A stretch of DNA of 48,889 nt from a virus. Below the pieces are notes generated by a model. That model saw only the letters and a list, made by a program, of their open reading frames with translations, was not told the DNA's origin and ran no database searches. Positions within the stretch are counted from its first letter, which is position 1, and each line of letters begins with the position of its first letter. Positions 1 to 48,889 of the stretch are shown in pieces. The DNA lies in the IMG/VR virus record IMGVR_UViG_3300032086_000885, positions 1 through 48,889 of that record; one strand, given 5' to 3'. A program made the translations under genes and the position numbers.

Positions 1-2
1 GG

Positions 3-338
3 GCTTCCGTCATTACTGAGAAAGGTGAACGAGTAGTTGACCGTCAGGGTGACGTAATCGAACCAGACACGTTAGTTAAAGCCGTGAATGATTTCATGGA
101 AAATGTACGTGTTGGTAAAACAATGCACACAGGCGAACAGACAGGGATGGTTATTCATTCCCTACCAATCACAAAAGAGATTGGAGATAGCCTTGGCATC
201 CAGAGTGACCGTGAAGGATGGGTTGTAGCTTACAAAGTCTACGATGATAACGTCTGGAAGATGGTTAAATCTGGGGAACTTGCGGCCTTCAGCATTGGTG
301 GTCGTGCGATTAAGGAGAAATTAGATGAACCTTCTTAA
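3..338 (+). CDS. Prohead protease, XkdF-like (C-terminal part, cut by contig start)
   Basis: Reading from base 3 without a start gives the last 111 residues of the protein that is complete at 43318-44589. It contains the VDRQGDVI segment, the TMHTGEQTG segment with the candidate catalytic His, and the AAFSIGG segment with the candidate nucleophile Ser of HK97/XkdF-type capsid maturation proteases. The first GTG at 84 is an internal Val codon. The stop lies 14 bp inside the next gene. A few residues differ from the right copy, for example DDN against DEE near the C-terminus. Confidence 0.85.
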   Translation, partial: ASVITEKGERVVDRQGDVIEPDTLVKAVNDFMENVRVGKTMHTGEQTGMVIHSLPITKEIGDSLGIQSDREGWVVAYKVYDDNVWKMVKSGELAAFSIGGRAIKEKLDEPS

Positions 339-1164
339 ACAACTAGAGCTTGATGAGTTATCTCTGGTGGATCGCCCTGCTAATGCGTCTGCCAAGGTTG
401 CTTTATTTAAGCGAGATTCCAAAGAGGAAACTATGGAAAAAGCATACAAAATGACTGAAGAGCAGGAAAAGAATTTAGATAATCTTCCTCCTGCTGTTCG
501 TGCCAAGATTCGTGAGAACATGGACAAAGGTATGAACTATAATGAAGCTATGAAAATGGCTGAAGAAGAAATGAAGATGATGGACGAAGATATGAAAAAG
601 TCTGAGGAGCCTGTTGAAATTGATGAACAGGATATTCTTCAAGCTGAAATCGACACTCTTAAAGTCGATAATGAGCGTCTACGCAAATCATTGATTGAGA
701 ATGGCTTTGTAATCAAAGCTGACGAAATCGAAAAGAAAGAAGAAGTAGAGACAATTGAAGTGAATGGTGAGATGGTTGTTAAATCAGACATTCCTGCGCC
801 TGTCTTGAAAGCTCTTGAAGAAGCTGAAGTACAAAAGCGTCAAACAGAACTACGCAAATCTGCTGAAGCTGAACTACCGCATTTTGACGTAGAAGTTGCT
901 ATGCAACTGCTTGATGTTGTCAAAGGTGATGAAAAAGTCTTAGAAGCACTTAAAGGCGCAGATGCTGCTTTTGCTGCTGCTATGGACGAAACTGGGGAAA
1001 AGGTTGTCGATGGTGACATGCATGACCCACAAACTAAATTGGATAAGATGGTAGAGGCACACGCTACAGAGCATGGTGTCAACAAATACGCTGCTTTTGA
1101 TGCCATCTCTAAAACAGCAGAGGGTAAAGCCCTTATTGCTAAAACTTATGAAAAGGATGAGTAA
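325..1164 (+). CDS. Capsid scaffold-like protein carrying the last protease strand (allele A)
   Basis: This 279-residue acidic protein starts 14 bp inside the protease gene, with a strong AAGGAG ribosome site 7 nt before the ATG. Residues 1-30 carry ELDELSLVDRPANASAKV, which in HK97/XkdF proteases is the conserved final strand and is normally fused to the protease. Residues 40-200 are Glu/Lys-rich and helical, probably coiled coil. The C-terminal 100 residues end in a helix of the EGKALIAKTYEKDE type, common in phage scaffolds. Role inferred: assembly scaffold removed by the neighbouring protease. It is 19 residues longer than the right-end allele. Confidence 0.75.
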   Translation: MNLLKQLELDELSLVDRPANASAKVALFKRDSKEETMEKAYKMTEEQEKNLDNLPPAVRAKIRENMDKGMNYNEAMKMAEEEMKMMDEDMKKSEEPVEIDEQDILQAEIDTLKVDNERLRKSLIENGFVIKADEIEKKEEVETIEVNGEMVVKSDIPAPVLKALEEAEVQKRQTELRKSAEAELPHFDVEVAMQLLDVVKGDEKVLEALKGADAAFAAAMDETGEKVVDGDMHDPQTKLDKMVEAHATEHGVNKYAAFDAISKTAEGKALIAKTYEKDE

Positions 1165-1166
1165 TC

Positions 1167-1556
1167 ATGGCTGTACAAGAATCTCGTGAGACACGTACAT
1201 TCATTGCAGGAGAGGACCTGTCTTCTTCTCAATTTAAATTTGTAACTCTTGAAGCTGACGGTCAAATAGATCTAGCTGATGCAGACGCAGAGCGTTGCAT
1301 TGGTGTTCTTATCAATGACCCTGCCTCAGGCTCAGAAGCAACTGTTGTTATTTCTGGTAAAACAATGGTTACCGCAGGTGGCACTATTACCGCAGGTGAT
1401 GAAGTTTGCACAGATACATCAGGTGATGCAGTAGAGCTTTCTACATCATCATCAGCAACAGCAATCACAATGGGTTATGCCCTAGAAGACGCTGCAGATG
1501 GTCAAGTATTCGGTATCGAATTGATCCAAGGCGGCAATTCTTCTGATCAATCATAA
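1167..1556 (+). CDS. Head decoration protein-like (DUF2190-type, allele A)
   Basis: A 129-residue protein with no predicted membrane segment. Alternating Gly/Thr/Val strands such as ASGSEATVVISGKTMVTAGG suggest a small beta-barrel. It sits between scaffold and major capsid protein, where many siphoviruses encode the decoration or DUF2190 protein that stabilises capsid pentamers and hexamers. The start is 2 bp after the scaffold stop. The right-end allele has 123 residues and differs mainly in residues 30-45 and 75-100. The family call comes from context and composition; no catalytic motif is expected. Confidence 0.65.
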   Translation: MAVQESRETRTFIAGEDLSSSQFKFVTLEADGQIDLADADAERCIGVLINDPASGSEATVVISGKTMVTAGGTITAGDEVCTDTSGDAVELSTSSSATAITMGYALEDAADGQVFGIELIQGGNSSDQS

Positions 1557-1582
1557 TCCATAGATAAGAAGGAATAACAACA

Positions 1583-2593
1583 ATGCCTATGTTAACCGCA
1601 TCACAGGTACATATAGATCAGCCCTTAACAAATCTGACTATTGCGTACCTACAAGACCAGAATAACTTTATCGCTGATAAGGTTTTCCCAAACGTAGCTG
1701 TAGACAAGAAAACTAACAAGTACTACATCTATGACCGTGAGAACTTCTTCCGTAATGAAGTAACTGCTCGTGCGCCTCGTACACGTTCACAAAGAATTGG
1801 TATGAGCCTCTCAACAGCTACTTACACTGCTGAAGTTCGTTCATTGTCAACAGACTTTGACTTCGAAACACTAGCTAACGCTGACACAGCTTTGGACATC
1901 CGAAGAGGTGCATCAGAAATGCTAACACACAATCTCTTGATTGATCGTGAAAGCCGTTGGATGTCAACATTCTTTGGTACAAGTATCTGGACTACAGAAT
2001 ATGACGGTGTTGCAAATGCAGATAACGATACTGCAACAGAAGTCACACAGTGGGATGACTATACAAACTCAACTCCAATCGTTGACGTAACTGCTGCTCG
2101 AAGAGCAATGCAAAAAGCATCTGGTGGCTTCAAGCCAAACAAAATGGTTGTAACTCGTGACGTTCACGATACACTAGTCAACCACCCAGACGTACTTGCA
2201 CGTATCAACGGTGGCGCAACTGTAACCAACACTGCTTTGGTGACACAAGCTAAACTAGCAGAAATCTTTGAGGTTGCTGAGTACTACATCGTAGACGCAA
2301 TCGAAAACTCTTCTGCAGAAGGTGTAGCAGAGTCACTAGACTTTGTAGCAACTAAGAAAGCTGCATTGTACTACGCTCCTGCATCTGCAGGGTTGATGGT
2401 TCCATCAGCAGGTTACAACTTCACATGGAATGAGTTAGATAATGCATCTGGCTATGGTATCGACATTCGTTCATACTCTGGCGATTTCCTACGTGTAGAA
2501 GGTGTTGCAGAACTCCTAGAAGCAAACATGGCTTACGACCAAAAGGTTGTAGGTGCTGACCTAGGTGTATTCTTCAACACAATCTTGTCATAA
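1583..2593 (+). CDS. Major capsid protein
   Basis: A 336-residue protein in the canonical position after protease, scaffold and decoration genes, with an AAGGAAT ribosome site. It resembles the major capsid (gpE/HK97-fold) group of marine siphophages. Features are an N-terminal arm ending in FIADKVFPNVAVDKK, a conserved RAPRTRSQR segment, and a beta-rich C-terminal half. The protein is nearly identical in the two contig ends (Ile against Val near residue 19), although the first 215 bp differ at many silent sites. Fold assignment is inferred. Confidence 0.85.
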   Translation: MPMLTASQVHIDQPLTNLTIAYLQDQNNFIADKVFPNVAVDKKTNKYYIYDRENFFRNEVTARAPRTRSQRIGMSLSTATYTAEVRSLSTDFDFETLANADTALDIRRGASEMLTHNLLIDRESRWMSTFFGTSIWTTEYDGVANADNDTATEVTQWDDYTNSTPIVDVTAARRAMQKASGGFKPNKMVVTRDVHDTLVNHPDVLARINGGATVTNTALVTQAKLAEIFEVAEYYIVDAIENSSAEGVAESLDFVATKKAALYYAPASAGLMVPSAGYNFTWNELDNASGYGIDIRSYSGDFLRVEGVAELLEANMAYDQKVVGADLGVFFNTILS

Positions 2594-2604
2594 GGAGTAG
2601 GTGA

Positions 2605-3003
2605 ATGACCCGACCACCATTTCAATATGATAAGCCACTCTTCGTTAGAAATCCACAGGGATTGCTGATGAATGGTAAGCGTTATGCAAAAGGTGATCTC
2701 GTTCCTTGGAAGGAGCGAGGTCTACCTAAAGCAAACATTGAGCGTTTGTATAATGAGCACCATCTACATCATAACGAAGAGTTGGAAGAAGTAGCTAAAC
2801 CTTCCGTAGGAGACGGCTTAGATGAAATGACTGGAGAACAGTTAAACATCTTAGTCAAGACTATAAACGAAAAGGTTAAAGCTAAGACTTCAAGTAACTC
2901 AGAGTATGACCGCAAGAGATGTCGAATCTCTAAGGTAAAAGATAAACAAGCAGGTTTGATTCGCTCCTGGCGAAGGAACTACGGACACTTAGAGGCTGAA
3001 TAA
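2605..3003 (+). CDS. Unknown protein between capsid and connector genes
   Basis: A 132-residue basic protein, translated from an AAGGAG site a few bases before ATG; its stop overlaps the next start (TAATG). The N-terminal half is compact, with RNPQGLLMNGKRYAKGDLVPW. The C-terminal 45 residues are Lys/Arg-rich with a Cys-Arg-Ile-Ser segment. It is not recognised. Its position just after the major capsid gene suggests a head-completion or capsid-associated role, for example binding packaged DNA, but this is inference from place and charge only. Confidence 0.7.
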   Translation: MTRPPFQYDKPLFVRNPQGLLMNGKRYAKGDLVPWKERGLPKANIERLYNEHHLHHNEELEEVAKPSVGDGLDEMTGEQLNILVKTINEKVKAKTSSNSEYDRKRCRISKVKDKQAGLIRSWRRNYGHLEAE

Positions 3004-3467
3004 TGGCTTGGACATATGACGAAACTAATCTAGTTACTACTACGGCTGCAGGTCGATTAAATGTGGTAAGACTTCTAATAGGTGACACTGACACTAACGA
3101 TCAGCTCATTAAGAACGAAGAGATTACTTTTGCCTTGTCCCAAGCTAATGATAACGTCTACTTTGCTGCTTCTTGGTCAGCCAGAACTATATCTGCACAG
3201 TTTGCCAGAAGAGTTACAACAAAACTAGATGGGGCTTTATCGGCAGAGTATAGCGACTTAGCTAAACAGTATAAAGCCCTGTCTGATGACCTTCGTGAGC
3301 AAGGTCAAAAGTATTCAATGACATCCTCAAGTTTAAAAGCAGGTGGTATTTCTAAGGCTGCAATAGATGCAGCTCAGGCTCTTACTGATCGACCCTCTGC
3401 TGCTTTCTCTAAAGGACAGTTTGACAACCCACCTAATGATAGTCAGTACATTCGGGATTATGACTAA
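3003..3467 (+). CDS. Head-tail adaptor protein (gp6-like)
   Basis: A 154-residue, largely helical protein. The N-terminus ends in VRLLIGDTDTNDQLIKNEEI, then come helices with EEITFALSQANDNVYFAASWSA. This 'LLIGDTD...DEEI' start is typical of HK97 gp6/SPP1 gp15-like adaptor rings that bind the portal. It starts in a TAATG overlap and ends in another, so it is co-translated with the neck genes. The assignment rests on the N-terminal pattern and gene order. Confidence 0.65.
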   Translation: MAWTYDETNLVTTTAAGRLNVVRLLIGDTDTNDQLIKNEEITFALSQANDNVYFAASWSARTISAQFARRVTTKLDGALSAEYSDLAKQYKALSDDLREQGQKYSMTSSSLKAGGISKAAIDAAQALTDRPSAAFSKGQFDNPPNDSQYIRDYD

Positions 3468-3820
3468 TGGGCTTCAGAGCATACGACCTCTTAAAGCTCG
3501 TAGAAGAGCATGGAGAGACTCTTACACTACGTAAGAAAGCTTATGGTGACTACGACCCTGCTACTAGTGCAGTAGGAAGTACCACTACCACCGATTACGC
3601 TATGACTGCATACTTCTATAACTATGAACTAGGTGTATCTGACTTAAATAACGTAGAGAGTGGTATGAGAAAATGTCTTATTTCCGCTCTAGGGTTAGCC
3701 GTAAGTCCTGATACAGAAGATTTAATCGTAGGTAATGGTGATCCAGTAAATATCATTAACGTGCTTACAATGTATTCTGCAGGTCAAGCTATTTGTTATA
3801 TCTGTGACGTGAGGGAATAA
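3467..3820 (+). CDS. Head-closure / stopper-like neck protein
   Basis: A 117-residue, beta-rich protein between the adaptor gene and the gp10-like neck gene, both joined by 1-bp TAATG overlaps. The segment GETLTLRKKAYGDYDPATSAVGSTTTTDY, followed by 'EDLIVGNGDPVNIINV' toward the C-terminus, resembles SPP1 gp16-type stopper proteins that close the portal after packaging. Sequence conservation in this family is weak, so the call relies partly on synteny. Confidence 0.55.
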   Translation: MGFRAYDLLKLVEEHGETLTLRKKAYGDYDPATSAVGSTTTTDYAMTAYFYNYELGVSDLNNVESGMRKCLISALGLAVSPDTEDLIVGNGDPVNIINVLTMYSAGQAICYICDVRE

Positions 3821-4200
3821 TGCAGGTTACAGTAAAAAAAGCTCGTATCGCAAAGAAAAGCAAAAGACTTGAGCAAGCTGCAAGAAATCGTATATACAAA
3901 GCGCTAGATCAAAGTATAGATTTCTTAAGTTTAAGTGTACCTGTAGATACAGGAGCTTATGCTAATTCTATGCACCTCAACACAAGAGGGAATAGATCAG
4001 GGAGCGGAGAAACCTCTCGCAGAAAAGAAAGAGGAGTTGCCGCTGACTTAGTTCTTAATGAGATGGAAACTAGACTTAGATCTAGCTTAGAAACCATAGA
4101 TCCCTTAGATGGGGCTACTATAGTAAATAATGCACCTCATGCAAAATATGTTGAACTTAGACACGGCATATTTGATCAGTTAAGGAATGTGTTAACATAA
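3820..4200 (+). CDS. Tail-completion / neck protein, HK97 gp10-like
   Basis: A 126-residue protein with the family signature VPVDTGAYANSMHL (residues 46-59) and a later NNAPHAKYVE segment, both hallmarks of HK97 gp10-like neck proteins that connect the tail to the closed head. The N-terminus is strongly basic with a helix ending at DQSIDFLSL. It overlaps both neighbours by one base. The call is well supported by the two motifs and the position before the tail terminator. Confidence 0.8.
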   Translation: MQVTVKKARIAKKSKRLEQAARNRIYKALDQSIDFLSLSVPVDTGAYANSMHLNTRGNRSGSGETSRRKERGVAADLVLNEMETRLRSSLETIDPLDGATIVNNAPHAKYVELRHGIFDQLRNVLT

Positions 4201-4616
4201 TGGCTTCTATCTATCATCACATACGTCGAGCATTAGAAACAAAACTTGACACTGAAAATATAGCTGATGTTGCCTACGAAAATGTAGCTTTCAGCCCTAC
4301 AACTGGTACTAGCTTTTTACGACCAGTTTTTACCCCGACAATTCGTAGACCTTCCGTAATGGGTACAGGCCCTCAGCAAAGATATCAAGGACTATTTAGG
4401 GTTCTTTGTCATGCTGCCGAAGGTACTGGACCAAACACTGCTGATGACTTAGCAAACACTGTAATAGAAGCTTTTGAAGCAACTACAGACATTAGTTATA
4501 ACACAGGTTCAGAAACTTTACTGGTATCTATAGATTATGCAGAACGCTCTGTAGGTTTGTTAGATACCCCTTGGTACATCGTTCCAGTTAATATTGGCTG
4601 GTACATATTTAAATAG
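4200..4616 (+). CDS. Tail terminator protein (DUF4128-like)
   Basis: A 138-residue protein starting MASIYHHIRRALETKL and ending with strands, as in the DUF4128 / lambda gpU-type terminators that cap the tail tube. FRVLCHAAEGTGPNTADDLANTVIEAF lies in the middle. It follows the neck gene in a TAATG overlap and precedes the tube gene by 10 bp with an AGGAG ribosome site. The family call rests on the N-terminal helix, the mid-protein helix and gene order. Confidence 0.7.
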   Translation: MASIYHHIRRALETKLDTENIADVAYENVAFSPTTGTSFLRPVFTPTIRRPSVMGTGPQQRYQGLFRVLCHAAEGTGPNTADDLANTVIEAFEATTDISYNTGSETLLVSIDYAERSVGLLDTPWYIVPVNIGWYIFK

Positions 4617-4626
4617 GAGAATATAA

Positions 4627-5601
4627 ATGGCCTTCGCACAGGGTTCACGTTCCACACTATCTTTCTTAGCAGAGAGTACTTTCGGTACAACACCTGCAGG
4701 AAACTTCCAAAACTTACCTTTCACCACACATTCTTTGAACTTATCTAAGGATCGTGTTGCAGGTACAGATATTCAATCAGATCGTCAGCCACGAGTTGAC
4801 CGTCACGGTAACAGAGTTGTAGGTGGAGACATCGTAGCTGACCTTCGTCATGCTGAGTTCGATACACTTATGCAAGCTGCTATGATGGCAGACAATGACT
4901 TTGCCACAGGGTTCTCTGCAGGTGATGGTACAACTGTCGCTAACGCAGCTATCGCAGGTACAACACCACAGTTCTTTTCAATGGAAGACTATGCTGCAGA
5001 CATTGATCAAGCTCGTTTGTTCAGTGGCTGTACTGTTAACACAATGTCAGTCTCTATGGCTCCCAACCAGATGGTTTCAACAACCTTTGGTATTGTGGGT
5101 AAAGATATGTCAGTATCTCAAACACAAAAGACACAAACTGCTTCAGCAGGTAACTCACCTTTCGATGCTTACTCAGGTGACATCAAGTTAGGTAACGTAG
5201 GTGCTTTAGGTTCAGCCTTGACCTTGATTACTGCTGTTGACTTTACTATCACTAACAACTTTGCTCCAACATTGGTTATCGGTGAAAGTACAGCGTCTGC
5301 ACTAGAGTTTGGTATGATTAACATCGAAGGTACAGTATCTGCATACTTCGAAGATGCCACACTACTTAACCGCTTCTTGAACGAGACAGAGTCTTCACTT
5401 GAGGTATCAGTTGGTGACGGTACAAACACACTAACATTCTTATTCCCACGTATCAAAGTTAACTCTGCTGATGTGGGTGTAGACGGACCAACTTCACGTA
5501 TCGTGAATATGTCTTTTGTTGCTCTTCGTGACACTTCAGACTTAACGTCCTCTGCAACAGACAATAATACAATCTTGAAAATACTCAAATCAGGTGCGTA
5601 A
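4627..5601 (+). CDS. Major tail (tube) protein
   Basis: A 324-residue protein with an AGGAG ribosome site. It starts MAFAQGSRSTLSFLAESTFG and has SKDRVAGTDIQSDRQ, VVGGDIVADLR and later IEGTVSAYF, a pattern seen in lambda gpV/phage_tail_3-type tube subunits. Most of the chain is predicted beta. It stands between the tail terminator and the frameshifted chaperone pair, the standard place. A leader with strong RNA structure separates it from the chaperone gene. The contig's right end cuts its second copy after 29 codons. Confidence 0.8.
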   Translation: MAFAQGSRSTLSFLAESTFGTTPAGNFQNLPFTTHSLNLSKDRVAGTDIQSDRQPRVDRHGNRVVGGDIVADLRHAEFDTLMQAAMMADNDFATGFSAGDGTTVANAAIAGTTPQFFSMEDYAADIDQARLFSGCTVNTMSVSMAPNQMVSTTFGIVGKDMSVSQTQKTQTASAGNSPFDAYSGDIKLGNVGALGSALTLITAVDFTITNNFAPTLVIGESTASALEFGMINIEGTVSAYFEDATLLNRFLNETESSLEVSVGDGTNTLTFLFPRIKVNSADVGVDGPTSRIVNMSFVALRDTSDLTSSATDNNTILKILKSGA

Positions 5602-5686
5602 GTAATCCCTAGCTAGGGCGAGGGAAGTGGTTGTCGGGTGCTGCTTCCCTCATTTCAATAACCCGATAACTCGAAAGGAACTCGAA
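5602..5686 (+). promoter_or_regulatory. Leader with predicted H-type pseudoknot before tail chaperone gene
   Basis: A 12-bp palindrome lies at 5607-5618. Stem 1 is GAGGGAAG (5620-5627) with CTTCCCTC (5644-5651). Stem 2 pairs TTGTCGGGT (5631-5639), inside the loop of stem 1, with ACCCGATAA (5661-5669): nine pairs including one G-U. The loops are 3, 4 and 9 nt, the last A/T-rich, as in classical H-type pseudoknots. The AAAGGAA ribosome site (5674-5680) follows at once, so the fold could set chaperone expression relative to tail tube. Function is inferred. Confidence 0.6.
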
Positions 5687-6085
5687 ATGGATTTAATGAA
5701 TCTGAAACCGACTTCTGATACAGTAGAAGTCATGTTAAAGCATCCTAATACCTTAGACCCTCTACTTAATGACGATGGGTCTGAGATGACTGTCACTCTC
5801 CATGCAGCACACTCTAAAGAGTACAAGAAGATTGTTCATGAGCAGCAAGACAGACGTATCAAGATGATGCAGAAGAAGGCTAAGTCACAGATCAGTGCTC
5901 AAGATATAGAAAGAGACGGTATAGACTTATTAGCTAAAGTTACTGCAGCTTGGGATATTACCTACGGTGGTGAACAACCTAAGCTAACTGTGACAAAAGC
6001 TAAAGAAGTATTTACTGAAGTCTTCTGGATACGTGAGCAAATAGAGGAGGCTTTCTCAGATAGTATGGATTTTACGACGGCCTGA
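5687..6085 (+). CDS. Tail assembly chaperone, upstream (gpG-like) frame
   Basis: A 132-residue protein from the ATG at 5687, chosen because AAAGGAA lies 6 nt upstream; an earlier in-frame GTG-type start falls inside the pseudoknot. The chain has a short beta N-terminus and a charged helical remainder ending FSDSMDFTTA. It precedes the tape measure gene and is followed by an open -1 frame, the classic lambda G/GT arrangement. The chaperone coats the tape measure during tail assembly. The stop TGA is at 6083-6085. Confidence 0.8.
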   Translation: MDLMNLKPTSDTVEVMLKHPNTLDPLLNDDGSEMTVTLHAAHSKEYKKIVHEQQDRRIKMMQKKAKSQISAQDIERDGIDLLAKVTAAWDITYGGEQPKLTVTKAKEVFTEVFWIREQIEEAFSDSMDFTTA

Positions 6086-6423
6086 TCGAAGAGTTAGTTG
6101 AGTTTGCAGAGCACAACTTTACTCTAAGCGCCACTGATAAAGATGGCGTAGCACTAAGAGATCACCTAGAAAAAATTGAGGAGCAGACTGGAGTTACACC
6201 AAAGGAATTAGAAGACACTCATTTTCCCACGTTGGTGCAACATATCTGGTCTGCTTTTATTAATTTAAGTAACGCTCGAACCGCAGGCTTCAGTGGACCA
6301 AACCCACTAACATATACTGAGATACAGGCCTGGATGAGTTTGACCAATACTTACTTATCGCCAAGAGACATAGAAGCAATCAAGAAGCTAGACACAGCTT
6401 ACATGAGGAGCCAAGATGGCTGA
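6064..6423 (+). CDS. Tail assembly chaperone, T-like extension by -1 frameshift
   Basis: This -1 frame is open from 6064 to the stop at 6421-6423 and has no good start or ribosome site at its beginning. It encodes YDGLIEELVEFAEHNF and continues with helices to AYMRSQDG. The likely slip is on the T run at 6070-6073 (frame-0 codons GAT TTT), giving a join of SMDF to YDGLIEEL. The resulting GT-type protein would have about 245 residues. The end overlaps the tape-measure start by 8 bp. The slip position is inferred; the heptamer is not a textbook XXXYYYZ. Confidence 0.75.
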   Translation, partial: YGFYDGLIEELVEFAEHNFTLSATDKDGVALRDHLEKIEEQTGVTPKELEDTHFPTLVQHIWSAFINLSNARTAGFSGPNPLTYTEIQAWMSLTNTYLSPRDIEAIKKLDTAYMRSQDG

Positions 6424-9400
6424 TATTAAGTTTGACATTGAAGTTACAGGTATTAAGGAGCTAAAAGATGCTGCGGCAAACTTTGAGCGTCTTGGTAAGG
6501 TATCTTCTAAGTTATCAGCTCAATATAAACCTCTAGGTGCTCAAACAGCTAGATTAGTACAAGAGAATAATAGGTACGCCAGAAAAGTAAAAGAACTGAA
6601 TAAAGCTGTTGAACAGGGTGTCATTACTCAAAAACAATCTGAAAGGGCTCAACAAGAAGCATTACGTACCGCTAAAGAGCGTATTTTAAGTGATAAAAGA
6701 CTTATAGAGCAGCAGAAAAGAAAAGCGAAAGCTGAGGCACAAGCACGTAAAGAAACCGAGAGATTAAAAAACCTTTACGCTCCTGCTAAAGTAGCTGCAG
6801 ATAAATATCAAAAGACACTTAAAGAAATAGAAAAAGCTTATGTATCAGGTACTATTGAAGCAGATGATTTTGCAGAGGCTACTGAAAGAGTTAAAAGAGA
6901 GTTTGCTCAGTATACTGCAGGTGTTGCTAAAGGTGGTAATCAGTTTGCCCGTTACAATATGGAAACTTATAAGGCAAACCAAGCAACAAAAAGGTTTGCT
7001 TCTGTAGGCTTACAGCAAGCAGGTTATCAAATTGGTGACTTTGCTGTACAAATGCAGTCGGGTACTAACATAGCTGTTGCCTTTGGTCAACAGATGTCTC
7101 AGTTATTAGGTATCCTTGGTGCAGGGGGAGCTTTAGCAGGTGCAGGTGTGGCTATTGCTACCGCTATTATTGCACCTTTAATAGAGATGAAAAAGAGAGC
7201 TAAAGATGTACAAGATGCATTTGAGGGCTTGGAACAAGCTCTAAATCAGATCGAAAAGGTTGAGCTTGAACCTGTTAGTGAAGAGTTTCTTGAAGCTGCA
7301 AGAAGTATAAGGAGGGAATTTGAAACTACTCTCTCCATAATGAAAGAGATAGCAGCTCTTAAATTACAAGAAGAATTAGACAGGCCTCTTGAGGCGTTTA
7401 GATCAGAGTATCAAAGCTTCCTAGCCAAAAGTGATATTGCAGGTAGACTTGGTGCAGACAGACCTGATTTTAATATACTAGGTTTTGAGGATGAAAGTCG
7501 TTTCGTACAAGCATATCAATTACTAAGTCAAATACAAGGTAAGACTAAAGAAGAAATTGCAGCTTCTGTAGAGCAAACAGCATTTTGGTTAAGGGGATCT
7601 GGCTTAGTAACTAAAGAAGTTAAAGAGCTGCTCGCTAGATATGCTGATGTCGTAGGTGTAGTTGATCAGATAAGAGATAAAACACAAGAAGTAGTAGATT
7701 TAGGAGAACTAACCCTATCAGACGAAGAAAAAAGGTCTAATGCTATAAAAGTTAGAGCTGCTCTTGAGTCAGCTTTCACTAAGCGACGACTTGAAGCTGA
7801 ACAAAGACAAAAGAAAATTGAGGCAGATAGAATAAAAGTTAGAGCTGCTTTAACTGCAGCCGCGTTAAAAAAGACTGCTTTACTAGAGGAAGAACAAGCT
7901 AAAAATACCGCAAAGATTGTTAGTGATAGGATAAAAGTTAGGGCTGCCTTAGAAGCGGCTGCATATAAGAATCTTGCAAAGCAAGAGGAGATTTTACGTC
8001 AGAAACAAGAAGCTAATGAAAGAGCGGCTTTTGAACGTAGAATAAGAAACGACGAAGAAGTAATGAGTCAGTCTGTTACAATTTCTGACGATCTGCTTAA
8101 GTTAATAGAGAAGAATGCTAAAGAGGCTGCTCGAAAGGTTAAAAATATATTTGAAGCAGAGTCTTTTCTCTTTAACGTAAGATTTGCTGATGAATTAGCG
8201 GTAATGAGTCAACCTGTTTCCCCTGCTAAGGATGCAGGACAGGGTGCAAGAGAAGCAAAAGAAAACCTTACTACTATACAGGATACAATAGATGCTCTTA
8301 GGGAACAAGTAAAGCAAGAGAACATACTCCTTGGTATAACAGGTGAAAGACTAAAAGAAGAAGAGATCTTTTATCAGTTACTCGAAGATAACAAAAAAGC
8401 TGATATAAAACTCTCTGAGGAGAAGATACGAGCTATTGCTAGGCAGATAGCTGCACAAAAGCAAGCCAATGAGGTTATTCAAAAGGGAATAGACTTTGCC
8501 AGAGATATGAGTGATGTCTTCTCTGATTTCATAATGAATGGCTTTAGAGACTTCAAGAGCTTTGTATCAGATATTGCCAATATGTTTAAGCGACTGCTTG
8601 CTGAGATGGTCGCTAGGGCTTTAGCTACAAAGATATTTATACCTATCACAGCAGGTTTTACAGGAACTATGATGGGTACTGCTGCAGGTGCTGCCACTGG
8701 TAGTATGATTGGGGCAGGTATTGGTGGCGGTGGATTCTTGGCAGGTATCGGAGGAGCTGCTGCAGGTCTCTATTCTGGCTTTGCAGGTGTTATGAGTGGT
8801 GGAGGACTCGGATCATCGTTTGCTAACCTAGGAGGGCTTCTCAGTGGCTCTGTGGGTGGCTTAGGAGCTGTAGGTGCTGCTATCCCTGCTATTGCTGCAG
8901 TGGCTGCAGTCATAGGTCTGCTCACTAAGAAGACTAAAGTATTAGATGCTGGTCTAAGAGCTACCGTACAGGGTTTTGATGTAGCCATTGACACATTCCA
9001 AGTTACACAGAGTAGTCGCCTATTTGGGTTACTAAAGGGTAAAAAGAAGACCACATTTACCGAAGCAGATGCAGAAATTGCTGACCCGATTATTGGTGCC
9101 ATTACTGAGATGCAGCAAAGCATTAAAGATGCTGCAGTTAGTCTAGGTATAGGCGCTAAAGCTTTTGATGACTTTAGCTATGACTTCCAACTATCGCTTC
9201 AAGGTTTAACTGAAGACGAGCAGCTACAGAAGATTAACGAAGAAATCGTTAAAATGAGTAACGCTTTCGTTTCTCTCACTGGTCACTTCGAGGATGTAAA
9301 TGAGCTATTAGCTGTTGCTCAACAAAGATACGATCTAGAAACCAGATTACTAACTCTTCAAGGTGACACTGCAGAGTTGCTAATAAGGCAACGTGAACGA

Positions 9401-10690
9401 GAGATAGAAGCTACACACGAGTTAAATCAGGAGATCTTACTCCAAATACACGCCTTAGAAGATGCACAGACTGCTTTTGATATTGCCGTAGGTGGAATAG
9501 CAAACGGTATGAGCCAACTCTTAAACGCTGCTCAAGGGACAGTTGACGAAACAGCTATAGGCGTAGATGAAGCTTTTGCTTTAGTACAGCGATCTATAGC
9601 AGCGAAGAAAGCTAGTATTGTAGGCACGTTTAACGGGCTTATGGATGGAATACAGGGGCGTGTTCAAGCTGCTGAAGATGCGTTAAATGTAAGTAGGAGT
9701 ATATTAAGTTCTCTTGAGGGCGCTTCCTCTGGCTCCAGAATGACTAGAGCTGCAGGTCTGTCTTACCTACGTAGCCTACGTGGTGCTTCTCGTATAAGCG
9801 ACGAGAAAAAGTTAGATGAAGCTCTAAAAGCTATAGCTAATCCTTCCCAAGACTTATATACCAGTTTTGTAGATTATCAAAGAGACTTCCAAGATCAAGC
9901 TAATCTAATACGTGACTTAGAAAATCAAGCTTCACAACAACTTACCACTGATGAAAAAGCTCTTATAGCATTACAAGATGAAGCTGCTGCTGCAGAGTCT
10001 CGTCATTTAGTAGAGATCGCAGCACTTGAAGAGCAGTTAAACACTGCAAAAGAACAGGTGGACGCTCTTAAGGGTATAGATAACTCAGTTAAGTCTGTAG
10101 AAGAAGCTATACTTATTCTAGGGAACTCTATCTCAGCAGCAGAAGCTGCAAGAGCAGAGTTAGAAAAGCTTAAAGAACAAGCTGATGTGTATGAAGCCAC
10201 AAATAACTCTTTCTCTTCTCAATTCGGTACTGGTGGAAGTTACAAGGGTTTTGATCTAGCTAAAATAGAAGGTACAAACGAACTATTAAGTGCTGCAGAT
10301 ATGCTTGGCATTGGTACAACAGGTAAAACTGGTGCTGAAATACAACAAGAAATTTCTAACATTAGTGGAATGGCTGTTAGACTAGATAATGCAACAAGAG
10401 AAAATCAATTTGCGTTGGGGGGCTATCACTCTGGTGGTTTTAGGTTAGTTGGTGAGCGTGGTCCTGAGATCGAAGCTACAGGTCCATCTCGTGTGTTTAG
10501 TGCTAACCAGGCTAAACGTATGATGCAAAACCCTGATCTTGTTGAAGCAGTTAGAGCTATGAAAGAAGAGATTACTGAACTTCGAACTGAACAAAGACAA
10601 TTAGGTATTAATAACAATAAGTATACCAAACGTACATACGATCTGTACAGACAGTGGGATACTGAAGGGCTACCTGCAGAGAGAACATAA
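6416..10690 (+). CDS. Tape measure protein
   Basis: The 1424 residues make this the longest gene, directly after the chaperone pair. Residues 1-190 are coiled coil. A hydrophobic Gly/Ala stretch near residues 220-255 and a longer one near 740-850 are the membrane-active segments usual in tape measures. Long helices follow. The C-terminus carries GGYHSGGFRLVGERGPE, the conserved tape-measure tail motif. A short internal repeat, IKVRAAL, occurs three times between residues about 445 and 515. The protein sets tail length and probably enters the cell envelope at DNA delivery. Confidence 0.92.
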   Translation: MADIKFDIEVTGIKELKDAAANFERLGKVSSKLSAQYKPLGAQTARLVQENNRYARKVKELNKAVEQGVITQKQSERAQQEALRTAKERILSDKRLIEQQKRKAKAEAQARKETERLKNLYAPAKVAADKYQKTLKEIEKAYVSGTIEADDFAEATERVKREFAQYTAGVAKGGNQFARYNMETYKANQATKRFASVGLQQAGYQIGDFAVQMQSGTNIAVAFGQQMSQLLGILGAGGALAGAGVAIATAIIAPLIEMKKRAKDVQDAFEGLEQALNQIEKVELEPVSEEFLEAARSIRREFETTLSIMKEIAALKLQEELDRPLEAFRSEYQSFLAKSDIAGRLGADRPDFNILGFEDESRFVQAYQLLSQIQGKTKEEIAASVEQTAFWLRGSGLVTKEVKELLARYADVVGVVDQIRDKTQEVVDLGELTLSDEEKRSNAIKVRAALESAFTKRRLEAEQRQKKIEADRIKVRAALTAAALKKTALLEEEQAKNTAKIVSDRIKVRAALEAAAYKNLAKQEEILRQKQEANERAAFERRIRNDEEVMSQSVTISDDLLKLIEKNAKEAARKVKNIFEAESFLFNVRFADELAVMSQPVSPAKDAGQGAREAKENLTTIQDTIDALREQVKQENILLGITGERLKEEEIFYQLLEDNKKADIKLSEEKIRAIARQIAAQKQANEVIQKGIDFARDMSDVFSDFIMNGFRDFKSFVSDIANMFKRLLAEMVARALATKIFIPITAGFTGTMMGTAAGAATGSMIGAGIGGGGFLAGIGGAAAGLYSGFAGVMSGGGLGSSFANLGGLLSGSVGGLGAVGAAIPAIAAVAAVIGLLTKKTKVLDAGLRATVQGFDVAIDTFQVTQSSRLFGLLKGKKKTTFTEADAEIADPIIGAITEMQQSIKDAAVSLGIGAKAFDDFSYDFQLSLQGLTEDEQLQKINEEIVKMSNAFVSLTGHFEDVNELLAVAQQRYDLETRLLTLQGDTAELLIRQREREIEATHELNQEILLQIHALEDAQTAFDIAVGGIANGMSQLLNAAQGTVDETAIGVDEAFALVQRSIAAKKASIVGTFNGLMDGIQGRVQAAEDALNVSRSILSSLEGASSGSRMTRAAGLSYLRSLRGASRISDEKKLDEALKAIANPSQDLYTSFVDYQRDFQDQANLIRDLENQASQQLTTDEKALIALQDEAAAAESRHLVEIAALEEQLNTAKEQVDALKGIDNSVKSVEEAILILGNSISAAEAARAELEKLKEQADVYEATNNSFSSQFGTGGSYKGFDLAKIEGTNELLSAADMLGIGTTGKTGAEIQQEISNISGMAVRLDNATRENQFALGGYHSGGFRLVGERGPEIEATGPSRVFSANQAKRMMQNPDLVEAVRAMKEEITELRTEQRQLGINNNKYTKRTYDLYRQWDTEGLPAERT

Positions 10691-11598
10691 TGGATATTAT
10701 TAAGCCAGTTACAGTTACCAACAGTATCCTTACAAGCTCTAATGTTGCTGAGAATGACTACAGTGAGTGGAGTGCTGCCACCACCTATGCAGACGGTGAT
10801 AATGTTATAGTCATAGGAACTACACATAAAGTCTACGAAAGCTTAGTGGGGAGTAACCTTAATAATGATCCGACTACAGATGACGGTAGTAACTGGTTAG
10901 AGCTTAGTGCTACGAACAGGTGGAAAGCATTTGATCAGAAGATTGCAGCGCAAGTTAGTAACCTTAATACTATTGAGTATCAGTTTAATGTAGCTAACTC
11001 TTACATTACAGCAGTATCTTTGTTTGGCTTAGATGGTGTTACAGCTAACGTAACAGTTACAGATGCTACAGATGGAGAAGTTTATAATCAAGATTTCTCT
11101 CTGTTAGATAATGCTGAGATTGTAGATTGGTTTACATACTTCTTTGCTGAACAGGGAACTAAAACAGAAGCTCTGTTTACTGGTATACCACCTTACTTAA
11201 ACTCTGACGTAGAAGTTACGATCACAGCAGAGTCAGGACAAAATGCTAAAGTTGGACAAATTGTAATCGGGTTCCTATCTAACTTTGGTTTAACAACTTA
11301 TGGAACCTCAGTGGGCATTGAGGATTACTCTCGTAAAGAGACTGATGCCTTTGGTAACTTTATTATTACAGAAAGGGCCTTCGCTAAGTTAGTAGATTAT
11401 GATGTGAGGCTTGAAACAGGAAAGTCTAGAACTGTACAGAACACCCTTGCAGGATTTAGAGCAACCCCTATCGTTTATATTGGATCTGAAGATGAAGCTT
11501 TTGCTACTATTGTATATGGTTTCTACCGTAGGTTTGATATTACCTTAGAGGGTCCTGCTTACTCATTCGCTGCTATAGAAGTAGAAGGATTAACATAG
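10690..11598 (+). CDS. Distal tail protein with carbohydrate-binding-like segment
   Basis: A 302-residue protein overlapping the tape-measure stop by one base. Residues 24-70 (EWSAATTYADGDNVIVIG, then a DPTTDDGSNWLEL segment) have the layout of CBM5/12-like 'W...Y..GD.V' modules found in phage tail proteins. The rest is beta-rich. Its place after the tape measure suggests the tail tip or a baseplate hub component. No peptidase or lysozyme motif was seen. Family unknown; role inferred from order and the module. Confidence 0.65.
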   Translation: MDIIKPVTVTNSILTSSNVAENDYSEWSAATTYADGDNVIVIGTTHKVYESLVGSNLNNDPTTDDGSNWLELSATNRWKAFDQKIAAQVSNLNTIEYQFNVANSYITAVSLFGLDGVTANVTVTDATDGEVYNQDFSLLDNAEIVDWFTYFFAEQGTKTEALFTGIPPYLNSDVEVTITAESGQNAKVGQIVIGFLSNFGLTTYGTSVGIEDYSRKETDAFGNFIITERAFAKLVDYDVRLETGKSRTVQNTLAGFRATPIVYIGSEDEAFATIVYGFYRRFDITLEGPAYSFAAIEVEGLT

Positions 11599-12345
11599 AT
11601 GACGTATTCGCCCATAACCGCTTTACCTACCGCACCTAGTAGAGCTAGACCATCAACCTTTTCCAGTGAAGCTGATGCTTTTCTTGCTGCACTATCTACC
11701 TTTAGGACAGAGGTTAACACCGCAGGAACTTACTTTGATACTGTAGGTGCAGCAATAGACGATGATGCCAGTACTGCAAGTACTAAGGCAGGAGAAGCAT
11801 TAGCGAGTGCAAATGATGCTGCAAACAGTGCTTCTCTTGCTGCTGCTTCTGCTGCTTCTGCAGGGGCAACCGCTTGGTCATCAGGAGCCTCATACAGTGC
11901 AGGAGCCTTGGTTTACTCTACAGTAGACTACAATACTTATAGAGCGCAAACTACTCACACAGGACAAACTACTGATCCTTCAGAAGATACTGTTCGCTGG
12001 GTAGCTCAAGGTGGGGGCGTTGGCGGTCTTACAAGTCAGACTGCTACTACAACAGCTACTACACAGACTGCTATAGCTACTTATGCTAAGACTGATTATA
12101 CAGGTATGGAACTAACTGTTGTAGCTGACGATGATACCAATAGGACAATAACTAAACTCCTTGTTGTTCATGATGGTACAACTGCAGTAGCTACTCAATA
12201 CGGTGAGGTAAACACCAGTACTGCATTAGCTACATACGATGTAGATATATCAGGAGCTAACGTAAGACTATTAGCTACTCCTGCAAGTGCTACAAGTACA
12301 GAGTTTACTGTTAAGGAAAATCTATTCGTACCAGTAACTCCTTAA
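11599..12345 (+). CDS. Tail fibre-like protein with stalk and CBM-like module
   Basis: A 248-residue protein with four parts: a variable N-terminus, an Ala/Ser-rich helical stalk (about residues 50-90), a CBM5/12-like piece (AWSSGASYSAGALVYS to VRWVAQG, about 92-135), and a C-terminal beta module with LLVVHDGTTAVATQYGEV. That last module is shared with the C-terminus of the protein at 40273-41724. Likely a thin fibre or tip attachment protein recognising surface sugar. It starts one base after the preceding stop. Confidence 0.65.
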   Translation: MTYSPITALPTAPSRARPSTFSSEADAFLAALSTFRTEVNTAGTYFDTVGAAIDDDASTASTKAGEALASANDAANSASLAAASAASAGATAWSSGASYSAGALVYSTVDYNTYRAQTTHTGQTTDPSEDTVRWVAQGGGVGGLTSQTATTTATTQTAIATYAKTDYTGMELTVVADDDTNRTITKLLVVHDGTTAVATQYGEVNTSTALATYDVDISGANVRLLATPASATSTEFTVKENLFVPVTP

Positions 12346-12371
12346 TAAATTAGCCAAGTGGAAGGTGAAGC

Positions 12372-13577
12372 ATGGCAAACGATAAAGACTTTAAAGTAAA
12401 GAATGGTATTAAACCCACTGCTTATCATGAGGCGGTGGGTACTGTTACATCTGGGGTACAAGGTGGTATAAACACAGAAACCCTAGACCTTTCTACAGGA
12501 TCAATTTTTGAGATTACTCCTTCAAACTCTGATGCCATAAAGGTTAATCTCAGTAACCCTGCTTCAAGTGGCAATGTAAGTCAAGCGTCCTTAATCTTGC
12601 AGGGAACTGGGACAACAACTACAGCAGATTTAACAGCTATAAAGAATGGCTCTGTATCTAGTAAAACTTTAAACTTTTACTCATCTAATCCTACAGATAT
12701 TCATTTTAGCCCTGATGGAACAAAGGCTTGGTATCACGTAAATGGTAACAGGGATACTTATTATGCTACGTTAAGTACAGCATGGGATTTATCTACTTGG
12801 ACAGAAACAGGTACTGCTGTAACTCCCAGTAGTTCTTCAATTTGGGGTATAACATTTAATGATGATGGAACAAAGTTTTATGAAAATACTGGAAGTGCAA
12901 TACGCCAGTTTAACCTATCAACTGCATATGATATCTCATCAGTAGGTAACTCTGATAGCGGCAACAATGGCTCAATAAACATTACAGGTGGTAATTCTAC
13001 AAGTCTACAGTTTGGTAACAATGGTTCTCGAATGTATGCCTACAAACAACAGACAACGAGTAGTGGGTTTTACCAGTGGAACTTAACAACACCTTACGAT
13101 ATAAACTCCGCAACTCAGCAAAGTACTGTAACTTATCAACACAGCTCTACTTACGATGACTATGGAGCTATGACTATATCTAATGACGGAACTAAGATGT
13201 TTGTCATAGGATCAAACGCAAGTGTTACAGCTATATATCAGTATGACTTAAGCACCCCTTGGGAAGTATCCACCAGATCCCTTGTTGCAGGAAGTGTAGG
13301 TTCTCACGTTGCTACAGAAGAAGATTATGCTAGAGGTATTCATTTAGCAGATAATGACAGAAGACTTTATCTAGTAGGCTTCCAACAAGATTCTGTATTT
13401 GAGTATACTGCTGTTACTGAAGCTGTGGCTACCATAGAGTATGATAGCTCTATACAGTTTGCAGGTGGAACAGCGCCCACTGCAGTTAGCTTTGGCAAAA
13501 CTAATGTTTTATCTTTTACTACTCGTGATGGGGGAACAACTTATGAAGGTGTTCTAGCTATACAGGATGCAAACTAA
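12372..13577 (+). CDS. Propeller-like tail fibre paralogue 1
   Basis: A 401-residue protein that starts MANDKDFKVKNGI after a GGAAGGTG ribosome site. About five repeats of roughly 45 residues follow the pattern SxDGTKMYV...IYQYDLSTAWDIST, resembling beta-propeller blades. The C-terminus (FAGGTAPT ... FTTRDGGTTYEGV) is a widespread end module of phage fibres. Two paralogues follow directly. Probable receptor-binding or adhesion protein exposed at the tail tip. The propeller fold is inferred from the repeats. Confidence 0.8.
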   Translation: MANDKDFKVKNGIKPTAYHEAVGTVTSGVQGGINTETLDLSTGSIFEITPSNSDAIKVNLSNPASSGNVSQASLILQGTGTTTTADLTAIKNGSVSSKTLNFYSSNPTDIHFSPDGTKAWYHVNGNRDTYYATLSTAWDLSTWTETGTAVTPSSSSIWGITFNDDGTKFYENTGSAIRQFNLSTAYDISSVGNSDSGNNGSINITGGNSTSLQFGNNGSRMYAYKQQTTSSGFYQWNLTTPYDINSATQQSTVTYQHSSTYDDYGAMTISNDGTKMFVIGSNASVTAIYQYDLSTPWEVSTRSLVAGSVGSHVATEEDYARGIHLADNDRRLYLVGFQQDSVFEYTAVTEAVATIEYDSSIQFAGGTAPTAVSFGKTNVLSFTTRDGGTTYEGVLAIQDAN

Positions 13578-14725
13578 TGGCTAACGATAAAGACTTTATT
13601 GTAAAGAATGCTGTAGAGGTAGGTAAGGACACTAAGGTAACACTTGGTACAATTACTAGCAGCGACATTGATCTTAGCACAGGCAACTACTTCAGTGACA
13701 CACTAGCAGCTAACACAACGTACACCATCAGCAATGCAGGTGATGTACAGTCATTTCAGTTAGAAATTAACGGTGGCTCTGATGCTACAGAATATGACTT
13801 AGCCAACGGTGCTTATGACACTGGTCAAAGCCTTAGTTTTTCTTCTGTAGAAACAAGTCCAAGTATGGCATCTTTAAGTTCTGACGGAACTAAGATATAT
13901 GTGGCAGGTACTTCTCAAACAGGGTGTATAATACATCAGTATAATCTAGATACAGCTTATGATCTAACAAGTCATAATGGTAATGCTTCTAAGGATGTTA
14001 GCGCCCAAGACAGCAACCCAGACGCTTTAGCTTTTAGTCCTGACGGTCTTACTATGTGGATTGCGGCAGGTGCTGTTATCTATCAGTATGACTTAGGAAC
14101 AGCTTGGACTGTTAATACTGCAGTTTATAATAATGACTCTTGGTCAACAGGTCATGGTAATATTAAAAGCTTAGTTGTCAGGGATAATGGCACTAGCTTT
14201 TATATACTGTCTGAGACTGCTAGGAGAGTCTACGAGTACACACTAGGCACTGCTAACGATATATCTGGAACTAGAACTCAAGAAGGTAGTTTTAACGTCA
14301 ATGCAGATACTACAGCTTACCCATATGCTATGGCTATAAGTCATGACGGTAGTAAGTTATTTTTATCTAGGCTAAATCTTGGTATAAAGCAGTATAACAT
14401 GACAACAAACTGGCAGATTGATACGGCAAGTACTGCAAACATAAGTTTTACAGGTGGATCACAAGCTTGGGTAAACACTGAGGGTTTTGATTTTAACTCT
14501 GACGGAACTAAGCTGTTTGTTACTGATCCATCAACAGACTCTTTTTTGAGATATAGCACATCAGCAGCTATAAATTATAGCATCTTTTGGCCTACCTCAA
14601 TAGAATGGGCAGGTGGTGCCGCTCCTAGTGGTCCTGATAGTGGTGAGACAGATATATTTACCATCAGCACAGACGATGGTGGGACTACTTATCACGGCTT
14701 TAAGACAGCCGACAATCTAAGCTAA
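13577..14725 (+). CDS. Propeller-like tail fibre paralogue 2
   Basis: 382 residues, starting MANDKDFIVKNAV in a TAATG overlap with paralogue 1. Five repeats of the SSDGTKIYVAG / IYQYDLGTAW kind fill residues about 85-330, followed by the same WAGGAAPS ... TDDGGTTYHGF C-terminal module. The repeats have diverged strongly from those of its neighbours while the N- and C-terminal caps stay similar. This fits duplication followed by receptor-driven change. No enzymatic motif is visible. Confidence 0.8.
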   Translation: MANDKDFIVKNAVEVGKDTKVTLGTITSSDIDLSTGNYFSDTLAANTTYTISNAGDVQSFQLEINGGSDATEYDLANGAYDTGQSLSFSSVETSPSMASLSSDGTKIYVAGTSQTGCIIHQYNLDTAYDLTSHNGNASKDVSAQDSNPDALAFSPDGLTMWIAAGAVIYQYDLGTAWTVNTAVYNNDSWSTGHGNIKSLVVRDNGTSFYILSETARRVYEYTLGTANDISGTRTQEGSFNVNADTTAYPYAMAISHDGSKLFLSRLNLGIKQYNMTTNWQIDTASTANISFTGGSQAWVNTEGFDFNSDGTKLFVTDPSTDSFLRYSTSAAINYSIFWPTSIEWAGGAAPSGPDSGETDIFTISTDDGGTTYHGFKTADNLS

Positions 14726-14741
14726 TCTGGAAGGTGAAGGA

Positions 14742-15914
14742 ATGGCTAACGATAAAAACTTTAAGATTAAGAACGGACTATTCGCAGGAAGGTACTTAAA
14801 CACTAATGGTACTGAGACTGCTTTGACAAATACATATGATGTTCTTAACGCAAGTTATGACTCTAAATCTTTTAATACAGGTTATTCTAGTTCTGGGGAT
14901 ATAGTTTTCAAACCTGACGGTACTAAGATGTATCATCAAACTGGTACTTTTAATGCTGATTCAATATATGAATACACTCTAAGTACTGCTTGGGACATTT
15001 CTACTGCTAGTTCTACAGGTCAATCTTTTAATTTGTACGCTGCAAGTTTTAGTTCCCGTTCACCTCAAGGCTTAGAGATAAGCTCTGACGGAACTAAACT
15101 TTACTCCCTTGATGATGACTTAAACGCTATCTATCAATTAGATATGTCTACCGCTTACGATTTATCCACAGTGTCTTATAATTCCGTTGCTAAAACAGGA
15201 CTAGATACAGATGGTGCAGCTAGTGCTAAAGGTTTCTGTATAGGTAGTAGTGGAACAAAACTATATATTGTTGATGCGGTAGATGATTTAGTTTATCAAT
15301 ATACTTTAAGCACTGCTTGGAACATATCCACTGCATCTTACGATAGTATTACTTGTGATATAAGTGGTTTATCTGCTGATCCATTTCCAACATCAATAAG
15401 ATTTAACAATGCTGGAACTAAGTTTTTTATACTTAGCACCGAAACTGATGCAATCCATTTATTCTCATTGAGTACAGCTTGGGATTTATCTACAGCATCT
15501 TCTGATGGAACCTCTTGGACTATTACGCAACCTGCAAGTCCAAACACTACAGGTTTTAACTTTGGAGATAGTGGAGAAAAATTCTACATTATAGATGGGT
15601 CAAACAATACTTATTATCAGTTTTCTTCTGTTAGTAGAACACAAACCCTAGACTTATCCACTGGTGATACCTTTAGTTTTACACCCTTGCCTGCAACTAC
15701 TGTAGTATTTAATAACCCACCTGCATCAGGTACAGCCATAGGCTTTACTTTAGAGATAAACAATACAAGTTATGCCTTAACATGGCCTAGCTCAATTAAG
15801 TGGCATGGGGGTACTGCACCTGCTGTTACTTCAACAAAAGAAGTCTATGGGTTCTTTACAAAAGACGGTGGCACAACTTACTATGGCAAGAAAGCAGGGG
15901 AGAATATATCATGA
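14742..15914 (+). CDS. Propeller-like tail fibre paralogue 3
   Basis: 390 residues, starting MANDKNFKIKNGLFAG. Its leader (TGGAAGGTGAAGG before ATG) copies that of paralogue 1, so the ribosome site was duplicated with the gene. Five repeats such as KPDGTKMYHQTG and YEYTLSTAWDISTAS occupy residues about 45-295, and WHGGTAPA ... TKDGGTTYYGK closes the chain. The stop overlaps the next gene in ATGA. Probably an alternative or co-assembled adhesin. Confidence 0.8.
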   Translation: MANDKNFKIKNGLFAGRYLNTNGTETALTNTYDVLNASYDSKSFNTGYSSSGDIVFKPDGTKMYHQTGTFNADSIYEYTLSTAWDISTASSTGQSFNLYAASFSSRSPQGLEISSDGTKLYSLDDDLNAIYQLDMSTAYDLSTVSYNSVAKTGLDTDGAASAKGFCIGSSGTKLYIVDAVDDLVYQYTLSTAWNISTASYDSITCDISGLSADPFPTSIRFNNAGTKFFILSTETDAIHLFSLSTAWDLSTASSDGTSWTITQPASPNTTGFNFGDSGEKFYIIDGSNNTYYQFSSVSRTQTLDLSTGDTFSFTPLPATTVVFNNPPASGTAIGFTLEINNTSYALTWPSSIKWHGGTAPAVTSTKEVYGFFTKDGGTTYYGKKAGENIS

Positions 15915-17884
15915 GTAACGTAGCAAGGGTAGCTTCCACTGCAGCTAATGTATTAACTACACCACCCAATGTCGAAGATGTGTTCAGTACTTTTTTATAT
16001 CGTGGCCATACTCTCGGTTCTGCGCAGACCATTACTAATGACATTAACCTAAGTGGTGAAGGTGGTTTGGTTTGGATGAAAAATAGAGACTCTGCTGATA
16101 GTCATATTGTGCAAGATACAGATGCTACTGGTGTTGGTAATGCGTTAATTGTAAACAGTACCTCTCAGATGGTTGCTGTCTCAGGAACTCACTTATCTGC
16201 TTTTAATTCAAATGGGTTTTCTATCGGTACGAGTACTGATGTAAACAGAGCCAGTAATGATTTTGTCTCTTGGACATTCCGTAAAGCTGCTAGGTTTTTT
16301 GATATAGTAACTTATACTGGAACAGGTGTAAATAGGACAATAAGCCATAATCTTGATACTACACCTGGATGGATTATAGTTAAACGACTTGATAGTAGTG
16401 GTGGGGATTGGGTAATGTACCACAGTAGTTTAAACGATGGAGTTAATCCTGCTACAAAATACATACGTTTTACAACTGGTGCACAAACAGGAAATGCAGG
16501 ATATTGGAACAACACTGAACCAACTTCTACTGTTTTTTCTGTAGGTACAAACGCTGCAACAAATGCAAATGGTGGTTCTTATGTAGCCTACCTATTTGCT
16601 GACAATAACAATGATGGTATTTTTGGCCCTACTGGTGACCAAGACATTATTAAGATGGGCAGATATACTGGTAATGGATCTACCAGTGGTCACTACATTG
16701 ACGTAGGTTTTGAACCTCAGTGGCTTTTAATAAAAAAATATGACTCAGCAGGTAACTGGTCTGTATGGGATAGTTTTAGAGGCGTTGGTACATATAGCGA
16801 TCATTATCTTTATCCTGCTAGTAGCACTAGTGAAACAGATCTTACCCCTAACACTATAAACAGGCTAGACTTTACTGCTACAGGGTTTGGGTTGATGGAC
16901 AATGATGCCGATACCAACACAAATCTTGAAAACTATTTATATATAGCTATACGTAGAGGTCCAATGGCTACGCCAACTAGTGCAACTGATGTATTTTCTA
17001 TTGCAACAGCAGCAGATCTATCTAATGCACCGCCTACTTTTATATCTGGTTTTCCTGTAGATTTTAGTATGTATAAAAGAAAAGATGCCAATCAAGATTG
17101 GAACGTGTTTGATAGGGTGCGTGGAGATGCAAGAGAATTAAACACAAATTCAACTGGCGTTGAAACTGCTCAAGCAGGTACATATTATAACTATGATTAT
17201 ATGAATGGGATTGGTTCTAATACAACAAGTACTAATGCTAATGCTCATCAATTTATGTGGAGACGTGCGCCTAAATTTTTCGATATAGTGGCATGGACAG
17301 GCGATGGAACAACCTCTCGACAAATATCACATGACCTTGGTGTACAGCCTCAATGGATGATGCTGCGACCAAGAGATGCAGCGAGTAATTGGTTATTATG
17401 GTTTGCAGCTCTAGGGGAGGATCACTACTTCCCCCTTACCGATGATACTAAACAGTCTAGTGCCGTTTTTATTAATACTGCAGACAGCACAAGTTTTACT
17501 CTTGGCACTGGTACTTCTATGAACGTTTCTGGTGTAGATCACATTGCTTGGCTTTTTGGTTCTTTAGATGGTGTATCCAAGGTTGGAAGCTACACTGGCG
17601 ATGGCTCGTACCCTCGCACTATAGATTGTGGTTTTACTAGTGGTGCTAGGTTTATAATGATAAAGAATACAACTCGTACATCAGGGGCAAGGTCTTGGTA
17701 TATTTGGGATACTACAAGAGGTATCGTAGCAGGAAATGACCCACACTTGGTTTTAAACAGTAGTGTTGCCGAAGATGGTAGCTTTGACGATATTGATCCA
17801 CATAACTCTGGATTTACTATTGCTCAAGGTGGAACTCAGAGCAACAACAACGGTGACACGTTTGTTTTTTACGCAATAGCATAA
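15911..17884 (+). CDS. DUF7483-type repeat tail fibre protein
   Basis: 657 residues from the ATG at 15911; the reading frame is open further upstream, but this start gives an ATGA overlap with the preceding gene. At least three copies of the motif FDIVTYTGTG...ISHNLDTTPGWIIVKR are present (near residues 120, 455 and 555), with related IDVGFEPQWLLIKK and IDCGFTSGARFIMIK forms. This is the DUF7483 pattern seen in marine phage structural proteins. It is likely a large adhesin at the tail tip. It has no signal peptide or enzyme motif. Confidence 0.8.
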   Translation: MSNVARVASTAANVLTTPPNVEDVFSTFLYRGHTLGSAQTITNDINLSGEGGLVWMKNRDSADSHIVQDTDATGVGNALIVNSTSQMVAVSGTHLSAFNSNGFSIGTSTDVNRASNDFVSWTFRKAARFFDIVTYTGTGVNRTISHNLDTTPGWIIVKRLDSSGGDWVMYHSSLNDGVNPATKYIRFTTGAQTGNAGYWNNTEPTSTVFSVGTNAATNANGGSYVAYLFADNNNDGIFGPTGDQDIIKMGRYTGNGSTSGHYIDVGFEPQWLLIKKYDSAGNWSVWDSFRGVGTYSDHYLYPASSTSETDLTPNTINRLDFTATGFGLMDNDADTNTNLENYLYIAIRRGPMATPTSATDVFSIATAADLSNAPPTFISGFPVDFSMYKRKDANQDWNVFDRVRGDARELNTNSTGVETAQAGTYYNYDYMNGIGSNTTSTNANAHQFMWRRAPKFFDIVAWTGDGTTSRQISHDLGVQPQWMMLRPRDAASNWLLWFAALGEDHYFPLTDDTKQSSAVFINTADSTSFTLGTGTSMNVSGVDHIAWLFGSLDGVSKVGSYTGDGSYPRTIDCGFTSGARFIMIKNTTRTSGARSWYIWDTTRGIVAGNDPHLVLNSSVAEDGSFDDIDPHNSGFTIAQGGTQSNNNGDTFVFYAIA

Positions 17885-17900
17885 CAAGGAGAACACAACA

Positions 17901-18455
17901 ATGTATGCTAAAATAGAAGGGGCTACAGCAGTAAAATTCCCCTACACGTTTGGAGACTTAAGGAAAGACAATCCTAACGTATCTTTCCCAAAGAATATTA
18001 GTAGTAATGTTATGAACAGGTATAATATGGTAGGAGTTGTGGAAGGTCCACAGCCTACACTTGGGGCTTATCAAAAGGTACAACGTAATGCTTTACCTGC
18101 TCGACCAGTTTTAGGTCAAGATGATGATGGTAATGATATAGTCGCAGCATATTGGCAGATAGATTATACAGCAGTAGATATGTTTGCTGACACCACTGAA
18201 CCTGATGAAGACGGTAATGATGTCACAACTACTAAGGCACAGCATGAGGCAGCTTATCAGGCTTCCCTAGATGCTGCTACAGCAGATGCAAACAGATCTG
18301 CTCGAAACCAAAAACTAGCTGAGACAGACTTCTACGCATTGTCTGATGTAACAATGTCAGATGCTATGGCAACATACAGACAAGCATTACGTGATCTACC
18401 TGATCATAGCAACTGGCCTAATCTACAAGATTCAGATTGGCCTACTAAACCTTAA
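17901..18455 (+). CDS. Tail fibre assembly chaperone-like protein
   Basis: A 184-residue protein after the last fibre gene, with an AAGGAG ribosome site. The C-terminal third (SARNQKLAETDFYALSD ... YRQALRDLPDHSNWP ... WPTKP) matches the phage tail assembly chaperone pattern 'RN.LL..sDw..L.D...YR.aLRdi...WP..P'. The N-terminal part, VKFPYTFGDLRKDNPNVSFP, is a common partner domain. It probably helps fold or attach the fibres encoded upstream. The motif match is clear. Confidence 0.8.
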   Translation: MYAKIEGATAVKFPYTFGDLRKDNPNVSFPKNISSNVMNRYNMVGVVEGPQPTLGAYQKVQRNALPARPVLGQDDDGNDIVAAYWQIDYTAVDMFADTTEPDEDGNDVTTTKAQHEAAYQASLDAATADANRSARNQKLAETDFYALSDVTMSDAMATYRQALRDLPDHSNWPNLQDSDWPTKP

Positions 18456-18466
18456 GGGATAATCCG

Positions 18467-18949
18467 ATGAAAAAATTACTACTAATTTCCACCGTACTGC
18501 TTGCAGCATGTTCATCTAAGAATGATGTGGCAATGAATGAAGCTTACCATAAATATAATAGTTCTGCTGAGTGGAAACGTATGGACACTATTGCTACAAT
18601 AGCAGCACAAGGTGATAATGGTGTACTAGCAGCAGCTATGCTTATGCAAGGCGGTAATGCTTCTGGGGCTATCACAGCACAACCAACAAGCTCTGGTGAC
18701 AAGGTGTTGAATACAGTTGCTGCGTTATCTCCAACCATAATTGGCTTAGGGCAAATAGCTGCTACTGTAGATGGCAATCGAACAAACAAAGAGATAGCGG
18801 TTGTTCAGTCTGACAATAGTGCTAAGGTAGCAATAGATACTAATGATACAATGTCAGAATTAGCTACAGTCAGTATAGTTAAACCAGAGTTTCAAGTAGT
18901 CGAACCAAAAGTATATTGTGTCTTTGATGGCACTTCAGCTTGTCAATGA
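18467..18949 (+). CDS. Small phage lipoprotein
   Basis: 160 residues with a lipoprotein signal: MKKLLLISTVLLAAC, with the lipobox Cys at residue 15. The mature part is Ala/Ser/Gly-rich, with one hydrophobic stretch near 85-105 (VAALSPTIIGLGQIAATV), and ends with two Cys around VYCVFDGTSACQ. It lies between fibre chaperone and endolysin, so it may act in lysis or in superinfection exclusion at the outer membrane. Neither role can be shown from sequence. Confidence 0.75.
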   Translation: MKKLLLISTVLLAACSSKNDVAMNEAYHKYNSSAEWKRMDTIATIAAQGDNGVLAAAMLMQGGNASGAITAQPTSSGDKVLNTVAALSPTIIGLGQIAATVDGNRTNKEIAVVQSDNSAKVAIDTNDTMSELATVSIVKPEFQVVEPKVYCVFDGTSACQ

Positions 18950-18957
18950 GGTAAATA

Positions 18958-19425
18958 ATGGGTTTTAGATTAAGTCAAAGATCAATGGATAAACTACAGG
19001 GAGTTCACCCTGCTATGACTGGTGTTGTAGAAAGAGCTATACAAATTACAGACGTAGACTTTGGAGTTACTCAAGGTGTACGTACCTTAGATGAGCAGAA
19101 GGCTAACGTAGCTGCAGGAAGATCTCAGACAATGAAATCTAAACACTTACTACAAGAAGATGGATTTAGTCATGCCGTAGATGTAGTAGCTTATGTTGGA
19201 CCCGATGTATCATGGGAGTTAAATCTATATGACAACATCTGTGATGCATTCAAGCAAGCTGCATATGAGGTAGGTTGTAGTATAAAATGGGGCGCTGCTT
19301 GGTCTGAGGGTGACATAAGATCTTACCCTGGTTCTGCAGAAGCTGCTATGATGGCATATGTAGATCTAAGACGTAGTCAAGGACGTAGACCTTTTATTGA
19401 TGCACCTCACTTTGAGCTAATGTAA
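18958..19425 (+). CDS. Endolysin, M15 family L-Ala-D-Glu (or D-Ala) peptidase
   Basis: 155 residues with the M15C zinc-peptidase pattern: SKH (His63), SHAVDVVAY (Asp75) and a C-terminal DAPHFEL (His151) as the metal triad. The N-terminus, LSQRSMDKLQGVHPAMTGVVERAIQIT, is the family's typical start. It cuts peptide cross-bridges in peptidoglycan. It has no signal peptide, so it needs a holin. It is followed by membrane protein genes. The length agrees with phage M15 endolysins. Confidence 0.92.
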   Translation: MGFRLSQRSMDKLQGVHPAMTGVVERAIQITDVDFGVTQGVRTLDEQKANVAAGRSQTMKSKHLLQEDGFSHAVDVVAYVGPDVSWELNLYDNICDAFKQAAYEVGCSIKWGAAWSEGDIRSYPGSAEAAMMAYVDLRRSQGRRPFIDAPHFELM

Positions 19426-19652
19426 TGGAGATGTTAGAGTTCATAACCCAGTGGTTAGCCGCACCTCTTGCGTTTGTCGTGTGGTTTCTATTTATGAAAT
19501 CAACAAAGAACGAGAAGGACATTGCAGTGTTACAGACACAGTATGAATCTAACAGATTAGCTTACGACAGAGAGATGAAAGAACTAAAAGAAACTGTCAA
19601 GGCAATCTTCAACAAATTAGACAGTATAGAGCAAGCGTTAAGAGATAAGTAA
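19425..19652 (+). CDS. Small membrane protein with coiled coil
   Basis: 75 residues: one transmembrane helix at about residues 8-24 (WLAAPLAFVVWFLFM), then a charged coiled coil to the C-terminus. It overlaps the endolysin stop and the next start by one base each (TAATG). The arrangement resembles small class III-like holins or Rz-type accessory proteins, but no diagnostic motif is present. A role in lysis is inferred from the neighbours. Confidence 0.75.
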   Translation: MEMLEFITQWLAAPLAFVVWFLFMKSTKNEKDIAVLQTQYESNRLAYDREMKELKETVKAIFNKLDSIEQALRDK

Positions 19653-20128
19653 TGGACCCAGTTTCTTGCGTTATGATGGCTACAGGTGCGTTTAAAGCAC
19701 TTAAGGGCGCTATTGGCGCAGGTAAAGATCTCCAAGATATGACAGGTCAGCTTGCCACTTGGGGTAAAGCTTTCTCAGACTTTACTAACTTAGAAGAACG
19801 AGAGAAGAACCCACCTTTCTGGAAGAAAACATTCAAGGGTAGTGACGAAGAAACAGCCATAGAAATCTTTGCCCATAAGAAGAAGATGGAAGAGATGCGA
19901 AGGGAAATAAAAGAACATATCACATGGCATTACGGAAAGTCTGCATGGGACGAGGTTCTGACTATAGAGGCTAGTATGCGTAAGAAACGCAAAGATGAAC
20001 TATACAGAAAGCAAGCTCAAATGGACGCGGCTATTAACTTCGCTATTGGTGCTGTATTATTTGCTATTAGTGGGGGTTTGTTATTCCTGTTCTTTTATAT
20101 CTGGGGTCAGTATCAGGGTAGATGGTGA
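19652..20128 (+). CDS. C-terminal membrane-anchored protein of unknown role
   Basis: 158 residues. The N-terminal part has VMMATGAFKALKGAIGAGKDLQDM, the centre is charged (KKKMEEMRREIKEHI), and residues about 127-150 form a transmembrane helix (FAIGAVLFAISGGLLFLFFYI). It lies in the lysis cluster with 1-bp overlaps on both sides. The topology suggests a cytoplasmic domain tethered to the inner membrane. Proteins of this layout recur beside endolysins in marine phages, but I know no established function. Confidence 0.75.
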   Translation: MDPVSCVMMATGAFKALKGAIGAGKDLQDMTGQLATWGKAFSDFTNLEEREKNPPFWKKTFKGSDEETAIEIFAHKKKMEEMRREIKEHITWHYGKSAWDEVLTIEASMRKKRKDELYRKQAQMDAAINFAIGAVLFAISGGLLFLFFYIWGQYQGRW

Positions 20129-20298
20129 TGTGGTTCTTAGTATGGATGCAGTTTACAGTAAGTTCTGGTGAGTTCGAGTATTACCAAATAGGTACGTATG
20201 GGTCAGAAGAAGATTGTCAGCAACAGATGGTAAAAGCTAAAGTAATGGTAACTAACAGTAATTCTGCGGTGCATTGCTTTGAAGTTGATAGAAACTAA
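20128..20298 (+). CDS. 56-residue protein with short hydrophobic N-terminus
   Basis: The start overlaps the preceding stop as TGATG, a translational-coupling arrangement. The product starts MWFLVWMQFTVSSGEFEYY, has Cys30 and Cys50, and ends HCFEVDRN. The short hydrophobic start and the Cys pair suggest an exported, disulfide-bonded microprotein. It resembles in style, not clearly in sequence, the 62-residue protein at 21118-21306. Function unknown. Confidence 0.6.
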   Translation: MWFLVWMQFTVSSGEFEYYQIGTYGSEEDCQQQMVKAKVMVTNSNSAVHCFEVDRN

Positions 20299-20398
20299 GA
20301 ATAAATACATAGTGTTAGATGATAACGGAAAAGTAGTTATAATAACAAGGTATAAAAACATTGCGAGGAAGTATATGAATGGCACACACAATAGTTGA
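20285..20398 (+). CDS. Possible 37-residue protein (TTG start)
   Basis: The frame starts with TTG at 20285, overlapping the previous gene, and ends at 20398 inside the holin-like gene. It reads IETKNKYIVLDDNGKVVIIT and then RYKNIARKYMNGTHNS. The composition looks protein-like and it fills the only gap in the cluster. However, there is no clear ribosome site and the start is not ATG. Low confidence. Confidence 0.35.
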   Translation: MIETKNKYIVLDDNGKVVIITRYKNIARKYMNGTHNS

Positions 20399-20636
20399 TG
20401 ATTGGAAGGTAATTCCTAGGCTTATGATGTTGGCAGTTACGGTGCTGACTTATCAAGCTGTTCATTGGTATATGGCTTTACCCGATCCCACAATACAACA
20501 ATCAGGTCTGGTATCTGTGTGCATGGGAGCTTTAACAGGCTGCTTTGGCATATGGATGGGTAAAGAATCAAAATCAACTGTCTCAACTTCACAGGTGACT
20601 TATGCGCAAACTCCTGTTGATACTAATCGCAAGTAG
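20379..20636 (+). CDS. Holin-like protein, two transmembrane helices
   Basis: 85 residues with helices at about 13-32 (IPRLMMLAVTVLTYQAVHWY) and 42-59 (GLVSVCMGALTGCFGIWM), separated by an ALPDPTIQQ loop. This two-helix layout with the 'LPDPT' turn is common in holin candidates of marine phages. It is encoded with the endolysin and spanin candidate. It would form the inner-membrane lesion releasing the endolysin. The 3' end overlaps the spanin gene by 35 bp. Confidence 0.7.
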   Translation: MAHTIVDDWKVIPRLMMLAVTVLTYQAVHWYMALPDPTIQQSGLVSVCMGALTGCFGIWMGKESKSTVSTSQVTYAQTPVDTNRK

Positions 20637-20961
20637 TTTTCTATCGGGGTGTTATCTTACAGCCCTAAATCCATTCGCTAGTAAAGGAGGTCCCTCTGTA
20701 AATGCCAATGTACTTGCAGGTAAGGAAAACACACAACAGTTGGTCGGACAACAGAATCAACAAGATGCAGGTCGAGACATCGTTACAACAGAAATACGGA
20801 AAGAGGTCGAGGCAAAGTCAGTCGAAGAAATCAAAATCCTCAACACTAACATACCCCCTTGGGTTTTACTCCTGCTTCTGTTGGGATGGCTCTTGCCCAC
20901 ACCACAGGCAATAGGGATGGGACTATATAGGGGCATGTCGTGGTTGATTAAGAGAAAATAA
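20602..20961 (+). CDS. Candidate unimolecular spanin (lipoprotein with C-terminal membrane helix)
   Basis: 119 residues combining a lipoprotein signal (lipobox LSGC, Cys17) with a C-terminal transmembrane helix (about 86-100, WVLLLLLLGWLLP) and a Lys/Arg-rich end. A periplasmic linker of about 65 residues, rich in Gln and helical, lies between. A chain tethered to both membranes is the definition of a u-spanin such as T1 gp11, which fuses inner and outer membranes in the last lysis step. It is the last gene of the late operon and overlaps the holin-like gene. Confidence 0.7.
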   Translation: MRKLLLILIASSFLSGCYLTALNPFASKGGPSVNANVLAGKENTQQLVGQQNQQDAGRDIVTTEIRKEVEAKSVEEIKILNTNIPPWVLLLLLLGWLLPTPQAIGMGLYRGMSWLIKRK

Positions 20962-20997
20962 GCTAGTATACTAACATTACTTCCTATGTAAAACTAA

Positions 20998-21026
20998 AGG
21001 GGTCTCTTTCGAGACCCCCTTTTTTA
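20998..21026 (+). terminator. Strong intrinsic terminator of the late operon
   Basis: GGGGTCTC (20999-21006) pairs with GAGACCCC (21011-21018) around a TTTC loop, followed by CTTTTTT. It lies 37 bp after the spanin stop and before the convergent minus-strand genes. On the minus strand the T-tract is short, so it mainly stops plus-strand transcription. Confidence 0.92.
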
Positions 21027-21117
21027 TGCTTAATCTTAAGCGTAGGTTTCTTTTTATTTGGTATGACCCTAGGCTTGTACTTAGGTTGCCGTAAGTCTTT
21101 AGCCATAGGGTTAGACT

Positions 21118-21306
21118 TTATATTCTCTCTCCCCATTGTATACACCTATAATCCTTTACGTATAGACCTGAGTATTCAAACATCTCTATACCTGCTGCCA
21201 GTAGATAATTACACTTATCGTGAGAATCAACTACTGTTCTGTTAACTTCAGCGTGGCAGTCCTCAAACTCAAGAGAACTACAGAGTAAGAGAACTGCTGT
21301 CCACAT
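21118..21306 (-). CDS. 62-residue protein with hydrophobic start and Cys residues
   Basis: The ATG overlaps the DUF3310 stop by one base (TAATG on the minus strand), so it is coupled to that gene. The product starts MWTAVLLLCSSLEFEDCHAEV and later has DKCNYLLAAGIEMF and YRCIQW; four Cys in 62 residues suggest export and disulfides, or metal binding. It is the last gene of the minus-strand operon. Family not recognised. Confidence 0.6.
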   Translation of the reverse strand: MWTAVLLLCSSLEFEDCHAEVNRTVVDSHDKCNYLLAAGIEMFEYSGLYVKDYRCIQWGERI

Positions 21307-21569
21307 TATGTTCTTCCTTCTATTACTTTTTCTTCATGCTCTATGAGTTTATTGAGATACCACTGAGCTTTCTTAAGATCTTCTATACCGTTCTTATAAC
21401 GCCACCTATGTAGATACTTAGCTATATTCCCACGTAGGTATCCTATAACTTCTTCATCACTCAAGAAGTCAAAGATATACTCAATACACTCTATACTGCC
21501 CTGCCCATAGTGAGCAGGGCTATTTACGTTGTCACGTTCAATCGAACGCTTTCGTTCGTCAGGTGTCAT
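21306..21569 (-). CDS. DUF3310 protein (SaV-like)
   Basis: 87 residues from the ATG at 21569; a TTG at 21581, overlapping the upstream stop as TTGA, is an alternative start. The DUF3310 signature is clear: VNSPAHYGQGSIECIEYI, then GYLRGNIAKYLHRWRYKNG and EDLKKAQWYLNKL. The family is common in phage replication or nucleotide operons and is sometimes called nucleotide kinase-like, but its reaction is not established. Here it follows the RNR gene after one small gene. Confidence 0.85.
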   Translation of the reverse strand: MTPDERKRSIERDNVNSPAHYGQGSIECIEYIFDFLSDEEVIGYLRGNIAKYLHRWRYKNGIEDLKKAQWYLNKLIEHEEKVIEGRT

Positions 21570-21577
21570 AGGGCTAA

Positions 21578-21748
21578 TCAAAACAAGATGTCTCCGTCCT
21601 TATCATACACCTCATAGCCGAAAGAGCTAAAGACAGTGGTGTATGGATTCTCAAGTTCTTCTTGTTCAGACAACTTAGGACTTTGCATAACACCCATGTC
21701 AATTAAATGTTGCTCTAAGTAGAGCGGTATTTGTATTTCGTTTTCCAT
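21578..21748 (-). CDS. Small acidic protein after ribonucleotide reductase
   Basis: 56 residues starting MENEIQIPLYLEQHLIDMG and ending GYEVYDKDGDILF. The start overlaps the RNR stop (TAATG) and the stop TGA abuts the DUF3310 start region, so all three are probably translated in series. It is acidic and mostly helical with no Cys or membrane segment. It could be an RNR accessory or unrelated; no family is recognised. Confidence 0.65.
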   Translation of the reverse strand: MENEIQIPLYLEQHLIDMGVMQSPKLSEQEELENPYTTVFSSFGYEVYDKDGDILF

Positions 21749-23514
21749 TATTCACAACTCCTTAAACCAGTTTCTACGTCGTAGTAGCAAGCGCCACCAT
21801 CGACTACTTGTGGTTTTACATCTTCATTGATAAACAAGTCAAGCTGTTTTTCACTTTCTTCTGCAATATCTTCTGATGCAGCAGCATTTAGTATGCCATA
21901 ACGCTTACCAGAAGCTCTGAAAGTAGTACAACCAGAGGCACCACCATCGTAGGCTTTCATGTAAACATCCTTAAACTCTTCCCATGTAACATCATCCCCG
22001 ACATTACAGGTCTTAGAACAAGCACTATCTACGTACTTACTTGCTAAGTTAAGAACCTTTACGTGATCGAATACAGATAGCTCATCTGCAGTCCTGCCTT
22101 TTACACCAAACTCTCTGTAGCCATAGTCTGACACACGGTCTATCTTAGGTCCATCAAAAGTTTGTATAGTCCTATCGTAGAACAAGCTAAATACAGGTTC
22201 TATGCCAGAACTGACATTATCTGCAGATAAACTAATAGTTCCTGTAGGGGCTATAGATAACAGGTGAGAGTTTCTGATACCGTACTTAACAATGTCTTGT
22301 CTTATGTCGGATGGCAGAGTTAGTGCAAACTCACTACAAAGAAAGTTTACCTTATCGAAGAAGGGGAAAGGTCCCTTTTCTTTAGCCAGATTGATAGAAG
22401 TCCTATAAGCAGTATCTCTTAGAGTTACCATTATCTTCTCAAGGGCTTTTAAGAACCCATCAGAACCATAGACATAACCTAATGCTTCGAGAGCGTTAGC
22501 TACACCAGTCAAACCTAAACCCATTCTACGCTTGTGTTTAGCTTCTTTCTCCTGCGCTACAAGTGGATATGTGGCTCTATCTACCACGTTATCCATAGCA
22601 CGTACTACAATAGGTATATCTGCTTGAAATAGGTCATAGTCAAAAGCCCAGAAGCCATCGCTATCTTTAGACACATACTTAGTTAGGTTGAAGGAACCCA
22701 AAAGACAAGCGCCATTAGGGGGCAAAGGTTGCTCTCCACATGGGTTAGTAGCCCGTATCTTTTCGATATACCACAAGTTATTCTTTCGATTAATCCTATC
22801 AATAAACAAGATTCCAGGCTCTGCCCAGTCCCACGTACTCCGTAAAATATCATCCCATAATGCCTTAGCTTTTACTGTTTTATATACACGACCACCAAAT
22901 ACTAGGTCAAAGTCTAGGTTTCCTTTTACCGCTACCATGAAGGCATCAGTTACACCTACAGAAATATTAAACTGTGTTAACTCAGTGCTATTGTTCTTCG
23001 CTCTGATGAACTCTTCGATGTCAGGGTGATCTACCCTCAGTACACCCATCTGAGCGCCTCTACGATGCCCTGCAGAGCTGATAGTCTTACAAACTGCATC
23101 GAATATACCCATGAAGGAAAGAGGCCCACTAGAGCGGCTCTCAAGCGATTTGATGAGGGCTCCTCTTGGTCGTAGTGTAGAGAAGTCATACCCTATGCCA
23201 CCACCAAGGCGCATAGTTTGAGCAGCATCTTGTGCAGCTCTCATAATACCACTCATACTATCTTCTATACCTTCAGATACAAAGCAGTTGTAAGGAGTAA
23301 CCTCACGGGGAGAACCCATAGCAGATTGAACCCTACCTGCAGGTAAAAATCTCTGATTGTACAAAACATTACGAAAACTCTCGAAGTGTTCTGTATCATC
23401 CTTAAGTGCATCTGCTACCCTAGTCATAGCGTCAGTAAATGTTTCGTTCTTCCCACGATACTTCATAGAGTGTATCTCTTCTGAGATAGACAGTGTTGGT
23501 CCATATTCAGTCAT
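21748..23514 (-). CDS. nrdJ: Class II (adenosylcobalamin-dependent) ribonucleotide reductase
   Basis: 588 residues, the usual length of phage NrdJ. Cys77 (YNCFV) is the N-terminal redox Cys. The loop NPCGEQPLPPNGACLLGS (residues 257-274) holds the catalytic Asn257, Cys259 and Glu261, with the PPNGAC form typical of monomeric or dimeric class II enzymes. RLGGGIGYDFS and SAGHRRGAQMG are further conserved parts. It makes deoxyribonucleotides for replication using host B12. No class I small subunit or NrdD activase is present, in agreement with class II. The C-terminal swinging Cys is near the end (RSCE). Confidence 0.92.
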   Translation of the reverse strand: MTEYGPTLSISEEIHSMKYRGKNETFTDAMTRVADALKDDTEHFESFRNVLYNQRFLPAGRVQSAMGSPREVTPYNCFVSEGIEDSMSGIMRAAQDAAQTMRLGGGIGYDFSTLRPRGALIKSLESRSSGPLSFMGIFDAVCKTISSAGHRRGAQMGVLRVDHPDIEEFIRAKNNSTELTQFNISVGVTDAFMVAVKGNLDFDLVFGGRVYKTVKAKALWDDILRSTWDWAEPGILFIDRINRKNNLWYIEKIRATNPCGEQPLPPNGACLLGSFNLTKYVSKDSDGFWAFDYDLFQADIPIVVRAMDNVVDRATYPLVAQEKEAKHKRRMGLGLTGVANALEALGYVYGSDGFLKALEKIMVTLRDTAYRTSINLAKEKGPFPFFDKVNFLCSEFALTLPSDIRQDIVKYGIRNSHLLSIAPTGTISLSADNVSSGIEPVFSLFYDRTIQTFDGPKIDRVSDYGYREFGVKGRTADELSVFDHVKVLNLASKYVDSACSKTCNVGDDVTWEEFKDVYMKAYDGGASGCTTFRASGKRYGILNAAASEDIAEESEKQLDLFINEDVKPQVVDGGACYYDVETGLRSCE

Positions 23515-23543
23515 TTTTTATCTTTCTTATTATAGTTAATTTA

Positions 23544-23563
23544 GGTGACTATCTATTGTCACC
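23544..23563. promoter_or_regulatory. Inverted repeat at mazG stop, upstream of nrdJ
   Basis: GGTGAC (23544-23549) and GTCACC (23558-23563) form a 6-bp dyad with an 8-bp centre, overlapping the last codons of mazG. On the minus strand a TATAAT hexamer lies 14 bp further toward nrdJ, without a good -35. It may be an operator or a weak processing hairpin. Confidence 0.3.
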
Positions 23564-23905
23564 GCTCCCTCGTATCTTACCGTTCTTCTTCCTCTTCGTC
23601 AACTTATCCATGTTCATAGATGCTATCTCTGAAAGAGGGTAGCCAAGGTCTTCGGCAAGTATAGCTACATACCATAGTACATCGCCAAGTTCTTTGGCGA
23701 CTTCATCTTTATCGACTACACCATCTCTAAGCCACTTCTTAATCTTGTCAGCTACTTCACCTGCTTCACTTGATAAGCCCAGTGCAGGGTAGACAATCTT
23801 AAACTTGTCACTGTAAACAGCAAACTTACGTGCCTTAACTTGGTAGTCGTTAAATCCATCATCATATCTATTCATAAAGGCATCTATATCATCAGCAGTT
23901 ATCAT
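23549..23905 (-). CDS. mazG: MazG-like nucleotide pyrophosphohydrolase
   Basis: 118 residues with the MazG/all-alpha NTP-PPase signature: SSEAGEVADKIKK (Glu47 and Glu50) and KELGDVLWYVAIL (Glu72 and Asp75), the four Mg-binding acids. It hydrolyses (d)NTPs to NMP and pyrophosphate. In marine phages it is often placed near RNR, as here. The start overlaps the upstream gene by 14 bp. Length fits single-domain phage MazG. Confidence 0.9.
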   Translation of the reverse strand: MITADDIDAFMNRYDDGFNDYQVKARKFAVYSDKFKIVYPALGLSSEAGEVADKIKKWLRDGVVDKDEVAKELGDVLWYVAILAEDLGYPLSEIASMNMDKLTKRKKNGKIRGSGDNR

Positions 23906-24056
23906 CGTCGTACATCTCCAACTCTAAGAAACCCAATTCGTCTAAAAGCATAAGAACTTCGGGTTTGTTCATTTCACCATCTTCTAAGATTCTTTCGAAC
24001 CCATAAGCCTCGATCATATCGAGGACTTCTTCGTAACTCTTGTCAGCCACTTCCAT
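23892..24056 (-). CDS. Small acidic protein upstream of mazG
   Basis: 54 residues from the ATG at 24056, preferred over an upstream start because it gives the same 14-bp overlap with the preceding gene as this gene has with mazG. It reads MEVADKSYEEVLDMIEAYGF and ends in MYDDDNC. It is very acidic and helical, and might mimic DNA or bind a basic partner. Not recognised. Confidence 0.6.
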   Translation of the reverse strand: MEVADKSYEEVLDMIEAYGFERILEDGEMNKPEVLMLLDELGFLELEMYDDDNC

Positions 24057-24840
24057 ACTCCTTTTGAAGAGCAGACATAGAGACCCACTGTAAATCATAG
24101 CTACCGTTATCTAAATATCTTTTGATAGCTACACCATGACGCCACTCTCTGTTAGCTTGACCTGCCCAGTTTTCTTCTTTACCTTTATAACAACCTACAA
24201 CTAAACCGTTGATAGGGTTAGGTAAGGCTTCTGCCTTGTGGTAGTAAGAGAACTTATGGCTATGTCCAACTGTGGCAGAACAAGATAGCTTCTCTGTCAA
24301 AGAGTAGCCATGATGTTTATTAGCCATAGCTGTGCCATAGTTACCATTAGAGACATAGTGGGCGTACAATACACCGTCGTACTGATACATGGAAGGAGCT
24401 GAGTTTGTATACTCGTGATACTCGTCAAACCATATGTCAGTTTGTAGGTGACTGAAAGAGATACCAAACTTATCCCCCTCAACTCTAGGATCATTAGCTA
24501 TTGCTTTCTTAATCCTATTCTCATGATTACCCTCGAACCCAAACCAAGAAGCACGTTTGTACTTGCGTTGGTTAGGCTTGTTTCTAATCTTCTCCATAGC
24601 ATCATTGTAGGATTCAATATCTGCTTGATAATTTTGAGATACAACAGCCTGAGGATTCCGACCGTCATAACTGTTAAGAGAACGCATATCAGCGCCATCT
24701 CCTAAGTCTATAACGTAAGTCGGGTTTACATCATATATAAGTTCCCCTAGCCATAAGAATCTCTCATTACTGGCTGAGGGGTCTGCGTGAGCGCAGGAAA
24801 AGACTACAGCAGTCTTGTGTCGGGAATTTAAGTAAGACAT
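24043..24840 (-). CDS. Metallophosphoesterase (calcineurin-like)
   Basis: 265 residues with calcineurin-type metal motifs: SCAHAD (16-20), DLGDG (45-49), GNHE (104-107), YAHY (160-163) and GHSH (192-195). The first motif has Cys-Ala-His where many members have Asp-x-His, so the first metal ligand may differ. Phage members act as nucleases, phosphatases or cyclic-nucleotide phosphodiesterases; the substrate is unknown. Its start codon overlaps the upstream stop by one base. Confidence 0.85.
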   Translation of the reverse strand: MSYLNSRHKTAVVFSCAHADPSASNERFLWLGELIYDVNPTYVIDLGDGADMRSLNSYDGRNPQAVVSQNYQADIESYNDAMEKIRNKPNQRKYKRASWFGFEGNHENRIKKAIANDPRVEGDKFGISFSHLQTDIWFDEYHEYTNSAPSMYQYDGVLYAHYVSNGNYGTAMANKHHGYSLTEKLSCSATVGHSHKFSYYHKAEALPNPINGLVVGCYKGKEENWAGQANREWRHGVAIKRYLDNGSYDLQWVSMSALQKEYGSG

Positions 24841-25040
24841 TAGTCAGAAATCTTCCAAGGTTTAATAGATACTTTAAAGTGATTACTTATTTTTAACAGG
24901 GGCTCTTCGTCTAAATGACAGAGATATTCTTTTTTTATCTCACCCTCATCACCCATCTGATAGATAGCTTGTACTGCATAACAGTCTCCGAAATCTTCTA
25001 CTGGACCTTTTGTCCAATGTACTATCATTTCTTCTTCCAT
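24840..25040 (-). CDS. Unknown 66-residue protein
   Basis: Acidic N-terminus (MEEEMIVHWTKGPVEDFGDCYAVQ) followed by strands and a C-terminal SNHFKVSIKPWKISD. It overlaps the nuclease gene by 16 bp upstream and the phosphoesterase gene by 1 bp downstream. It is compact and soluble, and no family is recognised. Overlaps on both sides argue for a real gene. Confidence 0.65.
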   Translation of the reverse strand: MEEEMIVHWTKGPVEDFGDCYAVQAIYQMGDEGEIKKEYLCHLDEEPLLKISNHFKVSIKPWKISD

Positions 25041-25372
25041 TTTAGTAACTCCACAAAATAATCTGCTTTACATATGGATAGCCACTCCTGACGATCCCCA
25101 CGTAAAAAAACTATAGGTTCAAATATTCTATCCTGTTCAGCTTGCCTCATGTAGCCATACAGAGTCTTAAAATCTTTACGCCTTTTGATTTCTATAGAGA
25201 GTGGTAATACTTCTCTTGCTCTTGGCGATAAAACTATATCTTCTCCGTTAACACCCATGATCTGACTTTTAATATCGTCAGGATGAAGTTCGGGAAAGGC
25301 TTTGAGTAGCCTATCCCTTATCTCTTGTTGACCTAAGCGGCCTTTGGCTTTCGCTGATGCGGTGGTTGCCAT
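25025..25372 (-). CDS. PD-(D/E)XK nuclease / Holliday-junction resolvase-like
   Basis: 115 residues. RLGQQEIRDRLLKAF forms the first helix, GEDIVLS gives the catalytic acid, and LSIEIKRRKDF gives the E-x-K pair; a helix GYMRQAEQ and a strand EPIVFLRGDR follow. That order is the core PD-(D/E)XK fold. Such small phage nucleases act as Holliday-junction resolvases or debranching enzymes. It overlaps the 5'-3' exonuclease gene by 40 bp. Confidence 0.7.
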   Translation of the reverse strand: MATTASAKAKGRLGQQEIRDRLLKAFPELHPDDIKSQIMGVNGEDIVLSPRAREVLPLSIEIKRRKDFKTLYGYMRQAEQDRIFEPIVFLRGDRQEWLSICKADYFVELLKWKKK

Positions 25373-26046
25373 ATCTCCCCCTCATATCTACGAAGCCAAA
25401 GAAGTCTTGCGTTTTCTACGATACGCTCAACATCACCGTCATAGGCTTCTACTACCTTGTTCCAAAGCTCACGCTCTGTCGAAGCACCCTTTAGGATCTT
25501 CTCAGCCTTTACAGGACCCACTCGATATAACCCCTTAATATTATCGGCAGTATCTCCAGTGAGTATTTGGGTATAGAAGAAGTGTAGACCCTCTACGGCA
25601 TCTACAGTTTTCCACTCGTTCTTATTAAAGTTAAAGTGATAACCTGCCAACTGCAACATATCTTTATCTGCTGAAGCTATAACGACCTTAGGACCAACCT
25701 TAGTTGCTTCTATGCCTATAAGATCATCAGCCTCTTCTCCGTGAGATTTAATAGCATGGTAGTTAGTTACCAGATGCTGTCTAATGTTCTCAAGGTGTAA
25801 AGGCTTTTCGGCATCTTTTCTATTACCCTTGTACTTATGGGTCTTAGCGATGTTATTACGGAAGTTATTCTTTCCAGTAATATACACCTCGTACTTCCCA
25901 CTTGAATTATAAAAGGAGCACTCATTAAAGATAAAACCTAGAAGCTCATCTACGCTTTCTATTGCTACCTCAATAGGATCATCCTTATGAGCGAAAGCAC
26001 ATCTGTAGGCTATGATATCACCATCTATAAGTGTCTTACTCATCAA
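25333..26046 (-). CDS. 5'-3' exonuclease (FEN/PolA N-terminal-like)
   Basis: 237 residues. The start MSKTLIDGDIIAYR has the first metal Asp; HGEEADDLIG and VVIASADKDMLQL carry the acidic cluster; TGDTADNIKGLYRVGPVKAEKIL is the helix-3-turn-helix DNA-binding element with the last Asp. These are FEN-family motifs. As in T7-like phages, the exonuclease is a separate gene from the polymerase. It removes primers and degrades host DNA. Two adjacent ATG codons (26046, 26043) are possible starts. Confidence 0.88.
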   Translation of the reverse strand: MMSKTLIDGDIIAYRCAFAHKDDPIEVAIESVDELLGFIFNECSFYNSSGKYEVYITGKNNFRNNIAKTHKYKGNRKDAEKPLHLENIRQHLVTNYHAIKSHGEEADDLIGIEATKVGPKVVIASADKDMLQLAGYHFNFNKNEWKTVDAVEGLHFFYTQILTGDTADNIKGLYRVGPVKAEKILKGASTERELWNKVVEAYDGDVERIVENARLLWLRRYEGEIWQPPHQRKPKAA

Positions 26047-26237
26047 TGACTCTCTTTTTTAAATATATCGGCAGTATAGCCGAAGAAGTAATCGTCAAAG
26101 CCCCAAGATAAGGCAGCTTTGACGAAAGCGTGTTCTAAGTCTTCTGTCGTATAGATATTGTTCTGAGTGTAAGTAAGTGTACGCTCATTTTCAAACTCAT
26201 CTGTAGCAGTAAACTTAATCTCTACTTTTGGACTCAT
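26043..26237 (-). CDS. Unknown 64-residue protein
   Basis: Reads MSPKVEIKFTATDEFENERTL and ends in FGYTADIFKKESH. The N-terminal strand pair and following helix suggest a small alpha/beta protein. It overlaps the exonuclease start and lies just after a stable hairpin that separates it from the SSB gene. Its ribosome site is GGAG ahead of ATG. No family recognised. Confidence 0.65.
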   Translation of the reverse strand: MSPKVEIKFTATDEFENERTLTYTQNNIYTTEDLEHAFVKAALSWGFDDYFFGYTADIFKKESH

Positions 26238-26253
26238 AGTAGTCTCCGTGAAG

Positions 26254-26273
26254 AGGGTCTCCGAAGAGACCCT
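26254..26273 (-). terminator. UUCG-loop hairpin after the SSB gene (attenuator or processing hairpin)
   Basis: On the minus strand AGGGTCTC-TTCG-GAGACCCT forms an 8-bp stem with a stable TTCG loop, 3 bp after the SSB stop. There is no T-tract after it, so full termination is unlikely. It could cut readthrough or protect the 3' end of SSB mRNA. Its stem resembles the late terminator at 20998. Confidence 0.6.
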
Positions 26274-26276
26274 AGA

Positions 26277-26765
26277 TTAAAAACCAGAAGCAGCGCTCTC
26301 TGTTTGTTCATAAGGTATGTGATCTAATACACCTAACTTTTCTAATCTATGCCCTGCTAAGTTACCTTCACCGTAGAATACAATCTTGATGCGAACCTTA
26401 GTACCGTTACCTATCAGCCCATCGGCTTCAAAATCCCAGTTACCTGCAGGTTGATCATCATCCATCTTAACAATGGTAGGAGGACCTCCAAATTCTTCTA
26501 CACTACGGTTAATGTGATTACGTGAGACTTTCACCCACTTGCCTATACCAAACCCATTTCCATCGTAGGGGTCTTTGAGTTTGAGGTCTTTCTTACGTAA
26601 ATTAGCTTCTGCTGTAAGTTTAGCTAGCTCCTCCTCTGTTTCGGGATAGAACTCCATGTTGTACTGACCATCAGGTACAAACTTAGTGTCCATATCAGAA
26701 GTGCGCAGTCTTGCCCACTTTACATAACCATCCATAATAATAGTTTGTGCTTTACGTTTAGCCAT
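26277..26765 (-). CDS. Single-stranded DNA-binding protein-like (T7 gp2.5-type role)
   Basis: 162 residues. The order of strands (GYVKWARLRTSDMDTKF, QYNMEFYPETEEEL, GKWVKVSRNHI, NGTKVRIKIVFYG) resembles an OB-fold, and the C-terminus is short and hydrophobic/polar (TESAASGF) rather than the long acidic tail of T7 gp2.5. It is first in a transcript with its own promoter and sits next to DNA polymerase and exonuclease. SSB function is inferred from fold-like pattern and place. Confidence 0.65.
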   Translation of the reverse strand: MAKRKAQTIIMDGYVKWARLRTSDMDTKFVPDGQYNMEFYPETEEELAKLTAEANLRKKDLKLKDPYDGNGFGIGKWVKVSRNHINRSVEEFGGPPTIVKMDDDQPAGNWDFEADGLIGNGTKVRIKIVFYGEGNLAGHRLEKLGVLDHIPYEQTESAASGF

Positions 26766-26795
26766 TTCTCATATCCTTTTTACTGAGACGAATAT

Positions 26796-26825
26796 AGTAT
26801 ATAATATCCAGGATTTAAATGTCAA
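26796..26825 (-). promoter_or_regulatory. Sigma70-like promoter for the SSB-to-RNR transcript
   Basis: Read on the minus strand: TTGACA (26825-26820), 18 bp, TATACT (26801-26796); a TATATA with 16-bp spacing overlaps it. It lies in the 67-bp gap between the polymerase stop and the SSB start, one of the few real gaps in the operon, and gives a leader of about 25 nt. Confidence 0.75.
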
Positions 26826-26832
26826 CCCCAAC

Positions 26833-28668
26833 CTAGTGAATTTCTGCATAATTTTTACCGAAGCTATAATCTATGCCTAATTCTACGTTTAGGTTAACAC
26901 GTTCATTAGTCTTCTGTATAGAAGTATTCATAATGTGTTCTGTCTTTTGCTCTTCTCCTTCTTTTACTAATGCAATTACTTCATCGTGAAACTGACCGAT
27001 GATTGTCATACCACGAGCTACACAACCTGCAACCCAAGTATCAAAACAATAGACACCAGTACTCTGATTAAGCGTACTGAATCTATCCTTTTCGTAACGT
27101 AGTGAATGATACAAACCTGACACAGGGTTGAGTAGCCACGAACCACCGTTTACCTCACGTACCTTACAGTTGTCTGCGACCGTCTGTATTGACCAGTTAC
27201 GATCCCAAAAGGCATCTAGCATACTTGATGCCTCGGCAAGCTGTATCCCCATTGTACGAGCCAGTTTATTGACTCCTACGCCATATGTAGCTGAGTAGTT
27301 AACTACCTTATATTTCTTACGTAGGGCTTTGAGTGATATCTCACCAGAATTATGCCTGTCGATATCGTATTGAGTAACTTTACCTGACCAACGAGCTAGG
27401 TCTAAGTGAGGGTCAAAACCTTCTTGAGACATCTGCTCAACATACTTAGGATCATGATCCTTCATGTAATGCCTCTTAGTAGTGTCCTCTAGGGATACCA
27501 TGTCAGCACCACATAGCTGATAACCCTTAGGTGCTATTAAGCAACCTCGTATCTCTTTACCGTAAGGCTTATCGACTGACGGTAGATTGACAAGAGGTTT
27601 AGCATGACGAAACCTAAGAGTGTTAGTAAAGCCTGCTATAGATGCTGTTACGTATCCGTTCCTAGTGCTATCCACAAAAGACTTAAATATAGCGAGACGG
27701 TGGTTAATAATAGTAAGACCCTCCAGTAACTCCACTTCGGGGTTCCTGTAGAATAATTCTTTAACTGACTCACAAAGTTCTCCATCTTTACGTATCTGCT
27801 CAACTGAACGCTCCTCACCTGTTTCCTTATTCTTGTGATACTCATACGTTGTAGGTTGCCAACCTAGATCGTACAACCAAGACTTAACTTGAGTTATAGA
27901 ATTAGGGTTGGGCTCTTCTTCTCTTACGGCAACCATAACTTGTTTTGTCGAGCTTGGTAGGTGCATACTCTCTGTAAGTGCAACCCACTTCTCAGCTAAA
28001 GCTGTCAAGCTGCCATCTTTCTTAGTCCAGTTCTTTGGTCTAAGTCTCTCAGCGTAGATAACTCTTTTAGGCATTGCCTTTGTAAGCTCTGTTATCTTCT
28101 CTTCTTTGAGTGCGGTAAGTTCATCTAAGTGACCCTTAGCTTTTGCATAATCTATACGCCAACCCATCTTCTCCTGAGCTGCTGCACACTCCATCTTAAA
28201 CATAAGATAGTTAATACACTTGTTAAGTGAGTCCTCGTCCTTATAAAGCTTACCTAACTTATACATAAGCTCTTTGTACAACCTCATGTTAATCTTTACG
28301 TCTTCTTCACAACGGTGAGCATAATCTTCATACGTAAGATTTTCCCAATCATCTATCTTAGGCTTTGGTACACCGTAGTCATTACCATAACCTTCTAAGC
28401 CGTGTTTGCTACGATCATAGTTTAGATACCAAGATAGAGGTAGCGTATCGACCACTCTCTGATGTTTAGCTACATAAAATCCAAGGATCTTGTTTAGGGC
28501 AGGAATATCATAGCGTATAATGTTATGACCTGATAACTCTGAGGCGCTCATCAATTTCGCCCTCATTTCATCATAGTCTTTTGTGCTATGAATCTCCCCA
28601 TCTTGTTCCCAAGACATTACGTGTATCATCGTAGGATCAAGTCCGTCTGTTTCGATATCAAATATCAT
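26833..28668 (-). CDS. polA: Family A DNA polymerase with 3'-5' exonuclease domain
   Basis: 611 residues, T7-type. Exo I is FDIETDGL (Asp4, Glu6), exo II GHNIIRYD (48-54), exo III YAHRCEEDV (116-124). Motif A is CGADMVSLED (Asp389), motif B R450-x3-K454-x3-Y458-x3-YG, motif C FHDEV (560-564). Tyr458 is at the position equivalent to E. coli Phe762. The chain starts directly at exo I, so it is shorter than T7 gp5 (704). It copies the genome together with the primase-helicase. Overlaps the upstream hydrolase gene by 4 bp. Confidence 0.95.
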   Translation of the reverse strand: MIFDIETDGLDPTMIHVMSWEQDGEIHSTKDYDEMRAKLMSASELSGHNIIRYDIPALNKILGFYVAKHQRVVDTLPLSWYLNYDRSKHGLEGYGNDYGVPKPKIDDWENLTYEDYAHRCEEDVKINMRLYKELMYKLGKLYKDEDSLNKCINYLMFKMECAAAQEKMGWRIDYAKAKGHLDELTALKEEKITELTKAMPKRVIYAERLRPKNWTKKDGSLTALAEKWVALTESMHLPSSTKQVMVAVREEEPNPNSITQVKSWLYDLGWQPTTYEYHKNKETGEERSVEQIRKDGELCESVKELFYRNPEVELLEGLTIINHRLAIFKSFVDSTRNGYVTASIAGFTNTLRFRHAKPLVNLPSVDKPYGKEIRGCLIAPKGYQLCGADMVSLEDTTKRHYMKDHDPKYVEQMSQEGFDPHLDLARWSGKVTQYDIDRHNSGEISLKALRKKYKVVNYSATYGVGVNKLARTMGIQLAEASSMLDAFWDRNWSIQTVADNCKVREVNGGSWLLNPVSGLYHSLRYEKDRFSTLNQSTGVYCFDTWVAGCVARGMTIIGQFHDEVIALVKEGEEQKTEHIMNTSIQKTNERVNLNVELGIDYSFGKNYAEIH

Positions 28669-29057
28669 TTTACTTCCTTATAAAAGTGGTGACTACCTAT
28701 CTGGTATAGGTACTTTAACTTAGTTCTCCAATATGGCTTTACATAGGTAGCGTGATAATGTGTCGCACCTGTATTTTTCTTAATGCCATATCTTATAACA
28801 TCCTGAGCTATAATCTGAGCAAACAACCAAGGTATATCTTCTGATGGTCTCTCTGGTTTGCCATCACAGTAGAAAGAAAACTGACAGTCATCCTTAAGTG
28901 GACCTGTATCTTGCTTCATTACTGCACAGATCGTATCAGGATACTTATCAGACTCAACCCTATTCATAACTACTTCTGCTACCTTGTATTGCCCTCGAAG
29001 AGGTTCACTCCTAGCTTCATAGTAGATAGTTAGGGCTAAACACATTGCTTCTAACAT
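28665..29057 (-). CDS. SleB-like cell-wall hydrolase (Hydrolase_2)
   Basis: 130 residues from the ATG at 29057 (one base after the upstream stop; the frame is open to an earlier ATG at 29084). ALTIYYEARSEPLRGQYKVAEVVMNRV has the family's catalytic Glu region; CQFSFYCDG and TGATHYHATYVKPYW are the other conserved boxes. SleB-type enzymes cleave peptidoglycan glycan strands. The surprise is its place between methyltransferase-like protein and DNA polymerase, apart from the lysis genes. No signal peptide is evident. Confidence 0.85.
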   Translation of the reverse strand: MLEAMCLALTIYYEARSEPLRGQYKVAEVVMNRVESDKYPDTICAVMKQDTGPLKDDCQFSFYCDGKPERPSEDIPWLFAQIIAQDVIRYGIKKNTGATHYHATYVKPYWRTKLKYLYQIGSHHFYKEVK

Positions 29058-29058
29058 A

Positions 29059-29655
29059 CTAACCCCACTGCTCTGCCATAGCATTAGCTATGCCTTGATA
29101 AGTTTTGCTACGCAACTTCCAACGATCTTTCGAAGGTGGTAGCCAGTGCAACTTCTGACGCTCTGCGGAAGATAGCTTACTCATCTGATCTTTTACATCA
29201 TCAGTGGGCTGCAGCTTAGGTAGACCCCTGAGCCATAGACAAGTGGCTTTCTGCTCCATGTGTCCAAACATCCAAGGTTGTATAACCTGACTTTGATTAC
29301 GGTTTCCTATACGCTCTTTAGCATACTTATGCATTATAGGATTTTCTACACAGAGTTTCTCAATAGGTAAGTCTAAGAACATATTGAAGAACTGAGCAGC
29401 CTCATCTAACTTAGACCACCGTGATGGTTGTTTATGCAGCCAAGATACTCCGCTGTTTGCCAAGTAGGTACAGGGTGGATGAGCTATAACCATATCCCAA
29501 TCTTCGAATAAGATGTCACGTATATCGCCTTTGTAATGAGGACCGTAACCTTCTCCGTCTAAAAGATCACAGGATACTGCTTCATGCCCCTTGTTTAAAA
29601 AGGCATCCCTTACAGTACCTGAGAACTCACAAGCTACTAGTATTTTCAATTTCAT
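29059..29655 (-). CDS. DNA cytosine methyltransferase-like protein
   Basis: 198 residues. LKILVACEFSGTVRDAF is the SAM-binding start, IAHPPCTYLANSG contains the PPC catalytic motif, and CVENPIMHKY the ENP motif of C5-methyltransferases. It lacks room for a normal target-recognition domain (typical enzymes exceed 300 residues). Short proteins of this kind are frequent in phages; they may modify or bind phage DNA or be inactive relatives. It overlaps the preceding gene by 29 bp. Confidence 0.75.
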   Translation of the reverse strand: MKLKILVACEFSGTVRDAFLNKGHEAVSCDLLDGEGYGPHYKGDIRDILFEDWDMVIAHPPCTYLANSGVSWLHKQPSRWSKLDEAAQFFNMFLDLPIEKLCVENPIMHKYAKERIGNRNQSQVIQPWMFGHMEQKATCLWLRGLPKLQPTDDVKDQMSKLSSAERQKLHWLPPSKDRWKLRSKTYQGIANAMAEQWG

Positions 29656-29914
29656 CTCCTATGTCTTGCCAAACCTTCATAAAACGGTTTGCTACAGGTC
29701 TCTTAACATCCCCACATTTATTTATCAAGTCCCTATTTATAAAACCATACATTTTATATAAAACTTTTAATGTGTCGATAACGTCCTGACGACTGTTTGC
29801 AGTAGCTACCGCAGGGGTATTGGGCAAAGGCGGTCGTTCACCTTTACATATCTGACCTATTTCCCACGTAAGCATAAACTCACCGAGAAGCTTTTCATCA
29901 TCTACAGGTTTCAA
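29627..29914 (-). CDS. Unknown protein between primase-helicase and methyltransferase-like gene
   Basis: 95 residues: MKPVDDEKLLGEFMLTWEIG, a Pro-rich linker (GERPPLPNTPAVATA), then a helical part with KVLYKMYGFINRDLINKCGD. It overlaps the helicase stop as ATGA and the next start by 29 bp. The helical C-terminus could be a small winged-helix or adaptor domain, but nothing diagnostic is visible. Confidence 0.65.
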   Translation of the reverse strand: MKPVDDEKLLGEFMLTWEIGQICKGERPPLPNTPAVATANSRQDVIDTLKVLYKMYGFINRDLINKCGDVKRPVANRFMKVWQDIGDEIENTSSL

Positions 29915-31473
29915 GAGTGTGTCTCCTGCAAAGTAAAACTCATAGAGTCAAACAATAGAGTACCTGCGTTACCCTCTTCGGAGCAAGGTCTATTCTTCTC
30001 AACTCTGAGCTGTGTAGTGTTACGCTCCTGATCATCCTCAGCTAACTTATCTCTATATAGATCTATGATAACAGAAGCACGTTGACCTATCATCTTACAA
30101 TACTTAGGATCACCGTTCTCATTAGTGTGTGCAATAGTAACTATACCTACGTTAAGCTCTGCAGCTAGCTTCGATAGTCTTACGGACAAGTCAGCAAGCT
30201 GTTGCTCTTTGCTCTCTTCGGATTGACCTACGACAACATCTTGGATTGGCTCGAAGAATATGTACTTACACTCACAACCCTGACTTAAATACCGTATCTG
30301 CTCTATGAAGTCGTCTGTGTCGCTACCGTCAGGCATATAGAATTGATAGAACAGCTCGTCTTTGGTTATCTCCTTGATAGATTGCTCTACTACATCATGC
30401 AGACCGAGTGAATCTATGATATCCCTACGTGTGAGGTTCTGGTTTTGGTGATAGGACACAAGACCTAGGACACTGCGTAACTTTGTTTCTTCTAGGTGCC
30501 AAGATGCGAAAGGAACTTTCCTCTGTAGCATATTGTACTCTAAGTAACGCATTACCTCAGTCTTACCTATGCCAGTCGGTGCTTTAATCACAGTAAAGTG
30601 ACCTTGCATAAGTCCCATAATCTTATCATCAAGCGCCTCTATACCTGTAGGTACATAGTTGTAGTCAGGTGACTCTCTAAATAGATCTACAAACTGATCT
30701 GACGTATTTAGAATATTCTCAGGTGTATACTTTCTAGCGTTCCACCATGCGTTAGTGAACTCACGATTAGCGTTGTTAGTTAGAAAGTCGTTTGCGTCCT
30801 TATAAACGTCGTGTTTAACCCTATAGGTCTTATTCGGAAACATATTGAAGATCTTAGATGCAACTGCATTACCTGCAGCATCATTATCTACACTTAAAAC
30901 TATCTTCTCAAATGTATCTAGCCAGTCTTTACATCTTTCCCATAGCCTTTTAGAGGGCGTAGCAGAGGGTAAAGACACTACAGGCTGTATAGACCTGCCC
31001 TGCATCATCTCTTGTACTGACAACGCATCTATCTCACCTTCAGTTATCGTTACGATCTTAGCGCAACCTGCAGGGAACAAGTTCATACCAAAAAGCTCAT
31101 CTTGTGATAGACCCTGAGCAGAAAAAGTTTTAGGCATAACTCTGATCTTTTTACCACCTGACGGGTACATATACTCTTGCTTAATTACGTTGCCACCATC
31201 ATCGGTATAGCTACGTACATCGTACATTTCCATAACCTTTACCGAGATACCCCTTGAGGGCAAGTACTTATAGTCAACTACAACTTCTTCTGGTGCATCA
31301 AATGCCATTTCTTTATCACTCCTACGTTTATGCTTTAAGGGCTCGTGCTGATCGAAGAAATACTGATCGCATGAGAAACACTTGCCTACTTCTTTTTCTG
31401 TATTGAAGGAGTAGGCATCGCTACTCCCACAGTTGATCTTATCTGGACATGGTAAGTGTGTTAGTTCACTCAT
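29911..31473 (-). CDS. DNA primase-helicase (T7 gp4-like)
   Basis: 520 residues. A zinc ribbon with Cys9, Cys15, Cys32 and Cys35; a Toprim core with TEGEIDALS (Glu145) and SVDNDAAG (Asp196/Asp198); and a DnaB-type helicase with Walker A KAPTGIGKTEV (297-307) and a later FEPIQDVVVG. This is the full T7 gp4 layout, giving primer synthesis and 5'-3' unwinding on one chain. The first Cys pair is spaced wider than in T7. Its start overlaps a 28-residue membrane peptide gene. Confidence 0.92.
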   Translation of the reverse strand: MSELTHLPCPDKINCGSSDAYSFNTEKEVGKCFSCDQYFFDQHEPLKHKRRSDKEMAFDAPEEVVVDYKYLPSRGISVKVMEMYDVRSYTDDGGNVIKQEYMYPSGGKKIRVMPKTFSAQGLSQDELFGMNLFPAGCAKIVTITEGEIDALSVQEMMQGRSIQPVVSLPSATPSKRLWERCKDWLDTFEKIVLSVDNDAAGNAVASKIFNMFPNKTYRVKHDVYKDANDFLTNNANREFTNAWWNARKYTPENILNTSDQFVDLFRESPDYNYVPTGIEALDDKIMGLMQGHFTVIKAPTGIGKTEVMRYLEYNMLQRKVPFASWHLEETKLRSVLGLVSYHQNQNLTRRDIIDSLGLHDVVEQSIKEITKDELFYQFYMPDGSDTDDFIEQIRYLSQGCECKYIFFEPIQDVVVGQSEESKEQQLADLSVRLSKLAAELNVGIVTIAHTNENGDPKYCKMIGQRASVIIDLYRDKLAEDDQERNTTQLRVEKNRPCSEEGNAGTLLFDSMSFTLQETHS

Positions 31474-31556
31474 TTGCTTAACTCACTCCATACAACCCAT
31501 AGAAAACCACCTACTATCACTACCAATATAAGTAATGCTATTATTGCTTCACCCAT
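31470..31556 (-). CDS. 28-residue single-helix membrane microprotein
   Basis: ATG at 31556 with GGAGAGTAAG just upstream; TGA overlaps the helicase ATG as ATGA. The peptide is one transmembrane helix (MGEAIIALLILVVIVGGF, then LWVVWSELSK). Overlap on both sides (16 bp with the upstream gene) and a good ribosome site support translation. It may be a small membrane effector or simply a coupling peptide for the helicase. Confidence 0.55.
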   Translation of the reverse strand: MGEAIIALLILVVIVGGFLWVVWSELSK

Positions 31557-31726
31557 CTTACTCTCCTACCTTCTCTGTAACCATCCTCATAAGCATCTTT
31601 ATAATCTTTTACTTGATCAAACTTATCAGGCACACTATTTCCACTGTAGCCCCCATAAGCTGCTATGTAACCACAGTCATACGCTTCGATACACATATCT
31701 GTGTAGATTGCTTTCATCTTACCCAT
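31541..31726 (-). CDS. Unknown 61-residue protein, first gene of the replication operon
   Basis: Start chosen at ATG 31726 because GAAGGAG lies 7 nt upstream; the open frame to 31801 has no ribosome site. It reads MGKMKAIYTDMCIEAYDCGY, then a Gly/Tyr-rich middle and a C-terminal DGYREGRRVRWVKQ. Tyr/Gly-rich small proteins of this shape are frequent at the head of phage early operons. Function unknown. Confidence 0.65.
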   Translation of the reverse strand: MGKMKAIYTDMCIEAYDCGYIAAYGGYSGNSVPDKFDQVKDYKDAYEDGYREGRRVRWVKQ

Positions 31727-31776
31727 GTAATTCTCCTTCCTCGCGCATTTTACCAATTTCCACCGTAGGGTGCAAG

Positions 31777-31793
31777 TGTGACAAGTTGGCACA
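31777..31793. promoter_or_regulatory. 17-bp near-perfect dyad (operator candidate)
   Basis: TGTGACAAGTTGGCACA has arms TGTGACAA and TTGGCACA that match as inverted repeats except at one base. It lies 50 bp upstream of the first gene of the minus-strand replication operon, where a repressor or activator site would be expected. Confidence 0.45.
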
Positions 31794-31816
31794 GTAAACA
31801 AACAATCATGTAGATA

Positions 31817-31845
31817 TTGACTACAAAAAACCTAGAAAGTAAAAT
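31817..31845 (+). promoter_or_regulatory. Plus-strand sigma70-like promoter with no downstream gene
   Basis: TTGACT (31817-31822), 17 bp, TAAAAT (31840-31845). Predicted start is near 31852, inside the 17-bp TTAAGTG motif. It faces the iterons and the 12-bp array, and antisense to the minus-strand module. It may make a non-coding RNA or a replication primer. Confidence 0.6.
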
Positions 31846-31848
31846 ATT

Positions 31849-31865
31849 CTTAAGTGATTCTTAAG
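31849..31865. promoter_or_regulatory. 17-bp TTAAGTG motif, copy 1
   Basis: CTTAAGTGATTCTTAAG; two CTTAAG palindromes separated by TGATT. Copies 2 and 3 are at 36396 and 36449. It starts 32 bp after the -35 hexamer of the promoter at 31817. Operator candidate. Confidence 0.55.
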
Positions 31866-31918
31866 AAATATACTTCTACAGACTATTTAGAGTTAGTAAA
31901 GACTATAGCAACACTTAA

Positions 31919-32001
31919 GTCTATTTCCACTGGAGGTCATTTTCCATCGGAGGTCTCTGGTCATTTTCCACTGGAGCCCCTCTAGTCAATTTCCATCGGA
32001 G
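31919..32001 (+). repeat. Four 17-bp iterons, consensus GTCWWTTTCCAYYGGAG
   Basis: Units at 31919-31935, 31936-31952, 31960-31976 and 31985-32001. The two inner bases alternate CT, TC, CT, TC from unit to unit. All lie in the same direction. A related family of four 18-bp units is at 35291-35500. Iteron groups like this often bind initiators or repressors. Confidence 0.85.
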
Positions 32002-32007
32002 GTCTCC

Positions 32008-32103
32008 CTGGCCAGGCGCCAGGCTAAGATCCCGGCCAGGACCCGGGTCTAGCTCCCGGGTTAGACCCGGGCTAGACTCCTGGCCAGGAGCTAAGATTCG
32101 AGC
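32008..32103. repeat. GC-rich array of eight 12-bp words
   Basis: Cut every 12 bp from 32008 the segment gives eight words, for example CTGGCCAGGCGC, CCGGCCAGGACC, CGGGCTAGACTC and CTGGCCAGGAGC. Position 12 is C in all eight; positions 3-4 are GG in seven. Many words hold CCGG, GGCC or CTAG cores, and 32077-32090 is a 14-bp palindrome. The word family recurs at 35309-35620. Confidence 0.75.
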
Positions 32104-32105
32104 AA

Positions 32106-32138
32106 AGAAAAACCCTAAGCTAAATCAATAGCTTAGGG
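32106..32138 (-). terminator. Terminator of the 35.0-32.1 kb minus-strand operon
   Basis: On the minus strand GCTTAGGG type arms pair: + strand CCCTAAGC (32113-32120) with GCTTAGGG (32131-32138), loop 10 nt, followed on the minus strand by TTTTTCTTTG (32112 downward). It lies just after the last gene of this block (stop at 32146). Confidence 0.85.
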
Positions 32139-32145
32139 CTTAGAG

Positions 32146-32487
32146 TTAAACTTCGTAAAGGTTTAGGACGCCCATGCCTAAACAACAGGGGCAACGTTCT
32201 CCTAGATTAGCGAATAGATCGCAGTGAGGACAAGAGACGCTAGCCAGACTGTCGTCAGGTAAACTAGTCTCAGGTTCCTGTTTTGGAAATACAGCATCAA
32301 AGCTAGCAGGAAGCCAGAAACGATCTTCGCAAAGGTATCTATGCTTCCAAGTGCGCCTACGCTGCTTAGACTTTTGTATAGCTCGCGCCTTAGCTACTTT
32401 ACGTAACTTGGACTTAGCGAACCGCTTCTCTTCCTCGGTAATAAGTATTTTCTTAGTGATTGTCTTAACCTCCAGTTTGAGGGGCAA
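32146..32487 (-). CDS. Small zinc-ribbon protein with non-ATG start
   Basis: About 113 residues if the TTG at 32487 is the start. The N-terminal half is very basic (KRFAKSKLRKVAKARAIQKS); the C-terminus has SCPHCDLFANLGERCPCCLG, a CxxC-x9-CxCC zinc ribbon. No in-frame ATG or GTG exists before the body of the protein. The TTG is inside a hairpin, whereas a good GGAGG is placed 8 nt ahead of an ATC codon (32460s), so initiation is unusual. Likely nucleic-acid binding; function unknown. Confidence 0.65.
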   Translation of the reverse strand: MPLKLEVKTITKKILITEEEKRFAKSKLRKVAKARAIQKSKQRRRTWKHRYLCEDRFWLPASFDAVFPKQEPETSLPDDSLASVSCPHCDLFANLGERCPCCLGMGVLNLYEV

Positions 32488-32503
32488 GCCCTAGAGCTTG
32501 CCC
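32482..32503 (-). promoter_or_regulatory. Hairpin between peptidase and zinc-ribbon genes
   Basis: GGGCAAGC (32482-32489) pairs with GCTTGCCC (32496-32503) around CCTAGA. There is no T-tract on either strand. It covers the TTG codon annotated as start of the next gene, so it may limit translation or mark an RNA-processing site. Confidence 0.6.
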
Positions 32504-32510
32504 GATTGAT

Positions 32511-33482
32511 TTATCTAAGCCACCTATTGAGCCAGTGACTAGTATCAGATACCGCGCCATACTCATATAGCTCATCCATAAGGTCTCGAGGACTGCTGAA
32601 GTATTCCGCTAGCATCTTAGCGACCGCCTTAGGGTGTTCCCTAACCATTTCCTCAAAAGGCTCATGATCAGAAACCCCGTAGGCGTCGTCATAGTCGTAT
32701 TGTGACCACTTGCCGCCATAGCTTGTTGCATAGCCAGTCCCGTATGCATACTCGATAACCGAGGGATCACGCTCAAAGACTAGCTTAGACCAATCTGCGG
32801 CTATCAGGGCATCTCTTAGATCCGCTGCAAACTGCAAATCCTGTTGCTCGTTGGGCGTATGCTGATAGAGATAACCGACTGAAATATTCGTACACTCTGA
32901 GATATCATTTGCGTACTCGTTACTGTCGGTATAGCTACCCCCATCGTCAGGACGCATACCTAAACCTAGTATACTATCCAGACTAACTGCAAAGGCATCG
33001 CTACAGGTTCTGATACTCATTTGATGCGTAACGATAGACTCTTTATCTTTCCTATCGAAACTAATTACAGCTTTGAGGTTATGCATCCACTTAGGATTAC
33101 TTGCGACCATTGCGCTAGAACCTACGCAACCGCTTTCTTCCTCGGCATGGACTACATAAACGCCCTCGATTCCTGCATCAATCATCTCTAGGATTAGCCA
33201 GATACCAGTAGCACAGTCAGCGCCTAAGCAGTTAGACTTAGAGCCTTTTGCTAACCTTACTATCTGATTACTGATTTGCACGTTTTGCATACCGTCGTCT
33301 TTATGGACTGTATCGTAATGCGCTGCAAAGCAGATTTCTGGATTATCCCCTATGATCAACTCATAGTTCCCGTGCTTATCTGGCAACCCGAACGTTGGGT
33401 GTAAGAACCGCTCCGAGAAATCTTTTATGCTATCAGTACGCGGCTTGCGCTTATACTTTAGCATGCTAGTTAAACTATGCAC
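32511..33482 (-). CDS. M20-type metallopeptidase / deacylase
   Basis: 323 residues. CFAAHYDTVH has His55 and Asp57; NCLGADCATG has the bridging Asp89; VVHAEEESGCVGS has Glu114-116 for the catalytic base and metal; Asp143 (SFDRKD) and His208 (YQHTPNEQQD) complete the set. These are the ligands of M20/M28 di-zinc aminopeptidases and deacylases. GADC replaces the usual GADD/GADN, but the ligand Asp is kept. The C-terminal 90 residues, rich in Tyr and acids, are extra. Such enzymes are rare in phages; substrate unknown. Start overlaps the upstream stop by 8 bp. Confidence 0.8.
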   Translation of the reverse strand: MHSLTSMLKYKRKPRTDSIKDFSERFLHPTFGLPDKHGNYELIIGDNPEICFAAHYDTVHKDDGMQNVQISNQIVRLAKGSKSNCLGADCATGIWLILEMIDAGIEGVYVVHAEEESGCVGSSAMVASNPKWMHNLKAVISFDRKDKESIVTHQMSIRTCSDAFAVSLDSILGLGMRPDDGGSYTDSNEYANDISECTNISVGYLYQHTPNEQQDLQFAADLRDALIAADWSKLVFERDPSVIEYAYGTGYATSYGGKWSQYDYDDAYGVSDHEPFEEMVREHPKAVAKMLAEYFSSPRDLMDELYEYGAVSDTSHWLNRWLR

Positions 33483-34977
33483 TGTCTCTATCCTCCTCTC
33501 TTGGTTTATCGTCTAGAAAGTAACAGTCATTGGTTGCGTCAAAGGTATACTTAGTATCAAAGAACGCATTGTGATCCTCGATATTTTCTATAGCTACGTT
33601 ATCGCCATTGTCTAGGCTACGCTTTGAGTCGATATGATAGATCTCACCGCTAAGAGCACAAGTAAACCAACAGTTATCATACTCATCCTGAGAGATATAG
33701 TCGCCACAGACTGTAAGGTGTACGTCCTCATCCTGCCATAGCTCTCCGTCTGTGCATAAGACTGCGTGATTATCGCAGCACATTTCGCACCATTGTTGAG
33801 CAAAACCACTAGCTCGCTGAACCTCCCGACTTCCGTCTATCGGCTCATCCTCACCGCAGTTCTCGCAGTTTATGTAGGTTTCCCAGTAGCACGTTTCACA
33901 CCAACTGTTGTCATCATGGCTGTTATAGTGGACATATCTATCCTCATCGCTAACACCACAACCACAACCTGCACAGGTAAAACGATCCCCAGTAAAGAGT
34001 ACACCGCTATAACTAGAGGCATCTATAGATCCACGTCTAGAAACAACCATATACTTATTACAGTCGGTTAACTCTAACCCTCTAGGATCAAGATCCAAGT
34101 AGGGGGCTATCATACCGTCCATATCGTTAACCTCATTATAGAAGTGAGTTACTAGCAGACAACCTACCCAATCGCTATCAGCTATAGGTAAGCATTTAGC
34201 ACTCTTGAGTTTATCCCAGAGAAACTGCCACGCTTCCTCACTAACCGCATATATAGGCGCAGGTTGAGGCGTTATCTTAGCCCCTGCCCTAGCCACGGCT
34301 ACTACGCTCCGCGCTGCAATTTTACCCTCGGGTGTTTCTAACCAATGCATCTCGAAGTCACCGCTAGCGTATGCCTCGCACGGATGCATAGGTAAATTGT
34401 CAAACTCATAGCGCATACAACTATTGCTCATATGTTTCTTAGACCAATTTGTATCTATATTCTGGGAATCTGCCTGAGTCCAAGAGTAGGCTCTTTTGAA
34501 AGCGCTAGCCTCTTTACTGACGCGATAGGTAAATTCTTGCTCTATAAGTTTAGACTTAACTACGTCAACTAAGTTATCAATCTCAGTATCAGTTAGTACT
34601 GGGAACATCCGCCTAAGCGCACGTCCTATTTTCATAGCCTGTCTAGAGCTTCTACCTTTTCCCCTAGAATCGACCGTAGGCCAAATTACTAGAGCATTAG
34701 GAAATTCTGCATCTACGTTAGGCATGAACACTTTAAGTACCAGTTCAACGCTCTTACGTGAATTCTCACGCCATTCTATGAGCTTCTCTATCTGGTGTTC
34801 CCGATCTTCGCCCCAGTCTAATTGCGAGACTTCACGATATTCTTTCGAATAGTCTCTGACTATGAGTTCGTCTAGGAACATATGCAACCGTCTACGTGTA
34901 CGGCTGCTGAGACCGAGATTGTCTAGGCTAATGCCATCGACCTCCATCCCGGCGAGAGCTTGGTGAAAATCTCTCAT
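33475..34977 (-). CDS. Large Cys-rich protein with C-terminal zinc knuckles
   Basis: 500 residues with a strong TAGGAGG ribosome site. Residues 1-150 are helical and charged. The middle part has NSCMRYEFDNLPMHPCEAY, HWLETPEGKIAARSVVAVAR and APYLDLD. The C-terminal third has repeated Cys pairs (TCAGCGCG, WCETCY, NCENCGED, WCEMCC) spaced like RING- or LIM-type double zinc fingers, followed by acidic segments. No enzyme family is recognised. First gene of the block; an RNA/DNA or protein-binding early protein is a reasonable guess only. Confidence 0.75.
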   Translation of the reverse strand: MRDFHQALAGMEVDGISLDNLGLSSRTRRRLHMFLDELIVRDYSKEYREVSQLDWGEDREHQIEKLIEWRENSRKSVELVLKVFMPNVDAEFPNALVIWPTVDSRGKGRSSRQAMKIGRALRRMFPVLTDTEIDNLVDVVKSKLIEQEFTYRVSKEASAFKRAYSWTQADSQNIDTNWSKKHMSNSCMRYEFDNLPMHPCEAYASGDFEMHWLETPEGKIAARSVVAVARAGAKITPQPAPIYAVSEEAWQFLWDKLKSAKCLPIADSDWVGCLLVTHFYNEVNDMDGMIAPYLDLDPRGLELTDCNKYMVVSRRGSIDASSYSGVLFTGDRFTCAGCGCGVSDEDRYVHYNSHDDNSWCETCYWETYINCENCGEDEPIDGSREVQRASGFAQQWCEMCCDNHAVLCTDGELWQDEDVHLTVCGDYISQDEYDNCWFTCALSGEIYHIDSKRSLDNGDNVAIENIEDHNAFFDTKYTFDATNDCYFLDDKPREEDRDSA

Positions 34978-35009
34978 GTTGCCTCCTATGTTTTAGTGTT
35001 AGAGCTGTC

Positions 35010-35026
35010 CCTAGAGTACCTCTAGG
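35010..35026 (-). promoter_or_regulatory. Perfect 7-bp hairpin in the leader of the Cys-rich gene
   Basis: CCTAGAG (35010-35016), TAC, CTCTAGG (35020-35026). It lies about 30 nt after the predicted start of the minus-strand transcript and 33 bp before the gene. It may be a DNA operator or an RNA hairpin. Confidence 0.5.
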
Positions 35027-35061
35027 ATTTAGCCCACAAGACACACCTGTCCTGCACTAAG

Positions 35062-35090
35062 ACCGTACCATTTTAAATGCTCTGGGTCAA
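35062..35090 (-). promoter_or_regulatory. Promoter candidate for the minus-strand peptidase operon
   Basis: On the minus strand TTGACC (35090-35085), 17 bp, TACGGT (35067-35062) with TGG directly before it, an extended -10. Predicted start near 35055 gives a leader of about 78 nt. The -10 itself is weak. Confidence 0.5.
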
Positions 35091-35140
35091 GCGCTAAGTT
35101 TTTCTACTAGAGATAAACCCGGGTTACTAGCTACAAACAA

Positions 35141-35164
35141 ACCTAGAAATAAACCTAGCAATAA
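35141..35164. repeat. Two tandem 12-mers
   Basis: ACCTAGAAATAA followed directly by ACCTAGCAATAA, differing at one base. The 12-bp unit length equals that of the GC-rich arrays nearby, although the sequence is A/T-rich. Confidence 0.8.
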
Positions 35165-35290
35165 CAATAGGTTACGGTGCTATTTATTCTCTAGTTTGTG
35201 ATCACATATTTCTACCTAGGGGTATTTCTTGGGGCTTTATGCTGCAGCCAGGCCGGGCGCCTAGCGAGTAAAAAAGGTTAGACCTTAGCC

Positions 35291-35500
35291 TATTTCCTAT
35301 CCGGGGTCCAGGCCAGGAGCTTAACCCGGGTCCAGGCCAGGAGCCAGGCCGGGGTCTAACCCGGGAGCCAGGCCAGGAGCCAGGAGACAGCCTCCCCTCA
35401 TTTCCTATCTAGGGTCTAACCCGGGAGCCTGGCCAGGAGCCAGGCGATAGCCTCCCCCTATTTCCTATCGGGGGTCTTAGTTAATTTCCTATCGGGGGTC
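35291..35500 (+). repeat. Four 18-bp iterons, consensus NATTTCCTATCNRGGGTC
   Basis: Units at 35291-35308, 35399-35416, 35459-35476 and 35483-35500, all in the same direction. They match the left-side iterons apart from one inserted T (AATTTCC-ATCGGAGGTC against AATTTCCTATCGGGGGTC). They are interleaved with 12-bp words. Confidence 0.85.
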
Positions 35501-35620
35501 CTGGCTAGAGCCTAAGCCAGGAGCCAGGCCAGGAGCTATGCCGGGAGCGCATACCAGCTCTGGTCTAAGCGCATAGCTAGGATCTTGGCCTAGAGCCTAG
35601 CCTAGAGCTATGCATAGAGC
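35309..35620. repeat. GC-rich arrays of 12-bp words (right side)
   Basis: Seven words fill 35309-35392 in exact phase (CAGGCCAGGAGC four times, CAGGCCGGGGTC, TTAACCCGGGTC, TAACCCGGGAGC and a degenerate one make up the set). Three follow at 35417-35452. Ten fill 35501-35620 in phase (for example TATGCCGGGAGC, TTGGCCTAGAGC, CTAGCCTAGAGC, TATGCATAGAGC), each ending in C. An isolated CAGGCCGGGCGC is at 35249. G+C is far above that of the surroundings. Confidence 0.8.
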
Positions 35621-35667
35621 GCAACCTACCTATGCAAACAAATCGTATCTATTTATGTATTTTTTTG

Positions 35668-35696
35668 TTGCAGGTTAGGATTACATCTGGTACTAC
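35668..35696 (+). promoter_or_regulatory. Plus-strand promoter candidate before the structured RNA
   Basis: TTGCAG (35668-35673), 17 bp, TACTAC (35691-35696), with TGG before the -10. Predicted start near 35703 coincides with the first base of the long stem of the RNA at 35702-35791. The TGGTAC core resembles the minus-strand promoter at 35062. Moderate strength only. Confidence 0.4.
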
Positions 35697-35701
35697 TAGT
35701 G

Positions 35702-35791
35702 TATGGACAGGGAACCAATATAGGTTCTAGGATCAGCGAGATCCGCATCTGTCAGTCTAGTAAGCCTAGGCCGAAGGGCAACCTGTCCATA
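35702..35791 (+). ncRNA. Cloverleaf-like structured RNA candidate
   Basis: The ends pair perfectly over 10 bp: TATGGACAGG (35702-35711) with CCTGTCCATA (35782-35791). Inside are two perfect 5-bp hairpins, GAACC/GGTTC (35712-35727, loop AATATA) and GGATC/GATCC (35730-35744, loop AGCGA), and a third helix CTAG/CTAG (35757-35769) or, alternatively, GCC/GGC pairing at 35764-35779. It is not a canonical tRNA. It ends 38 nt before the small gene at 35830, so it may be a leader element or an independent RNA. Confidence 0.6.
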
Positions 35792-35829
35792 GTTTCAACT
35801 TAACTCTTACAGACAGAAAGGATTTTATT

Positions 35830-36129
35830 ATGTCTGATTTTTTTGGCGAAAGCCGTATGACCAAGCAACAGCGCAAGCACATTGCTCATGGTACGTTAAC
35901 TAGAATTTGTGCAGAGTTTATCGCTAGCGGTAACTTTCACAAACAACTCGAAGAGGCTGATTACATTGCAGCTCTCAAAGAGAATATGTCAACCAAGCTT
36001 GGTGGTGCAAAACGCGAAGTAATCTTCAAAGCTTATGACGCAGCCATTGCGAAAGCGAAAGCGGACGCAGAGGCGGCAGCAGAGGCGGCAGCAGAGGCGG
36101 CAGCTGAACCCGCTGCCAAAGCAAATTGA
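35830..36129 (+). CDS. Small basic-acidic protein with Ala/Glu repeat tail
   Basis: 99 residues, ribosome site AAAGGA ahead of ATG. N-terminus MSDFFGESRMTKQQRKHIAHG, then a helical core, and a C-terminal tail of AEAAAEAAAEAAAE made from a 12-bp DNA repeat (36066-36102). It is the only plus-strand gene between the two divergent blocks, preceded by the structured RNA and followed by hairpins, and is likely expressed separately. No family recognised. Confidence 0.7.
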   Translation: MSDFFGESRMTKQQRKHIAHGTLTRICAEFIASGNFHKQLEEADYIAALKENMSTKLGGAKREVIFKAYDAAIAKAKADAEAAAEAAAEAAAEPAAKAN

Positions 36130-36276
36130 TCTCTGAGATCTTAAAGAGCAGTGTAAAAGCTGCTCTACTCTTGCTTATCTGGCTAGCCCTATATCTAGGG
36201 CTGCCAGTGGTATCCACCTTGCTGCTATTTGGCAACCCATTTTAACCGTGAGACCCTCGGCATTCTAAGCCGAGGG
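36128..36276 (+). terminator. Row of hairpins after the small gene (structured 3' end)
   Basis: GATCTC-T-GAGATC (36128-36140); AGAGCAG/CTGCTCT (36145-36166); a 12-bp stem with one bulge, CTGGC-T-AGCCCTA with TAGGGCT-GCCAG (36179-36207); and CCCTCGGC/GCCGAGGG (36254-36276). None has a long T-tract. Together they could end transcription, stabilise the mRNA, or be part of a longer RNA. The rest of 36130-36511 holds no gene. Confidence 0.6.
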
Positions 36277-36364
36277 CGTTAAGCCTGGCGTAGCCAACCT
36301 GATTTGTAACATAAGAAAATAGGTTGAGGTATGACAGATTGTCGCACCTACTTGATTTTCCCTC

Positions 36365-36412
36365 TTGACATACTATATGCACATTAAGATCCTATCTTAA
36401 GTGTTTCTTAGG
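36365..36412 (+). promoter_or_regulatory. -35-like TTGACA followed by TTAAGTG motif copy 2
   Basis: TTGACA is at 36365-36370 and CTTAAGTGTTTCTTAGG at 36396-36412. The 31-bp offset equals within one base that at 31817/31849. The -10 (GATCCT at 17 bp) is poor, so an activator may be needed if this is a promoter. Confidence 0.45.
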
Positions 36413-36448
36413 TTCCTTACTAACTTCTAGCTATAAGAAGTAATTAGA

Positions 36449-36465
36449 CCTAAGTGACTCTTAAG
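36449..36465. promoter_or_regulatory. 17-bp TTAAGTG motif, copy 3
   Basis: CCTAAGTGACTCTTAAG matches the consensus CYTAAGTGNNTCTTARG. A 6-bp hairpin (ACTTCT/AGAAGT, 36423-36441) lies just upstream. Confidence 0.5.
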
Positions 36466-36511
36466 TACGATCTGGACTTGCTCCCCAGAGGTTTGTAGTA
36501 GAAAGAAGTAG

Positions 36512-36622
36512 ATGTTTGAACTAACAGGACTGCTATGGTGGCAGTGGTGGATACTTATTATGGTTACACTTAACACAACGATCAACACTATACTGTTTTT
36601 TAGCCGTTACAAAAGAAAATAG
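36512..36622 (+). CDS. 36-residue Trp-rich membrane microprotein
   Basis: ATG at 36512 with AGAAAGAAG upstream. The peptide (MFELTGLLWWQWWILIMVTL, then NTTINTILFFSRYKRK) is one hydrophobic helix with four Trp and a positive C-terminal end, so it would insert with the C-terminus inside. A hairpin with a T-rich end follows directly. Short and unsupported by homology, but with a proper site and terminator. Confidence 0.5.
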   Translation: MFELTGLLWWQWWILIMVTLNTTINTILFFSRYKRK

Positions 36623-36644
36623 TGACTTATATGTCACTTTTCTT
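36621..36644 (+). terminator. Short intrinsic terminator
   Basis: AGTGAC (36621-36626) pairs with GTCACT (36633-36638) around TTATAT, followed by TTTTCTT. It overlaps the stop codon of the microprotein gene and precedes the late promoter candidate. Confidence 0.55.
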
Positions 36645-36675
36645 GGTTTGTAGTTAATTATTTTAGTCTAACCCC

Positions 36676-36703
36676 TTGAAATCTCCGTATTAAGCACTAT
36701 ATG
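36676..36703 (+). promoter_or_regulatory. Late-operon promoter candidate
   Basis: TTGAAA (36676-36681), 16 bp, TATATG (36698-36703), about 110 bp before the small terminase gene. The nonamer ACTATATGC in its -10 region also occurs at 36372-36380. No other promoter-like sequence of this quality precedes the packaging genes. Confidence 0.5.
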
Positions 36704-36812
36704 CGCCTAATAGCCCCTTCTACGGCAATATATCGCACCTCCCCACCCTTTATATGTTGAACGAGCGTTGGATATACGCCAGAAGTGCTTACATCCTTAG
36801 AAAGAAGTCGAA

Positions 36813-37220
36813 ATGAACGCTAAACTACGTTATAGTGAGCCTATAGCTAAGTACGTCCGTCAAGCAGTTGCTGATGGCGTACAGATTAAAGATATACTGG
36901 CTACTATCAACAAACGCTTTCAAGATGCGCCTAGAAACAACGCTATGCTCTACAAACTCTATGGTGGAGACATAGCTGAGGCTAGAGCTGACATTACTCA
37001 GCGTGTTGGTAACGTAGTTATACAGCAAGCCATAGATGGACATTTTCCATCGCAGGAATTATTCCTTCGTTCTAAAGCAGGATGGAGTCCAAAAGAAACC
37101 CAACAGCTTGAAGAGGTCGAAGGAGACCCCGACGAGGACGCAAGCGCAATCAACTCTCTAATGAGTCTCCTAGGACATGGTTCGGAATTACAAGAAGAAG
37201 ACAGCAATACAGGTTCCTGA
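36813..37220 (+). CDS. terS: Terminase small subunit
   Basis: 135 residues. The N-terminal half is a helix-turn-helix-like part (PIAKYVRQAVADGVQIKDILATI), followed by a helical middle (VVIQQAIDGHFPSQELFLRSKAGW) and an acidic tail (EEVEGDPDEDASA). This is the usual small-terminase layout, binding the packaging site on phage DNA. It has an AAAGAAG site before ATG and overlaps the large subunit gene by 44 bp. Confidence 0.8.
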   Translation: MNAKLRYSEPIAKYVRQAVADGVQIKDILATINKRFQDAPRNNAMLYKLYGGDIAEARADITQRVGNVVIQQAIDGHFPSQELFLRSKAGWSPKETQQLEEVEGDPDEDASAINSLMSLLGHGSELQEEDSNTGS

Positions 37221-38580
37221 GGTAAGAGCAGACACTCTAAGGTCTCTCTCACCTGATAAACTAAAGCAAGTCTTAGCCGAACTAGGACCTAAGCAGGTAG
37301 AAGAGCTGAAGTACACATGGCCTTTCTGGGCTAGAGACGATCAGCTAGAACCAGAAGGAGATTGGGACTATTGGGTATTCAATGCAGGACGAGGAGCAGG
37401 TAAGACCCGATCAGGTGCTGAGTGGGTTAGACACAAGATAAAGCAAGGTTTTAAGCGTATTGCTTGTGTAGCTCCTACTAAAGGTGATATTCGTAGGGTT
37501 ATGGTAGAAGGGGAGTCAGGTCTCCTTAATGTATGTTGGGAACACGACAAGACCTACCGTGGCGCTAAGATGGGCTACCCAGTATGGAGTCCGACGAATA
37601 ACACAATCTCGTGGTCTAACGGAGCAAAAGCAGAGTTTTTCTCAGCCGAAGACCCAGAGCGTTTACGTGGACCTCAGTTCCACGCGGCATGGGCAGACGA
37701 AGTTGCAGCATGGCGTAACCAACAAGATGTATGGGATATGCTACAGTTTACTCTTCGTCTTGGTAAACATCCTCAAGTGATGATTACTACCACACCCAAA
37801 CCGACAAAACTGATGAGACACCTACTCAAGAGCGATAGAAGTTATATCACACATGGATCTACCTTCGATAACGCTCAGAATCTAGCTACACCCTTCTTAG
37901 AGGGTATCAGGAAAGAATACGAAGGAACTCGACTAGGCCGACAGGAATTATACGCAGAAATGCTTGAGGAGGCTGATGGCGCTCTCTGGTCTACCCAGAT
38001 GCTTGATGCCTGTGAAGTTGACCCCAAAGATGTTCCTCAACTCAATAGGATTGTAGTTTCCTTAGACCCTGCCATTACTTCTAACGCAGAAAGTGATATG
38101 ACAGGGTTGGTAGTTGCAGGAATAGATGTAAATGGAATTGGCTATGTCTTGGAAGATGCAACAAATCGTTACTCACCTGCGGAATGGGCTGCAAAAGCTA
38201 TTTCCCTCTACCATAAGTACAAAGCTGATCGCATTGTGGCAGAGCGTAACCAAGGTGGTGAAATGGTTCGTAGGACTCTTGAAGCGGAAGATGAAACAGT
38301 GCCTATCCGTTTGGTCCATGCTTCGAGGGGTAAAATGGCGAGAGCTGAACCTATCTCTGCGTTATATGAGAAAGAAAAAGTAAAACACGTAAGAGGCTTA
38401 GACGAACTCGAAACACAGATGAGGACTTGGGAACCTTTAGGCTCAATAGGCTCTCCTGATAGACTCGATGCGTGTGTCTGGGCATTAACCGACCTTATGC
38501 TAAATGGCGTATCCACCCCCAATGTTCGTCTAGCCTACGCCAGTGCTAAAGGTCTTGAGTCAGAGATATACCTAGGCTAA
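37177..38580 (+). CDS. terL: Terminase large subunit
   Basis: 467 residues, Terminase_6-like. Walker A is GRGAGKT (71-77), Walker B region FHAAWADEVAAW (Asp174, Glu175), coupling motif ITTTPKP (203-209), and the RNase H-like nuclease starts at RIVVSLDPAI (Asp297). It powers DNA translocation through the portal and cuts the concatemer. The start overlaps terS; the N-terminus MVRNYKKKTAIQ is short and basic. Confidence 0.95.
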   Translation: MVRNYKKKTAIQVPEVRADTLRSLSPDKLKQVLAELGPKQVEELKYTWPFWARDDQLEPEGDWDYWVFNAGRGAGKTRSGAEWVRHKIKQGFKRIACVAPTKGDIRRVMVEGESGLLNVCWEHDKTYRGAKMGYPVWSPTNNTISWSNGAKAEFFSAEDPERLRGPQFHAAWADEVAAWRNQQDVWDMLQFTLRLGKHPQVMITTTPKPTKLMRHLLKSDRSYITHGSTFDNAQNLATPFLEGIRKEYEGTRLGRQELYAEMLEEADGALWSTQMLDACEVDPKDVPQLNRIVVSLDPAITSNAESDMTGLVVAGIDVNGIGYVLEDATNRYSPAEWAAKAISLYHKYKADRIVAERNQGGEMVRRTLEAEDETVPIRLVHASRGKMARAEPISALYEKEKVKHVRGLDELETQMRTWEPLGSIGSPDRLDACVWALTDLMLNGVSTPNVRLAYASAKGLESEIYLG

Positions 38581-38583
38581 TCA

Positions 38584-39900
38584 ATGAAGAAGTTAACGGA
38601 AGAATTAGGAAAGGTGGAATTAGGGCAAGGTGGCTCTAACACTAAAGATGGCACAATACGTGCCGATGAATTCCTACCTGATCTTAAGGGAAAGCGAGCT
38701 ATTCGCAAGTACCGTGAAATGCGTGATAACGACAGCACTATTGGCGCTATCATGTATGCTACAGAACAAGTCTTACGCGATGTTGACTACTATGTAGAAC
38801 CCGCAAATGATACGGATGAAGCTAAGAAGGAGGCAGACTTCGTTAAGAGTATTCTAGAGGATATGGAACATTCCCTAGATGACCACATCTCTGAAGCGTT
38901 GTCTCATTTGACTTTTGGATTCTCAATCTTTGAGGTTGTCTACAAGCGGAGACGTGGACCAGACTTCCGTGCAGGAAAGAAATACTCTAAGTATACCGAT
39001 GGTCGTATCGGAGTACGCAAGCTTGCATCTCGCGCACAATGGACGATTGAGCGGTTTGATGTGGATAAGACAACAGGAGATGTCCTGGGTGTCCGCCAGG
39101 AGCAAAACTACGGAATTAAGTCTATTTACATCCCGGCTAACAAGGTACTACACTACAAGACGACGAACACGAACAACGACCCATCAGGACGTTCTATCCT
39201 GCGTAATGCATACTCTTCTTACCAATATCTTAAGAATCTACAAAACATAGAAGCAGTGGCAGTTGAACGTGAGTTACATGGTGTACCTGTTGGTAGGATC
39301 GCTGCAGAATACCTAAGTCCCGACGCTACATCCGACCAAGCTTCTGTCCGAGCACAAATGGAGAAGATATTACGTGACCTTAAGTTTAACGAGCAGGGCT
39401 ACGCTTTACTTCCTTCTGATGTTTATAGGGATGCCGACGGTAAGCCTACTAATCAGCGCATTGTTGATATCGAGCTTATTGCCTCTAACGGAACTAGGAA
39501 TGTAGATATACACCCTATTGTGCAAAGATACCAACATGACATAGCTAGAAGTGTCATGGCAGAGTTTCTTATGCTAGGTGCAGGACAAAACGGTTCCTAT
39601 GCTCTAAGTAAGTCTAAAACTGATTTATTCTTACGATCTATGGAGTCATACATAAATTCTATCTTTGATGTGCTTAATAAGCAACTGGTAGAACCTCTTT
39701 GGCATATGAATGGTCTAAACTTTGATCTAATGCCTAAGATATGTGCAGGAGACGTTGCTCCACATGACCTAAGAGAGCTAGGTGCTTACCTACGTAACCT
39801 AAATGGTGCAAACATAGATTTAAGCGACCAAGAAGACATAGTTAACGCTCTGTTGGCTAACGCAGAGCTTCCACCAAAGAAAGTAGCGGAAAATGGCTAG
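38584..39900 (+). CDS. Portal protein (Mu gp29-like, DUF935)
   Basis: 438 residues directly after the large terminase. Signatures of the Mu gp29/DUF935 portal group are RKYREMRDNDSTIGAIMYATEQVL near residue 38, HLTFGFSIFEVVYKRR near 108, and VLHYKTTNTNNDPSGRSILRNAY near 188. It forms the dodecameric DNA gate. The C-terminus has LMLGAGQNGSYALSKSKTDLF as in this family. Overlaps the next gene by 8 bp. Confidence 0.9.
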   Translation: MKKLTEELGKVELGQGGSNTKDGTIRADEFLPDLKGKRAIRKYREMRDNDSTIGAIMYATEQVLRDVDYYVEPANDTDEAKKEADFVKSILEDMEHSLDDHISEALSHLTFGFSIFEVVYKRRRGPDFRAGKKYSKYTDGRIGVRKLASRAQWTIERFDVDKTTGDVLGVRQEQNYGIKSIYIPANKVLHYKTTNTNNDPSGRSILRNAYSSYQYLKNLQNIEAVAVERELHGVPVGRIAAEYLSPDATSDQASVRAQMEKILRDLKFNEQGYALLPSDVYRDADGKPTNQRIVDIELIASNGTRNVDIHPIVQRYQHDIARSVMAEFLMLGAGQNGSYALSKSKTDLFLRSMESYINSIFDVLNKQLVEPLWHMNGLNFDLMPKICAGDVAPHDLRELGAYLRNLNGANIDLSDQEDIVNALLANAELPPKKVAENG

Positions 39901-40264
39901 TTTAGCAGACAGAGTATTCGACAATGGGCTTACAGTACTAGATACTGAGGCAAATCGTATAGACATTACCTCACAAGAGGCAACAACCTACGCAGAAGCG
40001 ACAAGTACCTACACTTTAGGTAATTCTACGTCACTTGCTATAGCTGCTCCCTCTGACCGTAGTGGTGGAGGAAGAGAGGTAGTTGTAAGTGCTATCTCAG
40101 ACGGCTCTGTAAGCGGCTCTGGCACTGCAACGCATTTTTCTATAGTTGACACCTCAAACTCTCGTTTGCTTGCCACAGGCTCTCTCAGCGCCTCTCAGAG
40201 CGTAACATCAGGTAACACATTCTCTTTAGCTTCATTCACAATCGGTATTCCTGATCCTGCATAA
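39893..40264 (+). CDS. Small beta-rich structural protein
   Basis: 123 residues, Ser/Thr-rich with repeated short strands: VVVSAISDGSVSGSGTATHFSIVDTSNSRLLA and SQSVTSGNTFSLASFTIGIP. Proteins of this pattern are usual in phage virions as small fibre or decoration subunits. It starts 8 bp inside the portal gene. Its N-terminus MASLADRVFDNGL resembles the start of the next gene product (MVTLANRV), a possible shared docking element. Confidence 0.65.
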   Translation: MASLADRVFDNGLTVLDTEANRIDITSQEATTYAEATSTYTLGNSTSLAIAAPSDRSGGGREVVVSAISDGSVSGSGTATHFSIVDTSNSRLLATGSLSASQSVTSGNTFSLASFTIGIPDPA

Positions 40265-40272
40265 GGTAAGTT

Positions 40273-41724
40273 ATGGTCACTCTAGCCAACAGAGTCAAGG
40301 TTGCGACATCGACAACTGGTACTGGGACTGTAACATTAGGTGCAGCCGAAACTGGCTTTCAGACTTTTGCTGATGGTGGAATAATAAATGGTAACACAGT
40401 TAGTTATGTTATAGAGGATGGAGATGCTTTTGAGATTGGTACAGGAACTTATACGTCTAGTGGAACAACCTTATCTAGGACGTTAGTAGAAAGTTCTACA
40501 GGATCTCTTCTAAATCTCAGTGGATCAGCTATTGTATTCGTTACCGCTATTGCTGATGATATTATACCTGCAAGTGATTTTACAGACGCAACTGCAGTCA
40601 AAAATATCAACCAAGCGTTAACAACCACTAGCTCTCCGTCATTTACTAACTTGTATGTAGACAGTGCTATTTATTCTGTAGGTGATACCAATACCTACAC
40701 TCAGTTTCACGCATCAGACCAATGGCGAGTTGTAACTGGTGGCACAGAGAGAATAGAAGCCAACAGCTCAGGTCTTAGGATAAACAACAGTTGGTACTTA
40801 CCTACATCAGGAGGTGCATCAGGGCAATTCCTAACTTCAAATGCAACAGGCGTTGCTACATGGTCAACTGGAGGTCTATTAGGTGAATCTACACATACTA
40901 CCGCTACAACTGCTATTACCACGCTAAAAAGCTACTATATGCCCACTTACGATGCTGCAAAGTTGTTAATTAGGGCAAAACGGACTGATGGTGGTCTAGG
41001 ATCTAGCCTATTCAACGTATATGGTAATAATGCTGTTTGGACACAACGAACCGTAGACTTAAGCGCCTATGTAGGTCAAACAATACGTTTAGTATTTAAG
41101 CACCAAGTTGCCTCTAGTGGTACAGTTTTTCGTGCAGACCTTCAGTTAGATGAAATAAATGTAAACGGTTCTACCTATACTTTTGAGACTACTTCAGACT
41201 TAACAGGGTGGCAAACAAGTACTTCTGGAAGTTATTCTAACTACAACGATGTAGTTTGGTCTAGCCTTGCAACAGGTACAACTGGAGAAAGATGGAACAG
41301 AGACTCTGGTGGTACAAGCTCAAGCCTAACAGGTTTAACCACTGGTGGTGATAGCACTAGCTTCTATCTTTACACAGAAACCTCTAGTCCTACATCACTA
41401 AATGACAGGTTCTGGTTAAGAAGCCCTGAGATTACTTTAACATCTAGCAATGTAAGTTTCTACGAAGCTCGTTATGGTGCTACAATCGGTAACTTTGATT
41501 TTTATGTAGCAGAGCCAGAGGTTGAGAAAGCGCAAGTATCTGAACTATTACTCTTAAATGATGGTACGAATGCACATGCTACAGAATACGCACAGGTTTA
41601 CACGCATGATTCTCTAGGTACGTTTGAGGTAGTTGAATCTGGAAGTTACATGAACCTACGTGTTACACCAACATCAGCCAACTCAACAAGTTATGCAATA
41701 AAAGAGATATTAGTGGACGCTTAA
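40273..41724 (+). CDS. Fibre-like structural protein with MAM/jelly-roll-like insert
   Basis: 483 residues. Residues 1-95 are the common phage module [19 protein letters not shown]...LSRTLVESS. Residues about 150-200 resemble fibre collar segments ([15 protein letters not shown]). A jelly-roll-like insert (about 235-405) has [29 protein letters not shown] and [10 protein letters not shown]. The last 80 residues are the [18 protein letters not shown] module shared with the fibre at 11599. It probably projects from the virion; its place between portal and protease is unusual. Confidence 0.7.
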
Positions 41725-41734
41725 GGATATATAA

Positions 41735-43318
41735 ATGACAGGCTTTTCCCCATTAGCCTCTAATCCTCTAGGCGATGATGGGGGCGGTTTAGTCAACATA
41801 GAGCTAACGGCAAGTAATCTTGTCACGCAGCCGCCCTCAGTAGCTAACGCAACACTTACTGAAGACCACAGCTTAACGGCTACGTCATTTTCCACTGGGG
41901 CATCAGAGGTCAATCAGACAGACCTCACGCAGGATCACAGTCTTACAGCTACTGCGTTTACATCAGGAACTCCTGAGGTTAACCAAAGCACAGTAAGCCA
42001 AGATCATAGTCTAACGGCTACAGCTTTAGCAGCAAGTACGCCAGAAGTTAATCAGTCCACATTAACTCAAGACCATGATCTAACAGCATCAGATATTACT
42101 ACAGGAAACTCTGTAGTCTCTGATCTGACAATGGCAGAAGATGAGACATTTTCCACTGTAGCATTAGAGAGTGGAAGTCCTTCGATTGCTGATGTTGATC
42201 TTACACAAGATCACAGCTTCAATGTAACGAGTTTTACGAGTGGCACTCCAACCCCCCAGACAGCCACCTTAACTCAAGACCATAGCTTTAACACTACGAG
42301 TTTCGTATCTGGTGATCCAGAAGTAGGAACAACAAGTGTATCGTTTACACAAAGTTTAAGTCCTGTATCTTTCATAACAGGTACTCCAAACTTAGAAGCT
42401 GCAAATCTTACACAAGATCACGAATTAACACCTAGCTCAATCGTCACTCTCTTCCCAGACGTAGAAGCAACTACCGACCCTACACTTGCCCAAGAAACAC
42501 AGGAAATAGAACAAATGATTGGTGGTTGGACACGCAGAGCATACGAAGTACCTGATGCAAGACTTGTTCAAGGTGAGCGTGAAATACAGCAGACTTACGG
42601 TGATAAAGTTTCTATTGACCGCAAAGCTAAGTCTCTGGTTAAGTTTGGTAGATCTGCAGAGTTAGGTACAACCGCATTAGAGACAGTCTGGACGGTTGGT
42701 GGTAATGAAGTCTACGTTACAGATAATGACATTGCATTTATCTCATCTTCTTCTGCGTCTGACACACAACAGATAACGATTGAAGGTCATACCGTAGACA
42801 ATGGAGAGTTTACCTTTGTTGTTCAGACAGCCACTCTAGATGGTCAGAATGCAGTAGGATTAACAACAGACTTAGCTCGTGTATCTCGTATATACAACAG
42901 TGATAGTACAGAACTTGTAGGTCGTGTTGTAGTCTATGAAAATGCAGCCATCTCTAGTGGTGTTCCTACAGACGCAACAAAGATACACATTGATATACCT
43001 GCAGGATTTCAACAGTCATTCAAAGCTGCAACAACCTTTAGTAAGAATGACTACTTTATCGTAACTGGTTTCTATGGGGCAGTAAGCGTTAAGCAAGCAG
43101 GTGCTGTAGACTTTTATGTAGAAATACGAGAGTCAGGTAAAGTGTTCCGACAGGCAGGTTGCTTTACAGCTTCTTCTACAGGTGGAGCATCCGATATTTC
43201 TCTAGATCCACCTATCATTGTTCCAAAGAACGCTGATATTCGTGTTCGATGTGAGACAGAGACAAACAATGTTGTAGCGTTTGGTATTTTCAAAGGTTAC
43301 ATAGCCAAGGTATTATAA
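41735..43318 (+). CDS. Structural protein with ~23-residue tandem repeats
   Basis: 527 residues. Residues about 20-240 contain nine or ten repeats of the pattern LTQDHSLTATAFTSGTPEVNQ, each predicted to form beta strands. The C-terminal half is a different folded domain (GGWTRRAYEVPDARLVQ ... QQITIEGHTVDNGEF ... FGIFKGYIAKVL), seen in virion proteins of marine phages. It likely forms a head fibre or decoration. The stop overlaps the protease start (TAATG). Confidence 0.7.
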   Translation: MTGFSPLASNPLGDDGGGLVNIELTASNLVTQPPSVANATLTEDHSLTATSFSTGASEVNQTDLTQDHSLTATAFTSGTPEVNQSTVSQDHSLTATALAASTPEVNQSTLTQDHDLTASDITTGNSVVSDLTMAEDETFSTVALESGSPSIADVDLTQDHSFNVTSFTSGTPTPQTATLTQDHSFNTTSFVSGDPEVGTTSVSFTQSLSPVSFITGTPNLEAANLTQDHELTPSSIVTLFPDVEATTDPTLAQETQEIEQMIGGWTRRAYEVPDARLVQGEREIQQTYGDKVSIDRKAKSLVKFGRSAELGTTALETVWTVGGNEVYVTDNDIAFISSSSASDTQQITIEGHTVDNGEFTFVVQTATLDGQNAVGLTTDLARVSRIYNSDSTELVGRVVVYENAAISSGVPTDATKIHIDIPAGFQQSFKAATTFSKNDYFIVTGFYGAVSVKQAGAVDFYVEIRESGKVFRQAGCFTASSTGGASDISLDPPIIVPKNADIRVRCETETNNVVAFGIFKGYIAKVL

Positions 43319-44589
43319 TGTCAAATTCAGATAAATGGGCTTCTACTAAGAAGCGACAAATGGACAACGATATTTTTACTAGCCCTGCGGAAGCTCGTAG
43401 TAGATCTTTTATGTTAGGTTTTGACGGTGACATTCATACTCATGAAGTTGGTGCTAATGTTTATTACATGCCTGCAAAAACGCATGAAGAATATCTCAAC
43501 TATCACAAAGATCTTGCAGGTATTAAAGAGATTCCGCAAGAAGAGCAGAAAGAAGAATCAGACTTATTAGCTCGTATCCTTTCTGCGGTTATTGAACAGG
43601 TAACTAAAGTAGAGACTAGTACCTTAGCTTCTAAGGTAAAAGAACATAATGCTAAACATGGTAGCAAGGGTAAGGTAACTACCTCTATGCTACGTCAGGT
43701 TTATAACAGAGGTGTAGGCGCATATAAGACAAATCCTGGATCGGTTCGTCCTAACGTCTCATCTCCCGAACAGTGGGCAATGGCTCGTGTCAACAATTTC
43801 CTACGTACCATCCGTACAGGTCGCTTCCGTAGTGGTAAGCATGATACTGATCTCCTACCTTCTAAACATCCTCTTAGTACAAGGAAGTCACAAGTATGGG
43901 ATGGAGGCGATCTACCAACACAGGACCAGATTGATAAAGCAGATAAGCCCCTAAATAAACCCTTCAGACTTCCTGCAGGATCAAGCAAGAAGTTTGGAGT
44001 TTACGTAAAGGACGGAGACAAAACCAAGAAAGTTACTTTTGGTGATCCTAATATGGAAATCCGTCGAGATGACCCAAAGGCTAGAGCTAATTTCCGCAGC
44101 AGACATTCTTGCGATACCGCATCAGATAAGACCTCTGCTCGTTATTGGTCTTGCCGTATGTGGGAGAAGGGTAGATCAGTGAGTGATTTAACAAAGGATA
44201 TCGAAGGCCAAATCCTAAAGACTGACGATGAACAGCGTATAGTCTACGGATGGGCTTCCGTCATTACTGAGAAAGGTGAACGAGTAGTTGACCGTCAGGG
44301 TGACGTAATCGAACCAGACACGTTAGTTAAAGCCGTGAATGACTTCATGGAAAATGTACGTGTTGGTAAAACAATGCACACAGGCGAACAGACAGGAATG
44401 GTTATTCATTCCCTACCAATCACCAAAGAGATTGGGGACAGCCTTGGCATTCAGAGTGACCGAGAAGGATGGGTCGTAGCTTATAAAGTCTATGATGAAG
44501 AAGTCTGGAAGATGGTCAAATCTGGTGAACTTGCGGCCTTCAGCATTGGCGGTCGTGCGATTAAGGAGAAGATAGATGAACCTTCTTAA
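43318..44589 (+). CDS. Prohead protease, XkdF-like, with DUF5824-like N-terminal extension
   Basis: 423 residues. Residues about 105-190 contain RGVGAYKTNPGSVRPNVSS and EQWAMARVNNFL, the DUF5824 pattern. Residues 245-282 have RSRHSCDTASDKTSARYWSC with paired Cys and Trp. The protease domain is 300-423: RIVYGWASV, VDRQGDVIEP, TMHTGEQTG (His354), AAFSIGG (Ser409). The final strand of the fold is missing and appears at the start of the overlapping next gene. It matures the capsid after assembly. Only this copy is complete. Confidence 0.85.
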   Translation: MSNSDKWASTKKRQMDNDIFTSPAEARSRSFMLGFDGDIHTHEVGANVYYMPAKTHEEYLNYHKDLAGIKEIPQEEQKEESDLLARILSAVIEQVTKVETSTLASKVKEHNAKHGSKGKVTTSMLRQVYNRGVGAYKTNPGSVRPNVSSPEQWAMARVNNFLRTIRTGRFRSGKHDTDLLPSKHPLSTRKSQVWDGGDLPTQDQIDKADKPLNKPFRLPAGSSKKFGVYVKDGDKTKKVTFGDPNMEIRRDDPKARANFRSRHSCDTASDKTSARYWSCRMWEKGRSVSDLTKDIEGQILKTDDEQRIVYGWASVITEKGERVVDRQGDVIEPDTLVKAVNDFMENVRVGKTMHTGEQTGMVIHSLPITKEIGDSLGIQSDREGWVVAYKVYDEEVWKMVKSGELAAFSIGGRAIKEKIDEPS

Positions 44590-45358
44590 GCAATTAGAGC
44601 TTGACGAATTATCTTTGGTGGATCGCCCTGCTAATGCATCTGCCAAGGTTGCTCTGTACAAGCGTGACAATTCCGAAGAGGATAACATGACAGAAACAGT
44701 CGAAAAGATGTCTGATGACATGAAAGCAAAGCTCAAGCCATACATGGATAAAGGTATGTCTGAGCAAGAGGCTATGAAAGCCTATAACATGGACATGAAA
44801 AAGTCCGATGAAGAAGAAGTAGATCTGAGCCTAGAGGTTGAAGTCGAAGCACTAAAAGCTGACAACGAAAAACTTCGTAAGGCTCTTATTGAAAATGGCT
44901 TTGTAATTAAAGCTGATGAAATAGCAAAGAAAGAAGAAGTAGAGACAATCGAAGTAAGTGGAGAGATGGTTGTTAAATCAGATATCCCTGCTCCTGTCTT
45001 GAAAGCTCTTGAAGAAGCTGCAGTAGAAAAGCGTCAGTCTGAGCTACGTAAATCTGCTGAAGCTGAATTGCCTCACTTTGACGTTGAAGTTGCTATGCAA
45101 CTACTTGACGTTGTTAAGGGTGACGAAAAAGTCCTAGAAGCACTTAAAGGAGCTGATGCTGCTTTTGCTGCTGCTATGGATGAGGTTGGTGAGAAATCAG
45201 TTGATGCTGATATGCTAGACCCACAAACTAAATTGGATAAGATGGTAGAGGCTCATGCTGCAGAGCATGGTGTCAACAAATACACTGCTTTTGATGCCAT
45301 CTCTAAAACAGCAGAGGGTAAAGCCCTTATTGCTAAAACTTATGAAAAGGATGAGTAA
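44576..45358 (+). CDS. Capsid scaffold-like protein (allele B)
   Basis: 260 residues, with the same 14-bp overlap with the protease and the same AAGGAG site as allele A. The N-terminal SLVDRPANASAKVAL segment and the C-terminal 140 residues are conserved. Residues about 32-105 differ in length and sequence: allele A has AYKMTEEQEKNLDNLPPAVRAK, this one has TVEKMSDDMKAKLKPYMDKG. The change lies in the acidic coiled-coil part, which can tolerate length variation. Confidence 0.75.
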   Translation: MNLLKQLELDELSLVDRPANASAKVALYKRDNSEEDNMTETVEKMSDDMKAKLKPYMDKGMSEQEAMKAYNMDMKKSDEEEVDLSLEVEVEALKADNEKLRKALIENGFVIKADEIAKKEEVETIEVSGEMVVKSDIPAPVLKALEEAAVEKRQSELRKSAEAELPHFDVEVAMQLLDVVKGDEKVLEALKGADAAFAAAMDEVGEKSVDADMLDPQTKLDKMVEAHAAEHGVNKYTAFDAISKTAEGKALIAKTYEKDE

Positions 45359-45360
45359 TT

Positions 45361-45732
45361 ATGGCTGTACAAGAATCTCGTGATACACGTACATTCATTG
45401 CAGGAGAGGACCTATCTTCTTCTCAATTTAAATTCGTAACATTGGAATCAGATGGTCAAGTTGACCTAGCTGACTCCGCAGGTGAAAACTGCATGGGTGT
45501 AGTTATAAATGACCCTGCATCTGGTAGTGAAGCAACTGTTGTTGTAGGTGGTAAAACTGTAGTTACTGCAGGTGGAACCATTGCAGCAGGAGCATCTGTA
45601 GCTACTGACGCCTCTGGGGACGCTGTAACTGCTTCCACAGGAAATATTGTAATGGGTTACGCTTTGGAGGCAGGGGTTGACGGTCAAGTTATCGCAATCG
45701 AATTAATCCAAGGTGGTAACGCTGCTGCGTAA
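45361..45732 (+). CDS. Head decoration protein-like (allele B)
   Basis: 123 residues against 129 in allele A. Differences are concentrated in two surface-like segments (DLADSAGENCMGVVI, and the shorter DASGDAVTASTGNIV), while the framework strands and the N-terminus (MAVQESRDTRTFIAGEDLSSSQFKF) are kept. Variation at exposed loops of a capsid surface protein is plausible; the role is inferred as for the left copy. Confidence 0.65.
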   Translation: MAVQESRDTRTFIAGEDLSSSQFKFVTLESDGQVDLADSAGENCMGVVINDPASGSEATVVVGGKTVVTAGGTIAAGASVATDASGDAVTASTGNIVMGYALEAGVDGQVIAIELIQGGNAAA

Positions 45733-45758
45733 CCTGTAGATAAGAAGGAATAACAACA

Positions 45759-46769
45759 ATGCCTATGTTAACCGCATCTCAGGTACATATAGATCAGCCG
45801 CTTACAAACTTAACGGTAGCGTACCTACAAGACCAAAATAACTTTATCGCTGATAAGGTTTTCCCAAACGTAGCTGTAGACAAGAAGACTAACAAGTACT
45901 ACATCTACGACCGCGAGAACTTCTTTCGCAATGAAGTAACTGCTCGTGCGCCTCGTACACGTTCACAAAGAATCGGTATGAGCCTCTCAACAGCTACTTA
46001 CACTGCTGAAGTTCGTTCATTGTCAACAGACTTTGACTTCGAAACACTAGCTAACGCTGACACAGCTTTGGACATCCGAAGAGGTGCATCAGAAATGCTA
46101 ACACACAATCTCTTGATTGATCGTGAAAGCCGTTGGATGTCAACATTCTTTGGTACAAGTATCTGGACTACAGAATATGACGGTGTTGCAAATGCAGATA
46201 ACGATACTGCAACAGAAGTCACACAGTGGGATGACTATACAAACTCAACTCCAATCGTTGACGTAACTGCTGCTCGAAGAGCAATGCAAAAAGCATCTGG
46301 TGGCTTCAAGCCAAACAAAATGGTTGTAACTCGTGACGTTCACGATACACTAGTCAACCACCCAGACGTACTTGCACGTATCAACGGTGGCGCAACTGTA
46401 ACCAACACTGCTTTGGTGACACAAGCTAAACTAGCAGAAATCTTTGAGGTTGCTGAGTACTACATCGTAGACGCAATCGAAAACTCTTCTGCAGAAGGTG
46501 TAGCAGAGTCACTAGACTTTGTAGCAACTAAGAAAGCTGCATTGTACTACGCTCCTGCATCTGCAGGGTTGATGGTTCCATCAGCAGGTTACAACTTCAC
46601 ATGGAATGAGTTAGATAATGCATCTGGCTATGGTATCGACATTCGTTCATACTCTGGCGATTTCCTACGTGTAGAAGGTGTTGCAGAACTCCTAGAAGCA
46701 AACATGGCTTACGACCAAAAGGTTGTAGGTGCTGACCTAGGTGTATTCTTCAACACAATCTTGTCATAA
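45759..46769 (+). CDS. Major capsid protein (right copy)
   Basis: 336 residues, the same as the left copy except Val for Ile near residue 19. Silent differences stop at the base equivalent to 1798; the rest of the gene was identical where compared. See the entry at 1583. Confidence 0.85.
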   Translation: MPMLTASQVHIDQPLTNLTVAYLQDQNNFIADKVFPNVAVDKKTNKYYIYDRENFFRNEVTARAPRTRSQRIGMSLSTATYTAEVRSLSTDFDFETLANADTALDIRRGASEMLTHNLLIDRESRWMSTFFGTSIWTTEYDGVANADNDTATEVTQWDDYTNSTPIVDVTAARRAMQKASGGFKPNKMVVTRDVHDTLVNHPDVLARINGGATVTNTALVTQAKLAEIFEVAEYYIVDAIENSSAEGVAESLDFVATKKAALYYAPASAGLMVPSAGYNFTWNELDNASGYGIDIRSYSGDFLRVEGVAELLEANMAYDQKVVGADLGVFFNTILS

Positions 46770-46780
46770 GGAGTAGGTGA

Positions 46781-47179
46781 ATGACCCGACCACCATTTCA
46801 ATATGATAAGCCACTCTTCGTTAGAAATCCACAGGGATTGCTGATGAATGGTAAGCGTTATGCAAAAGGTGATCTCGTTCCTTGGAAGGAGCGAGGTCTA
46901 CCTAAAGCAAACATTGAGCGTTTGTATAATGAGCACCATCTACATCATAACGAAGAGTTGGAAGAAGTAGCTAAACCTTCCGTAGGAGACGGCTTAGATG
47001 AAATGACTGGAGAACAGTTAAACATCTTAGTCAAGACTATAAACGAAAAGGTTAAAGCTAAGACTTCAAGTAACTCAGAGTATGACCGCAAGAGATGTCG
47101 AATCTCTAAGGTAAAAGATAAACAAGCAGGTTTGATTCGCTCCTGGCGAAGGAACTACGGACACTTAGAGGCTGAATAA
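46781..47179 (+). CDS. Unknown protein after capsid gene (right copy)
   Basis: Identical protein to that at 2605-3003; 132 residues with a basic C-terminus. Confidence 0.7.
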   Translation: MTRPPFQYDKPLFVRNPQGLLMNGKRYAKGDLVPWKERGLPKANIERLYNEHHLHHNEELEEVAKPSVGDGLDEMTGEQLNILVKTINEKVKAKTSSNSEYDRKRCRISKVKDKQAGLIRSWRRNYGHLEAE

Positions 47180-47643
47180 TGGCTTGGACATATGACGAAA
47201 CTAATCTAGTTACTACTACGGCTGCAGGTCGATTAAATGTGGTAAGACTTCTAATAGGTGACACTGACACTAACGATCAGCTCATTAAGAACGAAGAGAT
47301 TACTTTTGCCTTGTCCCAAGCTAATGATAACGTCTACTTTGCTGCTTCTTGGTCAGCCAGAACTATATCTGCACAGTTTGCCAGAAGAGTTACAACAAAA
47401 CTAGATGGGGCTTTATCGGCAGAGTATAGCGACTTAGCTAAACAGTATAAAGCCCTGTCTGATGACCTTCGTGAGCAAGGTCAAAAGTATTCAATGACAT
47501 CCTCAAGTTTAAAAGCAGGTGGTATTTCTAAGGCTGCAATAGATGCAGCTCAGGCTCTTACTGATCGACCCTCTGCTGCTTTCTCTAAAGGACAGTTTGA
47601 CAACCCACCTAATGATAGTCAGTACATTCGGGATTATGACTAA
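47179..47643 (+). CDS. Head-tail adaptor protein (right copy)
   Basis: Identical protein to that at 3003-3467, with the LLIGDTD N-terminal signature. Confidence 0.65.
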   Translation: MAWTYDETNLVTTTAAGRLNVVRLLIGDTDTNDQLIKNEEITFALSQANDNVYFAASWSARTISAQFARRVTTKLDGALSAEYSDLAKQYKALSDDLREQGQKYSMTSSSLKAGGISKAAIDAAQALTDRPSAAFSKGQFDNPPNDSQYIRDYD

Positions 47644-47996
47644 TGGGCTTCAGAGCATACGACCTCTTAAAGCTCGTAGAAGAGCATGGAGAGACTCTTA
47701 CACTACGTAAGAAAGCTTATGGTGACTACGACCCTGCTACTAGTGCAGTAGGAAGTACCACTACCACCGATTACGCTATGACTGCATACTTCTATAACTA
47801 TGAACTAGGTGTATCTGACTTAAATAACGTAGAGAGTGGTATGAGAAAATGTCTTATTTCCGCTCTAGGGTTAGCCGTAAGTCCTGATACAGAAGATTTA
47901 ATCGTAGGTAATGGTGATCCAGTAAATATCATTAACGTGCTTACAATGTATTCTGCAGGTCAAGCTATTTGTTATATCTGTGACGTGAGGGAATAA
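47643..47996 (+). CDS. Head-closure-like protein (right copy)
   Basis: Identical protein to that at 3467-3820. Confidence 0.55.
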   Translation: MGFRAYDLLKLVEEHGETLTLRKKAYGDYDPATSAVGSTTTTDYAMTAYFYNYELGVSDLNNVESGMRKCLISALGLAVSPDTEDLIVGNGDPVNIINVLTMYSAGQAICYICDVRE

Positions 47997-48376
47997 TGCA
48001 GGTTACAGTAAAAAAAGCTCGTATCGCAAAGAAAAGCAAAAGACTTGAGCAAGCTGCAAGAAATCGTATATACAAAGCGCTAGATCAAAGTATAGATTTC
48101 TTAAGTTTAAGTGTACCTGTAGATACAGGAGCTTATGCTAATTCTATGCACCTCAACACAAGAGGGAATAGATCAGGGAGCGGAGAAACCTCTCGCAGAA
48201 AAGAAAGAGGAGTTGCCGCTGACTTAGTTCTTAATGAGATGGAAACTAGACTTAGATCTAGCTTAGAAACCATAGATCCCTTAGATGGGGCTACTATAGT
48301 AAATAATGCACCTCATGCAAAATATGTTGAACTTAGACACGGCATATTTGATCAGTTAAGGAATGTGTTAACATAA
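47996..48376 (+). CDS. HK97 gp10-like neck protein (right copy)
   Basis: Identical protein to that at 3820-4200, with VPVDTGAYANSMHL. Confidence 0.8.
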   Translation: MQVTVKKARIAKKSKRLEQAARNRIYKALDQSIDFLSLSVPVDTGAYANSMHLNTRGNRSGSGETSRRKERGVAADLVLNEMETRLRSSLETIDPLDGATIVNNAPHAKYVELRHGIFDQLRNVLT

Positions 48377-48792
48377 TGGCTTCTATCTATCATCACATAC
48401 GTCGAGCATTAGAAACAAAACTTGACACTGAAAATATAGCTGATGTTGCCTACGAAAATGTAGCTTTCAGCCCTACAACTGGTACTAGCTTTTTACGACC
48501 AGTTTTTACCCCGACAATTCGTAGACCTTCCGTAATGGGTACAGGCCCTCAGCAAAGATATCAAGGACTATTTAGGGTTCTTTGTCATGCTGCCGAAGGT
48601 ACTGGACCAAACACTGCTGATGACTTAGCAAACACTGTAATAGAAGCTTTTGAAGCAACTACAGACATTAGTTATAACACAGGTTCAGAAACTTTACTGG
48701 TATCTATAGATTATGCAGAACGCTCTGTAGGTTTGTTAGATACCCCTTGGTACATCGTTCCAGTTAATATTGGCTGGTACATATTTAAATAG
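48376..48792 (+). CDS. Tail terminator protein (right copy)
   Basis: Identical protein to that at 4200-4616. Confidence 0.7.
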   Translation: MASIYHHIRRALETKLDTENIADVAYENVAFSPTTGTSFLRPVFTPTIRRPSVMGTGPQQRYQGLFRVLCHAAEGTGPNTADDLANTVIEAFEATTDISYNTGSETLLVSIDYAERSVGLLDTPWYIVPVNIGWYIFK

Positions 48793-48802
48793 GAGAATAT
48801 AA

Positions 48803-48889
48803 ATGGCCTTCGCACAGGGTTCACGTTCCACACTATCTTTCTTAGCAGAGAGTACTTTCGGTACAACACCTGCAGGAAACTTCCAAAAC
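48803..48889 (+). CDS. Major tail protein (right copy, cut by contig end)
   Basis: First 29 codons of the tube gene, identical to 4627-4713; the window ends inside the gene. AGGAG lies just upstream. Confidence 0.8.
   Translation, partial: MAFAQGSRSTLSFLAESTFGTTPAGNFQN

What the first reader, a model, noticed from the sequence alone, without database searches (positions are those of the whole stretch)
32008..32103. Left GC-rich array: eight words in exact 12-bp phase
All eight words end in C and seven have GG at positions 3-4, while the inner bases vary. It is not a simple tandem repeat: the phase is kept but words differ, as if built from a small vocabulary (CCGG, GGCC and CTAG cores). Read on the minus strand it gives (A)-P-G-type tetrapeptides, but without a start.
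Basis: seen in the sequence. Interest (0 to 1): 0.75.

Follow-up and report, generated by a model that had tools for sequence, protein, structure and literature searches.

The report
Phased palindrome arrays in roseophage control region
A marine phage carries two stretches of DNA built from different 12-letter words kept in strict step, each made of two tiny palindromes, next to its most easily melted DNA and its replication genes; they look like docking strips for a DNA-binding protein that starts replication or switches on the early genes.

Summary
The 12-bp phase is real: lag-12 identity is 0.54 against 0.27 in shuffles, and none of 1000 shuffles reach it. The phage is a relative of Roseobacter phage CRP-6. 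A larger sister array lies at 35246-35617. Both arrays recur at the same two places in about 26 related contigs, with words gained or lost mostly in exact multiples of 12 bp. On the minus strand the word is CYNRG-CYNRG-NN. Positions 2 and 4 of each pentamer covary (CCNGG or CTNAG, rarely mixed), and pentamers do not pair with each other. So the unit is a 5-bp palindrome in double-stranded DNA, not an RNA hairpin or a peptide. CCNGG is the most avoided gapped tetramer elsewhere in these genomes (o/e about 0.1), yet it fills the arrays. The left array is followed by a cluster of an operator-like element, the least stable DNA of the 44-kb genome, and the primase-helicase operon. Relatives without these words carry the same element cluster after other phased arrays (11, 12, 16, 19/38 or 37 bp). 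Best reading: a lineage-specific iteron array of a replication-origin/early-control region; binding protein and origin activity are not shown. A short C5-methyltransferase-like gene found in all array-bearing genomes is a rival lead.

The parts
32005..32100 (-).
32110..32141 (-). Intrinsic terminator of the upstream three-gene leftward operon; its two arms and T-run fall in the same 12-bp frame as the array, by inspection also in the L007, L021 and L033 lineages
31920..32003 (-). B-element cluster: four copies of CTCC(GA/AG)TGGAAA(A/T) 17-25 bp apart
31793..31942 (.). Least stable DNA of the genome (60-, 100- and 150-bp windows), overlapping the last B copy, with CTTAAG at 31849, 31860, 31914
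31747..31775 (-). Promoter-like TTGCAC-17-TAAAAT with a B element in the spacer, upstream of the small ORF and primase-helicase operon
   Evidence: direct reading
29911..31473 (-). DNA primase-helicase gene (phrog_239, DnaB_C, Toprim) downstream of the left array
29059..29655 (-). Short C5-methyltransferase-like gene (phrog_757), co-occurring with the arrays
35246..35617 (-). Right array: 31 words in one unbroken 12-bp frame, including words of the B type, in the divergent intergenic region
35291..35498 (-). Four B elements (starts 35498, 35474, 35414, 35306) sitting in the word frame of the right array
36367..36470 (.). Second AT-rich stretch with CTTAAG at 36396 and 36460, upstream of the terminase genes; counterpart of the CTTAAG pairs near the left array

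Best explanation
The array is a double-stranded DNA docking strip: eight (left) and 31 (right) in-phase words, each carrying two 5-bp palindromes, to which a DNA-binding protein (probably phage-encoded) binds side by side, one word per roughly one helical turn. Together with the B cluster and the adjacent easily melted DNA it forms the replication origin and early-operon control region. Proposed action: protein assembled on the words strains or melts the AT-rich stretch and/or helps load the primase-helicase encoded just downstream, while B elements act as operators in the promoter spacer. Shown: phase, grammar, palindrome covariation, conservation of place, whole-word gain and loss, B cluster, stability minimum, gene neighbourhood. 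Inferred: that a protein binds, that it is phage-encoded, and that the output is replication rather than transcription.
For: Phase and second array. Same two arrays at the same two positions in about 26 related contigs and exactly two in a full-length relative, G005. Array indels: 42 of 43 longer than 2 bp in right-array comparisons are multiples of 12. Pentamer positions 2 and 4 covary (CG 144, TA 152 against TG 31, CA 25; second pentamer 162, 116 against 43, 23) with no complementary covariation between pentamers; aligned homologous pentamers show 22 double changes against about 3.4 expected if independent (counts). Noncoding, no selected RNA fold. The left array is followed by the genome's least stable 60, 100 and 150 bp; G005's least stable 100 bp also starts about 90 bp from the end of its left-type array, and in G003 ranks 1 and 2 lie within about 0.6 kb of its arrays. 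Primase-helicase lies downstream. Relatives lacking these words have the B cluster preceded by a different phased array in several lineages, which is how initiator-iteron or operator modules are exchanged.
Against: No binding protein was identified and no replication data exist. The array also suits transcription control: it lies upstream of promoters, and B elements sit in promoter spacers. CTTAAG-bearing AT-rich DNA also occurs upstream of the terminase operon and is the least stable stretch in some relatives, so the stability minimum may be a promoter feature rather than an unwinding element. GC skew is fully confounded with gene direction. All array-bearing contigs are one clade, so co-occurrences are not independent.
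Confidence: 0.45

Rival explanations
1. Operator or enhancer array for transcription: a phage regulator coats the array upstream of each leftward operon and sets early promoter strength; replication starts elsewhere.
For: Both arrays lie upstream of operons, the left one just after a terminator; the last B element lies in a 17-18-bp promoter spacer in the window and in at least eight relatives including CRP-6 (read by eye); CTTAAG pairs spaced 11 and 64-67 bp recur in two promoter regions.
Against: The arrays are not at a fixed distance from the promoters, up to 31 words are many for an operator, and no repressor, integrase or lysogeny gene was seen in the ORF list.
Confidence: 0.3
2. Methylation strip: the short C5-methyltransferase-like protein (phrog_757) recognises or modifies the CCNGG/CTNAG pentamers, marking the region for timing or protection.
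For: Gene present in 5 of 5 array-bearing and 0 of 7 array-less related records and in every array locus that reaches that far; 5-bp palindromes are typical methyltransferase sites; CCAGG avoidance outside arrays is weaker in the array clade (o/e 0.13 against 0.04).
Against: One clade, so confounded; four unrelated phages with phrog_757 have no arrays; the protein is only 198 aa, probably without a target-recognition domain; CTNAG lacks the inner cytosine; a 12-bp phase is not needed for methylation.
Confidence: 0.12
3. Packaging (pac) or partition-type site bound by the small terminase or a centromere-type protein.
For: The right array is about 1.2 kb upstream of the probable small terminase gene; phased repeats of 11-12 bp are known from centromeres such as ParR and TubR sites (from memory).
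Against: The probable small terminase is conserved across relatives whose arrays differ, and the left array sits in front of the primase-helicase operon.
Confidence: 0.06
4. Non-functional GC-rich slippage product.
For: Whole-word gains and losses also follow from slippage between in-phase words.
Against: Words are nearly all distinct, the palindrome rule is kept by paired changes, place is conserved, and the motif is strongly avoided elsewhere.
Confidence: 0.05

Closest known systems
Iteron-type replication origins (phage lambda ori, iteron plasmids), from general knowledge
   Same: Phased repeated sites beside AT-rich, easily melted DNA and next to replication genes
   Different: Known iterons are about 17-22 bp and nearly identical; here words are 12 bp, mostly all different, and held only by a palindrome rule; no initiator known
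MetJ met-box and omega-repressor heptad arrays (ribbon-helix-helix operators), from general knowledge
   Same: Tandem short, imperfect sites in strict phase bound side by side by dimers; met boxes are palindromic
   Different: Units are 8 or 7 bp; here two 5-bp palindromes per 12 bp; far more copies; no such protein found here
TubR-tubC and ParR-parC centromeres, from general knowledge
   Same: Degenerate 11-12-bp repeats in phase
   Different: No partition genes seen; the phage shows no lysogeny or plasmid genes
Repeat/B module of Roseobacter phage CRP-6
   Same: Same B elements at the head of the early operon, preceded by a repeat array
   Different: CRP-6 uses GTTGCAAAAATGTCAC repeats about 16 bp apart and has no CYNRG words

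Membership tests
Iteron replication origin | Phased repeated sites | tested here: met
Iteron replication origin | Adjacent unwinding-prone AT-rich region | tested here: met
   Genome-wide stability minimum at 31793-31942; same in G005; partly shared with promoter regions
Iteron replication origin | Cognate initiator encoded nearby and binding the sites | not testable with these tools
   Primase-helicase downstream; no initiator family hit
Iteron replication origin | Replication starts there | not testable with these tools
   No read data; GC skew confounded with gene direction
Tandem operator array (MetJ/omega type) | Short symmetric unit repeated in phase | tested here: met
Tandem operator array (MetJ/omega type) | Ribbon-helix-helix protein encoded | tested here: inconclusive
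   No hit among the 18 scanned genes around the arrays, but several are orphans and not all genes were scanned
C5-methyltransferase target strip | Gene co-occurs with array | tested here: met
   single clade
C5-methyltransferase target strip | Gene predicts array in other phages | tested here: not met
   0 of 4 unrelated phrog_757 phages have arrays
Structured RNA | Order-specific fold or cross-pair covariation | tested here: not met
   no Rfam match
Protein-coding repeat | Open frame with start | tested here: not met

The most novel reading that the evidence does not exclude
The arrays use a recognition rule not described before, as far as I know: a strip of independent 5-bp palindromes that may be CCNGG or CTNAG but rarely mixed, two per 12 bp, made of the very sequence the rest of the genome avoids. 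It would be a coded strip read by a new type of DNA-binding or DNA-modifying phage protein, used as a fast-evolving origin or switch whose period (about one turn) is kept while the vocabulary is replaced between lineages.
Probability: 0.25. Interest if true: 0.8.

Novelty: new variant of a known kind. Interest (0 to 1): 0.6.

Why it matters
Origins and early switches of these abundant marine roseophages are, as far as the papers searched here show, undescribed. This gives a precise, testable cis-element with a grammar, a place and comparative variants. It poses a clean question: why is the most avoided pentamer of these genomes concentrated in two strips, and what reads symmetric pentamers but disfavours half-changed ones? 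The switch of vocabulary at constant place and near-constant period between lineages would be a natural experiment in co-evolution of a DNA-binding protein and its site array.

Tried and rejected
RNA element: no Rfam or tRNA hit; fold not better than word-shuffled except weakly for the left array. Peptide: no start codon, frequent stops. Host or prophage copies: the primase-helicase search found no relative in bacterial genomes. General occurrence: a scan of viral contigs for seven in-phase CYNRG pentamers gave 75 stretches; those with mostly distinct words were almost all of this phage clade, the rest simple tandem or apparently coding repeats. Restriction by a common host as the cause of CCNGG avoidance: CRP-4 is also depleted but CRP-7, isolated on the same host strain as CRP-6, is not, so unresolved. 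g95 (29627-29914) first looked like a helix-turn-helix protein, but its relatives do not keep the motif, so not claimed. GC skew as origin evidence: set aside because it follows gene direction. Literature: no paper found that describes these arrays.

Full report
Observation. Lag-12 identity is 0.54 against 0.27 in dinucleotide shuffles (0/1000 reach it), with equal signal at lags 24 and 36. No shuffle of the whole window (0/40) or of the local region (0/2000) yields an array by a word criterion.

Setting. The window is a 48.9-kb viral contig whose ends share about 4.6 kb. Its terminase is 68% identical to that of Roseobacter phage CRP-6, a phage isolated on the RCA lineage (PMC6918029). Genes run leftward from about 35.0 to 21.3 kb (early and replication genes) and rightward elsewhere. 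The finding lies between a three-gene leftward operon ending in a terminator (32141-32110) and the next operon with the primase-helicase. A larger array of the same kind lies in the divergent intergenic region at 35246-35617.

Grammar. Read on the minus strand, words are CYNRG CYNRG NN. The right array holds 31 words in one frame, and words of a second type (the B element, such as CCCGG ATAGG AA) keep the same frame. Over 403 unique 24-mers, positions 2 and 4 of each pentamer covary strongly: first pentamer CG 144, TA 152, TG 31, CA 25; second 162, 116, 43, 23. Pairs of pentamers show no complementary covariation. Adjacent pentamers in a word tend instead to be of different class (209 against 143, from the counts). 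The array-finding rule (CYNRG) does not demand this complementarity. Among 714 aligned homologous pentamers of related arrays, 22 changed on both sides and 60 on one side; independence would give about 3.4 double changes (pairs are not phylogenetically independent). The unit kept is thus a 5-bp palindrome in duplex DNA.

Conservation. About 26 related contigs (primase-helicase at least 74% identical) have the left array, and all those that reach far enough have the right one too; a full-length relative, G005, has exactly two arrays. Right-array indels are 12, 24, 36, 48, 60, 72 or 84 bp in 42 of 43 cases longer than 2 bp (every pair of contigs is counted, so some events are counted more than once). 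In the left-array region 12-bp indels are the commonest size above 3 bp, but other sizes (3-11 bp) also occur; their position inside or outside the array was not resolved. By inspection, the terminator before the left array lies in the same 12-bp frame in the window, L021, L007 and L033 lineages.

Avoidance. Outside arrays CCNGG is the most depleted ABNCD pattern: o/e 0.10 in array-bearing relatives, 0.06 in array-less low-GC relatives, 0.10 in CRP-6. In the window it is 15 observed against 68 expected, with 13 and 26 sites packed into the two array regions. Depletion is present without arrays, so it predates them or has another cause; CRP-4 shares it, CRP-7 does not.

Module. Downstream of the left array lie B elements (CTCC GATGG/AGTGG AAA), then the least stable DNA of the genome (31793-31942), then TTGCAC-17-TAAAAT with a B element in its spacer. 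B clusters of 2-6 copies occur in many array-less relatives, and in at least eight of these (CRP-6 included) the last copy lies in a TTGACC-17/18-TANNNT-like spacer (promoter reading by eye). The DNA before the cluster is another phased array in several lineages: 11 bp in L041 (z 7.8) and, more weakly, L046 and L076; 12 bp AT-rich in L037; 38 bp (two 19-bp halves) in L042, L044 and L052; 37 bp in L080 and L059; about 16 bp in CRP-6. CTTAAG pairs spaced 11 and 64-67 bp recur near the left array and upstream of the terminase operon.

Associated gene. A 198-aa C5-methyltransferase-like protein (phrog_757) is in all array-bearing records tested and in none of the array-less relatives. All array bearers are one clade, and four unrelated phages with the gene have no arrays.

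What was excluded. The arrays are not coding and not an RNA with an order-specific fold (the left array alone is slightly better than word-shuffled, z about -2). No Rfam family or tRNA matches.

Reading. The most economical account is an iteron-like protein-docking array in a replication-origin/early-control region, with its vocabulary replaced between lineages while place and approximate period persist. Replication against transcription is not settled: GC skew is confounded with gene direction and no read data were available. Shown: the sequence facts above. Inferred: the binding protein, its identity, and the output.

Noticed in passing
1-4638 and 44252-48889: The contig ends are homologous over about 4.6 kb but differ (279- against 260-aa and 129- against 123-aa proteins, later proteins identical): probably a circular or permuted genome of about 44.2 kb assembled from two strains.
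   Followed up: partly
whole window and relatives: CCWGG and GANTC are strongly avoided across the CRP-6-like phages; CCAGG occurs once in CRP-6 against 68 expected.
   Followed up: partly
L037:1-196: AT-rich array in 12-bp phase (TTATA/TTATG words) directly before B elements, in a relative without CYNRG words.
   Followed up: partly
L041:4970-5165: Degenerate 11-bp array (GTATCAAATCC words) between a promoter-like site and six B elements.
   Followed up: partly
35197-35206: Perfect palindrome TGTGATCACA between the right array and the leftward promoter, conserved in L016 and L026.
   Followed up: no
35062-35090: Promoter-like TTGACC-17-TACGGT (minus strand) before the 500-aa gene of unknown function with a cysteine-rich C-terminal part.
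   Followed up: no
L110:4880-5190: Unrelated viral contig with a 12-bp array of AGCTARGGRYTC-type words, many of them distinct; may be coding.
   Followed up: no
32511-33482: M28-type peptidase gene in the early region, conserved in the array clade and in L035/L036.
   Followed up: no

Follow-up and report, generated by a model that had tools for sequence, protein, structure and literature searches.

A candidate structured leader RNA at the predicted start of a two-gene phage transcript, and its apparent exchange between near-identical genomes

In the IMG/VR virus record IMGVR_UViG_3300032086_000885, whose 48,889 bases are called the window below, a structured RNA of 90 nt lies on the plus strand (35702-35791) at the predicted start of a transcript. 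The best reading is a structured phage leader RNA absent from Rfam 15, and hence an unlisted family. As to its function, which we infer, the evidence leaves evenly balanced whether it acts in cis, as a 5' leader that sets the expression of a unit encoding proteins of 99 and 39 aa and is exchanged by recombination. The exchange of alleles is its most unusual feature and lifts it above the routine: two natural alleles in near-identical genomes amount to a natural experiment on a promoter-RNA swap of ~120 bp. Little has been charted of the non-coding RNAs of uncultured marine phages, and selection, should it underlie the exchange, would suggest a contest at the RNA level in the ocean.

Results

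The window encodes recognisable TerL, portal, DNA polymerase A and DnaB-type helicase proteins. The nearest isolate found is Roseobacter phage (roseophage) CRP-6 (68% in TerL, 60% in the polymerase), which PMC6918029 presents as the representative of a new phage group infecting the RCA lineage. The RNA is flanked by a leftward gene, which starts at 34,977, and by the packaging genes, which run rightward. The ends of the contig (1-4713 and about 44250-48889) repeat each other inexactly, at 92-96% identity; the unit is therefore probably a genome of about 44 kb, circular or permuted, assembled across two strains, the other explanation being a diverged partial duplication.

The predicted fold is enclosed by a stem, P1, in which 35702-35711 (UAUGGACAGG) pairs with 35782-35791 (CCUGUCCAUA) at 10/10 positions. 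Within it stand hairpin A (35712-35716/35723-35727) and hairpin B (35730-35734/35740-35744), of 5 bp each, and helix C (35755-35760/35766-35771), which irregular pairs extend in the MFE structure; an invariant GCCGAAGG occupies 35770-35777. A preliminary description of this DNA had reported these same helices in the 90 nt, at the right coordinates, and had proposed to abandon the element should it fold no better than shuffled controls. Its MFE is -38.2, as against -22.0 +/- 3.0 for shuffled sequences (z -5.35; 0/200 shuffles equal). The minus strand folds nearly equally well (-37.7), as expected because the stems are paired. Among 985 stretches of 90 nt, 984 of them spaced 45 nt apart across about positions 2-44,250 and one being the target itself, the leader RNA had the lowest z (-6.0; runner-up -4.7).

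ARAGORN detected no tRNA or tmRNA gene in the window, and no Rfam 15 family reached the gathering threshold in the window or in 15 related loci. At E<=10, Rfam gave no match for 35600-35840, and for three homologous loci (L079, L011 and L002, see below) low-scoring matches only, none convincing. These results agree with the earlier opinion that the RNA is no tRNA and shows no recognisable riboswitch or ribozyme core. The stretch GCCGAAGG...GCAA resembles a motif of the glycine riboswitch. This candidate was rejected, since the RNA has no Rfam match at E<=10 despite the resemblance; the genes downstream differ, too, in having no known link to glycine. DNA patterns had no matches in GTDB genomes, annotated phages had no match over the RNA, and no earlier report of it was found in the PMC literature, of which our coverage was partial and not exhaustive.

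A promoter layout stands directly upstream. A conserved block (35629-35673; CCTATGCAAACAAATCGTATCT...TTTTTTTGTTGCAG), identical at 40/46 positions in L014, L019 and L079, includes a -35 hexamer TTGCAG (35668-35673). The stretch behind it (35674-35702) takes in a 17-nt spacer and a TG-extended -10 hexamer TACTAC (35691-35696) and leads to the predicted +1 (~35703, an A), inside the first two bases of P1 and in agreement with the preliminary placing of the start at the stem. The promoter call rests on conservation and on hexamers picked by eye; a generic scan did not list the site (35668-35696), and its -10 is without the final T. Exact-pattern matches to the upstream block occur in 5 contigs, and a TTGnnn-17-hexamer layout, again with hexamers picked by eye and a predicted start, in 12/12 leaders compared. 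When +1 is set seven bases past the -10, a base within the first 5 nt is paired in the MFE structure of 12/12 leaders. This is weak support for a buried 5' end, because random stretches reach 53-63% and the leaders are related.

The same RNA is present in IMGVR_UViG_3300031841_002905 (L003/L004), which matches the window at 99.8% identity across 4,586 bases, and diverged copies, with 84-85% identity to the window, are present in L014, L019 and L079. Together these make up class I, represented by 4 sequences in the fold comparison. Between the window and the three diverged loci, the block from -74 to -29 is 87% identical, the spacer 39-46%, the sequence farther upstream 51-55%, the first gene 47-52% and TerS 74-77%; most flanks of the RNA are thus close to noise. 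Judged by these identities, the non-coding region contains two conserved islands, the RNA and the -35 block, and the class I sequence is invariant well past the helices. Model R1, built on class I with structure S1 (the cloverleaf), found only class I in 66 sources, in 5 rows of which L080 duplicates L014. It gave no match at E<=10 to L002 or L011, none in parts L122 and L123 of CRP-6 (about 14.7 of 44.9 kb, the matching region included), and none in 38 other loci from the IMG/VR pattern search; further pattern matches there (e.g. L081) were judged chance or coding.

At the same site, L002 (class II) and L011 (class III; identical in L012) have the same T-run block, followed by otherwise different sequence in which an AUG still marks the predicted start and a CGAAGG motif recurs. 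Their 5' and 3' ends are complementary through sequence partly or wholly unlike class I; per 1000 shuffles, 13 (L002) and 18 (L011) are equally good, compared with 0 for the window and 26 for L014. This favours a closing stem in L002 and L011, where the ends were picked knowing the stem, a choice that itself favours it. The fold of L002 is modest (z -1.69 and -2.42, with slightly different ends) and that of L011 not significant (z -0.15 to -1.34, three choices of ends), and the closing stem of L011 would start before the predicted transcription start. As R1 misses both, these classes are tied to class I only by position, promoter block, CGAAGG and end pairing, by which homology is likely. A hairpin GNC-GAAGG-GNC common to all classes was considered and rejected, its pair probability, about 0.9 in L011, falling to 0.2 in L002 and to 0.02 in both the window and L014. 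Six relatives (L007, L009, L015, L020, L021 and L022) were read by eye and show a short leader in its place, with no such RNA, the promoter having been laid out for all of them except L007; the RNA is therefore dispensable.

Across the four class I sequences, the pairs of S1, in which 5' GACAG pairs with the 3' end, are formed in 95.2% of cells. The preliminary description had named a lack of covariation in homologues as a second ground for dropping the element; hairpin A has 3/5 pairs changed on both sides. The pairs of B and C are invariant, hence uninformative. In P1, 8 pairs never change and the remaining 2 are disrupted in part of the set, with an A-C mismatch in 3/3 relatives (L014, L019 and L079) and a second mismatch (A-A) in 2/3. 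The covariation score was reached by 6/500 column shuffles, and we regard the support as modest because only four related sequences are involved. The RNA is thus a 5' UTR structure beyond chance, conserved with covariation (in hairpin A, within the 4 sequences of class I), as is expected of a structured leader.

Unconstrained RNAalifold gave another consensus, S2, formed in all four class I sequences, in which GACAG (35706-35710) pairs with an internal CUGUC (35749-35753) and hairpin D (35776-35780/35784-35788) accompanies A, B and C. Bare-fold energies favour S1 over S2 in the window (-34.2 and -28.2); the order is reversed in L014 (-29.4/-32.1), L019 (-25.1/-32.1) and L079 (-27.7/-34.8). With extra pairs allowed, S1 lies below S2 by 0.4 kcal/mol in L014, and S2 lies below S1 by 2.0 kcal/mol in L019; in L079 both are beaten by a third fold, which lies 1.3 below S2. 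On these predictions we regard the cloverleaf as the favoured fold of the window RNA and, for its relatives, as one of two leading candidates; the cloverleaf first proposed stands for the window, while the consensus of the relatives differs and their P1 is broken at 1-2 pairs in every case. Pairing of CUGUC with a CAGACAG before the ribosome-binding site (RBS) was rejected as a general mechanism, since, by eye, the window permits it whereas L014, L019 and L079 do not.

L002 aligns with the window from about 33,397, and up to 37,700 (~4.3 kb) the two differ by 49 mismatches. The two 100-base bins covering promoter and RNA account for 37 of these and also contain 24 gap positions; everything else contributes 12. 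By segment, identity is 321/326 upstream, 46/46 in the -35 block, 19/27 in spacer and -10, 39/68 plus 22 gap positions in the RNA, 37/37 with one gap in the next 38 nt, and 290/292 in the gene. As the mismatches are concentrated in the -10 and the RNA, a tract of ~120 bp (35674-35796) appears to have been replaced in L002, or to have evolved far faster. The L002 allele is known from a single contig (n=1), which leaves a small chance of an assembly error. From about 37,700, in TerL, L002 turns to diverged sequence again, and we therefore take recombination to be common in the region. L019, independently, is a recombinant as well: it matches L014 up to a crossover in the 3' half of the RNA and L079 from there on. 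The boundaries of the cassette fall within conserved blocks, and homologous recombination between conserved islands would be the plain explanation of the exchange; selection for new alleles is possible. It is quite unlikely, in our view, that the RNAs are a new family serving as exchangeable specificity cassettes, structured RNAs being swapped with the -10 region at the same site within one phage population because their recogniser (a defence sensor or superinfection-control factor) varies between hosts or rival phages.

The RNA is followed by the small gene that had been noted behind it, which encodes 99 aa (35830-36129). Next come a gene for a hydrophobic, probably membrane-spanning peptide of 39 aa (36126-36245; TTG start; it overlaps the stop codon of the preceding gene) and a strong hairpin of 8 bp without a T run (36254-36276), possibly the end or a processing point of the unit. 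Further low-z folds (about -3.7 to -3.9) occur at 36092-36316, over the 3' end of the two-gene unit. The 99-aa protein has no PHROG match and no Pfam match above cut-off, and outside relatives looked for in GTDB genomes and annotated phages were not found. Its family, shared with L014, L019, L079, L011 and L025, follows all 6 distinct RNAs; the first genes of the six short-leader relatives are of other kinds, not seen with the RNA. In L025 the family gene is present, inverted and without the RNA. The 39-aa peptide has counterparts in L014, L019 and L079, where the order of the unit is comparable, as it is in L015, which is without the RNA.

The RBS of the 99-aa gene lies in the loop of a hairpin (35810-35836) whose stem, CAGACA (35810-35815) with UGUCUG (35831-35836), covers the U and G of the AUG. 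The first gene has its RBS in a hairpin loop in L002, L011, L009, L007 and L025 too, with a stem that pairs the AUG partly or wholly. The stability of these hairpins is ordinary (-4.0 to -7.0, control mean -4.9 for 39 other window genes). Mean pairing of the three AUG bases is >=0.9 in 4/13 leaders compared with 3/39 other window genes, an excess that is only suggestive. The hairpins hint at translation control generally, with no specific tie to the RNA. In L009 (2660-2692) and L007 (about 1044-1079), sequence near the leader's 5' end can, by eye, base-pair across the RBS with the start codon, with a compensatory change between the two.

Discussion

In the proposed cis mechanism, host RNA polymerase would start at ~35703, so that the first 90 nt of the mRNA form the leader fold, and a 5' end buried in the stem would slow 5'-end-dependent decay. 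The choice between S1 and S2, upstream of the RBS-holding hairpin, would set the output of the 99-aa/39-aa unit, the balance perhaps being shifted by a host or phage protein (e.g. the 99-aa product) or by translation itself. Promoter and RNA would move between phages as a cassette that recombines in the conserved islands. Structure, promoter layout, homologues, cassette difference and the two competing predicted folds are computed, and to these we add by inference the start site, the effects on stability and translation, and any ligand. We favour the cis leader because the RNA has the lowest z of 985, its stem sits at the predicted +1, and its 84-85% identity compares with 39-55% for spacer, first gene and the sequence farther upstream. 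The covariation of hairpin A, the S1/S2 energies, the complementary ends, the RBS hairpins and the constant first-gene family argue in the same direction. Against it stand the imperfect P1 of 3/4 class I sequences, the six relatives without the RNA, the first gene found without it in L025, and the ordinary stability of the RBS hairpins. 5'-terminal stabilisers of the ompA type, which are simple stem-loops, are like the window RNA in having a stem that begins at the (here predicted) first base of the mRNA; the window RNA differs in being multi-branched and conserved in primary sequence.

A trans-acting or processed RNA of ~90 nt, serving as host-factor decoy, counter-defence or immunity target and with alleles swapped under selection, is unlikely on balance. 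It would fit the replacement of an allele between near-identical genomes with little else nearby altered, the invariance of class I well outside the helices, and the dispensability of the RNA in relatives. Exchange is also what simple recombination between conserved islands predicts, though, and no terminator is listed directly after the RNA. Antisense immunity RNAs (P4 CI / P1 c4 type) have a complementary target in the same genome; both strands of bases 1-44,250 of the window lack any exact complementary target of at least 11 nt, which counts against the trans-acting reading and led us to reject this type, although a shorter or imperfect target may exist. The cabRNA of staphylococcal phages, mapped in PMC10686824 to a 400-nt region from terS into terL, is likewise a structured phage RNA in the terminase neighbourhood. 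The window RNA differs in being a non-coding leader of 90 nt that precedes TerS by about 1 kb, with no known immune link.

We give little credence to a put-like antiterminator that would, as nascent RNA, modify host RNA polymerase to pass the hairpin (36254-36276) and continue into the packaging genes. The put RNA of HK022 binds the zinc-binding domain of RNA polymerase and suppresses terminators. According to PMC9378689, putL of HK022 has about 70 nt and two stem-loops and lies just after an early promoter. The window RNA resembles it in size and place, as a short structured RNA right behind a phage promoter and made by the host polymerase, and by analogy its action from the nascent transcript is conceivable. 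The strong hairpin, and about 540 nt without recognised gene before TerS, would also suit such a role. The predicted folds are multi-branched, however, with three helices enclosed by a closing stem or else the multi-helix alternative, and not two long stem-loops; membership was rejected on this point, the position fitting. No T-run terminator was seen to accompany the window RNA, the hairpin being without a T run after it. Counterpart hairpins follow the unit in L014, L019 and L079, but also in L015, which is without the RNA (by eye), and a TTGACA/TATATG-like promoter stands just upstream of TerS in L014, L019 and L079 (by eye).

Equally doubtful is a leader-peptide attenuator, in which ribosomes on a frame of 5-8 codons opening at the predicted +1 would shift the RNA between S1 and S2. 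The helices are mutually exclusive, and an AUG stands 6-7 bases past the -10 in 6/6 distinct RNAs. In class I and L002 this AUG is also part of P1, which would by itself account for its conservation, and any AUG meets a stop soon. The frames, read by eye (MDREPI in the window, MVKII in L002, MPPAI in L011, MDRGTRGS in L014/L019, MDRGPRWP in L079), are alike in their first residues and little beyond, and have no test codon in common. Finally, it is improbable that the RNA is conserved only because it serves as a recombination island or descends from a recent ancestor, and has little function at the RNA level: the crossover of L019 inside the RNA and the cassette boundaries in conserved blocks agree with it, but the compensatory pairs of hairpin A and the exceptional folding energy are unexpected of a mere homology block.

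Imperfect G+C-rich repeats (GGGTCTAACCCGGGAGC, CCAGGCCAGGAGCC, TTTCCTATCGGGGG) occur in two non-coding stretches of the window (35231-35620 and 31960-32110), possibly as a replication origin or regulator sites; within the second, 31997-32086 has the lowest energy among the stretches tested (-58.2 kcal/mol). Repeats of TTTCCNATC are present near the matching place in L007, L009, L011, L014 and L015 too, and, by eye, the matching divergent region of CRP-6 (L122, 60-420) has repeats of its own, around GTGACATTYTTGCAAC and TTTTCCATCGGAGGG. A terminator-like G+C-rich hairpin followed by seven T, again seen by eye, stands upstream of TerS in the relatives L037 (about 180-205), L038, L040 and L068.
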